Program-made: the position numbers and the translations under genes | Shown: in pieces, positions 1 to 64,000 of the stretch | How positions within the stretch are numbered: position 1 is the stretch's first letter | Layout of the letters: each line of letters begins with the position of its first letter | Assembly: GCA_036172665.1 (NCBI GenBank) | Contig: CM069872.1 | Coordinates: 57,708,101-57,772,100 of the forward strand | Length of the DNA stretch: 64,000 nucleotides | Origin: Prosopocoilus inquinatus | Taxonomy: Eukaryota > Arthropoda > Insecta > Coleoptera > Lucanidae | Reading direction: 5' to 3' | The notes under the pieces: generated by a model | What the model was told of the DNA's origin: nothing | The model's database searches: none | What the model saw: only the letters and a program-made list of their open reading frames with translations

Positions 1-1880
1 GAAAACAAAAAAAAAAAAGAAAAGAAACCTAATTGATCGTAAAAATCCGAAAAACGAATTAAAATTTTGAATCTGAGCCGGAGCGCAGCCGCGGATCGAA
101 AAGTTATCGAAGCCTAGCCTTGAGCGGAATTTAATAAACAGTTTATTTGCGTTAATAAAAATAATAAAAACAAAAACGAAACGTCGTTGTGTCGGCGCGC
201 ACGTTGTGCACGTAAACGTAAAAATGATTTCAGCTAGCCAACAAGTGAGAACCTTCATCGCAAGCGCAGACGACAAACCCGCTATCTCCGCTCTCGGGAG
301 AGGTCATTGAATTTATGATGTATTTCGAAGTTTTTTCTTCATTTTCGCTGTCGCTAAGCCTCCTTCTCTCGGCTTCGTTGCCCTTTTCGTTCGCGCGAAC
401 GCGCGGTCTCGAGGGGGCAAACCAATCATTCAAAACGGAAACGCTCCATCACAATTTCAAACGCCCGAATATTTTATTTCACGGCTGTACACACACACAC
501 ACACACACACACACATGCATGCTCATACTCGACGAGTATAGACGACTCTCATCGCCTCTTCAGCATTCAGACAACGTACTGTTTCATTATTATGGGTGTC
601 TATAATATAGAAAATACCGTCCAATTCGGTTACGTAACGCCAAAAATAAATACGTATAACCCATTCCTTATTCATTTCATTTGTTGCAGGAGTAGGCCGT
701 GATTTTAAGTCAATAGGTTGGCAGTCATTTTATTAATTTAATGTCATCGTAATATAGTACGTCAAATTCAAGACAGATTGATTAAGCGGTGTCGCCAATT
801 AGGCAAATTTGAGACGTGATGAAAAAGAAAAAAGTTTGCAACATCGCGCTGTTTTGGGGGGGTAACCTTAAAATTCAAAATGAATTATTGACGTTCATTA
901 TCAAAATTTACTTCCTCATCACATCCTCACACTAGACTTCGCGGCTTATTACGACAATAAAGAATAAATAAAAGTAAATAAATAAAGAATGGCTTATGTG
1001 AGACTCGCTAAACTCAATCCAAGAGGAGATTCCAATGCTGCGTCAAGCAACCAACGCGCGACGATGCGATGATGGTAATTAATAATTAATTATTTCAGTC
1101 GCTTTCTATGTAAACACCATCAATACACAATCGAATTATGGTGGCGAAGTTGTAATTTCCGCCCGGGTATTTTTTTTTATGGCGTTTTGAATCATGCGCG
1201 TTTGCAGGTAGGTTTCGTTTCCTATTGAGCTGTCAATATTTGGATATTTATTACACGCCTTCTCCAATTAAATTGTTTTCGCAATTATTGTCACATCAAC
1301 CCAACCCAATTCATTATTTTGCGTTGCGTTTTTTGAAACAGGCGTGCTTGAAATGTTTTAAGCAGCGACAAACAAAGGGAATATCAACATTTGCATTCTA
1401 AAAAAACGGAAACGAAAAAAAAACAACGGAAATTACGATCGTCTTGGGGGGCTTTTACGTTGTTTCAGAAAGCAACAGGCGGCGTTGCCATGTGGCGACG
1501 TATGTTTTAGCCCCTCTCTGATCTCAAATTTTTTTTTCATGCAAAAATCCATCTTTTCGCAATTCGCTGCCATTTCTTTTATTTTAATACAAAGTGAACA
1601 AGGCAATGCAATTCAAGAGCATTCACTTCAACTTCAACTGTTTGCAACACTGTAAGCGGATGTGTTTTCGTTGTTTTATTCGACATTAGATCCGGCGATA
1701 AAATTGTAGGTTATGTCCAGCGGTTTAATTGAATTCGAAATGTTTGGTGGCAGTTGTCAATCAGTGTCAAGTCGTTGACAACCGGAAGTGTGAACTAGTG
1801 CTGTGCCAATCAGTGTTGCCAGTCAGATTTCTTGTCGCCAACTTATTGACAAAATGTAACCAAAAGTCTCTTTATAACAT
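1..1880. other. Gene-poor stretch; possible 5' exon near 223
   Basis: No convincing gene is visible. The first 240 bases are richer in CpG than what follows. They contain an ATG at 223 followed by seven codons and then a donor-like CAA|GTGAGA at 243-248, so a short first coding exon is conceivable. Without splicing the frame stops after 28 codons. A (CA)n microsatellite lies at 490-514. The remainder is AT-rich and holds no repeat I could place. The exon idea is an inference from splice-site shape only. Confidence 0.3.
490..514. repeat. (CA)n microsatellite
   Basis: About twelve uninterrupted AC dinucleotides. The length is likely to vary between individuals. Confidence 0.95.
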
Positions 1881-1929
1881 TTATTAGACAATGGCAGTTT
1901 CTCTCTCTACAATGGCAGACATTGTTTAA

Positions 1930-2960
1930 ATGAAACAAACGATTTTATAATAAAGATATATGAAGAATATGAAGAAAAACAAAAACAATAGAAAACTCGC
2001 CGATTTGGGTTGACAAGAGTCAGAATAAATAAAAAAAAAGAAACCAACCGAAACTTACAAAAAAAAGAAATCAGAAACAGAAGAGAAATGAAAACGAGAG
2101 CAAACAAAATACGAAGCGTCAAGCGAGCGTTGAAAATAAAACAAAAGAAGATTGACGGCACCAAGCTGAACGAAAGTAACAGTTTTCCGTCCGTAACATG
2201 TCGAGAAGCTCATAGAAAATGAAAACAAACTAAGAAAGTCAATAACACGATTAAAAAAAATAAATAAAATAACGGAAAAATAAATGAATGACGAAATACT
2301 CTGCGTAAAACAAGAAATCATAACTAAAATGAGCACAAACAAATGAAAAACAAAAAAGCTTCGATAAAAATGGAAAAAATCAATTCGATAAGAAAAATAA
2401 AAGAAGTGCAAAAACATAAAAATAAAAGAAGCAAAAGAAGACGATTTATATGAACCAAAAACAAGTGAATCTTCAGACAAAAAAGAAAACTAGTAGAAAA
2501 CAAAAGACAACTGTAAAAAAGCGTCGACCAACAAAACGAGAAAAATCGTTTAGATAAAAATAAACAAAAGAGATATACGGGAGTATAAAATGTATAAAAA
2601 AAAAAAAACTCACAAAAGTACCATAATGCTAAGATGGACGAGGAAAATAAAAAGTTTGCGCAAGTCTCGTAAGAAACAAAAGAGCAACTCGTAAGGAACA
2701 AAAGGGAACCGAAAAAGGAATCGATAAAATGCGGAAAACTAATTCCATTAAAAAGACGATAAGTATGAAAAAAACAAGAATGGATAGACAAGAGAAAATA
2801 ATGACAAAACGAAAAATAAATATCAAAAAAAAAATTAAAAATAAAAGAAGAAAGGATAAACAAAAAAACATCATGAAAAAATGGCGATTCTTCGGCAGAA
2901 ATAAAGAAACGCCAAATATATCTAAAATGCAGCCCAAATAGCGGAATTTCGCCCAATCTG
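1930..2960 (+). repeat. Purine-skewed dispersed repeat, copy 1
   Basis: A kilobase that is strongly A-rich on the plus strand, full of AAACAAAAGA-like words. It aligns by eye with 18950-19650. Both copies share, in the same order, a block around 'gatttgg(g/a)tt' with 'caaga' following, a block with 'aaatcggaaac'-type words, a block ending in 'cgattttccg' or 'agttttccg', and a block reading 'aagagatatacgggagtata' here and 'agagaaatacgagagcata' there. Apparent ORFs of up to 210 codons on the minus strand are Phe/Ser/Leu-rich translations of this skewed DNA and are not annotated as genes. The family identity is unknown. Confidence 0.6.
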
Positions 2961-3459
2961 ACAACCCTGGTGCCTATTCAAAATAAATTCAGCATTGCCA
3001 ACTCAAACAGCCATTTTTTTTAAGGCTGCAACGCCATCTGTTGCGTTTTCTTTTAAATAATCTGTTGATCACGTGCAAGGCAAATAATTTCTTGTTTTGT
3101 CATTTTTCGTTCCCTCTTTTTTATTTATGCCTAAATTGCGTACTCACATCGATTGCCTCTTGTTTCCATCAATTTCTTTTTTGGACATTGCCGTTGAATA
3201 TTTCCTAAAATTTCGTCCGTTTGTTTTTGTCCTTTTCTTCCGCTTGTCCTTCTTGTTTATTAACTTCGCAACGTTGTCTTTTGTTTTTAGTTCCGATGCT
3301 AACTTCACGTGTTGCAATCGTAAACCAGCCACACCGTTCTCTCATCGCTCGAACCGAGGTCTGAATAGATCGGTCGATTTTGAAAAAAACCCCGGGCACG
3401 ACAATCCTAAACCAAAAATTCGTTTTCTCATTTTCCCATCGACGACTTTAAAAGCCGAT

Positions 3460-6400
3460 TTATGAGTTTTACTCCGAGATCGAAAAGAAATCTACTTATG
3501 TACAAGGACGCTCACCATAAATGATGCCATTTGACAGTTTCGCAGCCCTTAAGTTTTGCTCGATCCCTGTACGGACCGAGGTCGAAAGGAAACCTGTCTC
3601 CAAGTGCGAATGAGCCAATCATCAAAGTCCAGTTTTGTAACTAGTTGGAGCGTGGTCGAAAAATTGCTCTGATTGGTCTGATATGGTCTAGATACGTCTA
3701 GACAGAAGCCAATGAATAATAAGTTCTACAACCGCACCGCCAGATACGGATTGAGGTCGAACAGAAATCTGAAATCCACAAGTGAACCAGTCAAAATCGA
3801 GTGTTATTTAAGCAATTGGAATGTGGTTAAAAAATTGTTTTGATTGGTCCGATGTGGCCTAAATAGATAGATAGATAGAAATGAATGAGTTCTGTTCAAT
3901 GCCATTCATAGACTGACGTCAAAAATTAATCTATCCACAACTCGGCCAATCAAAGGTCGAGTTTTGTAACCAGTTGGAACGTCGGTCAAGAAATTGCTTT
4001 AATTGGTCTGGTGTGGTCTAAACAGATAGAAGGCAACGAATGAGTTTTGCTCGGTGACTACACGGACTGAAGTCCAAAAGGAATCTATCCGCAACTGAAC
4101 CAATCTGCAACCAGCTGGAACGTGGTCAAGAAATTGCTTTGATTGGTCTATCTAAATAGCCAATGAATAAGTTTTGCTCACGGACTGAGATGGGAAACAA
4201 ATCCATCCACAACTGAAGCAATTAAAGTCGAGTTTGGTTACTGGTTGGAACAAAAACAAAAGAAATCTATTCACAACTGAACCAATTAAGGTCGAGTTTT
4301 GTAAGCAGATGGAACGTCGGTGAAGAAATTGCTTTGATTGGTCTGGTGTGATCTAAACAGATTACGGCAACGAATGAGTTTTGCTCAGTGACTACACGGA
4401 CTGAGATCGAAAAGAAATCTATCCGCAACTGCACCAATCTGCAACCAGCTGGAACGTGGTCAAGAAATTGCTTTGATTGGTCTGCTGTGGTTTAAGTAGG
4501 TAGAGGGCAACGAATGAGTTTTGCTCGATGACTACACGGACTGAGGTCGAAAAGAAATCTATCCAAAACTGAACCAATCTGCAACCAGCTGGAACGTGGT
4601 CAAGAAATTGCTTTGATTGGTCTATCTAAATAGCCAATGAATAAGTTTTGCTCACGGACTGAGATGGGAAACAAATCCATCCACAACTGAAGCAATTAAA
4701 GTCGAGTTTGGTAACTGGTTGGAACAAAAACAAAAAGAAATCTATTCACAACTGAACCAATCAAGGTCGAGTTTTGTAAGCAGATGGAAGGTCGGTCAAA
4801 AGATTGCTTTGATTGGTCTGATTTGGCCTAAATAAATAGAAGGCAGTGAATGAGTTTGTTCAATGCTATTCACGGACTTACATCAAAAATTAATTTATCC
4901 ACAACTGAGCCAATCAAAGGTCGAGTTTTGTAACCAGTTGGAACGTCGGTCAAGAAATTGCTTTGATTGGTCTGGTGTGGTCTAAACAGATTACGGCAAC
5001 GAATGAGTTTTGCTCAGTGACTACACGGACTGAGGTCGAAAAGAAATCTATCCGTAACTGAACCAATCTGCAACCAGCTGGAACGTGGTCAAGAAATTGA
5101 TTTGATTGGTCTGCTGTGGTTTAAGTAGGTAGAGGGCAACGAATGAGTTTTGCTCGATGACTACACGGACTGAGGTCGAAAAGAAATCTATCCAAAACTG
5201 AACCAATCTGCAACCAGCTGGAACGTGGTCAAGAAATTGCTTTGATTGGTCTATCTAAATAGCCAATGAATAAGTTTTGCTCACGGACTGAGATGGAAAA
5301 CAAATCCATCCACAACTGAAGCAATTAAAGTCGAGTTTGGTAACTGGTTGGAACAAAAACAAAAGAAATCTATTCACAACTGAACCTATCAAGGTCGAGA
5401 TTTGTAAGCAGATGGAACGTCGGTCAAGAAATTGCTTTGATTGGTCTGATTTGGCCTAAATAGATAGAAGGCAATGAATAAGTTTTGTTCAATGCTATTC
5501 ACAGACTTACATCAAAAATTAATTTATCCACAACTGAGCCAATCAAAGGTCGAGTTTTGTAACCAGTTGGAACGTCGGTCAAGAAATTGCTTTGATTGGT
5601 CTGGTGTGGTCTAAACAGATTACGGCAACGAATGAGTTTTGCTCAGTGACTACACGGACTGAGGTCGAAAACAAATCTATCCATAACTGAACCAATCTGA
5701 AACTAGCTGGAACGTGATGAAAAAATTCCCTCCATAGGTCTGCTGTGGTTTAAATAGATACAAGGTAATGAATATGTTTTGATTAGTGACTACACGGACT
5801 GAAGTCGAAAAGAAATCTATCCGCAACTGAACCAATCTGCAACCAGCTGGAACGTGGTCAAGAAATTGCTTTGATTGGTCTGCTGTGGTTTAAACAGGTA
5901 GAGGGCAACGAATGAGTTTTGCTCGATGACTACACGGACTGAGGTCGAAAAGAAATCTATCCGCAACTGAACCAATCTGAAACTAGCTGGAACGTGTTCA
6001 AGAAATTGCTTTGATTGGTCTATCTAAATAGCCAATGAATAAGTTTTGCTCACGGACTGAGATGGAAAACAAATCCATCCACAACTGAAGCAATTAAAGT
6101 CGAGTTTGGTAACTGGTTGGAACAAAAACAAAAAGAAATCTATTCACAACTGAACCAATCAAGGTCGAGTTTTGTAACCAGTTGGAACGTCGGTCAAGAA
6201 ATTGCTTTGATTGGTCTGGTGTGGTCTAAACAGATTACGGCAACGAATGAGTTTTGCTCAGTGACTACACGGACTGAGGTCGAAAACAAATCTATCCATA
6301 ACTGAACCAATCTGAAACTAGCTGGAACGTGATGAAAAAATTCCCTCCATTGGTCTGCTGTGGTTTAAATAGATACAAGGTAATGAATATGTTTTGATTA

Positions 6401-9400
6401 GTGACTGCACGGACTGAAGTCGAAAAGAAATCTATCCGCAACTGAACCAATCTGCAACCAGCTGGAACGTGGTCAAGAAATTGCTTTGATTGGTCTGCTG
6501 TGGTTTAAACAGGTAGAGGGCAACGAATGAGTTTTGCTCGATGACTACACGGACTGAGGTCGAAAAGAAATCTATCCGCAACTGAACCAATCTGCAACCA
6601 GCTGGAACGTGGTCAAGAAATTGCTTTGATTGGTCTATCTAAATAGCCAATGAATAAGTTTTGCTGCTCACGGACTGAGATGGAAAACAAATCCATCCAC
6701 AACTGAAGCAATTAAAGTCGAGTTTGGTAACTAGTTGGAACAAAAACAAAAGATATCTATTCACAACTGAACCAATTAAGGTCGAGTTTTGTAAGCAGAT
6801 GGAACGTCGGTGAAGAAATTGCTTTGATTGGTCTGGTGTGGTCTAAACAGATTACGGCAACGAATGAGTTTTGCTCAGTGACTACACGGACTGAGGTCGA
6901 AAACAAATCTATCCATAACTGAACCAATCTGAAACTAGCTGGAACGTGATGAAAAAATTGCCTCCATTGGTCTGCTGTGGTTTAAATAGATAGAAGGTAA
7001 TGAATATGTTTTGATTAGTGACTACACGGACTGAAGTCGAAAAGAAATCTATCCGCAACTGAACCAATCTGCAACCAGCTGGAACGTGGTCAAGAAATTG
7101 ATTTGATTGGTCTGCTGTGGTTTAAGTAGGTAGAGGGCAACGAATGAGTTTTGCTCGATGACTACACGGACTGAGGTCGAAAAGAAATCTATCCAAAACT
7201 GAACCAATCTGAAACTAGCTGGAACGTGTTCAAGAAATTGCTTTGATTGGTCTGTTGTGGTTTAAATAGGTAGAGGGCAACGAATGAGTTTTGCTCGATG
7301 ACTACACGGACTGAAGTCGAAAAGAAATCTATCCAAAACTGAACCAATCTGCAACCAGCTGGAACGTGGTCAAGAAATTGCTTTGATTGGTCTATCTAAA
7401 TAGCCAATGAATAAGTTTTGCTCACGGACTGAGATGGGAAACAAATCCATCCACAACTGAAGCAATTAAAGTCGAGTTTGGTAACTGGTTGGAACAAAAA
7501 CAAAAAGAAATCTATTCACAACTGAACCAATCAAGGTCGAGTTTTGTAAGCAGATGGAAGGTCGGTCAAAAGATTGCTTTGATTGGTCTGATTTGGCCTA
7601 AATAAATAGAAGGCAGTGAATGAGTTTGTTCAATGCTATTCACGGACTTACATCAAAAATTAATTTATCCACAACTGAGCCAATCAAAGGTCGAGTTTTG
7701 TAACCAGTTGGAACGTCGGTCAAGAAATTGCTTTGATTGGTCTGGTGTGGTCTAAACAGATTACGGCAACGAATGAGTTTTGCTCAGTGACTACACGGAC
7801 TGAGGTCGAAAAGAAATCTATCCGTAACTGAACCAATCTGCAACCAGCTGGAACGTGGTCAAGAAATTGATTTGATTGGTCTGCTGTGGTTTAAGTAGGT
7901 AGAGGGCAACGAATGAGTTTTGCTCGATGACTACACGGACTGAGGTCGAAAAGAAATCTATCCAAAACTGAACCAATCTGAAACTAGCTGGAACGTGTTC
8001 AAGAAATTGCTTTGATTGGTCTATCTAAATAGCCAATGAATAAGTTTTGCTCACGGACTGAGATGGAAAACAAATCCATCCACAACTGAAGCAATTAAAG
8101 TCGAGTTTGGTAACTGGTTGGAACAAAAACAAAAAGAAATCTATTCACAACTGAACCAATTAAGGTCGAGTTTTGTAAGCAGATGGAAGGTCGGTCAAAA
8201 GATTGCTTTGATTGGTCTGATTTGGCCTAAATAAATAGAAGGCAATGAATGAGTTTTGTTCAATGCTATTCACAGACTTACATCAAAAATTAATTTATCC
8301 ACAACTGAGCCAATCAAAGGTCGAGTTTTGTAACCAGTTGGAACGTCGGTGAAGAAATTGCTTTGATTGGTCTGGTGTGGTCTAAACAGATTACGGCAAC
8401 GAATGAGTTTTGCTCAGTAACTACACGGACTGAGGTCGAAAACAAATCTATCCATAACTGAACCAATCTGAAACTAGCTGGAACGTGATGAAAAAATTCC
8501 CTCCATTGGTCTGCTGTGGTTTAAATAGATACAAGGTAATGAATATGTTTTGATTAGTGACTACACGGACTGAAGTCGAAAAGAAATCTATCCGCAACTG
8601 AACCAATCTGCAACCAGCTGGAACGTGGTCAAGAAATTGCTTTGATTGGTCTGCTGTGGTTTAAACAGGTAGAGGGCAACGAATGAGTTTTGCTCGATGA
8701 CTACACGGACTGAGGTCGAAAAGAAATCTATCCAAAACTGAACCAATCTGAAACTAGCTGGAACGTGTTCAAGAAATTGCTTTGATTGGTCTATCTAAAT
8801 AGCCAATGAATAAGTTTTGCTCACGGACTGAGATGGAAAACAAATCCATCCACAACTGAAGCAATTAAAGTCGAGTTTGGTAACTGGTTGGAACAAAAAC
8901 AAAAAGAAATCTATTCACAACTGAACCAATTAAGGTCGAGTTTTGTAAGCAGATGGAAGGTCGGTCAAAAGATTGCTTTGATTGGTCTGATTTGGCCTAA
9001 ATAAATAGAAGGCAATGAATGAGTTTTGTTCAATGCTATTCACAGACTTACATCAAAAATTAATTTATCCACAACTGAGCCAATCAAAGGTCGAGTTTTG
9101 TAACCAGTTGGAACGTCGGTGAAGAAATTGCTTTGATTGGTCTGGTGTGGTCTAAACAGATTACGGCAACGAATGAGTTTTGCTCAGTAACTACACGGAC
9201 TGAGGTCGAAAACAAATCTATCCATAACTGAACCAATCTGAAACTAGCTGGAACGTGATGAAAAAATTCCCTCCATTGGTCTGCTGTGGTTTAAATAGAT
9301 ACAAGGTAATGAATATGTTTTGATTAGTGACTACACGGACTGAAGTCGAAAAGAAATCTATCCGCAACTGAACCAATCTGCAACCAGCTGGAACGTGGTC

Positions 9401-9660
9401 AAGAAATTGCTTTGATTGGTCTGCTGTGGTTTAAACAGGTAGAGGGCAACGAATGAGTTTTGCTCGATGACTACACGGACTGAGGTCGAAAAGAAATCTA
9501 TCCAAAACTGAACCAATCTGAAACTAGCTGGCACGTGTTCAAGAAATTGCTTTGATTGGTCTGTCTAAATAGCCAATGAATAAGTTTTGCTGCTCACGGA
9601 TTGAGATGGAAAACAAATCCATCCACAACTGAAGCAGTTAAAGTAAGTAGTTGGAAAGTG
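3460..9660. repeat. Satellite array of ~140-bp monomers with higher-order structure
   Basis: About 6.2 kb built from diverged monomers. Each monomer carries 'ctacacggactgaggtcga', 'aatctatcc', 'aactgaaccaatct', 'agctggaacgtggtcaag' and 'ttgctttgattggtct'. The spacing of the 'gattggtct' block is usually 135-170 bases, with occasional ~195-base compound units that contain 'ggaacaaaaacaaaa'. Higher-order units are visible: about 8041-8810 is repeated at about 8811-9580 with a constant 770-base offset, and many blocks recur at an offset of 2770 (for example 4861 and 7631). The left part (3460-4150) is the most diverged, as expected of an array edge. Almost every monomer has a CCAAT word facing an ATTGG word. 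No coding potential is seen. Confidence 0.95.
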
Positions 9661-11149
9661 GACTTTCAAGTGAAAACTAAAATGGAATTAACATGCGAGT
9701 AATTATTATTACGAAGTGGATGCGCAACCACGCCTGCCTTGGCTTTGTCTTCTTCTTCTTCTTTTCTTTTGGGGGGGAAAAAGTTGAAGATAGCCTTCTT
9801 GGACGTATCGATCGGAACGCAGATGTGTTAATAAATGGTGAAAAATGGAATAAAACTGGTCCACATGGGCAGCAGGGTGAATGGCATGGAGCACACACTA
9901 GACGACTTATTAATTGGACAAATATTTGCGGCTTTGAGACGGACGAAGGTGAAGCGCGAAGAGAAGATGGGAGAGGCGCAGAAGCGTACTGACAATAAAA
10001 ATGAAATGCATGTAGATAGACGATGTAGGTACAGTAATTACAATAAGCTATGATCGGCGCGGCCGTCGAGGCCATGTCTGACAAAGGCAACAAACCGGTC
10101 TCAGTCGCTTGACTTTTTACCGCACGCTCCTTTTATTTTCATTCTTGTACAGCGTCCGCCCCTCCCCACAGGTAAAGCCGGCTTCAGAATACCTGGCCAG
10201 TCGACGGCCAGTGTTCAATCTGCTTGTTTCCAATCGTTTTACTATTTTTATGTCGCCTAACATTCACCAAGAACATCTTCGCGTTTCGATCGGTAACGTA
10301 TAAGTGAAAGTGCTTTTCCGTTCCTTTTATTTTTTTTTCGTCACCTTCTGGTCGGTAAGTACCTTGGTCCCATCCGGCGGCGGCGAAGCGCCCTCGCGGC
10401 TTTCGGGGGGGTCTTTTCGAAACCGACCTTATGTCCATCTCGTCTGGGGACGTGGATAAGTTGCCGGTCTAAAAATTCAGAGTACGTTTCCGAAGGTCCT
10501 CGACAGTCGTTTACGCCCCAACGCCTTCGATAATTTGTTCGCGCGCAATGTAATAAATTACTTGTAATTATAGCGCACAATTCATTATTCGCCCAGAGTC
10601 GAACAGGTAGTATTATTTACAAACACTGGTACACTTTATTGTTTGATTAATGCGTTAATATCAATTAACATAATAATAATATGAGTGAGTAGCCAGGCCA
10701 CTCGTCAGGTGGGGTTGGCCTCTCAAGGTCAGGTGCACAGGCAATAACCTGAAGGGGTTGCGCGGGGGAAGAGAGCTGGCGCGGTCGACATCCATCCACC
10801 CTCCCCAGCAATGCGTGACGGAACACGCAGGCGCAGTCGGCAAGTTGAAGACGCGCGGAATTAGGATCTCTCGTACGTACGTACATCCTGGCGCTTTCCT
10901 GAAAAAAGAACGAAAGAGTGCAGGTGCTGCCCGCGAGAGGCGCGGCAAAAAACGCACACCATCTAACGACTAGACGTACTTGACAGTGACTTTTATTTTT
11001 CTGTTTGGTCATCGGCATCAATGTCTTTTTCTAAACCATAACTCGTTTTCACGGCGTTTTCGCATCGGTAATTACGCCCGCGATCTTAGCCTTGCTCTTG
11101 CCAAGAGGTCATCATCTTGGAAACCGATTAATAAAATAATTCACGAAAG
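9661..11149. other. Unique spacer with CpG-rich pockets
   Basis: Non-repetitive DNA between two arrays. Local CpG-rich pockets lie at about 10050-10100, 10340-10520 and 10690-10960. A short ATG frame at 10073 (12 codons) has a good start context but no splice donor. A TCAAGGTCA word, the FTZ-F1/SF-1 nuclear-receptor half-site form, lies at about 10725-10733. The region might hold a promoter or non-coding exons, but no gene can be supported. Confidence 0.35.
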
Positions 11150-12515
11150 CGAAATTCCTCCTCTCCATGTCCATCACCGATGTGGGGGACTTCAAAGAGA
11201 GAAAAAAAAATCACAATTTTATTCACTTCTCTTACACATCACGCTTCCTCCCCTCATCTTTAGGAAATTGTTGGAAAATTTTATTCATTTCTCTTGCATC
11301 ACGTTTTCTGCCTCATCTTTAGAAAATTGTTGGAAAATTTCTTGACGACTTTTTTTATGTAATCACCCATCAAAAAAAGAGCGTAGTTTCTTCATCAAGA
11401 GATCACTCATTTCCTCCATCGTCAATGGGGGGACTTCAAGAAAAAAAAATCAAAATTTTATTCATTTCTCTTGTATCACGTTTTCTGCCTCATCTTTAGA
11501 AAATTGTTGGAAAATCTCTTGATGACTCTTTTTTATGTAATCACCCATCAATTAGAACGTACCTTCTTCATCAAGAGATCACTCATTTCCTCCATCATCA
11601 ATGGGGGGACTTCAAGAAAAAAAAAATCAAAATTTTATTCATTTCTCTTGCATCACGTTTTCTGCCTCATCTTTAGAAAATTGTTGGAAAATCTCTTGAT
11701 GACTCTTTTTTATGTAATCACCCATCAATTAGAACGTACCTTCTTCATCAAGAGATCACTCATTTCCTCCATCATCAATGGGGGGACTTCAAGAAAAAAA
11801 AATCAAAATTTTATTCATTTCTCTTGCATCACGTTTTCTGCCTCATCTTTAGAAAATTGTTGGAAAATTTCATGACGACTCTTTTTTATGTAATCGCCCA
11901 TCAAAAAGAGCGTATCTTCTTCATCAAGAGATTACTCATTTCCTCCATCATCAATGGGGGGACTTCAAGAAAAAAAAATCAAAATTTTATTCATTTCTCT
12001 TGCATCACGTTTTCTGCCTCATCTTTAGAAAATTGTTGGAAAATCTCTTGACGACTCTTTTTTATGTAATCACCCATCAAAAAAAGAGCGTATCTTCTTC
12101 ATCAAGAGATCACTCATTTCCTCCATCATCAATGGGGGGACTTCAAGAAAAAAAAATCACAATTTTATTCACTTCTCTTACACATCACGCTTCCTCCCTC
12201 ATTTTTAGAAAATTGTCGGAGAATCTCTTGATGACTCTTTTTCATGTATTCACCCATCAAAAAAGGCTGTACCTTCTTCATCAAGACTCATCAAAACTCA
12301 TTTCCGAAAGCAAATTTCCCCCCTCCATCATCAATAGGGGGACTTCAAGAAAAAAAAAATCAAAATACTATTCATTTCTTCTGTATCATGTTTCCTCCCT
12401 CATTTCTAGCAAATTGTTCGAACGTTTCTTGATTAATCTCCTTTTATGTGCTCACCCAAGAAAAAGGAGCGTCTCTTCTTCACCAAGCGATCACTCATTT
12501 TCCTTTTTTGTTTAT
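11150..12515. repeat. ~177-bp tandem array, about seven copies
   Basis: Each unit contains 'caatggggggacttcaag', a poly-A tract, 'attttattcatttctcttg', 'ctcatctttagaaaattgtt' and 'cttcttcatcaagagatcac'. The ggggacttcaa block occurs near 11183, 11426, 11604, 11780, 11956, 12135 and 12338. The central units are almost identical, while the first and the last two are diverged and length-variable. Open frames of 75 to 203 codons run through the array because the period is close to a multiple of three. They differ between units by frame and carry no recognisable domain, so I treat them as non-coding. Confidence 0.93.
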
Positions 12516-12572
12516 GATTTCGAGGCTTTGAGACCTCAAAACCTCCTCGTCCTTGATCAAATGACTAAGACA

Positions 12573-12692
12573 CGATTTCTTCACCTGCGAATAAATTTAT
12601 CTGCCTGGTAGTATCCTTGGAAACTATTATCGATGCAATGGTTTCCAAGGATTTTACCTGGCAGATAAATTTATCAGGAGGTGAAGAAATCG
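12573..12692. repeat. 120-bp near-perfect hairpin
   Basis: Left arm begins 'cgatttcttcacct' and right arm ends 'aggtgaagaaatcg'. The arms of about 52 bases also pair through 'ataaatttatctgcc', 'atccttggaaac' and their complements, with a loop of about 16 bases around 12630. It sits at the edge of the 177-bp array. It could be a small foldback transposon or a transcribed hairpin; nothing distinguishes these. Confidence 0.8.
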
Positions 12693-12888
12693 GGCGTAAA
12701 TCAAAACCTGAACGTCGTTTTTGATTCATTTAAATAAATCGTCGAGGAAACGTAAATTCCGCTGGCGTTGTGAGTGAGGGCCGAAGGGCATTCTTGAACT
12801 TGCTGAGTTGTCCTTGAAATAATTTCGAAATTCCCTGTCACCTGTTTGCATCATTTTACAAAACTGTACCTTATTTTTTATTTTGGAT

Positions 12889-13024
12889 GAGTGCTTTGAA
12901 ATTTTGGCGCTACTAAAAGCGAGCTTTCTCATTGGTGGCTGGCCGAAATTGACTAACGACGATGCCAAGACCTCGTTCGACCAATGGCAAAGCTCGTTTT
13001 GGCGCCAAAATTTGAAAGCACTCC
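12889..13024. repeat. 136-bp imperfect inverted repeat
   Basis: Arms read 'gagtgctttgaaattttggc' on the left and 'ttggcgccaaaatttgaaag' on the right, continuing inward through 'aaagcgagcttt' paired with 'aaagctcgtttt' and 'ccattggt'-type words. The size and arms are typical of a very small non-autonomous transposon, but no clear target duplication was seen. Confidence 0.6.
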
Positions 13025-13036
13025 TCCGAATTAAAA

Positions 13037-13060
13037 AATAATAATAATAATAATAATAAT
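13037..13060. repeat. (AAT)n microsatellite
   Basis: Eight ATA/AAT repeats directly right of the 136-bp inverted repeat. Confidence 0.9.
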
Positions 13061-13069
13061 ACAAAATTT

Positions 13070-13160
13070 TGTTGCTTATCGTTTTTAATTGCAGCGAATC
13101 AATCCCTCGGGCAGCTTCTGTACAGCTGTTTCGGTCCTTTTTGAGGCTTCTTCAGCAGAA
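13070..13160 (-). repeat. Dispersed repeat with CTGAAGA...CGAAAC hairpin
   Basis: Read on the minus strand this carries 'ctgaagaagcc', then 'ggaccgaaacagctgt', then 'ctgcaattaaaaacgat'. The same series of blocks occurs on the plus strand at 38029-38110 and in part at 16850-16910. The GAAGAAGCC...GGCGAAAC arrangement is widespread in animal interspersed repeats, particularly near the ends of retroelements. No adjacent reverse-transcriptase reading frame exists here, so it is a solitary fragment. Confidence 0.55.
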
Positions 13161-13225
13161 ACGCAGCTCGAAAGCGACTTGATCAATATACATATACGCA
13201 ATCGCGATGTAACAGTAATGAATAG

Positions 13226-13270
13226 CTAAAACAGCGACATCTTACGATCGGTTTTTGAGCTAACGTTGCA
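13226..13270 (+). repeat. Dispersed 45-bp block, copy 1 of 4
   Basis: Block 'acagcgacatcttacgatcg' followed by 'tttttgagctaacgttgca'. Related copies are at 16811-16856, 23037-23083 and 37994-38036. The copies at 16811 and 37994 continue directly into the GAAACAGCT block, which suggests both belong to one dispersed element. Confidence 0.7.
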
Positions 13271-13439
13271 TAAGAATGGACAAATTGAAGCCAGTTTGCT
13301 ACATTATAAGTCACGGCCGTCATGCACGAATGGGTGAATTTAAATCCTGTTCGTCAGACCGCGGTTGGAAGGAACGCGACGTTTTCTTTCTTTCCTTTCA
13401 ATTACATCCGAGGTGTCTAACGCTTGAGAAGACCGTGAC

Positions 13440-14950
13440 GAATAGAGCTCGGAATCGCATATTTTGACGTCGTCAATTCAATACGTGCCATTTTTCTTTC
13501 GAAAAAAGAAAGAAAAATTGTTGCAAATCGATAGGTAGGCAGAATTATTCTTATTGTCGGTGGCTTCCACTTTGTTTCCGTTTTATTTCGTCTGAGTCTG
13601 AGCGCTTTCAGATTTATTTACGCGAGTCCTGGATAACGTCGAAATGTGCGATTCCGGTCTCCAGTGATGAGATTATAATTGTTTCTTCGCTCATTAAAGG
13701 AATTTTTCTTAATTTTTTTCCTTCAGCTCTTCTCTCTTCTAAAAAAGAAATTCCTTAAAGAATTCTGCCACTGAGTCGAGCTAAATACTTTCAAATAATC
13801 GTTTTATTTCTTGTTAGCATTTTTTTTTTTGTAATTTTCGCACAGCTAACCACTTCATCTTCATTCGTTTTTTTTTCCTTTTCAAATTTATGGGCTTAAA
13901 GAATCGACATTTCTAATGGTAAAAAAAAAATATGTACAGATCGTTCATGAATGCTCGAAAGGTTGCAAGTCAACGCGTTTCATTTACGTCAGTATTTTCG
14001 TTTTAATTTCCTTACAGCTTCCCATTCATGTTCGTCCATTTCTCTCTTTCTCTCTCTCCAAATTTATGGCCGATAGAATTAATTTGCGTTTCTAATTGTA
14101 AAAAAAAGATACCTACAGGGCGTTCATAAATGACTGTAACACGTTCGAATTTAGGTTATGTTAGCAATTTTCACCTTAGCACATCGGTGTTTCTAGCAGA
14201 TTTTCGTGACTTCTAGATTTTTGTTGATTTTCCTGATGATAACTCTGATTGAATGGATCCATTTTACTTGAAACCTTCTGACGACGTAAAATGCATATAA
14301 TTAATTGCAATGATGAAAGATAGTTTTTTAAATAGATTACGTTTTCAGTCGGTCTTCGAATTTCCCGCCGGGCGTCTTCGTTTCTTCTTTTTTTATTGAA
14401 AAGAAGACGGTCAAGCGGGAAATTCAAATACCTTTCGAATGATTCGCACGATTACATAACGTAGTTTTAGTTCAAGCTATGTCTTTCAATTCATTTATTT
14501 TATTGCGGTTTCGAATCACATTTTACAAATTTTCAAATCAAATAACAATCAACAACGTCTTCGTCGTACGAAAACAATTATTAACCATGAATGAATGCGA
14601 TGAAAATTATTTTACTTGGATTTTTTTTTGGCAACACTGCGTTTATTAAATTTTCCTCGTTTTTTTTTTATAATTCGTTTTCGTTTTTCTGTCGCGTTCA
14701 TTTGTTTTTTTTTTATCCGCGCGCACGCTCTGTTTTGCATAATCTTTTAACGCCCGTCCAAGTTATCGAGAGCGAAACCTGTTTTATCGACGACGGTCTT
14801 CGAGGTTCGACCTGTCGAATTAAAATTTATTACGACCGTCCAAAGTACCCTTTACTTTTCACATCCTGTAAACAACCGGCGACAAATTCGCAAAGCTGTT
14901 TGCGATAATTTTGAAAAACCCGAACGGAATTTTATTTTTACTTCGTAGTA
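13440..14950. other. Spacer with minor diverged repeats
   Basis: Near 13445 a single diverged match to the 215-bp repeat of 34690-37725 is visible ('cggaatcgcatatttt' then 'gacgtcgtca'). The stretches 13850-13960 and 14016-14130 look like two old copies of one unit, sharing 'caaatttatgg', 'tttctaat(t/g)gtaaaaaaaa' and 'cgttcat(g/a)aatg'. A small inverted repeat lies at 14358-14425 (gaatttcccgc / gcgggaaattc). No gene was recognised. Confidence 0.5.
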
Positions 14951-14954
14951 TGTA

Positions 14955-16282
14955 CAGGGTGGCCCTACGATGCGTATTTCTTCTGTGAGGGTTATCGGAA
15001 AAAAATTAGGAAAAAAATCGATAAAGAATTTTATACTAGACAATACGCGGCATATTGTAAAATTATTTTGAACTATACCGAGTGATCAGAAAAATGGTGG
15101 CTCGTGGAATCTTATTTTTTTTAATGGAACACCCTGTATATTTTTAGATATTTGGATACGCCACAGTAAGCTGATTAGATTTTTTTTTTTTTTGAAGAAT
15201 TTTGCAAAAATTCAGTAAGTTTGAATTTGAATTTCTGATTAACGAGGTAATACAGACGAACGGAAATCTAACACGATATTTTTGGTACTTTGGCCTTTAT
15301 GAAAATGTGAACAAAATTAAGATATCATTTTGCATTATAATGAGCGATCGATACTTACGAAACATTCGGTATCTCATTTTTTTTTAATGGAACGGCCTAC
15401 TTTTTATTTCAGAAATGGAAAGCACTTAAATGTAGCTTTCTGCTGATATAAGGTTATATAACTTTATTTTTAATAATTTCGTCACTAGAAATTTTCTTTT
15501 TATAAGTATTTCAATGGTCGGCGTTTTAAACTGTACACCCAGTATTGCTACTTTCCTACCTAAATTCAATCATTCGAAGTCATTTTTCGATCATTTAATT
15601 CTACTTTCAAAGATCTCTAATTTGAATACCTCCGCGATAGGATTTATTTTACCAAAAATAATTTAAAACAGGCCATTGAAATACTTGTAAAAAGAAAATT
15701 TCTAGTGACGAAATTATTAAAAATAAAGGTATATAACCTTATATCAGCAGAAAGCTACATTTAAGTGCTATCCATTTCTGAAATAAAAAGTAGGCCGTTC
15801 CATTAAAAGAAAATGAGATACCGAATGTTTCGTAAGTATAGATCGCTCGGTATAATGCAAAAAGATATCTTAATTTTGTTCACATTTTCATAAAGGCCAA
15901 AGTCCCAAAAATATCGTGTCAGATTTTCGTTCGTCTGTGTCACCTCATTAATCAGAAATTCATATTCAAACTGACTCAATTTTTGCAAAATTCTTCAAGA
16001 AAAAAAAATTATTTTATGAAAGTTGTTCAATAAAATCAATATATCTTTATACCGCTGTAATCTGTTCATTGCGGCGCATCCAAATATCTAAAAATATACA
16101 GGATATTCCATTTAAAAAAAAATTAGTTTCCACGAACCACGATTTTTCTGATCACTCTGTATACTTCAAAATAATTTTACAATATGCCGCGTATTGTCTA
16201 TTACAAAATTCTTTATCGATTTTTTTCCTAATTTCTTTCCTATAAGCCTCACAGAAGAAATACGCATCGTTGGGCCAGCCTG
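14955..16282. mobile_element. 1.33-kb foldback DNA transposon with TA target duplication
   Basis: Two long inverted arms, each about 500-600 bases, fold on a centre near 15600. The outer end reads TA|CAGGGTGGCCCTACGATGCG on the left. On the right the complement is CAGGCTGGCCCAACGATGCG followed by TA, consistent with a TA duplication of the Tc1/mariner type. The arms share 'ttcttctgtgagg', 'gacaatacgcggcatattgt', 'aaggccaaagt' and 'taagtgcttt/taagtgctat'. The same 61-codon frame appears once per arm on opposite strands (15202-15387 and 15803-15988); this is a consequence of the symmetry and not evidence of a gene. No transposase is present, so the element would depend on one supplied elsewhere. 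Confidence 0.88.
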
Positions 16283-16810
16283 TACAAAAGAGACTTCGAC
16301 GTTAGATCAGGCCAGTAACCCCATCTCTCGGCGCGTTTAATCCTTGTTTGAAATACGTGCTTGATGTAGTTGACAAAAACAAAATTAATAAAATAAATTA
16401 TGATCCTTGCGAAGTCGAAGTTGGCAGTAATGTTTGGTTTGATTAACTTGCTGCTGAATTCACTCCGCATCGATTACTTATCCAGATTCAGAGAAGAGGA
16501 AGAAGAAAAACTGGCAGAGGAAAAAAACTTGTTTTTCACTAAACTTTATTGCCGATCTTTTTTTTTTTTTCCTCTCTTTTAATTTACACGATGGTCGTAA
16601 AAATTTTGCACACAATGGAACATATATTATTTATTTGAATATTTTAAGTCGCCGGGTGAAGGTAAATGTCAGCGGGCAGCGAAACCGTTTAATTATAAAA
16701 TAGAAATGGCGCGGTATAAATCACGAACCTTAATCACGTGAAATTATTCCCCACGTTAATAATAATTTTCGTCCCGACAGAAGATAATAACAATAATAAG
16801 TTGTGAATAG

Positions 16811-16910
16811 ATAAAACAGCGACATCTTACGATCGCTTTTTGACCTGACATTGCAGGGCTGAAACAGCTCGCGGTTTTCACTGCAATCAAAAACGATTTG
16901 CGACAATTTT
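16811..16910 (+). repeat. Dispersed repeat, copy 2
   Basis: Contains 'acagcgacatcttacgatcg', 'ctgacattgcagggctgaaa', 'cagctcgcgg' and 'cactgcaatcaaaaacgatt', in the same order as 37994-38110. A poly-T/poly-A stretch follows. Confidence 0.7.
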
Positions 16911-16987
16911 TTTTTTTTTAATGATGAGTCAGTTTAGTCAAGTCGATGAAAACTTTGCGCGCGCAACTTCCCGCGGACAATTATTTA

Positions 16988-17174
16988 TTACAGGTTCCTG
17001 TAATTTTTCTTTCCCTCCAAAATGGCATGCTGGTACGTTCAAATGCAGCTTCGCGGATTTCGAAGGAGAAGTTGCGAGCGTGTTTGAATCCGAAGGCTTT
17101 TAAAAATTTTGAAGTGACACATCTGAAGTCAGAACAGTGACATTTCGGAGAAAGAAAATTACAGGAAACTGTAA
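16988..17174. mobile_element. 187-bp MITE, TTACAGGWWHCTGTAA termini
   Basis: Terminal inverted repeats of about 36 bases: left 'ttacaggttcctgtaatttt' with 'ctttccctccaaaatg', right 'catttcggagaaagaaaatt' ending 'acaggaaactgtaa'. The outermost 16 bases are themselves palindromic. The same terminus occurs at both ends of the large palindrome 42127-42923 and, alone, at 37965-37980, which defines a small local family. No coding capacity. Confidence 0.75.
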
Positions 17175-18949
17175 CCGTCGACGATTTTTTGCCTGGCGGA
17201 ATCGCCCATGTGATAAATCGATTCGCAAAGAAGGAGCAGGCAGGCAGGCAGGCTATTTCGTCTTGTCGTTCTTCTTCCTCTTGCAAATCACTTCTTATCG
17301 CTCGTCGGATTTAATGAACCCGCGGCGTTATTTCTTCACGCGGAAATTAATTTCGAACTCGAATGCTGCTGCGATTTGATTAAACAGCCGAGTTTCATTC
17401 ATTAATACAAGAAACGTCGAAACTCACTCACTCGCATTGATAAAAATTGATTGCGGTTGCAGGTAGAGAAAAGAAGAGAGTGAGAGAGAGAGGGGGGAAA
17501 AAAAAACCTCCTCGGCTTCAAGGTGAAAGTCAGTAAATACAAATACTGACTGAGTGAGACCGTTGGCATATAACACCAATTATGCAATCAGATGTAATTT
17601 AATTATTTCCTTTTTAGCAGCAGCAGCAGCAGCAGTAACATTCGCTCGCGCTGGTTTCACATTTAAATAAAGTCTTAAATACTTCTACTTCAAACTATTG
17701 TCTACACGCGTGCGCTTGATTTCGAGATAACCCGGACCAGGACAGAGTTATTGAGGGGCTATTCCCTTGCTGAAGAGGCCCCAAATAGAACGGAAACACC
17801 TACAATCGAATCTGACTTGCTTGCAACTAATTTGTTATTGTTATTACTCTTCTTCTTAATAATAATAATAATAATAAGGAGTTGATTGATCAACGCATTA
17901 ATAATAATGATTTCCAGGCGAGAGCGTTAAGCACAGCATGCGACGACTGATTTATTCATAGTCGTAATGAAACTAAACGTTCAATACAAGTTGCCATTTT
18001 TCTAGCACATAATACGATAAACGTGATAGTTTCGAATGACCTTGTATGCGATAGCGTAAATATACCTACAAGTACGCTTACTGTAACTGTACACCTCGTG
18101 TTATTTAATAAACTTGTTAATTAGTGTCAAAGTTCTTCGGGCGTAATGTTTCCGGTGGTAATGATGCTGGCTCGACTAGATAAAATCGAACTCATTCATT
18201 CCGTTTACGTAATAGAAATTTTCGTTTAATTATTATGAGCGTGAAAGTGCACCTCGTCGCTCTCTGTTTTACACGACGGCGACAATAATTACTAAAAGGT
18301 ATAGTTCACATTTTTTAAATTTCTTTTTTGTTGCTTTAATGACGTCTGCGTTTGGTTTTCATAAATTGGAGCATCCCAAATTGTATTTCATTAGGTTGGC
18401 GACAGTGCACATTACAAAAATAACCTCCAAATTGACAATTGACAGCTGACAGTTGACATGTGACTGAAATTTGCCGCACCGTACGGTATCTACGGCCTGT
18501 ACTTTATTTAAATGACTCGGTGCTTACGATCGAATCGTTGGACTTAAAATTACAGCATAATTGTCGTTGACGAATTGTCGTCTCAAACTACAAAATAACC
18601 TCTAAATTGACTTTTGTTTGGAATTACGGAAAGCGCCAGCCAATGTCGCCAACTGTCACATAACAAAACAAAACAAAACAAAACAGAATTTACGTTTATG
18701 TTTAAATTAAGTAGGTACAGTTTAAGGTAAGTTTCTTTTTGTTTCTAATTCTAATTCTAATGCCATATCCATCAAGAACCAATATTAAAAAAAAAAGAAA
18801 AAAAAAAGTGTAAATTACGCGTTTTATAAGCAGGGTTGCCAAATTTTCCTTAAAAAATATATAGCCAAACGTGTTACGAAAATTAGCGAGAATTATGCCA
18901 AACTTCGAAGTGCAAACTAAATAAACAATTAATTAATTAATTGCAGGAG
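17175..18949. other. Spacer without recognisable genes
   Basis: Microsatellites: (GGCA)n near 17240, (AGC)n at 17616-17635, (AAT)n at 17858-17877 and (CAAAA)n at about 18663-18685. A run of TTGACA/CTGACA words lies at about 18435-18465. The word 'attaggttggcgaca' near 18390 recurs near 19698, so these two points may be flanks of related insertions. No exon or element could be supported. Confidence 0.5.
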
Positions 18950-19650
18950 TAAGAAATGTAAAAAAATTTCTGTAATAACGAAACAACAGGAACAAAAAAC
19001 AAAACGAAAACAAATTGTAAAGAATCGTCAATTTGGATTATCAAGAATTATAACAAAGGAGAAAAAAATTAACTAGCAAAGAAATCGGAAACAAAAGCGA
19101 AATGAGAAGAGGAGAAGAAAATACAAGGCGCGAAGCGGAGAAAGAAAAAACAAAAACCGACGAAAAAAACGAAGATCGATAACAGCAAGTCGAACAATGA
19201 AGCAACGATTTTCCGGCCGAATCAAAAAGTTTGCGGAAAATAAAAGCAATCTAAAAGAAAAAACAAAAAACGAACGACCACATACGGCACACAAAACAAA
19301 AGATCACAACTGCGTCCGCCAGTCAACAAAATAAAGAAAATCAATTTGATAATAAAAATAAAGAAAAGAGAAATACGAGAGCATAAAGAGAGAGAGAGCA
19401 AAGACTAAATTCGATTAAAAAGAAGAAAAACGCGCACAACAGGAAAAAAAAAACAAAAGAAGAACGGATAGGCAAAAAAATAAATAAATGGAAAAACGGC
19501 GGTTTGCAAGCCAAGACAGCGTAAGGAAACAAAAGGACAGAATAAAACAAACGAACCGCGAATAAAATGCAAAACGTCAATTCTTTAAAACAAAGAAAAG
19601 AGAAAGAAATTAAAAATAAAACAAAAAGTATTCTCGTCATGGGTACCCGA
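18950..19650 (+). repeat. Purine-skewed dispersed repeat, copy 2
   Basis: A-rich DNA collinear with 1930-2960 but about 300 bases shorter and more diverged. Shared blocks include 'gtcaatttggattatcaaga' versus 'gatttgggttgacaaga', and 'gagaaatacgagagcata' versus 'gagatatacgggagtata'. The minus-strand frames of 73 and 99 codons here are Phe/Leu-rich artefacts of the skew. Confidence 0.6.
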
Positions 19651-20085
19651 CTGTCTCATCTCACGTGAAGACAGAAATAAAAATATTTTATTTTATTAGG
19701 TTGGCGACAATGCAAATTGCAAAAACGATTTTCATCTTTATCTCTCGTTTGAGTTGTTTACGTCGCGCCGGTCGGACTCGATTTTCTTGTTTTCTTTTTT
19801 TTGAATTTTAATTTCTTTGTTTTACATTTGTTCTTTAAATTTTTCAGTTTTGCTTCAGTCGGATGGGGCACAGTTAGGGGGTCGCTTTGACCTTGCTTCT
19901 GTTCGGGTTTCCCTTGCTTAATCCAATTATTATTTCGTTTTTTCTTCTTCTTCAGTTTTCTTAACTACATTCAGGGGAAGTCCACTTCTAGCATAAAATT
20001 CACTGGAGGTGGGTGGGTATTTAAAATCGACCGATCATCAAAATATGGTATTTTATTGGCAACAATGGCAACCAAAAATGGCTAG

Positions 20086-22732
20086 AATATAAAAAAATAT
20101 TTACAAAAAATCAGTTTTTGCTAGAGCATTATACCTGATAAGACCATTCATCACACATAACGTCGCGCGCTCTCTATTGTAGTCCGACGTATTACACGAA
20201 CACCACACTATAGCCCAGCGCTCTATATTGTAGTCAGGCTTGTGCTTATACAACGGTACGTGTTGTTAATACGTTTATTATAAAGTTATTTCATTGTTAT
20301 TATTGAAAACGAAACCTCTACGCCCACATGCTTAAATGCAATCGAATGTCCTTTTTTTTTGGAAGTTTCACCTTCGACTTTTTGAAATTTGTGTTTGATT
20401 TTTTGAATTTTAAGTTGTCTTGAATTGAATTAGGATAGCTTGGTTTGGATTTAATTCTAATTTAAGCTTACAAAATATTTACAAAAAATCAGTTTTTGCT
20501 AGAGCATTATACCTAACAAATCATTCATCACACATAACGTCGCGCGCTCTCTATTGTAGTCCGACGTATTACACGAACACCACACTATAGCCCAGCGCTC
20601 TATATTGTAGTCAGGCTTGTGCTTATACAACGGTACGTGTTGTTAATACGTTTATTATAAAGTTATTTCATTGTTATTATTGAAAACGAAACCTCTACGC
20701 CCACATGCTTAAATGCAATCGAATGTCCTTTTTTTTTGGAAGTTTCACCTTCGACTTTTTGAAATTTGTGTTTGATTTTTCGAATTTTAAGTTGTCTTGA
20801 ATTGAATTAGGATAGCTTGGTTTGGATTTAATTCTAATTTAAGCTTACAAAATATTTACAAACAATCAGTTTTTGCTAGAGCATTACACCTAACAAATCA
20901 TTCATCACACATAACGTCGCGCGCTCTCTATTGTAGTCCGACGTATTACACGAACACAACACTATAGCCCAGCGCTCTATATTGTAGTCAGGCTTGTGCT
21001 TATACAGCGGTACGTGTTGTTAATACGTTTATTATAAAGTTATTTCATTGTTATTATTGAAAACGAAACCTCTACGCCCACATGCTTAAATGGAATCGAT
21101 TGTCCTTTTTTTTTGGAAGTTTCACCTTCGACTTTTTGAAATTTGTGTTTGATTTTTTGAATTTTAACTTGTCTTGAATTGAATTAGGATAGCTTGGTTT
21201 GGATTTAATTCTAATTTAAGCTTACAAAATATTTACAAAAAATCAGTTTTTGCTAGAGCATTACACCTAACAAACCATTCATCACACATAACGTCGCGCG
21301 CTCTCTATTGTAGTCCGACGTATTACACGACCACAACACTATAGCCCAGCGCTCTATATTGTAGTCAGGCTTGTGCTTATACAGCGGTACGTGTTGTTAA
21401 TACGTTTATTATAAAGTTATTTCATTGTTATTATTGAAAACGAAACCTCTACGCCCACATGCTTAAATGCAATCGAATGTCCTTTTTTTTGGAAGTTTCA
21501 CCTTCGACTTTTTGAAATTTGTGTTTGATTTTTCGAATTTTAAGTTGTCTTGAATTGAATTAGGATAGCTTGGTTTGGATTTAATTCTAATTTAAGCTTA
21601 CAAAATATTTACAAACAATCAGTTTTTGCTAGAGCATTACACCTAACAAATCATTCATCATACATAACGTCGCGCGCTCTCTATTGTAGTCCGACGTATT
21701 ACACGAACACAACACTATAGCCCAGCGCTCTATATTGTAGTCAGGCTTGTGCTTATACAGCGGTACGTGTTGTTATTACGTTTATTATAAAGTTATTTCA
21801 TTGTTATTATTGAAAACGAAACCTCTATGCCCACATGCTTAAATGCAATCGAATGTCCTTTTTTTTTTGGAAGTTTCACCTTCGACTTTTTGAAATTTGT
21901 GTTTGATTTTTTGAATTTTAATTTGTCTTGAATTGAATTAGGATAGCTTGGTTTGGATTTAATTCTAATTTAAGCTTACAAAATATTTACAAAAAATCAG
22001 TTTTTGCTAGAGCATTACACCTAACAAATCATTCATCACACATAACGTTGCGCGCTCTCTATTGTAGTCCGACGTATTACACGAACACAACACTATAGCC
22101 CAGCGCTCTATATTGTAGTCAGGCTTGTGCTTATACGGCGGTACGTGTTGTTAATACGTTTATTATAAAGTTATTTCATTGTTATTATTGAAGACGAAAC
22201 CTCTACGCCCACATGCTTAAATGCAATCGAATGTCCTTTTTTTTTTGGAAGTTTCACCTTCGACTTTTTGAAATTTGTGTTTGATTTTTTGAATTTTAAG
22301 TTGTCTTGAATTGAATTAGGATAGCTTGGTTTGGATTTAATTCTAATTTAAGCTTACAAAATATTTACAAAAAATCAGTTTTTGCTAGAGCATTATACCT
22401 AACAAATCATTCATCACACATAACGTCGCGCGCTCTCTATTGTAGTCCGACGTATTACACGAACACACCACTATAGCCCAGCGCTCTATATTGTAGTCAG
22501 GCTTGTGCTTATACAACGGTACGTGTTGTTAATACGTTTATTATAAAGTTATTTCATTGTTATTATTGAAGACGAAACCTCTACGCCCACATGCTTAAAT
22601 GCAATCGAATGTCCTTTTTTTTTGGAAGTTTCACCTTCGACTTTTTGAAATTTGTGTTTGATTTTTTGAATTTTAATCTGTCTTGAATTAAATTAGGTTA
22701 GCTTGGTTTGGATTTAATTCTAATTTAAGCTT
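20086..22732. repeat. 377-bp tandem array, seven copies
   Basis: The block 'cgtcgcgcgctctctattgt' starts at 20161, 20539, 20915, 21292, 21669, 22046 (with one change) and 22424, so the period is 376-378. Units differ by a few substitutions and by the length of one poly-T run. Each unit has two related sub-blocks, 'gcgctctctattgtagtccg' and 'gcgctctatattgtagtcag', about 55 bases apart, pointing to an older internal duplication. Array ends are sharp at both sides. No open frame of note. Confidence 0.97.
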
Positions 22733-23713
22733 TCTTTCCCTGATAGGTCCTTGATAACTTCTTCAATTCTCTCCCGGCCTAATTGAATCGACTTGTGTGC
22801 GTTCCCACGATGTTAACCATCAGACTCGAACCGTAACTGAATATTTCAAACACAACTTATTTTTGTATTTGCATACGCGTGGAACACGAGATGATAAGCG
22901 CGACGATAAACAGGAAGTTTGATTAAAATTAATTAAATAATAAAAGCAGAAGAGCTGCTTTATAGCAATCTCGAATTAATTTTCACTCAATGAGATTCTT
23001 GTGATTATTATTAAAAACAACGGTTTAATTAACATATAAAATAGCGACATCTTACTATCGCTTTTTGACCTAACATTGCAGTAGGTTTAATTAACGTCAG
23101 TTCTGATTTCTTTGTTTGTTTGTTTGTTAGCCGCTGCTGCAAAACCGACAGTAATTAGAACGTAACGATAATTTAATTTGATTAAATACAGAAGGAGTTC
23201 GCGGGTATTAGGTTTCGAATGCGGGATTAAGTGTCTTTTATCACGCCTTGAAAATTACGTTCCCATTAGAATCAGATCATTCCAAGAAGCAGATATTCAA
23301 ATACGAGTATAAATAACTCAAAACAGACGAGATAAATCTTACTGGATACATGTTTATGGCGTTAAGTAAGAGTTTCTTTTTTCTTTAACTTCATTATTTA
23401 ATAAATCAAGGGCGTTATCAATAATGTTGATAGGATTTACTAGCTCGATTAGAGAACAAGAAGTAATAAATCCAAAAGAACCAAAAAAAAAAAAATTTTA
23501 ACAATTTTAAGTATGGAGTGCGACAAGGAAGAGTGTTGAGTTCATTTTTTTTTGTTTCACCAACGGCTAACTCCGATGTCGTAGTACAGAGGAAAGAGAT
23601 AGCAAATTCAGTGACTATTACATTGGCAAGGGAAAGAAGATTTCAGTGCCAACACACTTTAGTAAATCTGGTAATAAAAATTTTTTTTTCGGGACGATCA
23701 TCGATCGACTATA
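22733..23713. other. Spacer with one dispersed-block copy
   Basis: AT-rich spacer. A copy of the dispersed block 'atagcgacatcttactatcg' lies at 23037-23083, without the GAAACAGCT continuation found at 37994. Nothing else recognisable. Confidence 0.5.
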
Positions 23714-25270
23714 CAGGGTGATTTTTTAACCTCTTTCCAAACTTCGGCAAATGAAAGCCGATGTAATTTCACGAAGAAAACATCCTATCAACGTAGGTCC
23801 GATTTGCTTTCGTTTAGAAGTTACAGCGATTTACAATTTTTTTAATGACCGAAATTTCATAACCAAAATTATTTATTGTAGTGGAAGTAAAAAATTGTAA
23901 AAATCATAGATGCGTATCTAGTTAAAACTAAAACGTCTGGTGGCGTTTTGGAAACAAGAAAAAAAAACAATTGAACATCGCGTTACGGAGATATACGTCA
24001 AAAAATTTTAGGCATTTTTGAATTCGCCGATGAATTATAGCCTGAATCGATGGGTCGCATCGTGGGTCTAGCGCGAGCGGTTCCCGACTTTTTTCATTTG
24101 TTTTTAATAGTACGGCTCGGAAACCAATCGAGGCAGACCCACGGTGCGACCTGTCATTTCGGTCTAGAATTTGCTAGAAAAGTGTAGATACATACCTAGT
24201 TAAAACTAAAACGTCAGGTGGCGTTCAGGAAATAACAAAAAAAAACAATTGAACATCGTGCTGCTAAGACATACGTCAAAATTTTTGGCATTTTTGAATT
24301 CGCCGATGAATTCTAGCCTGAATTGATGGGTCGCATCGTGGGTCTAGCGCGAGTGGTTCCCGACTTTCGTTCATTTGTTTTTCATGGCGCAGCTCGGAAA
24401 CCGCTCAAGATAGACCCATGGTGCGACCCATCATTTCAGGCTAGAATTTACCCGGTAGCTCCAAAATGCAACGAAAAGTGCAAATTTCGCATATTTCGCC
24501 GAAGATACGTCGCCCAAACATCGAAAAATTCATCGTCAAGGGGAATCATACTAACCTCCTGTGTTCCGAATTGCAAACGATCACCCGACAGACGCACAGT
24601 TGAAATGAAAACGTCAGGTGTCGTTTGGGAAAGAAAAAAAAAAAACAATCGCATTGATAACATCGCGTTATCAAGGTATATGTACGTCGAAGTTGCGTTT
24701 GTTTTAACGGAACACTTGTATTTAATGGGTTTTTTGAATTCGCCAGCAAATTCTACCCTGAGTTGATGCGTCGGGTCGGGTCGGGTTGGGAATACCCTTG
24801 ATAATGACATTTTAAAATTAAAATCGTATTAAAAACATCAAAAAATTCATTGTCAAGGGGAATCATACTAACCTCATATGTTCCGAATTAAAAATGATCA
24901 CCCGATAGGCACATACATATGTAGTTGAAACTAAAACGTCAGGTGTCGTTTAGGGAAGAAAAAGAAACAATTGAACATCGCGTTGCCAAAATATGCGCCG
25001 AAGTTGCATTTTCTTTTAACGGAACACTTGTATTTAATGGGATTTTTGAATTCGCCAGCAAATTCTAGCCCGAGTTGATGGGTCGCATCGTGGGTCTAGC
25101 GCGAGCCGTTCTCGACTTTTTTCATTTGTTTTTCCTGATGCAACTCGAGAACCAATCAAGCTAGACCCATGGTGCGACCCATCATTTCAGGCTAGAATTT
25201 ACCCGGGAGCTCGAAAATGCAACGAAAAGTGCAAATTTCGCATATTTCGCCGAAGATGCGTCGCCCGTTT
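23714..25270. mobile_element. Repeat element with three ~140-bp hairpins
   Basis: The left edge reads TA|CAGGGTGATTTTTT, a start seen in many insect DNA transposons; no matching right end was found. Inside, a unit beginning 'aaaactaaaacgtc(a/t)ggtgg' recurs near 23930, 24205, 24605 and 24928. Three units contain a hairpin whose arms read 'gatgggtcgcatcgtgggtc' and 'agacccatggtgcgacccat' (24031-24171, 24307-24449, 25061-25200); a fourth, near 24734-24790, keeps only the left arm. Frames of 120-147 codons on both strands are driven by the hairpin symmetry and are not annotated. Classification as a transposon is tentative. Confidence 0.55.
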
Positions 25271-26599
25271 TGTTTATAATACGCGTTGGAAGCACTCGAC
25301 GCCCGATTTTTTCGATTTATTTCTCGAAAAAAAGCCAAAGAATAATGACGGGGGTCTTACTTATTAAATCTCGACGAAAGTCCAATTATTTGTTAAGAAA
25401 AACTCAAATAGCCATCAGTCAAATTCACTTCTCTATCTCCTGTTATTTTAGTTGATTTTCTTGATTGTATCATGAGCGTAATTTGGGCAATGTTGTTCAA
25501 CTTGCCTTTTTTTTTGTAATTTCCTTTGCACACTCAGTGGTTTTTGTTGAGGTGAGATAATGAACTATGTTATTATTGTTGCCGGTTAGTTCCATTGAAT
25601 GTTGGATTCGCTTTTTTTTTTTTTTTGAAAGAAGAAAAAAAAAACGGTTGTTAATGTCACATAATCAAACACAATTTAGGAAGTTCGTTTTCGTTCTAAT
25701 TGAGCAACTTCAGAAACAACTTTCATTTCTGTGCTGGCCTGGCCGGCCGAGCTGATTAATAATGAAACGAGAGAGGAGGAGGAGGAGGAGGCAACAAAGC
25801 AAAGAAGAAAAAAAAATACGAAAATAATTCGAGATCGATTTTGGCCGTGAAACGGCAGATCGGCCCGTTTTTGCGCAACATCATTGTTCTGCGCGGCACG
25901 CCGATTTACATACGGGGAAGAATAAAAAAAAAATCGCGTCCCTGAGCGGTCGTCCACCTTCACCACAAGCTGGGAATGCAGCGATTTAGTCGAGACCGGC
26001 AAATGGCCGTGACGAAACCATATCTTCCTGTAGCCATACCACATTAACATTTGTTAAGCCATTTTGTTCGAGCGCTAAATTATACAGGTGGTTCTTTTTT
26101 TTGGCGTCCCCAGCAGATCAATAATTAATTCACTTTCCGTTCTCGATCATAATTTTATAGCGCTCGACAGCTGTAAAACATGATTCTGTAGTAGCACTTG
26201 TTGGCTACCGTATTTCATTTGTTTTGCAATTAAACTCGACGGGATATTCAAGGAGATGACGTGTTTATCGAGTTGCTGAAGAAAACAAGTGCAATTCAGT
26301 TGCTAAAGAAAATAAAAGCTCAGGTCTTTTCAATTTCTTAATTTAATTAATGAACGCGCGTTCGTGAACTAAAATAGTTTACAACTTAAGAAACAAAGAG
26401 CTTTTCTGTATTTAAGTATACCGATCGTTGTTGTAAAGTACGAACGTAGCTAGTGACGCAAAAGAGATGGGTTTTTGCGCAGGCGTAGAGTTTTCCTTCC
26501 TACGCATAACATAACTCCATCCCTTTCCACTTCACACATTTCTATCTTCAAACTGTTTGTTCTCGTTTTGTTTTAACAATCCGTATATGTCGGAAGTTA
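25271..26599. other. Spacer without recognisable genes
   Basis: AT-rich DNA with homopolymer tracts (25610-25650) and a (GGA)n stretch near 25775-25795. No exon, RNA gene or named element was recognised. Confidence 0.5.
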
Positions 26600-26607
26600 A
26601 TTCCAGC

Positions 26608-27999
26608 CAGAGGCGGCTCGTCGGGGTGGGCACTGTCCACCCTCTCCTATGAAGTTGCACCTCGTCCGGGCAACCCCGAAAAACGAATTTGTTTGGAAAA
26701 TTCACCCACTTTCCCTTTTGTCGATTAGTCGATTGTTTTTTTGGTAAACGGCGTTGGAAAGCTGAGGAAAAGCTCTGTAAATCCCCCACTTAAATCGAAC
26801 TCAAAAATTACAAGCGCAATCGTGAGGGGAGGGAGAGACGTTCATCTAATCGGGCAAATAAAAAACGCGGGGTCGCTTTCGAATTTTGATTGTAATCCAA
26901 CAATGCGTTCGTCGATTGTTTCTTTGGTGAAGGGCGTCGGAAAGCCCAGAAAAAGCTCTGTAAATCCCGCTTATAAATTGAGTTCGAAAATTACAAGCGC
27001 GATCGCCAGGGGAGGGAGAGACGTTCATCTAATCGGGCAAATAAAAAACGCGGCGTCGCTTTCGAATTTTGATTGTAATCCAACAATGCGTTCGTCGATT
27101 GTTTTTTGGTAAAGGGCGTCGGAAAGCAAAGAAAAAGCTCTGTAAATCCCGCGTCTAAATTGAGTTCGAAAATTACAAGCGCGATCGCCAGGGGAGGGAG
27201 AGACGTTCATCTAATCGGGCAAATAAAAAACGCGGCGTCGCTTTCGAATTTTGATTGTAATCCAACAATGCGTTCGTCGATTGTTTTTTGGTAAAAGGCG
27301 TCGGAAAGCCCAGAAAAAGCTCTGTAAATCCCGCGTCTAAATTGAGTTCGAAAATTACAAGCGCGATCGCCAGGGGAGGGAGAGACGTTCATCTAATCGG
27401 GCAAATAAAAAACGCGGCGTCGCTTTCGAATTTTGATTGTAATTCAACAATGCGTTCGTCGATTGTTTTTTGGTAAAAGGCGTCGGAAAGCCCAGAAAAA
27501 GCTTTGTAAATCCCGCGTCTAAATTGAGTTCGAAAATTACAAGCGCGATCGCCAGGGGAGGGAGAGACGTTCATCTAATCGGGCAAATAAAAAACGCGGC
27601 GTCGCTTTTGAATTTTGATTGTAATCCAACAATGCGTTCGTCGCTTGTTTTTTTGGTAAAGGGCGTCGGAAAGCCCAGAAAAACCTCTGTAAATCCCCCG
27701 CTTAAATTTGATTGGAAAATTACAAGCGCAATCGCGAGGGGAGGGAGAGACGTTCGGTTAATTGAGCAAATACGCGTTGTTTTTGAAGAATTTTGATTGT
27801 ATCTCGAGAACGCGTTCGTCGATTGTTTTTTTTTTTGGATAAAAAGCGTCTGAGAGCTGAGGAAAAAAATATCTCCCACTTAAATTTAGATAAAAAATTA
27901 TAAGCCCCGAGAAAAACGAATTTATTTGGAAAATGCTTCCACTTTCCCTTTTGCGTCGGTTGTTGCCCACCCGCAGTAAATCAAAACGAGCCGCCACTG
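26608..27999. mobile_element. Non-autonomous hAT-type transposon, 1392 bp
   Basis: Left end CAGAGGCGGCTCGT and right end ACGAGCCGCCACTG are inverted repeats matching at 13 of 14 positions. Directly outside lie identical 8-bp copies ATTCCAGC (26600-26607 and 28000-28007). CAG...CTG ends with an 8-bp target duplication are the signature of the hAT superfamily. Further inward the ends share 'gggtgggca' versus 'tgcccaccc', and the direct block 'aaaacgaattt(g/a)tttggaaaa'. The interior is almost entirely a 182-bp tandem array, and no transposase remains. Confidence 0.88.
26735..27860. repeat. 182-bp tandem array inside the hAT element, about six copies
   Basis: The block 'gggagggagagacgttc' falls near 26826, 27011, 27192, 27374, 27556 and 27739. 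Middle units are nearly identical, while the outer ones are diverged. Each unit contains 'gcgatcgc', 'taatcgggcaaataaaaaac' and 'aacaatgcgttcgtcgattg'. The repeated ~60-codon frames on both strands follow from the near-identical units and shift between units, so no protein is called. Confidence 0.95.
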
Positions 28000-28007
28000 A
28001 TTCCAGC

Positions 28008-29557
28008 CTCGTTTTCAGAAAGCGTTTGCTTATTCATTTATTATCGAATAAATTTTCTAAATTAAAAGGAAAAAGAAACCTTTCCATAAAATTAACATCG
28101 AGTCAAGTGATGCCCTCCTTTATATTTTCGTCATGTCTTCTTCGCCTTGTCCTTGACGGATGTAAAAGGTAACGTCGTCGTGCTGTAATAGCATCGAGGA
28201 AGAAATAAATATTTAAGGCACAAGTTTTTCATGCAAATGAAGGTAACACATATTTCGAAAACAGAAATACCAAAGCGGCTCTTGTAAATGGTAAATAATT
28301 GTAAATCAATCGATCTGGGAACCGGGCGAAGACGAAGCTGCGGATTTCGACGGAATTTTTTTCACCTTCAGTCCCACGCTGCCCCTACAATAACTTTCTA
28401 TGTCACCAAGATCGGTGATTTAATGACGATAAATAATAAACTCGTTAGTGTCGCGTCGGGCGATCGCGAAAATTATTACCGACTTTCTAAGACCAACAAT
28501 AAAACAGATTTACGCCGTGCGACCTTGAACTTAAAAAAGCTTGAAAACTCGGATTCATTTCATCGAAGGCGAGGAAGGAGGATTCCTTCTGTTTTTTAAC
28601 AGGAACGAAATTTCAAACATTTTTAAATAAATCGTTTCTTTTCTTTCCTTTTTAATCATGTAAATTATGTAAATATCAACAAGTTTATAAACTTCGGAGG
28701 TTTAAGAACGTGTTGGAGGGGGCGGCGGGGCTTCAGTGTCATATGTGAAATCAATTTTAAAACAGACTTCCTTCAGACGAAACAAGTTTCGTTTTTTTTT
28801 GTTTTTCTTTCGGAGAAAATCCGTTTTGCAAAAATACGGGCAATAATAAAAAATAATAAAATTGAGAGTGTATTGAGAGAGTCCTTGCAATGTCAATGCG
28901 TTCGATAAATATAATCGCTCAAAGCCGATTTAAGAACAGAAAAAAAAAATGGTAAACAGGACGCGGTCAATAAAAATTATAACTGAATAATGATCGATCA
29001 GGTTTCGAGTTGCCGTAAGTCGACCTTTTTTTTTTTTCACGCAACGTTTCAATAACATCCTACTCTGCCCAGAATAATCGATCTGGTAATAATTCAGGTC
29101 CGTCTGGTAGCCAGTTCCGTTCTGGTCGTGCAGCCAGAAAGTAAAGAATTTAATTTTTAATTTTGATTCCCATTTCCTGTTCTTAATTTTTATTCTTAAT
29201 TGTCTTTTCTAATTTTTTATTCTTAGTTTCTTAATTCTTGTTCTTAATTCTCTTTTTTTTTATTTCTTCGTCTCAGTTCGTACTCTTAGTTTCCATTCCT
29301 AATTTTTATTTTTAATATTTAAATCTTTTCGAATTCCATGGTTTTCACATTTATTTTATTTTTTTTTTATTTGTCTCAGCTCTTTCAGTTACTTGCCTAT
29401 CTTCATCTGTTTTTGTATTGTATAAGAGACAAATGAATCAAGCAATGCCGAAATACGATGATTAATAAATGAAGGAGAAAAATTCCCCTGATGTCAAAAA
29501 AAACTTAAAACTTCAGTCGTTTTTTTTCCTTCTTCTTTTAGTTGTCTGACACTCAGG
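28008..29557. other. Spacer; short T-rich minisatellite
   Basis: Mostly unremarkable AT-rich DNA. From about 29145 to 29330 an irregular 'ttcttaattttta'-like word is repeated. No exon found. Confidence 0.45.
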
Positions 29558-30957
29558 AGCACCTTCAAGGTTATGTGAATACTTCAAATAACCAAACGTA
29601 ATTCAAAGTCGAAGGTCATTTGAATTAAATTAAAATGAAAGGCGAATAACGGGGCCCGTATGTCGTTTACGAAACGTGTTAACGAAATTTTGCAATCGTT
29701 ATTAATAAGTGGGGGGGGGAAGAGTGATTGCTCTCGTCGTTATTTACAAACACACACGAAAATTATTCGCAGCACATTCAAGGTTATTTAAATACGTCAA
29801 ATAATCAATAACGTAAATCAACGTCGAAGATCCTTCGAATTAAATTAAAATGAAAAGCGAATAACGGAGCCCGTATGTCGTTTACGAAACGTGTTAACGA
29901 AATTTTGCAATCGTTATTAATAAGTGGGGGGGGGGGAAGAGTTATTGCTCTCGTCGTTATTTACAAACACACACGAAAATTATTCGCAGCACATTCAAGG
30001 TTATTTAAATACGTCAAATAATCAATAACGTAAATCAACGTCGAAGCTCCTTCGAATTAAATTAAAATGAAAAGCGAATAACGGAGCCCGTATGTCGTTT
30101 ACGAAACGTGTTAACGAAATTTTGCAATCGTTACTAATAAGTGGGGGGGGGGGAAGAGTTATTGCTCTCGTCGTTATTTACAAACACACACGAAAATTAT
30201 TCGCAGCACCTTCAAGGTTATTTAAATACGTCAAATAATCAATAACGTAAATCAACGTCGAAGATCCTTCGAATTAAATTAAAATGAAAAGCGAATAACG
30301 GGGCCCGTATGTCGTTTACGAAACGTGTTAACGAAATTTTGCAATCGTTACTAATAAGTGGGGGGGGAAGAGTTATTGCTCTCGTCGTTATTTACAAACA
30401 CACACGAAAATTATTCGCAGCACCTTCAAGGTTATTTAAATACGTCAAATAATCGAACGTAAATCAACGTCGAAGCTCCTTCGAATTAAATTAAAATGAA
30501 AAGCGAATAACGGAGCCCGTATGTCGTTTACGAAACGTGTTAACGAAATTTTGCAATCGTTACTAATAAGTGGGGGGGGAAGAGTTATTGCTCTCGTCGT
30601 TATTTACAAACACACACGAAAATTATTCGCAGCACCTTCAAGGTTATTTAAATACGTCAAATAATCAATAACGTAAATCAACGTCGAAGCTCCTTCGAAT
30701 TAAATTAAAATGAAAAGCGAATAACGGAGCCCGTATGTCGTTTACGAAACGTGTTAACGAAATTTTGCAATCGTTACTAATAAGTGGGGGGGGGGGGGGG
30801 AGAGTTATTGCTCTCGTCGTTATTTACAAACACACACGAAAATTATTCGCAGCACCTTCAAGGTTATTTAAATACGTCAAATAATCAATAACGTAAATCA
30901 ACGTCGAAGATCCTTCGAATTAAATTAAAATGAAAAGCGAGTAACGGGACCCGTATT
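29558..30957. repeat. 212-220-bp tandem array with poly-G tracts
   Basis: Units contain 'cttcaaggttatttaaatac', 'aattaaattaaaatgaaaag', 'cccgtatgtcgtttacgaaa', 'ttgcaatcgttactaataag' then a G-run, 'agagttattgctctcgtcgt' and 'acaaacacacacgaaaatta'. The 'cccgta' word sits at 29655, 29870, 30087, 30304, 30516, 30730 and 30950. G-runs measure 9, 11, 11, 8, 8 and 15 and account for much of the length variation. The first and last units are incomplete. Confidence 0.96.
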
Positions 30958-30969
30958 CTAACAATTTTA

Positions 30970-33360
30970 TGATTTTCTGATGTTCCAACTCTCCTGGTTT
31001 CTTGTCATTTCATTCGTCGTTTTCAATTTCGTTAATCTTTTTGGCTTTCTCTCACTTTCCTTCGACTTTACGATTTTCAGGTGCTCCACGACTTTCGTTT
31101 TTCTTTTCGTTTCGTTCGTCAATCTTTCGGCCGTTTTCTTTTGGCTTTCTTTCGAACAAATTAATTTTCACTTTCACTCTTGTTTCTTTTCCCCTCTCGA
31201 ATTAACTTTTCGCGTTTCGTTCGCGTACTGCGCGTTCTTTTTCGTTTTGTTTATTTTATTCTTCGCGTACAAAATCAGAAAATCAAGTGTGGCCGCTCGA
31301 GTTGGCAATACAAATAGGGGAATTCTTTTCCGACTGTTTGCAACACTGCAATCGGACATTTTTTTTTTAATTGGTCTCGCATGTATTTAACGGACTTTTG
31401 ACGTAATGGCATAAAGAAATTGACTTAAACGAAAGTATTTTGTAAGAACAATTTTAAATAAATTTTGTGATTATGATGATTACGATGTAATATGACAAGT
31501 GTCAGTTTTCTATTGTTTTTGTTTTTTTCTCATTAAATAAAATTAATTTGCCATTTGTTTCCTTTCTATTAGAGTTAGTTTTTCGCCTTTAATTGACGCG
31601 TTTTGCGCTAATCTTTTTATATTTTGCAAGTTTCGTGCGGAAATCAATGGATTCTTCAATTGTTTTTTGTACATACAAAGTGATCAAGAATGACTGTGAT
31701 TGTGACTACAATTAAGAGATTTTTCTTATTCGACTATTTGCAACACTGCAGCCGAATATGTTTTATTAGCAACGTATGTATTTGACTAACATTTGATGTA
31801 ACTATACAGGGTGTTTCATAACAGGTGATGAAAAAATGAATTCTCATGTACAGTATCTTATTTTAAATTAAAATGAAAGAATAGAAAAAGTTCAGATTTT
31901 GCTTAGTTTCGGAGTTATCTGAGTTTGCAAATAGAAACCGAAATGATTTATTTAGTTTGAGTAAGAAAAGAAAATTACACACAAATCAAAGTAATATCAT
32001 TTTTTCATAATTTCTAACACCGTTCAAGATATCCAGAACAGATAGGTGTGTACAACTCTTTAATAATCCAATGAGAAAGCTGTGTACGTCATCAAGGCGC
32101 TTTGAACAATTTTATTTTATAATTTCATTTAATTTGTGTGATTTTTTATATTTCTTGTTTAATGTTTTCATTCTAAGGCCTGTTAAATACATTTTCTGGT
32201 TATCTAACTTTAAGGTCAAGGTAACTCCGAAACTAAGCAACATTTGAAATTTTTTATCCTTTCATTTTAACTTAAAATGTGATTATGTACATGAGATTTC
32301 GTTTTTGTTTCACTTGTTATGAAACACCCTGTATAAAAAAAATTAAATTTATCTAAAAATATTGTACAAGAACCGTTTTAAATAAACTAGCTTGATTTGA
32401 CCGGTGTCTTAATTCGAATAGAAGATGTCAAATGTCAAATGACACCTGCCACGTGACGACTGTCAGTCACAATATCTGTTTTCTTTTGTTTTCTGTTTTC
32501 TTTTTTAAATGCAATTTAATTTGCCATTTGTTTTTCTTTGTTATTCGAATTAATTGTTCACATTCATTGGCGTACGTACATACCTCGCGTTGTTCTTTTT
32601 TTTTTTTGGAGGTATCAGTCTTTCAATTTTTTTCAAGTTTGCCGTGGAAATCAACGGATTCTTCATTTGTTTTTTTTTTGTTTTCTGTACACACAGACAG
32701 TTGATGTAACGATTTTAATTCTAATTCCAATTTAAGATGTCATATGTCAAATGACACCTGCCGGTGAAACGATGTCACGTGACGACGCACAGTGACGTGT
32801 GAGGTCTGTTTTCTTTTGTTTTTCTTTTTTGTTAATCCGATTCATTTGTTTCATTTGATGTCATTTGTTTCTTTTTCGCTCGATTTATTGTTCGCATTTC
32901 ATTGACGTACCTCGCGTTCTCTTTTTCTGCGAGCATCTGATTTTCAATTTTAAAAGTTTGCCGTGGAAATCAATGAATACTTCGCTTGTTTTGTTTTTTG
33001 TTTTGTTTTGTTTTTTTTTTCTACACACAGACAGTTGATGTATCGATTTACAGAAATCAAATTCACCTGAAAGCATTGCGTAACAGCCATTTTAAATTAA
33101 TTAGCTTGAGATAATGTCCGGCGTTTTAATTCGAATTTAAGACGTCAAATGTCAGATGACACCTGACACTCAAACACGGTCACGTGACGACTCTCAGTGA
33201 CAGGGGCTGTTTTCTTTTGTTTTTTTGTTTTTTTCTTGTTTTTTCAATCCAATGAAATTGCCGTTTGTTTTCTTTTTTTATTGGAATAAATTGTTCGCAT
33301 TTCATTGGCGTACCTCGCGTTATTTTGAGTTTAAGTTTCCGCGGAAATCAATAAAGCAAT
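30970..33360 (-). repeat. Diverged pyrimidine-rich repeat array
   Basis: T-rich DNA with repeated blocks such as 'ttcgcatttcattg(g/a)cgtacctcgcg' (near 32560, 32892 and 33295), 'tggaaatcaa(c/t)g(g/a)at' (near 31645, 32645, 32963, 33343) and 'gtcaaatg(a)cacctg' (near 32432, 32745, 33146). Periods are about 330-400 bases and the copies are old. A 525-bp transposon interrupts it at 31807-32331. The long Phe/Ser-rich frame at 30980-31390 follows the compositional skew and is not supported as a gene. Confidence 0.65.
31807..32331. mobile_element. 525-bp MITE flanked by TATA
   Basis: Left end CAGGGTGTTTCATAACAGGT, right end ACTTGTTATGAAACACCCTG, both bordered by TATA (a TA or TATA duplication). 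A second inner pair, 'ttaaattaaaatgaaagaat' and 'atcctttcattttaacttaaa', also pairs. No transposase. It is inserted in the pyrimidine-rich array and is therefore younger than that array. Confidence 0.85.
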
Positions 33361-34689
33361 GAAGAAGAAGAAGAAGAATTTCAAAGAATCAAAAGATGGA
33401 AACTGTAAAGGTAAAAGTAGATAACAATAAAAGAATGACTTACGAAACGGAAAAATTAAGTAGAAAAAAAATACACTTATATCTGTTTGTTGATTGAAAT
33501 GATTTTTTAATTGCACGTTCGCACACAAAAGAAACTAATAAATGCCGTTGGAATAAATCGTATGTACGATCGTGTCAATTCTCAATTAATTCCAAACAGC
33601 AAACGAAGAGGCGAATTTATAACAAAGTTTTGAACTTTGTTAATTGAATAATCGGTTTACTACAGAGTTTACGTCCACCATAATCGTTGGTCACGTTGGC
33701 TTCCTGCAAACCTATAATTAAAGTTTCTCGTATCCTGCAGCCGCCAATTTATTTGTCCATTATATAATATAAAAATCCGTTATGAATAAACACACTCTCG
33801 ACCAAACCGACGGCAACGTGGTCAGCACGAAACCGTTTCACATTTGCAGATGGATGTCTTTGTGTTGGGCTCTTCTTTCTTTTAAACATTTATTTTACAT
33901 TTGAATGTATTCGCCGGGGGCAAATTAAAAATTACAAAGAAAAAAAAAGGAAATTAACGCAGCAAAACTGAAAAGCAAAAACAAATTACTTTGCTGAAGA
34001 TTAGCTACATGGTACGTTAATTTCTGATGTTGTAGCTTTCATGTGCATACGTGCGTTTACTGAGAATACTTATTAAAATACAATGGGGTATGGCAAATCG
34101 TCATACAGGATGTTCACTTGACGTATTCCCCCTGCTTCTTTTTATATTCTGTTTCGGTGAAAACTGTCGAGTCGCCCGGCCCCGTTTGGTTTCTCACGCG
34201 GCATTGAAATCACCACAACCACGACGCCGGCGAATTTTTCTTCCTTGCACATCACTCTCTTCTTTTCAATTTTTTGAAAATGCGTCGTTTGCTAAATAAT
34301 AAACAACGAATACACTTTTGAAGACCGCGTCGTCGTCGGTTCGTTAAGCAATGCGCTTTTTTTTTCCTGTATACCGTTGCCATTATGCATCGTGTAATTT
34401 ATGCAGATTTATGAAAAGCAAGTAAGCCGCTTATGAAACGGAATGCAAACTAAGTTCGCAGATGGTCGACAAATGCGATTCTGAATAATTAATAATAAAT
34501 TTCGCGGCGCGAGAAAAAATCTCGTGGTTTGCGCCGGCGGCGGCGTCGCACTTTGAAATATGTTTATGGCGTGGGGTATTGTTCTGCGTGTAGAAGTCGC
34601 GTCGCGTCGCCGCCCGTCGTCGGTCGACGAAAGCCCCAACGATTTTTTTAATGCCTCATTCATGCTTCTTCAGAAAACTCAAACATAAG
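33361..34689. other. Spacer with a CpG-rich pocket
   Basis: A (GAA)n run lies at about 33360-33378. A CpG-rich pocket at 34500-34640 contains the minus-strand frame 34409-34663 (84 codons), rich in Arg, Thr and Pro and without a recognisable motif. Such a pocket could mark a promoter, but no transcript feature can be shown. Confidence 0.35.
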
Positions 34690-37600
34690 CAGAATTCTTT
34701 TTAGTAACTACAGTTCGGAATCGCATATTTCGACGTCATCATGTGGGCGGAGCACTACATGCAACAGGTGCTGAGCTTAATTAAAAACAAGCCCATCAAG
34801 CAACCTTTAACTTTTTCGTAACTTAGATGTGTTTGTTTTAGAACAAAACTCAGTGTTACCACCACCTCAGTATCCTTGAAAACCTATGTGTTTTATTGCC
34901 AACTTACTATCGAGATTTACCTAAAAAAAATTTAATAACCACAGTTCGGAATCGCATATTTCGACGTCATCATATGGGCGGATTAATCAATTGAATTGAA
35001 ATCAAGTCCATCACGTAACCTTTAACTTTTTCGGAACGTAGATATGTTTGTTTTACAACAAAACTCAGTGTTACCACCACCTCAGTATCCTTGAAAACCT
35101 ATGTGTTTTATTGCCAACTTACTATCGAGATTTACCTAAAAAAATTTAATAACCACAGTTCGGAATCGCGTATTTCGACGTCATCATGTGGGCGGATTAA
35201 TCAATTGAATTGAAATCAAGTCCATCACGTATCCTTTAACTTTTTCGGAACGTAGATATGTTTGTTTTACAACAAAACTCAGTGTTACCACCACCTCAGT
35301 ATCCTTGAAAACCTATGTGTTTTATTGCCAACTTACTATCGAGATTTACCTAAAAAAATTTAATAACCACAGTTCGGAATCGCGTATTTCAACGTCATCA
35401 TGTGGGCGGATTAATCAATTGAATTGAAATCAAGTCCATCAAGTAACCTTTAAGTTTTTCGGAACGTAGATATGTTTGTTTTACAACAAAACTCAGTGTT
35501 ACCACCACCTCAGTATCCTTGAAAACCTATGTGTTTTATTGCCAACTTACTATCGAGATTTGCCTAAAAAAATTTTAATAACCACAGTTCGGAATCGTGT
35601 ATTTCGACGTCATCATGTGGGCGGATTAATCAATTGGATTGAAATCAAGTCCATCACGTAACCTTTAACTTTTTCGGAACGTAGATATGTTTGTTTTAGA
35701 ACAAAACTCAGTGTTACCACCACCTCAGTATCCTTGAAAACCTATGTGTTTTATTGCCAACTTACTATCAAGATTTGCCTAAAAAAATTTTAATAACCAC
35801 AGTTCGGAATCGCGTATTTCGACGTCATCATGTGGGCGGATTAATCAATTGAATTGAAATCAAGTCCATCACGTAACCTTTAACTTTTTCGGAACGTAGA
35901 TATGTTTGTTTTACAACAAAACTCAGTGTTACCACCACCTCAGTATCCTTGAAAACACTATGTGTTTTATTGCCAACTTACTATCGAGATTTGCCTAAAA
36001 AAAATTTAATAACCACAGTTCGGAATCGCGTATTTCGACGTCATCATGTGGGCAGATTAATCAATTGAATTGAAATCAAGTCCATCACGTAACCTTTAAC
36101 TTTCTCGGAACGTAGATATGTTTGTTTTACAACAAAACTCAGTGTTACCACCACCTCAGTATCCTTGAAAACACTATGTGTTTTATTGCCAACTTACTAT
36201 TGAGATTTGCCTAAAAAAATTTAATAACCACAGTTCGGAATCGCGTATTTCGACGTCATCATGTGGGCGGATTAATCAATTGCATTGAAATCAAGTCCAT
36301 CACGTAACCTTTAAGTTTTTCGGAACGTAGATATGTTTGTTTTAGAACAAAACTCAGTGTTACCACCACCTCAGTATCCTTGAAAACCTATGTGTTTTAT
36401 TGCCAACTTACCATCGAGATTTGCCTAAAAAAATTTTAATAACCACAGTTCGGAATCGCGTATTTCGACGTCATCATGTGGGCGGATTAATCAATTGGAT
36501 TGAAATCAAGTCCATCACGTAACCTTTAACTTTTTCGGAACGTAGATATGTTTGTTTTACAACAAAACTCAGTGTTACCACCACCTCAGTATCCTTGAAA
36601 ACACTATGTGTTTTATTGCCAACTTACTATCGAGATTTGCCTAAAAAAAATTTAATAACCACAGTTCGGAATCGCGTATTTCGACGTCATCATGTGGGCA
36701 GATTAATCAATTGAATTGAAATCAAGTCCATCACGTAACCTTTAACTTTCTCGGAACGTAGATATGTTTGTTTTACAACAAAACTCAGTGTTACCACCAC
36801 CTCAGTATCCTTGAAAACACTATGTGTTTTATTGCCAACTTACTATTGAGATTTGCCTAAAAAAATTTAATAACCACAGTTCGGAATCGCGTATTTCGAC
36901 GTCATCATGTGGGCGGATTAATCAATTGCATTGAAATCAAGTCCATCACGTAACCTTTAAGTTTTTCGGAACGTAGATATGTTTGTTTTAGAACAAAACT
37001 CAGTGTTACCACCACCTCAGTATCCTTGAAAACCTATGTGTTTTATTGCCAACTTACCATCGAGATTTGCCTAAAAAAATTTTAATAACCACAGTTCGGA
37101 ATCGCGTATTTCGACGTCATCATGTGAGCGGATTAATCAATTGGATTGAAATCAAGTCCATCACGTAACCTTTAACTTTTTCGGAACGTAGATATGTTTG
37201 TTTTAGAACAAAACTCAGTGTTACCACCACCTCAGTATCCTTGAAAACACTATGTGTTTTATTGCCAACTTACTATTGAGATTTGCCTAAAAAAATTTTA
37301 ATAACCACAGTTCGGAATCGCGTATTTCGACGTCATCATGTGGGCGGATTAATCAATTGAAGTGAAATCAAGTCCATCACGTAACCTTTAACTTTTTCGG
37401 AACGTAGATATGTTTGTTTTACAACAAAACTCAGTGTTACCACCACCTCAGTATCCTTGAAAACCTTTGTGTTTTATTGCCAACTTACTATCGAGATTTA
37501 CCTAAATTTCTTTTTAATAACCATAGTTCGGAATCGCGTATTTCGACGTCATCATGTGGGCGGATTAATCAATTGAAGTGAAATCAAGTCCATCAAGTAA

Positions 37601-37725
37601 CCTTTAACTCTTTCATAACTTAGATGTGCTTTTCGTAACTCAGTGTTACCAACCCAGCGGCGCTCAGTATCCTTGAAAATGTACGTGCTTTTTTACCGAC
37701 TTACTGTTGCAGTTTACTCGGAAAA
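34690..37725. repeat. 215-bp tandem array, 14 copies
   Basis: The word 'gttcgg' starts at 34713, 34944, 35158, 35372, 35587, 35802, 36018, 36233, 36448, 36664, 36879, 37094, 37310 and 37526, so the period is 214-216. Each unit carries 'ggaatcgcgtatttcgacgt', 'catcatgtgggcggattaat', 'caagtccatcacgtaacctt' and 'ccaccacctcagtatccttg'. Private variants such as 'gggcagatta' recur at an offset of 646 (36051 and 36697), showing a three-unit higher-order block. The first and last units are diverged. A single relic lies near 13445. Confidence 0.97.
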
Positions 37726-38120
37726 CTTCCTTCCCCCCGTGAATCAATCAAATTGAAGAATTAGGTTAGAGTGCATGGCTGCGCGATGGTCTAGTGACTA
37801 ATTTGACATTTGCACGATGTACAGTCGCGAGCATTAAATTATTGCTATTAGATTATTGACATATCTTGCGTCTCGTTCATCCGTTTCAAGAAGTCTCGTG
37901 TTTACACTGTTGCCACGGGAACGACTGAACTTTTCGCGTCCTATTTCTTGAAGAGAGAAAAGTTACAGGAAACTGTAATTGCAAAAAAAAACATATAAAA
38001 TAGCGACATCTTACTATCGCTTGTTGACCTAACAAGAAGCCCCAAGCAGGGCTGAAACAGCTGTCCAGAGGCTGCTCGAGGTTCTCACTGCAATCAAAAA
38101 CGATTTGCACAAAATTTTTT
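37726..38120 (+). repeat. Dispersed element fragments, copy 3
   Basis: From 37886 to 37980 the sequence resembles part of the 42.2-42.9 kb palindrome ('gtgtttac', 'gttgcca', 'aacttttcgcgtcc', and the terminus 'ttacaggaaactgtaatt'). From 37994 it is the dispersed block 'atagcgacatcttactatcg', continuing through 'cagggctgaaacagctgtcc' to 'cactgcaatcaaaaacgatt'. Confidence 0.65.
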
Positions 38121-38500
38121 TGCAAAAAAAACGTTTAATGACGTTTATTGGATGACAGCCGTCAAAGAATTGTGTAACTTAACTGGACGCGAGCATTAAA
38201 TTTTGGTCGTCATTGTCATAACATCAAAACGTCAGTTCTCGTTCGGAAAAATAAAAAAAATTCACGTTTTATCAAGAAAGTATCGAAAATAAATAAATTT
38301 TTTAAGAGATTATTCCACTTATCTTAAAATTAATAGGTACAAGAATCTCCTTATTTTTAATAAAATTCAAGTCAAGTGCATGTTTTTGACAATCAATGAC
38401 GGCCAAAATTTATTGCGCGCGACTGTACGCACGTCCAGTCAAGTTACACAATTCTTTGACAGTTGTCAACCATTAAACGTCATTGAACGTTTTTTTTTGC
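38121..38500. mobile_element. 380-bp MITE with ~80-bp inverted ends
   Basis: Left arm 'tgcaaaaaaaacgtttaatg' with 'aaagaattgtgtaacttaac', right arm 'gttacacaattctttgacag' with 'attaaacgtcattgaacgtt'. The arms pair over roughly 80 bases. The interior is AT-rich and non-coding. The target site could not be settled because the ends lie in A/T runs. Confidence 0.75.
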
Positions 38501-38699
38501 GTTTGTCAAACCATCTATCGTCTTTTGTTTATGTTTTTTTTGATGGATGACAGAAACCAGCTTTCTCTAGCTAGTAATTTTAGTAGCCTTCTGAAAACGT
38601 GGGGGCCAGTGTTGCCAATTCTAAATACGTTTAAGCAGTACATTGAAATACTTAAAACGGATTCGTTCATTCGTTTTTGGCGTTTGTTTCTGACGAAAT

Positions 38700-39530
38700 C
38701 TTTCGTCTGCTTCTAGTGAGATTTCAGTGATTTTTGAAGCTAAACGCGAAAGTCTATTGGCAACACTGTCAGAATGCGCGTTTAATTCGATATTCGTCCG
38801 GAAGCGGAAACAACACGGTTCGATCTTTCGGCATTTGTTCTGGCGAAAGCTTCATTCTGCTTCTGGTGACATTTCAGTGATATTTGAAGCTAAACGCGAA
38901 AGTCTATTGGCAACACTGTCAGTATGCGCGTTTAATTCGATATTCGTCCGGAAGCGGAAACAACACGGTTCGATCTTTCGACATTTGTTCTGGCGAAAGC
39001 GTCATTCTGCTTCTGGTGACATTTCAGTGATATTTGAAGCTAAACGCGAAAGTCTATTGGCAACACTGTCAGAATGCGCGTTTAATTCGATATTCGTCCG
39101 GAAGCGGAAACAACACGGTTCGATCTTTCGACATTTGTTCTGGTGAAAGCTTCATTCTGCTTCTGGTGACATTTCAGTGATATTTGAAGCTAAACGCGAA
39201 AGTCTATTGGTAACACTGTCAGAATGCGCGTTTAATTCGATATTCGTCCGGAAGCGGAAACAACACGGTTCGATCTTTCGACATTTGTTCTGGCGAAAGC
39301 TTCATTCTGCTTCTGGTGACATTTCAGTGATATTTGAAGCTAAACGCGAAAGTCTATTGGCAACACTGTCAGAATGCGCGTTTAATTCGATATTCGTCCG
39401 GAAGCGGAAACAACACGGTTCGATCTTTCGACATTTGTTCTGGCGAAAGCTTCATTCTGCTTCTGGTGACATTTCAGTGATATCTGAAGCTAAACGCGAA
39501 AGTCTATTGGCAACACTGTCAGAACGAGTA
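38700..39530 (+). repeat. 150-bp tandem array, six copies, in-frame
   Basis: The block ending 'cgaaagtctattgg' finishes at 38760, 38910, 39060, 39210, 39360 and 39510, an exact 150-base period. Copies are nearly identical. Because 150 is a multiple of three, a plus-strand frame of 50 residues per unit stays open from 38727 through to 39551, broken only by one TGA at 39144-39146, where a C-to-T change altered 'tggcgaaagc' to 'tggtgaaagc'. The 50-residue unit is basic (RKRKQHGS is visible), with no signal peptide or known domain. I annotate a repeat and not a gene; coding remains possible. Confidence 0.9.
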
Positions 39531-39551
39531 AAGGACAAGTGTTTAATTTGA

Positions 39552-41638
39552 CTTATTCGCGCGATGTGAGATGCGAGGGGAAATAACTTTGTACTTTTTA
39601 GGAACGTCACAACTCAACAAATCTCACCTTATTCATGACAATCACCGACGTAAGTCGTTTTCGTAAATCAGATTAACGAGAAACGTCAGTTTCGATTACG
39701 TCAAAGTAACTGTTTGACAACTGTCAACCATCAAACGTCAGTCGGCTTGGAAAGTGTTATTGTTTGCGTTCTATTTTAGGAAAAGGAAGGAATCTTTAAT
39801 TTTTCATTTTCGTTCTCTGTTTGACTTGTCTTTTGGTTTTTTTTTGCCGCCCCTTGCAGACCCTGAAACGCTTATGATTTTTCTTATTTCTGCTTAATAA
39901 AATGCCGGTTTCTTAAATTATTTCGTTTCTTTTTTTTTTTTTTTAATCGATATCTTTCTTTATCATCTCCAAATTCAGGTTCTCGATTATTTTATTTTAA
40001 TTTGGCTTTTATGTCCATTTTTTTCTAGCGGAAGAAAATTAATTTATTATCAAAAAAAGAAAACACTGTTTAATAATTCGTGAATCATTGAAGTAACTAC
40101 GGACATATTAAGAGAAAATCATTCAAGACAAAGTTCAAAATATACCTTCTTCTTGGATTACGTTATGTTTAAAGAGGTTCTACTGTAGATGCGGTCTATC
40201 AGCAGAATTTGTTATGCACTTCACTTCCAACTTAACAATATTAATTAATTAAAAACAAAAAGGATTATTTTAGATTGCGGCTTTTTTTCCGCGCTACATT
40301 TGACTTTCCGAAATTTGCGTCAGGCATCATCTTGATGATGGTAATTGCTAATAATAAAATAGTTTATCGCAGTGTTGGAGAATGAAAATGAATGCAATTT
40401 CCGCTGGATATTGGCCGTCATAAATTAAGAAACCATTTGCATAACAAATTCGTTCCAGGAATCAGATAGAGTGAACATGCATTTTAAGAAGTTGGATGGT
40501 AACAAGAAAATGGCGAACACCAGATAGCAACAATAAATACAAGAAAAAAACCGTGATGTATGCGTGAGTTTAATAAAGCTTTTGTGTTAACAGGTTGGTC
40601 AACATGTTCGTAAGTTGCGGAATCCTGGAAAAATACCCAAAAACGTGGCGCCTGAGCTTATTGCTTTGTGTCGCGTTGACTAATCAAGCATGTTTCCGAA
40701 CATGTTTCCTAGTGAGTGGCCCGCTTATTTTTCTGATAACAAGAAAGGAAGTCGCAGTCGTTTTTACAAGAAACAAAAAATTAAAAAATAGAAATGTTGG
40801 AAAAATTACGAGAGTTTTGTTAATACACAATTTCTCTGTCAATTACCATTCAAAATAATTAACTTCTAATTATACTAATTAATAAAGGTCGATTTGACGT
40901 GTATTAGCAAAATGCTTCGTCAGTGCATAAATGAATTTATTATTATTATTATTAATCGACAGAAGCATTTTCTTATCGCGCGGACTGCGAAAGCTTTGCT
41001 GAAGATATAATCTGGAAATGAACGAACAAAAAAAAGCTTTTGTTATTATTCGGAAACAATAATAATGAAAAAAAAATAATTATAGGAGTAAAAATTAAAT
41101 ATACCAAATAATTGAAAATATCAAGGACGGACGATTTGGCTGCAAGGAACTATTTATTTTACAAACGACCCGGAGACTTTAACGACGGTTGAAGACGCAA
41201 ACCCTAAAATCGAAATATATCCCTTGGAAGCTGTAAAATGAATTGAGAATGTAACAGGGGAAGTCCCTCGTCAATTTTACATATTAAATAAACAATTATA
41301 CGTATTTACAGATTAAATATTCGAAATAATTGAAAGCGTTTTACAATAAAAGGTACCTACGCTTATAAAACAATTAAAACAAAAAGTGATTTTATATTAG
41401 CCTTGCTACATAAGAATACAATGTATTATTAACTATTACCAACGGCATTTTTAATTCTCAAAAATAAACTGAAAACGTAACGTAAAGATGAATGCTTCTT
41501 GTCAAGTTTTAACATTAATCGCCCTATGACCTTGAAAGTTCATCTTGACCGCAAATTTAAGCATAACCGTTATATTGTGAAGATACTGAAGACACTTTCT
41601 GATTGGTTGCTTCTCATTGTTAGCGGTCAACTAGTTGA
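39552..41638. other. Spacer without recognisable genes
   Basis: AT-rich. Short words such as 'ttgacaactgtcaacc' (near 39714) also occur in the MITE at 38121-38500. A (TTA)n run lies near 40935-40955. No exon, RNA gene or further element was recognised. Confidence 0.5.
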
Positions 41639-42126
41639 CAATTGAAGACCATAACTTCAAAAGGGTCTAAGCGCCAAAAAATAAAAAAAATATATTTTCG
41701 CAGCAAATGGATCTATGGGCAAATCCCAACGTCACGCAAAATGGTCTATGTACTTGCGGTTAAATAAAAAGTGTAATAAATGAATCATAGTTGGCGATAT
41801 TTGTATGTGCGCTTAAGATTTATGCCCGGTTGCACCAATATTTTAAGTAAAACTTAAGTGTAAGTCATGTTTAGAACATGACATTTATGCATGGTGAGTA
41901 TAATGTCATTCACATTCTGACTGACACTTAAACTTCATTTAAGTATCTTGTTAGAATGTGTCCGACATTTTGTTGAACTTACATAAAATGTCATGTTCTA
42001 AACACGACTTAAATTTAAGCTCTGCTTAAAACATTGGTGCAACCGGCCATTAGTAAATCAGTTTTCTTTATAGCTTCTAAACATGTTTTTGGCACTTGGA
42101 CCCTTTTGAAGTTATGGTCTTCAATT
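41639..42126. mobile_element. 488-bp inverted-repeat element hosting a second MITE
   Basis: Outer arms: 'caattgaagaccataacttc' with 'aaaagggtctaagcgcc' on the left, and the complement 'gaagttatggtcttcaatt' preceded by 'ggcacttggaccctt' on the right. Inside at 41825-42047 lies a separate inverted-repeat element with ends 'gcccggttgcaccaat' and 'attggtgcaaccggcc' and a second inner palindrome ('aagtcatgtttagaacatga' versus 'tcatgttctaaacacgactt'). The arrangement is best read as one small transposon inserted in another. Confidence 0.75.
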
Positions 42127-42923
42127 ACAGTTTACTGTAATTTTTCTTTCTCCAAAATGGTAGCTAGGTTGCGTTCAGATTTATAAGGTAGAATATGATC
42201 TGGGCGTGCAATCGTATCTTCGTCATGTTTATGATTATTGACGTACATGTCTTGAGTCTCATTCATCCGTTTCAAAAAGCCTAGTGTTTACGCCGTTGCC
42301 ATGGCAACGAACGAACTTTTCGCATCCCATTTCTTGCGCAGGGTGTGAAAGGTTCGGCGGTTGCCATGACAACGACGTAACTTGAACGAGACGCAAGATA
42401 TGACAATAGTGATGAGCGACAAAGATACGATTGCCCGCCCAAATTACACCCTATCTTATAAATCTGAACGCAACCCTTACCGTTTAAATACGACTTCACA
42501 GCTGATACTTGAATATTAACATTAAACAATATTTTTAAGTATCAGCTGTGAAGTCGTATTTAAACGGTAAGGGTTGCGTTCAGATTTATATGATAGGGTG
42601 TAATTTGGGCGGGCAATCGTATCTTTGTCGCTCATCACTATTGTCATATCTTGCGTCTCGTTCAAGTTACGTCGTTGTCATGGCAACCGCCGAACTTTTC
42701 ACACCCTGCGCAAGAAATGGGATGCGAAAAGTTCGTTCGTTGCCATGGCAACGGCGTAAACACGAGGCTTTTTGAAACGGATGAATGAGACTCAAGATAT
42801 GTGCGTCAATAATCATAAACATGACGAAGATACGATTGCACGCCCAGATCATATTCTACCTTATAAATCTGAACGCAACCTAGCTACCATTTTGGAGAAA
42901 GAAAAATTACAGGAAACTGTAAT
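42127..42923. mobile_element. ~800-bp near-perfect palindrome made of two mirrored MITEs
   Basis: The arms of about 380 bases pair almost throughout around a ~26-base AT-rich centre at 42515-42540. Each arm is itself an inverted-repeat element, beginning 'ggttgcgttcagatttataa' and ending with 'tataaatctgaacgcaacc', at about 42165-42475 and 42570-42880. So two copies of one MITE sit head to head. The outer termini 'ttacag...ctgtaa' match the MITE at 16988-17174. Frames of 61-82 codons on both strands mirror each other and are not genes. Confidence 0.9.
42295..42308. promoter_or_regulatory. RFX X-box-like palindrome
   Basis: GTTGCCATGGCAAC fits the X-box consensus GTNRCC-N(0-3)-RGYAAC bound by RFX-family winged-helix factors. 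Further copies: 42360-42373 (GTTGCCATGACAAC), 42674-42687 (GTTGTCATGGCAAC) and 42739-42752 (GTTGCCATGGCAAC). The match is seen in the sequence; binding is inference. Confidence 0.5.
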
Positions 42924-43240
42924 CGCCATTTTTTTTTTGCTTTCGACCGCAGATTTTCTGTTGCGCGTGGGATTTATATAATTTTTTTGATTAAATTCGG
43001 AGGTGAGCTTGAAAGTTGCAGGTTTTCTCTTGAAATGTGTTGCTTTATTTCCTCATGTCGAAGTAAAAGGATGCGTGACATAACGCTGAAATTAATTGCG
43101 CGATCAAAGGCGGGATGTTTGTTACGTGCTCAAGGATTATCTTAGGAAGTTCGAATCGTTTGGAATTTAGAGAGAATTCCAGATTCGTGGAAGGTCGAGA
43201 AATTTCACTCATGGTTGATTGATTGATTGATTGATTGTAG
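42924..43240. other. Spacer
   Basis: No repeat or exon recognised. It ends in a short (TTGA)n tract at about 43212-43237. Confidence 0.4.
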
Positions 43241-43305
43241 ACGTGACAGAAAGATGGCGTTCCAGGATGTGCTTCTGGTGAAGACGCGAAGACACGAAGC
43301 TCCAG
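43241..43305 (+). other. Candidate short first coding exon
   Basis: An acceptor-like TTGTAG ends at 43240. The sequence then has an ATG at 43254 with purine at -3 (AAGATGG) and 17 uninterrupted codons of balanced composition (MAFQDVLLVKTRRHEAP), ending at a donor-like CCAG|GTACTT at 43305/43306. The polypyrimidine tract is poor, since it is the (TTGA)n repeat. No homologue is recognised and no partner exon was found, so this is weak. A GC-box-like GGGGCGTGGCC at about 43451-43461 is not obviously connected. Confidence 0.2.
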
Positions 43306-44999
43306 GTACTTACTTACGTATTTATTTACGTACGAGAGAAATGCCAAAACATCAACAGCTGATTTCTAAAAATACATCCAACTTCGAAACCGATAGCTAC
43401 GTGTGACATATACGTTTTGCATGACGGCGAGGCGATTAGAAAGGAGAGGAGGGGCGTGGCCTCGAAGTTTCATGGACGAGGTAAATGGCATCAAGTTCAC
43501 GATCAAGCGGCCAGGTAAGAGAACCAACTCGTTTATATAAGACATCGTCCTTTTTTACTTCTTCTTGTTTCTTCTTTTGCGCGCGAGCTTTTTGCCGTCG
43601 CTATTTTTTTTTTGTCCCCCCCCCATAGCGAGCGAACTTAATAACCGTTCGGCGCCCAGAAATAAATTAACTTCTTTTTTTTTCTTCTTCTTCTTCTTCT
43701 TTTTGTTCTTCATTTGCAAATAAGTATAAGTAATGATGACACGCGCGCGCATGGACGTTACGAAACGGCCGCGTTCAGAATTAATTCATTTGCTCCGGCC
43801 GTCTCTTTTGCTGCCGCTTGCTTGCTTGCCTGCCTGCTTGCTACACATTACGATAATAACATTGTAGAGCATTGTAGGCATACAAATGGTTACATTAAGA
43901 TTGATGTGATTAAATATAATGTTACCCGACCTATTAATCAAGCCGGCTGAAATAAAGTTACAAGACACACAAAGCGAGATATGTCAAACGGAAAATGTAG
44001 ACAATAAAACTTATAAGGCCCCGTGATTAATGATAAACGTACGTCATTACGTGCGGAATAATAATAATAATAATGCACTTTCTCACATGTATTTTGTAAA
44101 CAAATGTTAACGACATATCAGATTAATCAAAGCATTCCCTTCCCTCCCTCCCCTTCGTCAGCAAATCACTTTCGCGACGCCACTGTTTTATTTAATAAAT
44201 TGAAAATGAAATTTCTTCTATTTTCTTGAGTTTAAATTATCTGGCTGGAGTGTGTTGTACATATTTTAACAGCCATAAACAAAGCATGACAAGAATGAAA
44301 ATAGAAATGTTAATATTCCTACTCTTTTTTGCACGCTTCTTTTGTTTTATGATTTATTTGCGTAATTATCATCATCTAATCAAATACTTTTTTCTTTTCA
44401 TTTCTATTGCGCTATCAATTAAAACTATGGGGTGTTTAATTTGCAAATTTATAATGCACGGTTGGTCACACTGTCTTACGCGTAATAATTTGTCAAAATT
44501 TGACAGTTCTCCTCGTCACATTGAAACTAACCTCCAATTTAAAAGTTGTTTCGTTTACTCTCGCTCGTACGTACTACCAACTGTGGATAATACAAACAAC
44601 GGTCTACACCGAATACAAATTTAATTGATAGTGACTTGGAAACATTTGACAAGCGATGTTCACGTGACAGCCTACTTTAGTTGAGAGAAGAAGGCGGTGA
44701 ATATCTCGCATTTATTTCTTGCTTTTTCTATATTTCTTTAAAAAAAAAAAACAAAATTTAATCGACTTTATACACGTAGAAACAAATGAACTACTTCATC
44801 GTGACAGTCTTTTAGATTTAGATGTTTCCTTTTGTTCTTCTGTCTTCTGTTTTTCTGTATCTTTCTGCCCTCCCCTTTAGAATTTCTTCATTCTCCATAT
44901 TCAGACTTATGCTTCCTTCTGTTTTTTCTTTTTTTTTGTTTTTCTTAAGTCCAACTGCGCTGATTGCGCAAATAGAAAAAAGTGACTGTCGAATGACAT
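43306..44999. other. Spacer without recognisable genes
   Basis: Contains (TTC)n tracts near 43555-43580 and 43675-43702, a CTTGC-type microsatellite at about 43816-43842, and (AAT)n near 44058-44074. The frame at 44226-44624 (132 codons) has no recognisable motif and the composition of surrounding AT-rich DNA. Nothing else supported. Confidence 0.4.
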
Positions 45000-46000
45000 T
45001 CAACTTTAAAAAGGAAGAGATAATCATTTTCATTTGTTTCTTGTCGGAGTTCTCTTTTCTTCTGCGCCTGTCTTATTTAAAAACAAGTAACGAACGAACG
45101 AACGAGCGAACGATTTTTAGGCGACAGTCGATTCCAAGGACGAAGACGGACGTATTTTTCTTTTCTCTTGTTTTCTTTTTTCTTCCAAGGCGATTTTCGT
45201 TTTTTATTTTTCCCCGGAATCGATTTGATGACGTAGAAACAAACAACGAACGATTTTCAACAAGGCAACGAGACCTGAAAAACAAATGCAGAAAGTCCTC
45301 GAGATATTTTCATTTGTTTCTTGTCCTTTCTTCGAAGATCTCTTTTCTTCGGCGCCCGTCTCCTTTAAAAAACAAATGACGAACGAACGAACAAACGACT
45401 TTTAGGCGACAGTCGATTCCGAGAACGAAGGCAGAGGCATTTCTCTTTTCTCTTGTTTTCTTTCTTCCTCCAAGGCGATTTTCGTTTTTTATTTTTCCCC
45501 AGAATCGATTCGATGACGTAGAAACAAATAACGAACGACTTTCAGCAGAGTCGCGATGACTTGAAAGAAAAAGGCGCAAAGTCCTTGAGATATTTTCGTT
45601 TGTTTCTTGTTTTTCTTCGCATCGTCGATCTCTTCTTCCGCGTTTGTCTCTTTTAAAAACAAGTGACTAAGGAACGAACGAACGAACGACGATGTGACAA
45701 TCAACTTAAAAAAAAGGAAGAGATAATCATTTTCATTTGTTTCTTGTCTTTCTTCGGAGATTTTTTCTCTTTTTTTCCGCGCCAATCTCCTTTAAAAACA
45801 AGTGACGAACGAACGAACGAACGAACGATTTTTAAGCTGCAGTCGATTTCTTTTGTTTTCTTTCTTTCCCAAAGTAGATTTTTATTTTATTCTTTTCCCC
45901 GGAATCGATTTTATGACGTAGAAACAAGCAACGAACGACTTTCAGCGCAGGACAGCGACGACTTGAAAGAGAAAGACGCAAACTCCTCGCGAAGTTTTCA
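45000..46000 (-). repeat. ~292-bp pyrimidine-rich tandem array, about 3.5 copies
   Basis: Blocks recur near 45090, 45383, 45675 and, in a shortened unit, 45808: 'ttcatttgtttcttgtc', 'tttaaaaacaagtgac', a (GAAC)n stretch, 'gcgacagtcgattcc', 'aaggcgattttcgtttttta', 'ccccggaatcgatt' and 'gatgacgtagaaacaa'. The frames of 185 and 131 codons across it are skew-driven. The array belongs to the same compositional class as 30970-33360 and, in the other orientation, 1930-2960. Confidence 0.85.
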
Positions 46001-48639
46001 TTTGTCTTGTGTTTCTCTTATTCTTTATCTCTTTCCTATCTATCTCGCATATTTGTAAACAAGGGGGCAAAGCATTTTGCTTGCTCTAGTTTTCTTCTTT
46101 TTTTGATTCGATTTAATTCTTCTCGCCCGCCTCGTCCCCGCCTCTGTACCAGTGGTTTGATGACGCAGAAAACCAAACGATCAACGACTTTCAAATAATA
46201 ATGTACATGCGTACATTCTCCAGGTACGCAAGTACTTATATTCATTTGTTTTTTTTTCTTTTGTATTTTCGCACGATTTATTTTTTCCGGTATGTAAGAA
46301 ACGATTCTGAAAAGGTAGAAAAAAATAGTTTGCTTTTTTTTGTTTTCTACTTCATTTCTTTTGTTTGCTCTTTTCCGAGTTTATTCTGAGCCTTTCCCCG
46401 GTGACGACGTGGAATTTCTTTTTTCTTTTTTGTTTTTTTAATAATTGTAGGGATCCGTTGTCCTTTTGATCTGGAACCGGTCCTGTTGTCTTGACTCCGT
46501 GCCAATGAAGGCTGTGACGTTGGACTCGGTTTTACTTTCGTCTAAAACTACACCCCGTTAGATGTCGCGGCCGTTCAAATCTGGACGTTTTTTTTTTGTC
46601 CGGAGCGCGGCCCACTCAGCGAATTTTGCAAATTTGGCACTTCTGACTTCACGCAGAAAATATAGTTGCAACATGAATAAAACGTGCTTTATCTCGGCGT
46701 GCCTGGCAGTAATCCAAACGCTTGTGCCTATTTTCGTTTTGGAACTTATGAGAACGAAAAAAAAAAATAATAGCCAGGGTGTCGCCGCGCCGCAATCTGA
46801 CATGGAGGTTCTTTCTTTCAATTCGGAAACGGAATAATTAATAATTTCTTTTGTTTGTACATGAAAAATCCTAGTTCTTGAGACAGCTTTTTATGTGTAC
46901 TGTTTCGTTCATGGTCACAGAAGAAGTCTTTTCCTCTTGCTGTTATCGTTACTGCTGCTGCTGCTGCGCTTCACGTATGGTCTAAACAGTAAGAAGTTCA
47001 GCAACTCTGAAGACGTTCTCCTGTGGTCAAGGGCGAAACGTCAGCGGAAGAAATTTTATTAATTAATGCATAAAGCACTGATGCAGAAGAAACTTCGAGA
47101 GACGGTTTGAGTCGCAAGCCCTCGCTTACGTTGTTTATTTTCAATATTTTCTTTTGCCCCCCCTCAGAAAATTCCATTTGCAACCGACAATTATGCAACG
47201 ATCTTTGACCAAGCACGTCTCGTTCGCCGGTGATTAACGCGAATGCAATTTTAAAAGCGCGTTTGTTTGACCGCAAACATTCCTGCACCGCCGCCCGTGC
47301 AAAACGAACAAACCTCAAACAAGAGCAATCAAGAGAGAAAGAAGAAAAAAAAATGTGTATTTAAAGAAAAACAAAAGAAAAAAATCTATTTTAATAGTTA
47401 ATACTCCTAATAATTAATTAGGTAATCAAACGCAAGGTTAAGGCGGCGGCTCAATTTATATCTACTTTTTTTTTAATTAATCCCGTTTTCCGTTTATTTT
47501 TATTAAAGAGAGTCTTGCGAAACTAACAGTTATGAATGGATGGCATGCCATTGTGTTATCCTGGATGTGATTTGCCTGTTTTTTTTTTTTTTTCTGTGCG
47601 TCCGGTATAATAATGAGTAAAGCAAACTTTGCTGACAATGTCTTAATTAAAAGAAGTAATTTCAGGTGACGTAATTCAACAATAGAGTTATTATTAGCGA
47701 GGCTTGTTTTTAGGCGGCGTGTGGTCTCCAAAATACCAAATTAATAATCTTTCATTATTTGCTGAAGTAATTTATTATTATGCGATGAGTATCGTGAAGA
47801 AATGCGTGCTAGGCAGAAACTAACCGCCCGTGTAAGATTGGTTGCATAATACCAGGCGAGTATTTTTTTTAAGAGTGATTATTATTATTTTTACTTTGCC
47901 TTCATGTGCAGGTTTTCTTAGTCTGTTTTATTTATTTAGTTATTTCTGCGCAAAGAAATTTATATTCAATTTAATTTTCTCAATTATTTTTTAGGAGATT
48001 TTTTTTGGAGATTAATAAATCTATTAATTATTAATTAACGCATCTGCTTGACCATTGAAAAAACGCGGTGCGGTGTTGCCAGATTTCTTGCGCAGGACAA
48101 CTCATTAATTAATTAAATCTTGTCGAAAGTCGCCGCCGATTTTATTTTAATACCGTGCGATTAAATTAATTAAAAAATTATTCAGAATAGAAAACAACGA
48201 ATGCAATTTTAGAGTTGGCAGCATTGATTGTCATTTCCGTTACAGCCACGTACGATCACTCGCATTCATAAATGTAACGAATTTAAAATTTCAGTTAGAA
48301 AAAAAAAACATTAAGTGTGTAACTAGATTAAAAAAAAAGAGTAAAGGAGAAAAGGGAAAACTGATACAATTTCAAAGTTGGCAACTCTGATGTAACTGCC
48401 ATTCGTGACAGAACGGAATGAGGTTATGTTACAGAATTACATACAATTGTTCACGCAATTGTTTTGGGTCGACTTTAACTCTAAAAAATTCTTAAAAAGC
48501 AACGAACTTAGAATTTCAATAAAAAAATATGAAAATAATTTTTTTTTTAATTGGCGCACCATCTGTCACGTATTAATTCGTATCTTCCCCATTGTCAATC
48601 ATTTGTTTTTTGTTTTTGTTTTTTAATTAAAACCGTTGC
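46001..48639. other. Spacer; solitary CTGAAGA...CGAAAC motif
   Basis: At about 47005-47043 the plus strand reads CTGAAGACGTT, then CCT...AGGG, then CGAAACGTCAG, a small hairpin of the class seen at 13123-13157. A (CTG)n microsatellite lies at about 46952-46968. Minus-strand frame 46998-47318 (106 codons) covers this motif but shows no domain. The rest is AT-rich and unremarkable. Confidence 0.4.
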
Positions 48640-49870
48640 TTTCTTACTTCGTTTTTGATTTTATATTTTTTTCATGTCCCTCATTGAACGGTTTTTCCGC
48701 TCACTTTTTTTTTTAAAAAAGGAAACAAGAGACTGCGGATTCAATGTCCGTTATTGCGCGAAATAACGGCGATTATTTCACGAATTAAACAAAAGATAAC
48801 TAACGGAAAGGGACCAATCAGAAACGTTCGACTTCCACTTCTGATTACTTAAGTCGTCTTTTGTTTTATTTTCGTTCGTTTTATGTCTCGTCATTCTCTT
48901 TTCTGTTTCCGGTCAAAACGAGCGTCTTTTTTTCTTAATAGGAAACAAAAGACTGTCTGTCAATTCATTGTTCGTTATGGCCGCGTTATGACGAAATAAC
49001 GGCGGTTACTTTATTTACGATTTAAACAAAAGACAACCAACGGACCAATGAAAAATTTGAATTTCTGCTTCTGATTAGTTAGTCGTCTTTTGTTTTCATT
49101 TTTTTTTGTTTTTTTTTTACGTTTTCATCACTGGCGTTTGTTTATTGTTCTCTTCTTTGTTACCGATCATATCAAACGTTTTCTTTTTTTTTTTAAGAAA
49201 GCAAAACACTTTCGATTCATTGTCCGTTATAACGAAATTAAGGCAATTTTGTACTTTATTTACGATTTAAAACAAAAGATAACTACCGGACCAATTAAAA
49301 AATTGAATTTCTGCTTCTGATTAGTTAGTCGTCTTTTGTTTTCATTTTTGTTTGTTTTTTCTTACGTTTTCATCACTGGCGTTTGTCTATTGTTCTCTTT
49401 TTTGTTACCGATCAAATCAAGCACTTTCATTTTTTTTTAAAAAAGAAAAACAAACAAAACACTTTCGATTCATTATCCGTTATAACGAAATTAAGGCAAT
49501 TACGTACTTTATTTACGATTTAAACAAAAGATAACCACCGGACCAATCAAAAAATTGAATTTCTACTTCTGATTAGTTAGTCGTCTTTTGTTTGTTTCAT
49601 TTTTGTTTGTTTTACGTGTTCATCACCGGCGTCTGTTTATCGTTCTCTTCTTTGTTTCCGCTCAAATCAAGCGCTTTCTTTTTCTTAAAAAACAAAAAAA
49701 AAACAAGACACTTCGATTCATTGTCCGTTATAATGAAATAAAGGCAATTACTTTATTTACGAATTAAACAAAAGATAACTAACGGACTAATACTTCTGAT
49801 TGGTTAGTCGTCTTTTGTTTTATTTTTGTTTGTTTTACGTTTTCGTGTCACTGTCGTTTGTCTATTGCAC
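48640..49870. repeat. 227-252-bp tandem array, five copies
   Basis: The block 'agtcgtcttttgttt' starts at 48852, 49081, 49327, 49579 and 49806. Each unit also holds 'attcattgtccgttat', 'acgatttaaacaaaagata' and 'cggaccaatcaaaaaattg'. The words 'acaaaagataactaa' and 'ttagttagtcgtcttttgt' face each other across about 45 bases, so each unit can form a hairpin. Poly-T/poly-A runs vary in length between units. Confidence 0.9.
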
Positions 49871-51886
49871 CCTCCTTCCTTCAAGAAAAACATTTTGATT
49901 TTTTTTTAATGAGCGACATTCGTTCAAATTTCTAAATTTTAAGAAATATATTTCATAAAAACAAAAACGTTTTACTTTTACATTTCTTGCGTTGTTCACA
50001 ACTTCGCGGTCTCAAATTTTTGGTCGGCAGCGTGCTTTTACTTTCCGGACGACCAATGTTGTTGATCGTTACGTCAAAAGTAGCCCCGATTAGGTTTCAT
50101 CCGTCCAATAACGTTTTCCTTTACGGGCACCAAGTGTGTCTAAGGCAGCCCAAATGGCGGAAAATCGTTGAAAATGGCAACCTTGGCACAGTGGAGGTTG
50201 AATATTGTTTCTGAATATCATTTTCTTAGTTCCAATAGAGGTTTAAGTTTGGTAACACCCTATAGAGTGACAGTAATAAAAAGTCATAAAAAAATTTTTC
50301 GTATTTTTTCAATATCTTGAGAATACTTGAACGAATAGAGAGTCAAATGGGGTGAACATTTTGTATAATAATTATATTTAAGGGTAAAGTTCCTCGCCTA
50401 ATCAAACGGAAGTGCCGCAGGGCGCTCTACTGGCGCCAGTACTTTAACTTTTCCGGACGCACATCTATTATGTTTTATGCACAATTTATGTTTGTTGCAG
50501 GTTTCGTTTACAGACCTGAAGAAAAAAAGACCTTCCGTTTGTTCAATTAGGCCGAAGCTTTGTGATTTATTTTAAAATTTCAAATCGCCGTGTAAAATTT
50601 CAGAAGTAACCGCTAAAAACATCTCGACCTGTCACACACAAACACTCTTGTTTATTTGTACCTTGTACACTGATTAACACGGACGTGAAACAAGATTCCT
50701 CTTCGTCCGTTGTTTGCTTACAATACAAAACTACGACGACGAGTATCCAACAAATTAGTTGTCTAGCGGAGATAAGGCATGATTTGGAAGGGGCTCCTAA
50801 TGACTTGGGTAAACGCCATTTTTTTTTCCGGAGCGCTCGGTGCTAATAATGAAGTTTACCGTTTAAGAAAAAAAAAAAAAGGAATCTGACTTGGTTATTA
50901 TCGCAGTTCGGAAAATTCCGGACATGCTCAGAAAGTATATAAGATTTAAGTGTATACGTTAAATACACGTCTCCGATCGAATGTTTGAGCGTCTGGAATG
51001 TCCCCAGCTCTGGTTATTATTAAAAAAGAAAATCCGCCGGTTCGCAACTCGATGAAGGATGGCAGTAATTACGGTTTACAATTTACATACGGGATTAGCG
51101 TTGGAAAGTAAAAAAAGGAAGCCGTAAATTAAATCGAATTTTTGCGGCGGTTAATTAACGCAAACAGGATTTCGCGATTTTTCACGAACGCGTGATTCCC
51201 CCTCGTCTCCGTGAATATCAAATCGGGGTGGAGGGGAAAAAAAAGCTTGCGTGCAATTAAGCGTAATAACAGCGAGAGAAGCAATCGCTCCTGGGATCGA
51301 TGAATTAATTACGCGGCGGCGGCGGCGAAGACGACTTCTTTTTCTTCTTGCGTGTAATATGCAAAAGGCAATTAAAACCGCGGGTTTAACTTCTTCCAGA
51401 CCGCGATCGATTAGGTTTGAATTGAATTTGAATGGAAAGGCAAAATTAAAATATGTGGGCACAGACTTTCGTAATTAACAGATTCGTGATTCAAGTGGTA
51501 TCGTTTTAGTGGAACATCACTGTACTATGTACACAAGTACAAAGCCAAACGACGCATTTTTATTTCTAATTCGTATCTCTGCTCTGACGAACCGTTTGTA
51601 AGATTTAATTAAGAAACTACGTTCAAAAAATTTCCTTACAATTTTTTTTGCCATCTTTTTTAAAAACAAGAAAGTTATTTTACGTGCGCGAAATTTTGAT
51701 GAATTTTTCGTGTTTCGACTGTACCGCGAAAACAAAACACGACTCGTTAAGATGATGCCGAAAATCTATTTAGTAAACGTATCGAAATTTCAATTTAATT
51801 TAATTAAAAAAAAAAATGAATCTGAATCGCAGCACACAAATTGAATTTCAAAGTTTAAGAATGTTAAATAATTTAAATTTATCTTA
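49871..51886. other. Spacer with one CTCF-like near-match
   Basis: At 50421-50433 the minus strand reads CCAGTAGAGCGCC, one mismatch from the first thirteen positions of the vertebrate CTCF core CCASYAGRKGGCRS. A (GGC)n pocket lies at about 51313-51328 within 51150-51420, which is CpG-rich. The frames on both strands there show no recognisable domain. Confidence 0.4.
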
Positions 51887-54770
51887 GAATTTTGTCTCCG
51901 GGAATCCCAATTGACTTCCCTTACCAAAAACACGAACATTTTATAGTTCTCTGCCTTACCGACGTTGTCTACCTTATCGACTCAGACGACCGACCGATTG
52001 ATTGTCTGACATTTGTACGTTTACAACGACGATCGTTTTTTTTCTTTCATCAAAAAGCAAAAACTCGAAACAAAACACAATCGTCCCAAAGCGAAAACCG
52101 ATTTAATCGAAAATTGACAATTTTGACGGTTTCATCTGTAAAGCCGGACGTACTCTCATTTATCAGTAGAAACAATTTATTTTTCTACTTAAATAGAAAA
52201 CGTAGAATTTACGCCGCCGTACATAGTGCCATCTATTGTCCAAAACTGAAAGCTATTTTAATCGAATTTCCTGCAGCACAGGATTTCATGTTCACGCCGA
52301 CGTCACTCATTTCTCGGTAGGAACAGTTTCTTTTTCTACTTAAATAGAAAACGTAGAATTTACGCCGCCGTACAGAGTGCCATCTATTGTCCAAAACTGA
52401 AAGCTATTTTAATCGAATTTCCTGCAGCACAGGATTTCATGTTCACGCCGACGTCACTCATTTCTCGGTAGGAACAGTTTCTTTTTCTACTTAAATAGAA
52501 AACGTAGGATTTACGCCGCCGTACAGAGCGCCATCTATTGTCCAAAACTGAAAGCTATTTTAATCGAATTTCCTGCAGCACAGGATTTCATGTTCACGCC
52601 GACGTCACTCATTTCTCGGTAGGAACAGTTTCTTTTTCTACTTAAATAGAAAACGTAGAATTTACGCCGCCGTACAGAGTGCCATCTATTGTCCAAAACT
52701 GAAAGCTATTTTAATCGAATTTCCTGCAGCACAGGATTTCATGTTCACGCCGACGTCACTCATTTCTCGGTAGGAACAGTTTCTTTTCTACTTAAATAGA
52801 AAACGTAGGATTTACGCCGCCGTACAGAGCGCCATCTACAGTCCAAAAGTGAAAGCTATTTTAATCGAATTTCCTGCAGCACAGGATTTCACGTTCACGC
52901 CGACGCGACGTCACGCGACGTTCTCAGTAAAATCCTAACTTTGCAGTTTGATTTCGATTTCAAAGTTAAATCTGAAAACTAATTTAAAGCAAAAACTCGA
53001 CGAAAACAAAAGACAATCGTCCCGAAGTGAAAACTAATTTTCAATCGAAAATCAAAAAATGCCAAAGCAGTTTCATCTATAAATATAAACGTACTCTCAT
53101 CCCTCAGTTGAAACAATTTTTATTCAAATTAAATCGAAAACGTAGAATCTACTGAGCGCCATCTACTGTCCAAAATTGAAAGCTGTTTTAATCTAATTTC
53201 TTGCAGCACAGGATATCACGTTCACGCCGACGCGACGTCGCGCGACGTTCTCAGCAAAATCCTAACTTTGCAGTTTGATTTCGATTTCAAAGTTAAATCT
53301 GAAAACTAATTTAAAGCAAAAACTCGCCGAAAACGAAAGACAATCGTCCGGAAGTGAAAACTAATTTTCAATCGAAAATCAAAAAATGCCAAAGCAGTTT
53401 CATCTATAAATATAAACGTACTCTCATCCCTCAGTTGAAACAATTTTTATTCAAATTAAATCGAAAACGTAGAATCTACTGAGCGCCATCTATTGTCCAA
53501 AATTGAAAGCTATTTTAATCGAATTTTCTGCCGCACAGGAATTCACGTTCACGCCGACGCGACGTCGCGCGACTTTCTCAGCAAAATCCTAACTTTGCAG
53601 TTTGATTTCGATTTCAAAGTTAAATCTGAAAACTAATTTAAAACAAAAACTCGCCGAAAACGAAAGACAATCGTCCGGAAGTGAAAACTAATTTTCAATC
53701 GAAAATCAAAAAATGCCAACGCAGTTTCATCTATAAATATAAACGTACTCTCATCCCTTAGTTGAAACAATTTTTATTCTAATTAAATCGAAAACGAAGA
53801 ATCTACTGAGCGCCATCTATTGTCCAAAATTGAAAGCTATTTTAATCGAATTTTCTGAAGCACAGGATTTCACGTTCACGCCGACGCGACGCCGCGCGAC
53901 GTTCTCAGTAAAATCCTAACTTTGCAGTTTGATTTCGATTTCAAAGTTAAATCTGAAAACTAATTTAAAACAAAAACTCGCCGAAAACGAAAGACAATCG
54001 TCCGGAAGTGAAAACTAATTTTCAATCGAAAATCAAAAAATGCCAACGCAGTTTCATCTATAAATATAATCTCGGCAGAAACAATTTTTATTCTAATTAA
54101 ATCGAAAACGTAGAATCTGCTGAGCGCCATCTGTTGTCCGAAAATGAAAGCTATTCTAATCGAATTTCCCGTAACAGCGTTTCGTGTTCGCGCCGACGCA
54201 CGACGCGACGTTCTCGGTAAAATCCCGGCGATTTTAATTTCGAAGTTAAATTTGAAAATAAAAAATCATTCTCTAAACATCAAGTCAAAGCGCCATCTCC
54301 CGATCAAAAACAGGAAACGAAACGATTTTTTAATCGATTTTCACTCCCGCTGGATGGATGGCGTTCTCGGCAAAACTTCGCGCAATGATTTTAATTATTG
54401 CAAAATTAAATTCATTTATTATTCAAAGACTGATCTGGAATTATTATACGCAGCGCCATCTTTGGATCATAAATTGAAGCTGTACTATTTTAATTCCAAA
54501 TAGAACTGATATTTTCAGCCGGTACTTCGTGTTCTACTTTTGAATGATTGTTTTAAGCGAATTGTTTAGAGCGCGATCTCTTCGCACGTTTATTGAAGTT
54601 CAAAAACGCGATTTCTCAATCAAAAGAGCGTATTTTTTTTTTAATTCAGATTTGTCAAGTTGGAGTTTTATGAATTTTACCTCCGGGAATCTTAATTAAC
54701 CCCCTTTAGTAAAAAAAGTTCTCTGTTGTCTTACCGACTTTATGTACTTTATCGACTTGCAGACAATTTT
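51887..54770. repeat. 151/327-bp nested tandem array with flanking direct repeats
   Basis: A 327-bp unit is repeated (CTCF-like word at 53156, 53483, 53810, 54124), with further diverged units to 54470. Within the left part a shortened 151-bp version has been amplified separately (words at 52226, 52377, 52528, 52679, 52829). Shared blocks are 'gaaaacgtagaat', 'gccatctattgtccaaaa', 'gaaagctattttaatcgaat' and 'cacgttcacgccgacg'. The whole array is bracketed by diverged ~100-base direct repeats (51887-51994 and 54669-54768), which both carry 'ctccgggaatc', 'agttctctg', 'cttaccgac' and 'tatcgact'. Confidence 0.93.
52226..54461 (-). promoter_or_regulatory. CTCF-like word series, array part
   Basis: The plus strand shows GCGCCATCT (minus strand AGATGGCGC) at 52528, 52829, 53156, 53483, 53810, 54124, 54290 and 54453, plus the variant GTGCCATCT at 52226, 52377 and 52679. 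AGATGGCGC fits the AGRKGGCRS half of the CTCF core. All face the same way. Binding is inferred; other zinc-finger proteins may read the same word. Confidence 0.5.
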
Positions 54771-56199
54771 TCTCTTGTAAGAAGATTTTTCCGGTTCAAC
54801 AGGTGCTTGCTGGTGGTTTTTCTCATATTTTGGTGTTGCCTAAATAATATTTTTAATCGAAATTTAATCGTTCGTACAAAAATTTATAGACATATACGGG
54901 GTGTCTCAGATTGAGTAGGCAACCAAGGGTAACTCTCTTATTAGTGGAGGTAGAGATTTGGTTAATTGGGCAATGTTTTGTAGTTTTGTGTGCCGGTTGA
55001 GATGCCGCAGAGAAAATTCGAAAATTCCGGATAGTTCCGATTTTATCGCAGAAAAAACGGAAAATCGCCATTTTCTTTAATCTCTAATAGCATCGTGGTT
55101 ATAAGAAATATGAAAAAAAGTTTGATATGAAAGTTACTAGGCTTGATAAAGTGCGGCTGAAAGTTAAGTCAAAATAATATTCAAGATGGCGGCTTTCAAG
55201 ATATTGAATTATTTGGATAATTGGAGGCCATATTGGATTTTTATAAGATTTATGGCCGCTTTCATAATCAGACTTTAACAAGAAGTTTTAATTTAAAGTC
55301 ACTTTAAGAATAGGGAAACAAATGTACAGTTGTACAATGTTTAAAATTATTTAATTTAATTTTATCTCTTCCTTTTTTTTTTCTTATCGAATGGTTTCGA
55401 AAATTCCCATTTCCTTCCATTCCCATGCCTGACGTGCTTGCGTTTGGTTTCTGTTTTTGTTTTTTCGTTCGCAATTAACGTTGTTGTTGTATTTTTAGCT
55501 TAGCAATTGAAAGGGTCATGAATTAAACATTCGTAATCGATTCCAAAGAATGATCTGGGTGGGAAGAAGCGACGGATAGCCTGCTATTAAGCCCACGAAC
55601 GGTTTCGTGCTTCTGTCAATCAAAAGGAACGTCGAAACGTCGAGTCACGTCCCTAACCGACCCGAGCCAAGAAGGAAGGAAGAAAGAAAGAAAGAAAGAA
55701 GGCCGATCTCAGCGCGCTCGAAGTTCACACGTCGCGTCGGAATCAAATTGCTCTTTTCCACCAACTATACATACCTAAGTACGCATTTTTTTGTGTGAGA
55801 GGGAAGTGAGGTGCAGTGAGGAGTGGTAACTCCACCACCGTTGGCGTATAGATGACGGCCAGCGGTTGAGGAGTTCCTCGGCCTCGCAGCGAGTCTCCTG
55901 TAACTTAAAAAGAAAAGCTAAAACACGATTGCAATAATCAATAATCGAATAATTCGCGAAAAACAGTAACCAACAGATGGCGCTTGCAATACGGAAAACA
56001 AGAGCTGTCACTAATGTCATTCAGCATAACCTATTTCATTGGATCCGTCAATGCTTCCGTTGGTATTATTATTATGATGTGGTGTACGTCATTCTAAAAA
56101 TACGAGAGCGTCACCAAACTCGCAAACAAACATTTCGATTGCATAGTTTTACTGACTTTTTGTAGGTTAACCGAATGTCATTGCATGCCATACTTGTCT
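54771..56199. other. Spacer with scattered ATGGCGG words
   Basis: At 54896 'acggggtgtctcagattga' resembles the start of a DNA transposon, but no matching end was found. 'aagatggcggc', a YY1/Pho-type word, lies at 55184-55194. A (GAAA)n run lies near 55680-55700. AGATGGCGC on the plus strand at 55975-55983 is the only CTCF-like word of this region in the opposite direction. No gene supported. Confidence 0.45.
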
Positions 56200-56800
56200 A
56201 TCTTCTACGTAAACATGTCAACTCATAACAACTTTTTCGTTAAAAGTCGGCCATATTTGATTACAGAACGGCGGAGAAGTAACAAACGCGTTCTTCTCTT
56301 CGAGACGTTTCATTTGATATGTCACATGACATACTCAACTTCATCGAAAACATTTTCGATCACTATGACATACCGACATTCCGTCAAAAAACAGCCACGC
56401 TTGATTTATACAACTTCTTCGTTGAAAGTCGGCCATACTTGATTCTAGAATGGCGGGGAAGTCCTGTTCGAGACGTTTCATTTGATACGTCACATACTAT
56501 GTTAATCTTCATCGCAAACATTTTCGATCACTATGATGTATTGAAATTCCATCAAAAAACAGCCACGTTCGATTTAAACATGGCGGAGAGGTGACAATCG
56601 CGTTCGTTTTTTCGAGGCGATTCAATTGATGCGTCACACGACATGCTTAGGCCACTGAGGAAGCATTTTCGATCATAACGTCGCGCCATCTTGCTTCCTT
56701 CCGTAGTGACATTTCATCAGAAATCAACCTTACATGTCATTCTAAAATGGCGGTGAGCTAACAGTCGCGTTCGCCTCCCCGAGGTGCTTTATTTGAGACG
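56200..56800. repeat. ~150-185-bp diverged tandem repeat, four copies
   Basis: Blocks recurring are 'cgttgaaagtcggccatact', 'atggcgg(a/g)(g)ag', 'cgagacgtttcatttgat' (near 56298 and 56477; diverged near 56612 and 56778), 'gtcacatgacat', 'cattttcgatcactatgac' and 'aaaaacagccacg'. Later copies are progressively diverged. Frames of 85-91 codons run through it without any recognisable domain. Confidence 0.8.
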
Positions 56801-57131
56801 TCACACCTTTAAACATGTTTTTATTAGAGCGTTGCCGTCGTCTTGCAATTGTCGCCTTCTTGGATTTCATGATGGCGACGTACTGGCATACTTTGTTTAA
56901 GAACTGTCATTTTGTGATCCTTGTGTCAAGAAGTAAATTGAAAGCAATGATAACAAAAGATGTTCGAATATTCTAATCGATTTTTGATCGAAAAATAAAA
57001 CACAAAGACTTCGAAGCAGATGTTTTTGTGTCGAAACGAAAGGTCCTTAATTTTTTGGAAAAATTTGGAATTTAAAAAAGAAATGAAAAAGATTTCGTTT
57101 AATATGAAAACTCTTTTGAAACTTCTTACTA

Positions 57132-57600
57132 ACTTTTGAAATTTATTCCTAAGCGCCATCTAGCGTTGGAAAAATATTATTCTCTCCTTTATGAAGTGGC
57201 GCCATCTGCCGATAAAAAAGAAACATTTTTTCATTATATTTTGTTGTAATTTTTACTAATTTTTGGAATTTATTCCTGAGCGCCATCTAGCGTTGAAATG
57301 TCGTTCCCTCCTTTTTGAAGTAGCGCCATCTGACGATAAAAAATCACTTTAACATTTTCTCATTACATTTTGTAATTCGAAGCAAATCAATCCTCTCGTT
57401 TCTTTGATTTTCTTTTGAAACGTTATTCATTCAACTTAGCGCCATCTAGCCTCGAAAGATCGTATCGTTTTCCAAAAATAATTTTCTTAATTTTATTCAG
57501 CGCCATCGAACAGGACACAATATTATTAACTAAATTAATTTTAAGGGAAATTTTCTCTCGATGTTTAATTATATTTGGCGCCACCTAGAAGCAAAAGAAT
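57132..57600 (-). promoter_or_regulatory. Dense CTCF-like word cluster
   Basis: GCGCCATCT occurs at 57153, 57199, 57280, 57323 and 57439, a truncated GCGCCATCG at 57500 and GCGCCACCT at 57578 (minus strand AGGTGGCGC, the best fit to the CTCF core). Sites at 57153, 57280 and 57439 continue as CTAGATGGCGC on the minus strand (57280 and 57153 as CGCTAGATGGCGC). A 127-base segment carrying two sites is duplicated (57132-57258 and 57259-57385). Confidence 0.55.
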
Positions 57601-59519
57601 TTTTTTTCTTTTAGAAATTTTATTCATTTCGAAAAGTCGGTTTTGTTTAACATAAAAGAAACAAACATTTGTTTCATACTCGTCCGTAAATTTATTTCAC
57701 AGCTGACCGTGTTTTGTTTTTCTATGAAAAAAAAAAATCGATGATAAATCCAACGTCTTTTGTTATCGTTTTTAATTTTTTCCAAATCGCCCTTCAACGC
57801 TTGCTTCGAACTTCGAAATCACCAAATGAGAGATCGGCGGAGCGCACGAAGAAGAAATTTGCTTTTATGAAAGTGCGCCCTCTGTCGGTCCGGATCCAGG
57901 TTTTTAAATAAATCCGAGATTTCATCTGCACTCTTCCGGGACGCATCCTTATTTCAGGGCCCTTCGGAAAACTTCCGCTAGATGTCGGTCGGCCGCCCCG
58001 TGATTTTCTCCGAGTAGATTCATCGAGCACTATGGGTGCTTTCTTTCGCTTAAAAGTTTGAAACGCGTTTCGAATAGTTCGGACCTGAATTTCGTAGTTG
58101 TTGCAAAAAAAAAAAAAACGTTTGACCTGAATTTTTGATTAACAGTTCGTTCGTAAATGACCATAGTTCAGTCCAAACAAGTTTAAAAAATCGAGAGATT
58201 CGAAGAGAAGAATCAAAACACGTTTGGATCACGATTTTGTGAGCCAAAAGAAAGCACCTTTCGTTGCCCTCGCATTAATCATCCTGCTCTGCGAATTAAA
58301 TTAATTAAATGCAAATAATCCGTCGCGCTTATTACATTAATTAATAAATTGAGTGCACGCAAGGAGATTGCATTCGAAAAGAAAAAAAAACAAGAAAGAA
58401 AACACTGTCTACAGTACACGCAAATCAGCGATGCCAACAGGGTTGTAAAAATCCCCCTAGATCTCCCTCCAATCAGAGCTGCGTTAGCGTTGGCGCCGGG
58501 CGTACACCGGCGATTACCGCTATTCCGATTTCAATCACACGGACGTTTAGGTTAGGAAAAATTTTAGAATCGTCACTCTGAATTTGCTGGTGTCGTGTGG
58601 GATAGGGGGGGCGGGGGGGAGATTACATCAAAAGATCAAAAGTAGTAGATACCTAAATCTGTTCTCTTTCTCCCCGCTGAAGAAATAGTTTCAAGCTAAA
58701 CAAAACAAAACAGTTATGAACTTGAATATTTATGCTTAGCGCGGTAGGTGTTGATAATTAGCAATTAACATAAAAACAATGGGATAATTATTGGCTGACA
58801 GGAAATACATACTTATACAGGTACTCTGAGAGAGAAAGCAAAATAAAAAATGCAGCTGCTTGTTTGTGGAAATAACCTATTGAGTAATATTGATCGTTTT
58901 TTTTTTTCTAAAAAGTTTACACGCGAGGTACGATTTTTAATTAAAACACGATTAGGTAGATGTCCTTGCGTTATTCTTGTACGGGCATGGAAATAATATA
59001 AAGTAATAAAATAATATAAATAATAAAAAGAAAAAAAAGATTGAAGCGATTGAAATTTTTTAAATTGTTTGGTGTTGATGCGTTCAAACCTTCGCTTGCG
59101 TTGGACTCTCGTTTAATGAAGGGGGCGGTGACTTTTATTTTACATAATAATTTAATTAATCGAAGCAGGCGCCAATTTTTCTTCTTTTTTTAAGCGTCGA
59201 CCCCTTATACATAGAAAAAAAGCAAGTACAGGGTTTTCTTTTCTTTTTTTTTAAATTTTTGCACCCTATCTAGGGGGCTTATTTTAGGAGCTAGAGAAAA
59301 TCTTTGAACGCAAAAGTCGTGGGGTTTTATGTCTATTATCTTTTAGAGTTATCAGGAGAAACAAAAGCGCATCGCAAATTGGAGAAAAAAACACAATATT
59401 TGTTTTTTTTTTTTTTAATGGAACAGCCTATATAATGTTTGCTAAGATGACAGATCATTTTTTCCTGATTTCAAACATATATATAATATGTTGACATTTG
59501 GAAGAGCCGTTTGTGAGAT
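57601..59519. other. Spacer without recognisable genes
   Basis: AT-rich DNA with homopolymers. A GC-richer segment at 57820-58030 and a G-rich run at 58605-58620 stand out. Frames of 65-78 codons show nothing recognisable. Confidence 0.4.
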
Positions 59520-60320
59520 GTTTGAGGTTAGAATATCAATAAATTAATACACATTTAAAATATCAAGGCGGCCTGGAATTTTGTTTTTTTTTATTATTAT
59601 TAATTCATTGTGTAGGGTTTCCAGTATTCGAATTTCTATTGTTTTTTTGCTAAGCTAACTGAAGCAACTGTCTACTGTTACGCCATCTGTTTTTTTTTTC
59701 TCTGAAGAAAAGAGTGAGAAATTTGAGGTTAGAATATCAATAAATTAATAAATATTTAAAATATCAAGGCGGCTAGGAATTCTGTGTTTTTTTTTTTATT
59801 ATTATTAATTAATTGTGTAGGGTTTTCAGTATTCGAATTTCTACTGTTTTTCTTTGCTAAGCTAACTGAAACAACTGTCTACTGTTACGCCATCTGTTTT
59901 TTTTTCTCTGAAGAAAAGAGTGAGAAATTTGAGGTTAGAATATCAATAAATTAATAAATATTTAAAATATCAAGACGGCCTGGAATTTTGTTTTTTTTAT
60001 TATTATTAATTCATTGTGTAGGGTTTCCAGTATTCGAATTTCTATTGTTTTTTTGCTAAGCTAACTGAAACAACTGTCTACAGTTACGCCATCTGTTTTT
60101 CTTTTTTTTTCTGAAGAAGAGAGTGGCAAATTTGAGGTTAGAATATTAATAAATTAATAAATATTTAAAATATCAAGGCGGCTAGGAATTCTGTGTTTTT
60201 TTTTTTATTATTATTAATTAATTGTGTAGGGTTTTCAGTATTCGAATTTCTACTGTTTTTTTGCTAAGCTAACTGAAACAACTGTCTACAGTTACGCCAT
60301 CTGTTTTTTTTTCTCTGAAG
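59520..60320. repeat. ~205-bp tandem array, four copies
   Basis: The block 'gaggttagaatat' occurs at about 59523, 59723, 59930 and 60134. Units share 'aaatatttaaaatatcaagg', 'gtgtagggtt(t/c)(t)ccagtattcg', 'gctaagctaactgaa' and 'actgttacgccatctgtttt' or a close variant. Units one and three, and two and four, resemble each other most ('ggcctggaattttg' versus 'ggctaggaattctg'), so a two-unit higher-order block is likely. Each unit holds CGCCATCTG, a CTCF-like word lacking the leading G. Confidence 0.93.
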
Positions 60321-61831
60321 AAAAGAATGGCAAATTCGATTGGAATTCGAGCGTCTTTTGTCATCGCTCTTAATTTATTTTCTGTCGCAGAAGTAAAAAC
60401 GAAAGGTTTCGTTCAGTCAAGTCGACCGGCGAAACATGTAAACGTCATTCAATTGTTACGCAATCGATTCTCTTTTGTTATTTTTCTTTTTTTTTTTTTT
60501 GTTAATGAAGAAAAATTCGTGCTTTCGATCGAAACACGTATTTTTCTTTCATTACTCGATTATGTTCGTTATTCCTTTCATTTTACCTTTTTCTTTATTT
60601 GAAATAGGTTTCGCCAAATTTTGAGGTTATGTTCAACTGAATTGGGAATTGAGCCGTAATTCTTAAAGATGTTGTTACCGTTTCGCCTGAAACGAGGAAG
60701 CTTAAGGAACGAAAGTGAAAAGAACCGCCCAAACGAATTAGTTTTTTTTTTTTTTGAGAACCAGAAGCTTGGCTCGCCTCAGATCGCGATTAGACAATTA
60801 GAGAACAAAAAAATTGCTTGTTTTTCATACCTTTCAATCCACCCAATCGGATTAACTTTAATGACTTGCTGCCAAATAACTTATTTGAAGGCTGTAGGGC
60901 TGCGAAGGGCGACCCCATAACCTACCTTCCGAGTCGTTAATAAAGTACAGCAGAAATCGACTCTGCGAAAAAGGTTAAAGGTAAGGGTAAGGGTAACTGA
61001 ACGAAAAAGAAGAAAGAATTGAAGACCACGCATAGTAAAGCAAGGTCAATACTCGGTAGGAAACTAGAACGAAAAGACGTCACTAAAAGCGAACACGCTG
61101 CGAAGATGAAGGATTTCAGGCAAATTTTCCGAAGCAAGAAAAAAGGAAAAGGTTAAAAGATTAGGATTAGGAGAAAGTCGAAAAGAAAAAGCTTCAAAAA
61201 AAAAGTGAAGTCCGAGGAACCATCCAAACGAATACATTTTTTTTAAGACAAAGATTTTTTTACCATCTCATTTCACAACGTACAATGAGTAGAGAAGAGA
61301 CAATTTAACAAAAACAAAAAAAAAAAAAATAGAAGATCTAATGAATGGAAGATGCAATAATTATAAAACAAAACAAAACAGAAAACGAAAACAATTTATA
61401 AACGAGATTAAAAAATATAACAAAACAATTTAAATATAAAGATAAAAAAAAATTCAAGCCTCGATTTTATTTAGTACTGCGACGAACTAAGGAAACCTTA
61501 TCTTATCAAGCTGACGCGTCCGTGTGTAACTCCGCAACATAAAGTGCGTACAGTGATTAAGTGCTTAATGAGAAAGCAGGAAGTGGTTTGACATTTCTGC
61601 TCGGCTGGATTTTATTCATATAATTTGTAATAACACGCAAAGTTCACGCAAGTCCGTGCCATACAATCTCTTCCTTAATGGCCGCAATTCCCATTCAATT
61701 CCGTTCGTTATTATTACTTCTTTGCATTCGAATCTCGCGCTTTTGAAATTCCGATTAAAGCAGTTTGCGTTTGTTGTACAGTCGAAAATAAATAAAGAAG
61801 AAAGAAAAAAATAAATAAATTGAGGCCTAAC
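60321..61831. other. Spacer with an old ~500-bp duplication
   Basis: The blocks at 60720-60750 and 61220-61245 ('accgcccaaacgaatt' and 'accatccaaacgaata', each followed by poly-T) and at 60970 and 61150 ('ggttaaaggtaagggtaagg' and 'ggttaaaagattaggatta') suggest an old duplication. No gene in the plus strand was recognised. Confidence 0.4.
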
Positions 61832-61980
61832 ATTCTTGACCGTTGTGATCATAGACCCACAAAAGTCCTCATTCTGGTTATACTTATAACGAGTAGGCGG
61901 ACAAGCGGAAAGGTACTTGTCGATGTTTGCTTTTGTGTGGTGTGAGGCCACCCATTTACATTCTTTATTTGGGCGACAGA
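61832..61980 (-). other. Candidate cysteine-rich exon, possibly CLIP-like
   Basis: On the minus strand an acceptor-like AAATTAAG precedes 149 bases that stay open, with protein-like composition unlike the surrounding DNA, and end before a weak donor GTTAGG. The translation contains VCRPNKECKWVASHHTK, an internal ACPP and finally NEDFCGS. The Cys-x5-Cys start and the later Cys-Gly recall the second to fourth cysteines of the CLIP domain found in arthropod serine proteases. However, the spacing to Cys-Gly is longer than usual, and one extra cysteine is present. No partner exon or VCC motif was found. A chance open frame remains possible. The frame could also continue unspliced to a stop near 61616. 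Confidence 0.25.
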
Positions 61981-62639
61981 CTTAATTTAAGACAGATTTA
62001 AAAGTTGCATCGCAAAGCAACGGAACTCGCAATCAGGTGGCTCCGGTTTTCGAAAAACGATTCGAATTTGGGGTTACAAATTTAATCTCTCTTTTTCAAT
62101 CATTAATTTGTTTCCTGTGAAAATTCCGTCGCACTTGAGACTGTAATAGTGGCTTGGTGAATCACGGTTTTTATGAGCAATTTAGAAAGCCGTTTATTAA
62201 CTGATAGGATACGCGGTAAATTATGTTTTAGTGGAATTTGCCTTTTTGTTGCTCGTTTTTATCGGTGGCTGGGCATGTGCGAGTAAAGCGATATCTCTGG
62301 TAGGGCGTAGATAAAAATGAACAAGAATACAGAATTAGGTGTGCGGGAAACTTAACGAGGAAAGAATTGTTTTTTTTTTCGTGGCATCCGACGACTTCCA
62401 GTGAGAGCAGGAAAAATTCCTCTTCTGTAAGTTTATTAAATTAATTAATTTTTTTTTGTCCTGCATTAAACGATTTTTTCACAAATGAAAATTCACCACC
62501 TCTGGGTATCTACTTCCCGAATTATTAAATCAATTCGATTCTCTTTAGAGTTCCAGTTTCGAATGTTTGTCTTAAGCATCTGGTATTTATTTAACTATTT
62601 TGTGAATTCAAAAAATCAAAAGTCGAGTAACTAACTAAA
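61981..62639. other. Spacer without recognisable genes
   Basis: AT-rich, with poly-T runs near 62370 and 62445. Nothing recognised. Confidence 0.4.
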
Positions 62640-64000
62640 TTCGGCGCTGGTGCCTACATCGAATTGCCCTGTCGTATCATACAAAGATGAAGGCACTCTT
62701 GTATAAGTCTATTCTGGATGTCTTAAAGATTTTCTGCTTCACGTTCTTCGTAGCATGATAAAAACTCGGTTTTGCCTTGTTTTTGAGGCGAGTCAATCAA
62801 AGCCGAGAATTGCAAGCGCACTTTTGCAAAGAAAAAAAAATCTATCCTGGTTGTATCTGGATTTTCCTGGAGGCTACTTTTTTAATTAGCCTAAAATCTT
62901 CTGACCTGGATCGTTAGTTCGCGTTTATCAAAGTAGAGGGTTTTAAATTGTACACTGCATTCTATGAAGGCGTGCTTGCATAAGTCTACTCTGGATACCT
63001 CTGGATTTTTCCAGGGGATTCCAATAAAGCATGGTGTTTCATTGAGCGTCAATTCCCAGGCTTCGTACGAGCAGAAACACATTCACTTATACGTAAAGGT
63101 TCTATCCTGGATGTTCCTGGATGAGCAGAAACATTCACTTATACGTAAAGCTTCTATCCTGGATGTTTTCCGAAGGGCTACATTTTGACTATGCACATCA
63201 TTTTTAGCCTTCCTTGGAAAAGTTTCCGCGTTTTTCAAAGCCGTGGACTTCCAGTTTCACGCTGTGCTTTGCGAAGCTGGGCCGTATAAGACTATTCTGG
63301 TCGCCCCTGGATATTCTGCGGGTTTGCGCTCTCATTATGTTTCACTGAATATCAGGTTCGAGTCAACGACAAGTACTGGAGGCATCACGTCCACTTTTTC
63401 GTAAAAATAGTCTCCTGTAAAAGTCTATTCTGGATACCTAAGAATTGTCTGCGTCATGTTGTTCGTAAATTAAAAAAATATATATATTTCGTCATGTTGT
63501 TGATTGTCAGACAAAACCAGGAATTACACATGTCACGTTTATTTTCACAAAAAGAAGTCCATTCTGGATGTTTCTGGATTTTTAAAAAAGCCTAACACTT
63601 TCAGCTTTCGAATATTCTGCTGATTTCTAAGTTTCCGTTCGTTCGTTTTTCAATGTCATGGATTTTAAATTTCACGAAACGCGTCTACTCTGGATTTTTC
63701 TGTGAGCTTACAGTAAAATGTCCGGCTGTATTGTATTTGTATTGTATCACTCAATATCAGGTTCCAACCTATATAAATGCCGAAACACGTCCAATTTTTG
63801 CGTAATAATTTCTATCCTGGATGTGTCTGGATTTTCCTGGAGGCCACATTTTTAATAAGCCTAACATTTTCTGACCTGGAATGCGGGCTGTTGATCATTA
63901 ATTTTGATGTTTATCAAAGTGGAAGGATTTATGTTTCGCACAAAACGCGTTTGTATAAATCTATTCTGGATTTCTCTGGATTTGCTGTGGATTTGCAATA
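62640..64000. repeat. Irregular tandem repeat running off the window
   Basis: The word 'tctattctggat' or a variant recurs about every 120-150 bases (near 62709, 62842, 62982, 63100, 63151, 63292, 63424, 63551, 63687, 63811 and 63960). It is often followed by a second 'tctggat' and by 'ttttcctggaggc' or 'ttcacttatacgtaaa'. Longer blocks also recur, for example 62841-62960 and 63809-63940 share 'tctggattttcctggaggc' and 'ttttctgacctgga'. Copies are old and of uneven length. The right edge is not in the window. Confidence 0.8.

Follow-up and report, generated by a model that had tools for sequence, protein, structure and literature searches.

A cluster of candidate CTCF sites around mir-2765 in Prosopocoilus inquinatus: a putative insulator grown partly by tandem duplication

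Introduction

The DXZ4 macrosatellite of the mammalian X chromosome is a large tandem array, homogeneous in primates, for which binding of CTCF has been shown. In Drosophila, CTCF insulators have been described from reporter fragments, and such elements usually hold one or few sites. At mammalian TAD boundaries, clusters of CTCF sites located by ChIP-seq are described, in the accessible text of PMC6945661, as places where sites of older and of younger age build up near one another, while the accessible part of PMC4041453 presents a human tRNA variable-number tandem repeat at 1q23.3, made of 7.3-kb GC-rich units, as a CTCF-binding tandem unit implicated as a boundary. Among the papers listed in a survey of titles and abstract openings, largely confined to non-subscription journals, none described a tandem array of CTCF sites from an insect, and the listed hits for the literal words were, judging by title, apparent chance sequence matches such as primers.

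The locus considered here lies in a 64-kb window, this being the whole stretch of DNA analysed, and combines tandem repeats that carry predicted CTCF sites with a microRNA precursor. On balance, it is probably a homotypic cluster of candidate CTCF sites that insulates the mir-2765 locus or marks a chromatin boundary there, grown in part by tandem duplication.

Results

Extent of the cluster

A preliminary description of this DNA had reported fourteen exact CTCF-like words, three and one close variants facing the same way, and a sole word facing the other way, all of which were recovered by word count over the whole window:

52528, 52829, 53156, 53483, 53810, 54124, 54290, 54453, 56683, 57153, 57199, 57280, 57323, 57439; plus-strand letters; GCGCCATCT, 14 exact words
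52226, 52377, 52679; plus-strand letters; GTGCCATCT, three variant words
57578; plus-strand letters; GCGCCACCT, one variant word
55975; plus-strand letters; AGATGGCGC, the one opposite-facing word

Beyond these, the exact 9-mer has zero copies on both strands of the window; counting both strands, dinucleotide shuffles predict 0.14 copies in 64 kb and 0.04 in 6 kb. Weaker forms had been mentioned as isolated cases elsewhere; those at 3031 (ACGCCATCT), near 48555 (GCACCATCT) and at 59.6-60.3 kb (CAGATGGCGT, four copies within a 201-bp repeat) are real, and 14 one-mismatch forms of the 9-mer (10 forward, 4 in the reverse direction) are also present outside 52-58 kb.

Motif scans used the published fly consensus CNNNAGNNGGCGC, longer than the word first noticed and taken from the methods text of PMC8336396, which cites Van Bortle 2012, together with self-trained matrices, these being partly circular, so that only their hits outside the training sites count. 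The consensus has 14 matches in 64 kb (13 minus, 1 plus) versus 0.32 expected, all inside 52.5-57.9 kb and none in the other 58 kb. The CTCF-like identity suggested earlier is supported by agreement with this longer consensus, including a position beyond the original word, and the local clustering is supported within the window.

Nine of the 18 same-direction words sit inside two overlapping tandem arrays, so the raw word count overstates independence; of the 14 consensus matches, a tandem array accounts for 6 and a duplicated pair for another 4. When each array was masked to its first unit, all exact left-array words disappeared and 9 words remained versus 0.14 expected. AGATGGCGC then ranked 13th by p-value among all 9-mers, preceded only by A-rich, AAT, CA and AAG low-complexity words. 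Poisson probabilities for the word are 1e-7 when the sites are counted as four groups, 1e-5 as three and 8e-4 as two.

Arrangement of sites and repeats

The features of the region are the following:

52147..52905, minus strand: tandem array, 151-bp unit x 5.0 (TRF, word count, alignment)
52823..54225, minus strand: tandem array, 327-bp unit x 4.3 (TRF, consensus scan, alignment)
54290..54302, minus strand: predicted CTCF consensus site CGGGAGATGGCGC, its flanks bearing only a weak resemblance to the array unit
54453..54465, minus strand: predicted CTCF consensus site CCAAAGATGGCGC, its flanks bearing only a weak resemblance to the array unit
55810..55893, plus strand: mir-2765 microRNA precursor (Rfam RF03691)
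55971..55983, plus strand: predicted CTCF consensus site CAACAGATGGCGC, the only plus-strand one, 78 bases past the pre-miRNA end
56228..56806, plus strand: separate diverged tandem repeat with ATGGCGG words (self-alignment, word count)
57123..57373, minus strand: ~125-bp unit in two copies, two predicted CTCF consensus sites each (self-alignment, 81.9%)
57439..57590, minus strand: weaker sites (word count, consensus scan)
57875..57887, minus strand: predicted CTCF consensus site CGACAGAGGGCGC (consensus scan)

Each 151-bp unit carries one minus-strand CTCF-like word, namely AGATGGCAC at 52226, 52377 and 52679 and AGATGGCGC at 52528 and 52829. The 327-bp unit resembles the 151-bp unit around the site, and its array matches CNNNAGNNGGCGC at 53156, 53483, 53810 and 54124, as well as at 52829, which is common to the 151-bp array. 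Among the nine left-array copies the core CpG is lost (GGCAC) in three, and a C distal to the core is present in all nine; one of eight fixed columns varies (in 3 copies) versus three of five N columns (in 1, 2 and 1 copies), with no clear difference between them.

In the right half, the minus-strand word at 56683 (AGATGGCGC) lacks the distal C and is enclosed by the diverged repeat, whose ATGGCGG words we take to be a YY1/Pho-like core. The two ~125-bp copies hold the site pairs 57153 + 57199 and 57280 + 57323; between the copies, 25 of 26 columns are identical within the motifs and 80 of 101 in the flanks (p=0.044). Further right, 57439 (AGATGGCGC) and 57578 (AGGTGGCGC) are without the distal C. 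The degenerate form GCGCCATCG at 57500 had been overlooked, as had the match at 57875 (GCGCCCTCTGTCG, with variant AGAGGGCGC), beyond the coordinates first given; the variants AGGTGGCGC and AGAGGGCGC differ at columns that the consensus leaves free. The earlier suggestion of growth partly by tandem duplication is upheld by both left arrays and by the duplicated ~125-bp unit.

Between the left and right groups of sites lies the mir-2765 precursor, also missed previously, which scores 60.9 bits against RF03691 (gathering 58, E 5.3e-11) and only 38.9 bits on the minus strand, and whose hairpin has a fold z-score of -2.88, 2 of 200 shuffles folding equally well. Since leftward sites flank mir-2765 on both sides and a single rightward site comes right after it, the microRNA occupies a gap between divergent sites. 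Other carriers of mir-2765 gave 0 matches in viral and 0 in prokaryote contig collections, no tRNA was found with bacterial settings, and a Pfam scan of 20 of the 439 stop-to-stop frames of at least 50 aa gave 5 weak matches in 4 frames, all under curated cut-offs.

Possible motif constraint and independence of the sites

The distal C, which lies outside the word first described, is retained by 6 of the 9 sequence contexts (p 0.0019), or by 4 of 7 (p 0.025) once 54290 and 54453 are merged into the left array. It is missing from 3 of the 9 contexts and from the functional fly motif ATGTCAGAGGGCGCT, and is therefore not essential. Mutation of ATGTCAGAGGGCGCT abolished insulator-reporter activity, according to the accessible text of PMC7880997, and this motif has CAGAGGGCGC in common with site 57875.

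With the left array withheld from training, the matrix found 9 of 9 left copies, the three GGCAC copies barely above threshold, with one hit outside 52-58 kb where the threshold allows about one by chance. Training without the right half recovered 5 of 8 right sites, two of them exceeding a stricter threshold of 0.1 per 64 kb, missed 56683, 57439 and 57578, and gave extra hits, three outside the region and one inside (54569).

Flank comparisons among 11 sites gave 55 pairs, of which 6 were equalled in 0 or 1 of 100 shuffles; among these are the left array versus 57439, 54453 and the right unit, and also the obvious 57153/57280 pair; another test of flank similarity to the left array gave 2/300 for 54290 and 21/300 for 54453. 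The sites are thus not certainly independent.

Orientation

With the predicted sites collapsed to sequence contexts, 9 of 10 contexts are parallel (p=0.02), and stricter merging gives 7 of 8 (p=0.07) or 6 of 7 (p=0.125). Tandem duplication copies orientation, which accounts for much of this parallelism, and the common direction appears to derive mostly from duplication. As reported in the accessible text of PMC7880997, fly CTCF-dependent boundaries have no clear directionality and cohesin is not specifically colocalised with CTCF; in that of PMC11305674, fly boundary pairing is typically orientation-dependent. The earlier use of orientation as evidence of directed loop extrusion is hence weak, both because duplication appears to account for much of the parallelism and because those fly boundaries show no clear directionality.

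Discussion

The sites, their clustering in this window, the arrays and the microRNA match are observed, whereas CTCF binding, insulation and any effect on mir-2765 are what we infer. Each AGATGGCGC core would be contacted by the zinc fingers of CTCF, mostly with the upstream C, and many sites within 5.4 kb would give a high combined occupancy, by which the element could insulate mir-2765, together with one of its flanks, against regulation from the opposite side, while single site copies might be gained or lost without loss of function. Tandem copying of a unit with a site (151 and 327 bp) would have enlarged the left half, and an older duplication, of a unit with two sites, part of the right half. 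In honey bee ATAC footprints, CTCF motifs are among the two most occupied, and Brinker shares this top occupancy, as far as the accessible text of PMC9723623 tells.

The strongest competitor, which we hold unlikely although it deserves real weight, is neutral tandem duplication, in which a chance word was amplified in duplication-prone DNA and the remaining sites are mostly old diverged copies with no binder. Tandem arrays with periods of ~60 and up span 18,602 of the 64,000 bases (29%), so that duplication here needs no selection, and the weak flank similarity described above ties several sites together. Nonetheless, three or four groups agreeing with an a priori consensus within 6 kb would be improbable by chance (P 4e-6 and 3e-8, respectively), two groups giving only 4e-4, and, supposing that the lone sites do descend from old copies, the motif outlasted its flanks, which itself suggests constraint. 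That the word is instead part of a dispersed repeat, or common genome-wide, with the cluster being unremarkable, is the least probable reading: the window's other 58 kb hold none of the 14 consensus matches, and no single flanking element is common to the 11 sites tested.

Another factor with an overlapping core would make the locus a Polycomb-type silencer (YY1/Pho) or a Dpp-responsive element (Brinker), which seems quite improbable. The YY1/Pho cores are GCCAT and AARATGGCGGC, and that of Brinker is TGGCGYY. Within 52-58 kb GCCAT occurs 31 times versus 5.6 expected, ATGGCGG 4 versus 0.27 and TGGCGYY 19 versus 1.7, and 12 of the 31 GCCAT fall outside CTCF-type words. On the contrary, CTCF-type words contain 18 of the 19 Brinker words and the other 19 GCCAT, neither of these cores accounts for the distal C or for the AG that precedes the core, and the variants AGGTGGCGC and AGAGGGCGC break GCCAT. 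Polycomb response elements combine Pho sites with GAGAG sites, and GAGAG is here near the window average (6 and 10 per 4 kb versus a mean of 6.4).

A candidate CTCF insulator grown by repeat amplification would, if confirmed, extend this mode of growth outside mammals. Whether the number and direction of CTCF sites matter in insects would find a direct test case in this natural array of 13 parallel candidate sites and 1 opposed one by a conserved microRNA. We regard as doubtful, yet worth stating, a fuller version in which the locus would be an insect counterpart of DXZ4, that is, a boundary by a conserved microRNA whose sites were tandem-multiplied in separate units and kept while their flanks decayed, with site number and direction both mattering.

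Compared with the described systems, the locus has the same core as Drosophila CTCF insulators, for which we know of no tandem amplification of this size. It resembles mammalian TAD-boundary clusters in the close accumulation of old and young sites, although the latter are defined by ChIP-seq and those here are sequence matches derived in good part from the tandem array and the duplicated pair. With the 1q23.3 repeat it shares a tandem unit with (here predicted) CTCF sites, and differs in that the human units consist of tRNA repeat. The likeness to DXZ4 likewise lies in a tandem repeat with CTCF sites, candidate ones in this case, whereas the beetle repeats are smaller, built of unrelated units and situated in an insect, with sites recognised from sequence alone.

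Clustering of predicted CTCF sites

The fly CTCF consensus CNNNAGNNGGCGC, applied to the honey bee in PMC8336396 after Van Bortle 2012, was scanned along the window and gave 14 matches, all within 52-58 kb, against 0.32 expected per 64 kb. These surround a microRNA precursor that folds more stably than most of its shuffled versions (z -2.88; 2 of 200 equally good). Its product is reported from Coleoptera, Lepidoptera and Hymenoptera (PMC8139948), which makes an insect the most likely source of the sequence.

Features of the cluster region
52528, 52829, 53156, 53483, 53810, 54124, 54290, 54453, 57153, 57199, 57280, 57323, 57875, minus strand: consensus matches (13)
55971, plus strand: consensus match (1)
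55810-55893, plus strand: mir-2765 precursor (60.9 bits against a gathering score of 58, Rfam RF03691)
56228-56806: a further, third tandem repeat (diverged), adjoining mir-2765, with ATGGCGG words on the plus strand

The preliminary description had reported a one-directional cluster of CTCF-like words here, and our recount agrees exactly with its counts and coordinates. The exact 9-mer AGATGGCGC occurs 15 times on both strands, confined within the window to the cluster region (0.14 expected per 64 kb). Nine of the 18 same-direction words lie inside a pair of tandem arrays that overlap, one built of 151-bp and the other of 327-bp units (the left array). Masking each array to one unit removes every exact left-array word and leaves nine words against 0.14 expected, AGATGGCGC then ranking 13th among 9-mers, with only low-complexity words higher. 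For the word and the consensus, respectively, the chance of four groups in 6 kb is 1e-7 and 3e-8, that of three 1e-5 and 4e-6, and that of two 8e-4 and 4e-4. The earlier observation is confirmed and extended. At 59513-60336, a 201-bp repeat present four times carries CAGATGGCGT, which resembles the word more weakly, without its final C and without the distal C considered below.

Match to the CTCF consensus

The word forms only part of a CTCF site, CNNNAGNNGGCGC having a further C four bases upstream. Since this distal C was not used in finding the words, it provides a separate test: it is kept in 6 of 9 contexts (site groups after collapsing duplicated copies), with p 0.0019 at the window G frequency and 0.03 at a deliberately high 0.31, site 57875 being left out because the consensus itself had found it. 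Merging 54290 and 54453 into the left array gives 4/7 contexts (p 0.025). Words 56683, 57439 and 57578 lack the distal C, as does a functional fly motif described in PMC7880997, so it is not essential. The core of 57875, AGAGGGCGC, differs from the others; it also occurs in the fly CTCF motif, mutation of which is reported to abolish reporter insulator activity (PMC7880997).

Two self-trained matrices were used at a threshold of about one chance match per 64 kb. The matrix trained with the left array withheld found all nine left copies, three GGCAC copies barely exceeding threshold, with one match outside the region. The one trained without the right half found five of eight right sites, missing 56683, 57439 and 57578, and gave additional matches outside 52-58 kb (three) and inside (54569). 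The best reading, held with slightly better than even confidence, is a candidate CTCF-type insulator beside mir-2765.

Sequence surroundings

With 37% GC, the window is AT-rich. CpG is abundant (observed/expected 1.3-2.1 in 27 of 32 two-kb blocks), an excess such as would suit Hymenoptera, and 18,602 of the 64,000 bases are tandem array. No protein family scored above cut-off among the 20 of 439 open frames scanned. At 4195-9563, where tandem units of 140 bp and 64 bp form a complex, the CpG ratio is 0.77-0.79, far below most of the window, possibly reflecting a different origin or methylation. Further arrays occupy a duplication-prone stretch with no recognised genes.

Tandem arrays of differing 150-377 bp units, 94-97% matches
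20094-22732
26728-27755
29558-30956
34779-37625
38683-39524

The segment 42124-42923 is an almost perfect palindrome, its two arms of 393 nt being 98% complementary across a gap of 14 nt. Smaller inverted repeats lie inside each arm, and the whole could be a fold-back element or yield a long hairpin RNA.

Duplication, constraint and alternative readings

Neutral duplication accounts for the arrays and perhaps for some lone sites too. Among nine aligned left-array copies, three of the five N columns of the 13-mer vary (in 1, 2 and 1 copies), as does one of its eight fixed columns, the core CpG C being T in 3/9 copies; in the flanks 75 of 154 columns vary, many being gap columns between the two kinds of unit. 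Constraint could not yet show in so young an array. In the right pair of ~125-bp units, 25/26 motif columns are kept versus 80/101 flank columns (p 0.044). Flanks were compared among 11 sites (55 pairs; one left copy, one of two sites labelled B), and likeness among the other sites is weak, 57153/57280 being the sole clear pair of the 55. Five further pairs, left-57439, 57439-57578, left-54453, left-57280 and 54290-57323, were equalled in only 0 or 1 of 100 shuffles, more pairs than expected by chance. The lone sites would thus be copies of great age, in which the motif has lasted longer than its flanks, or else separate births; either suggests that the motif matters, and neither is proof. Segments 51887-51987 and 54672-54764, flanking the left array, are ~68% alike, which suggests an older, larger duplication around it.

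Another possible reading, from shared cores, is that of YY1/Pho or Brinker sites, or a mixed element. The CTCF-type words contain 19/31 GCCAT (YY1/Pho core) and 18/19 Brinker words of 52-58 kb; neither core requires the AG that precedes the CTCF core, nor the distal C, and GCCAT is broken in two word variants. The other 12 GCCAT lie outside CTCF-type words, several in the separate diverged repeat at 56.2-56.8 kb, where the ATGGCGG words may be YY1/Pho-type sites, and so a mixed element is possible. In the honey bee, Brinker and CTCF are described as jointly top in footprint occupancy (PMC9723623). The word may also be common across the whole genome.

Orientation and comparison with known systems

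Leftward consensus sites end at 54465, 1.3 kb before mir-2765; the rightward site stands 78 bases past it, and leftward sites resume 1.2 kb on, an incomplete leftward word (56683) lying within that second gap. Because tandem duplication copies orientation, 13 of 14 sites in parallel are not 13 independent events: by contexts the count is 9/10 (p 0.02), or 7/8 (0.07) or 6/7 (0.125) on stricter counting. Directed loop extrusion, which the preliminary description invoked, is weakly supported: PMC7880997 describes fly CTCF-dependent boundaries without clear directionality, and cohesin without specific colocalisation with CTCF. According to PMC10003631, CTCF takes no part in loop formation in Drosophila and Anopheles. 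Fly boundary pairing is reported as typically orientation-dependent (PMC11305674), offering another route by which direction might matter.

As in the predicted sites of the mir-2765 cluster, CTCF sites are described within tandem repeats at DXZ4 (PMC3491370) and in the 1q23.3 repeat (PMC4041453). Such an arrangement is therefore already known, and the candidate cluster beside mir-2765 would add a further case, most likely from an insect.
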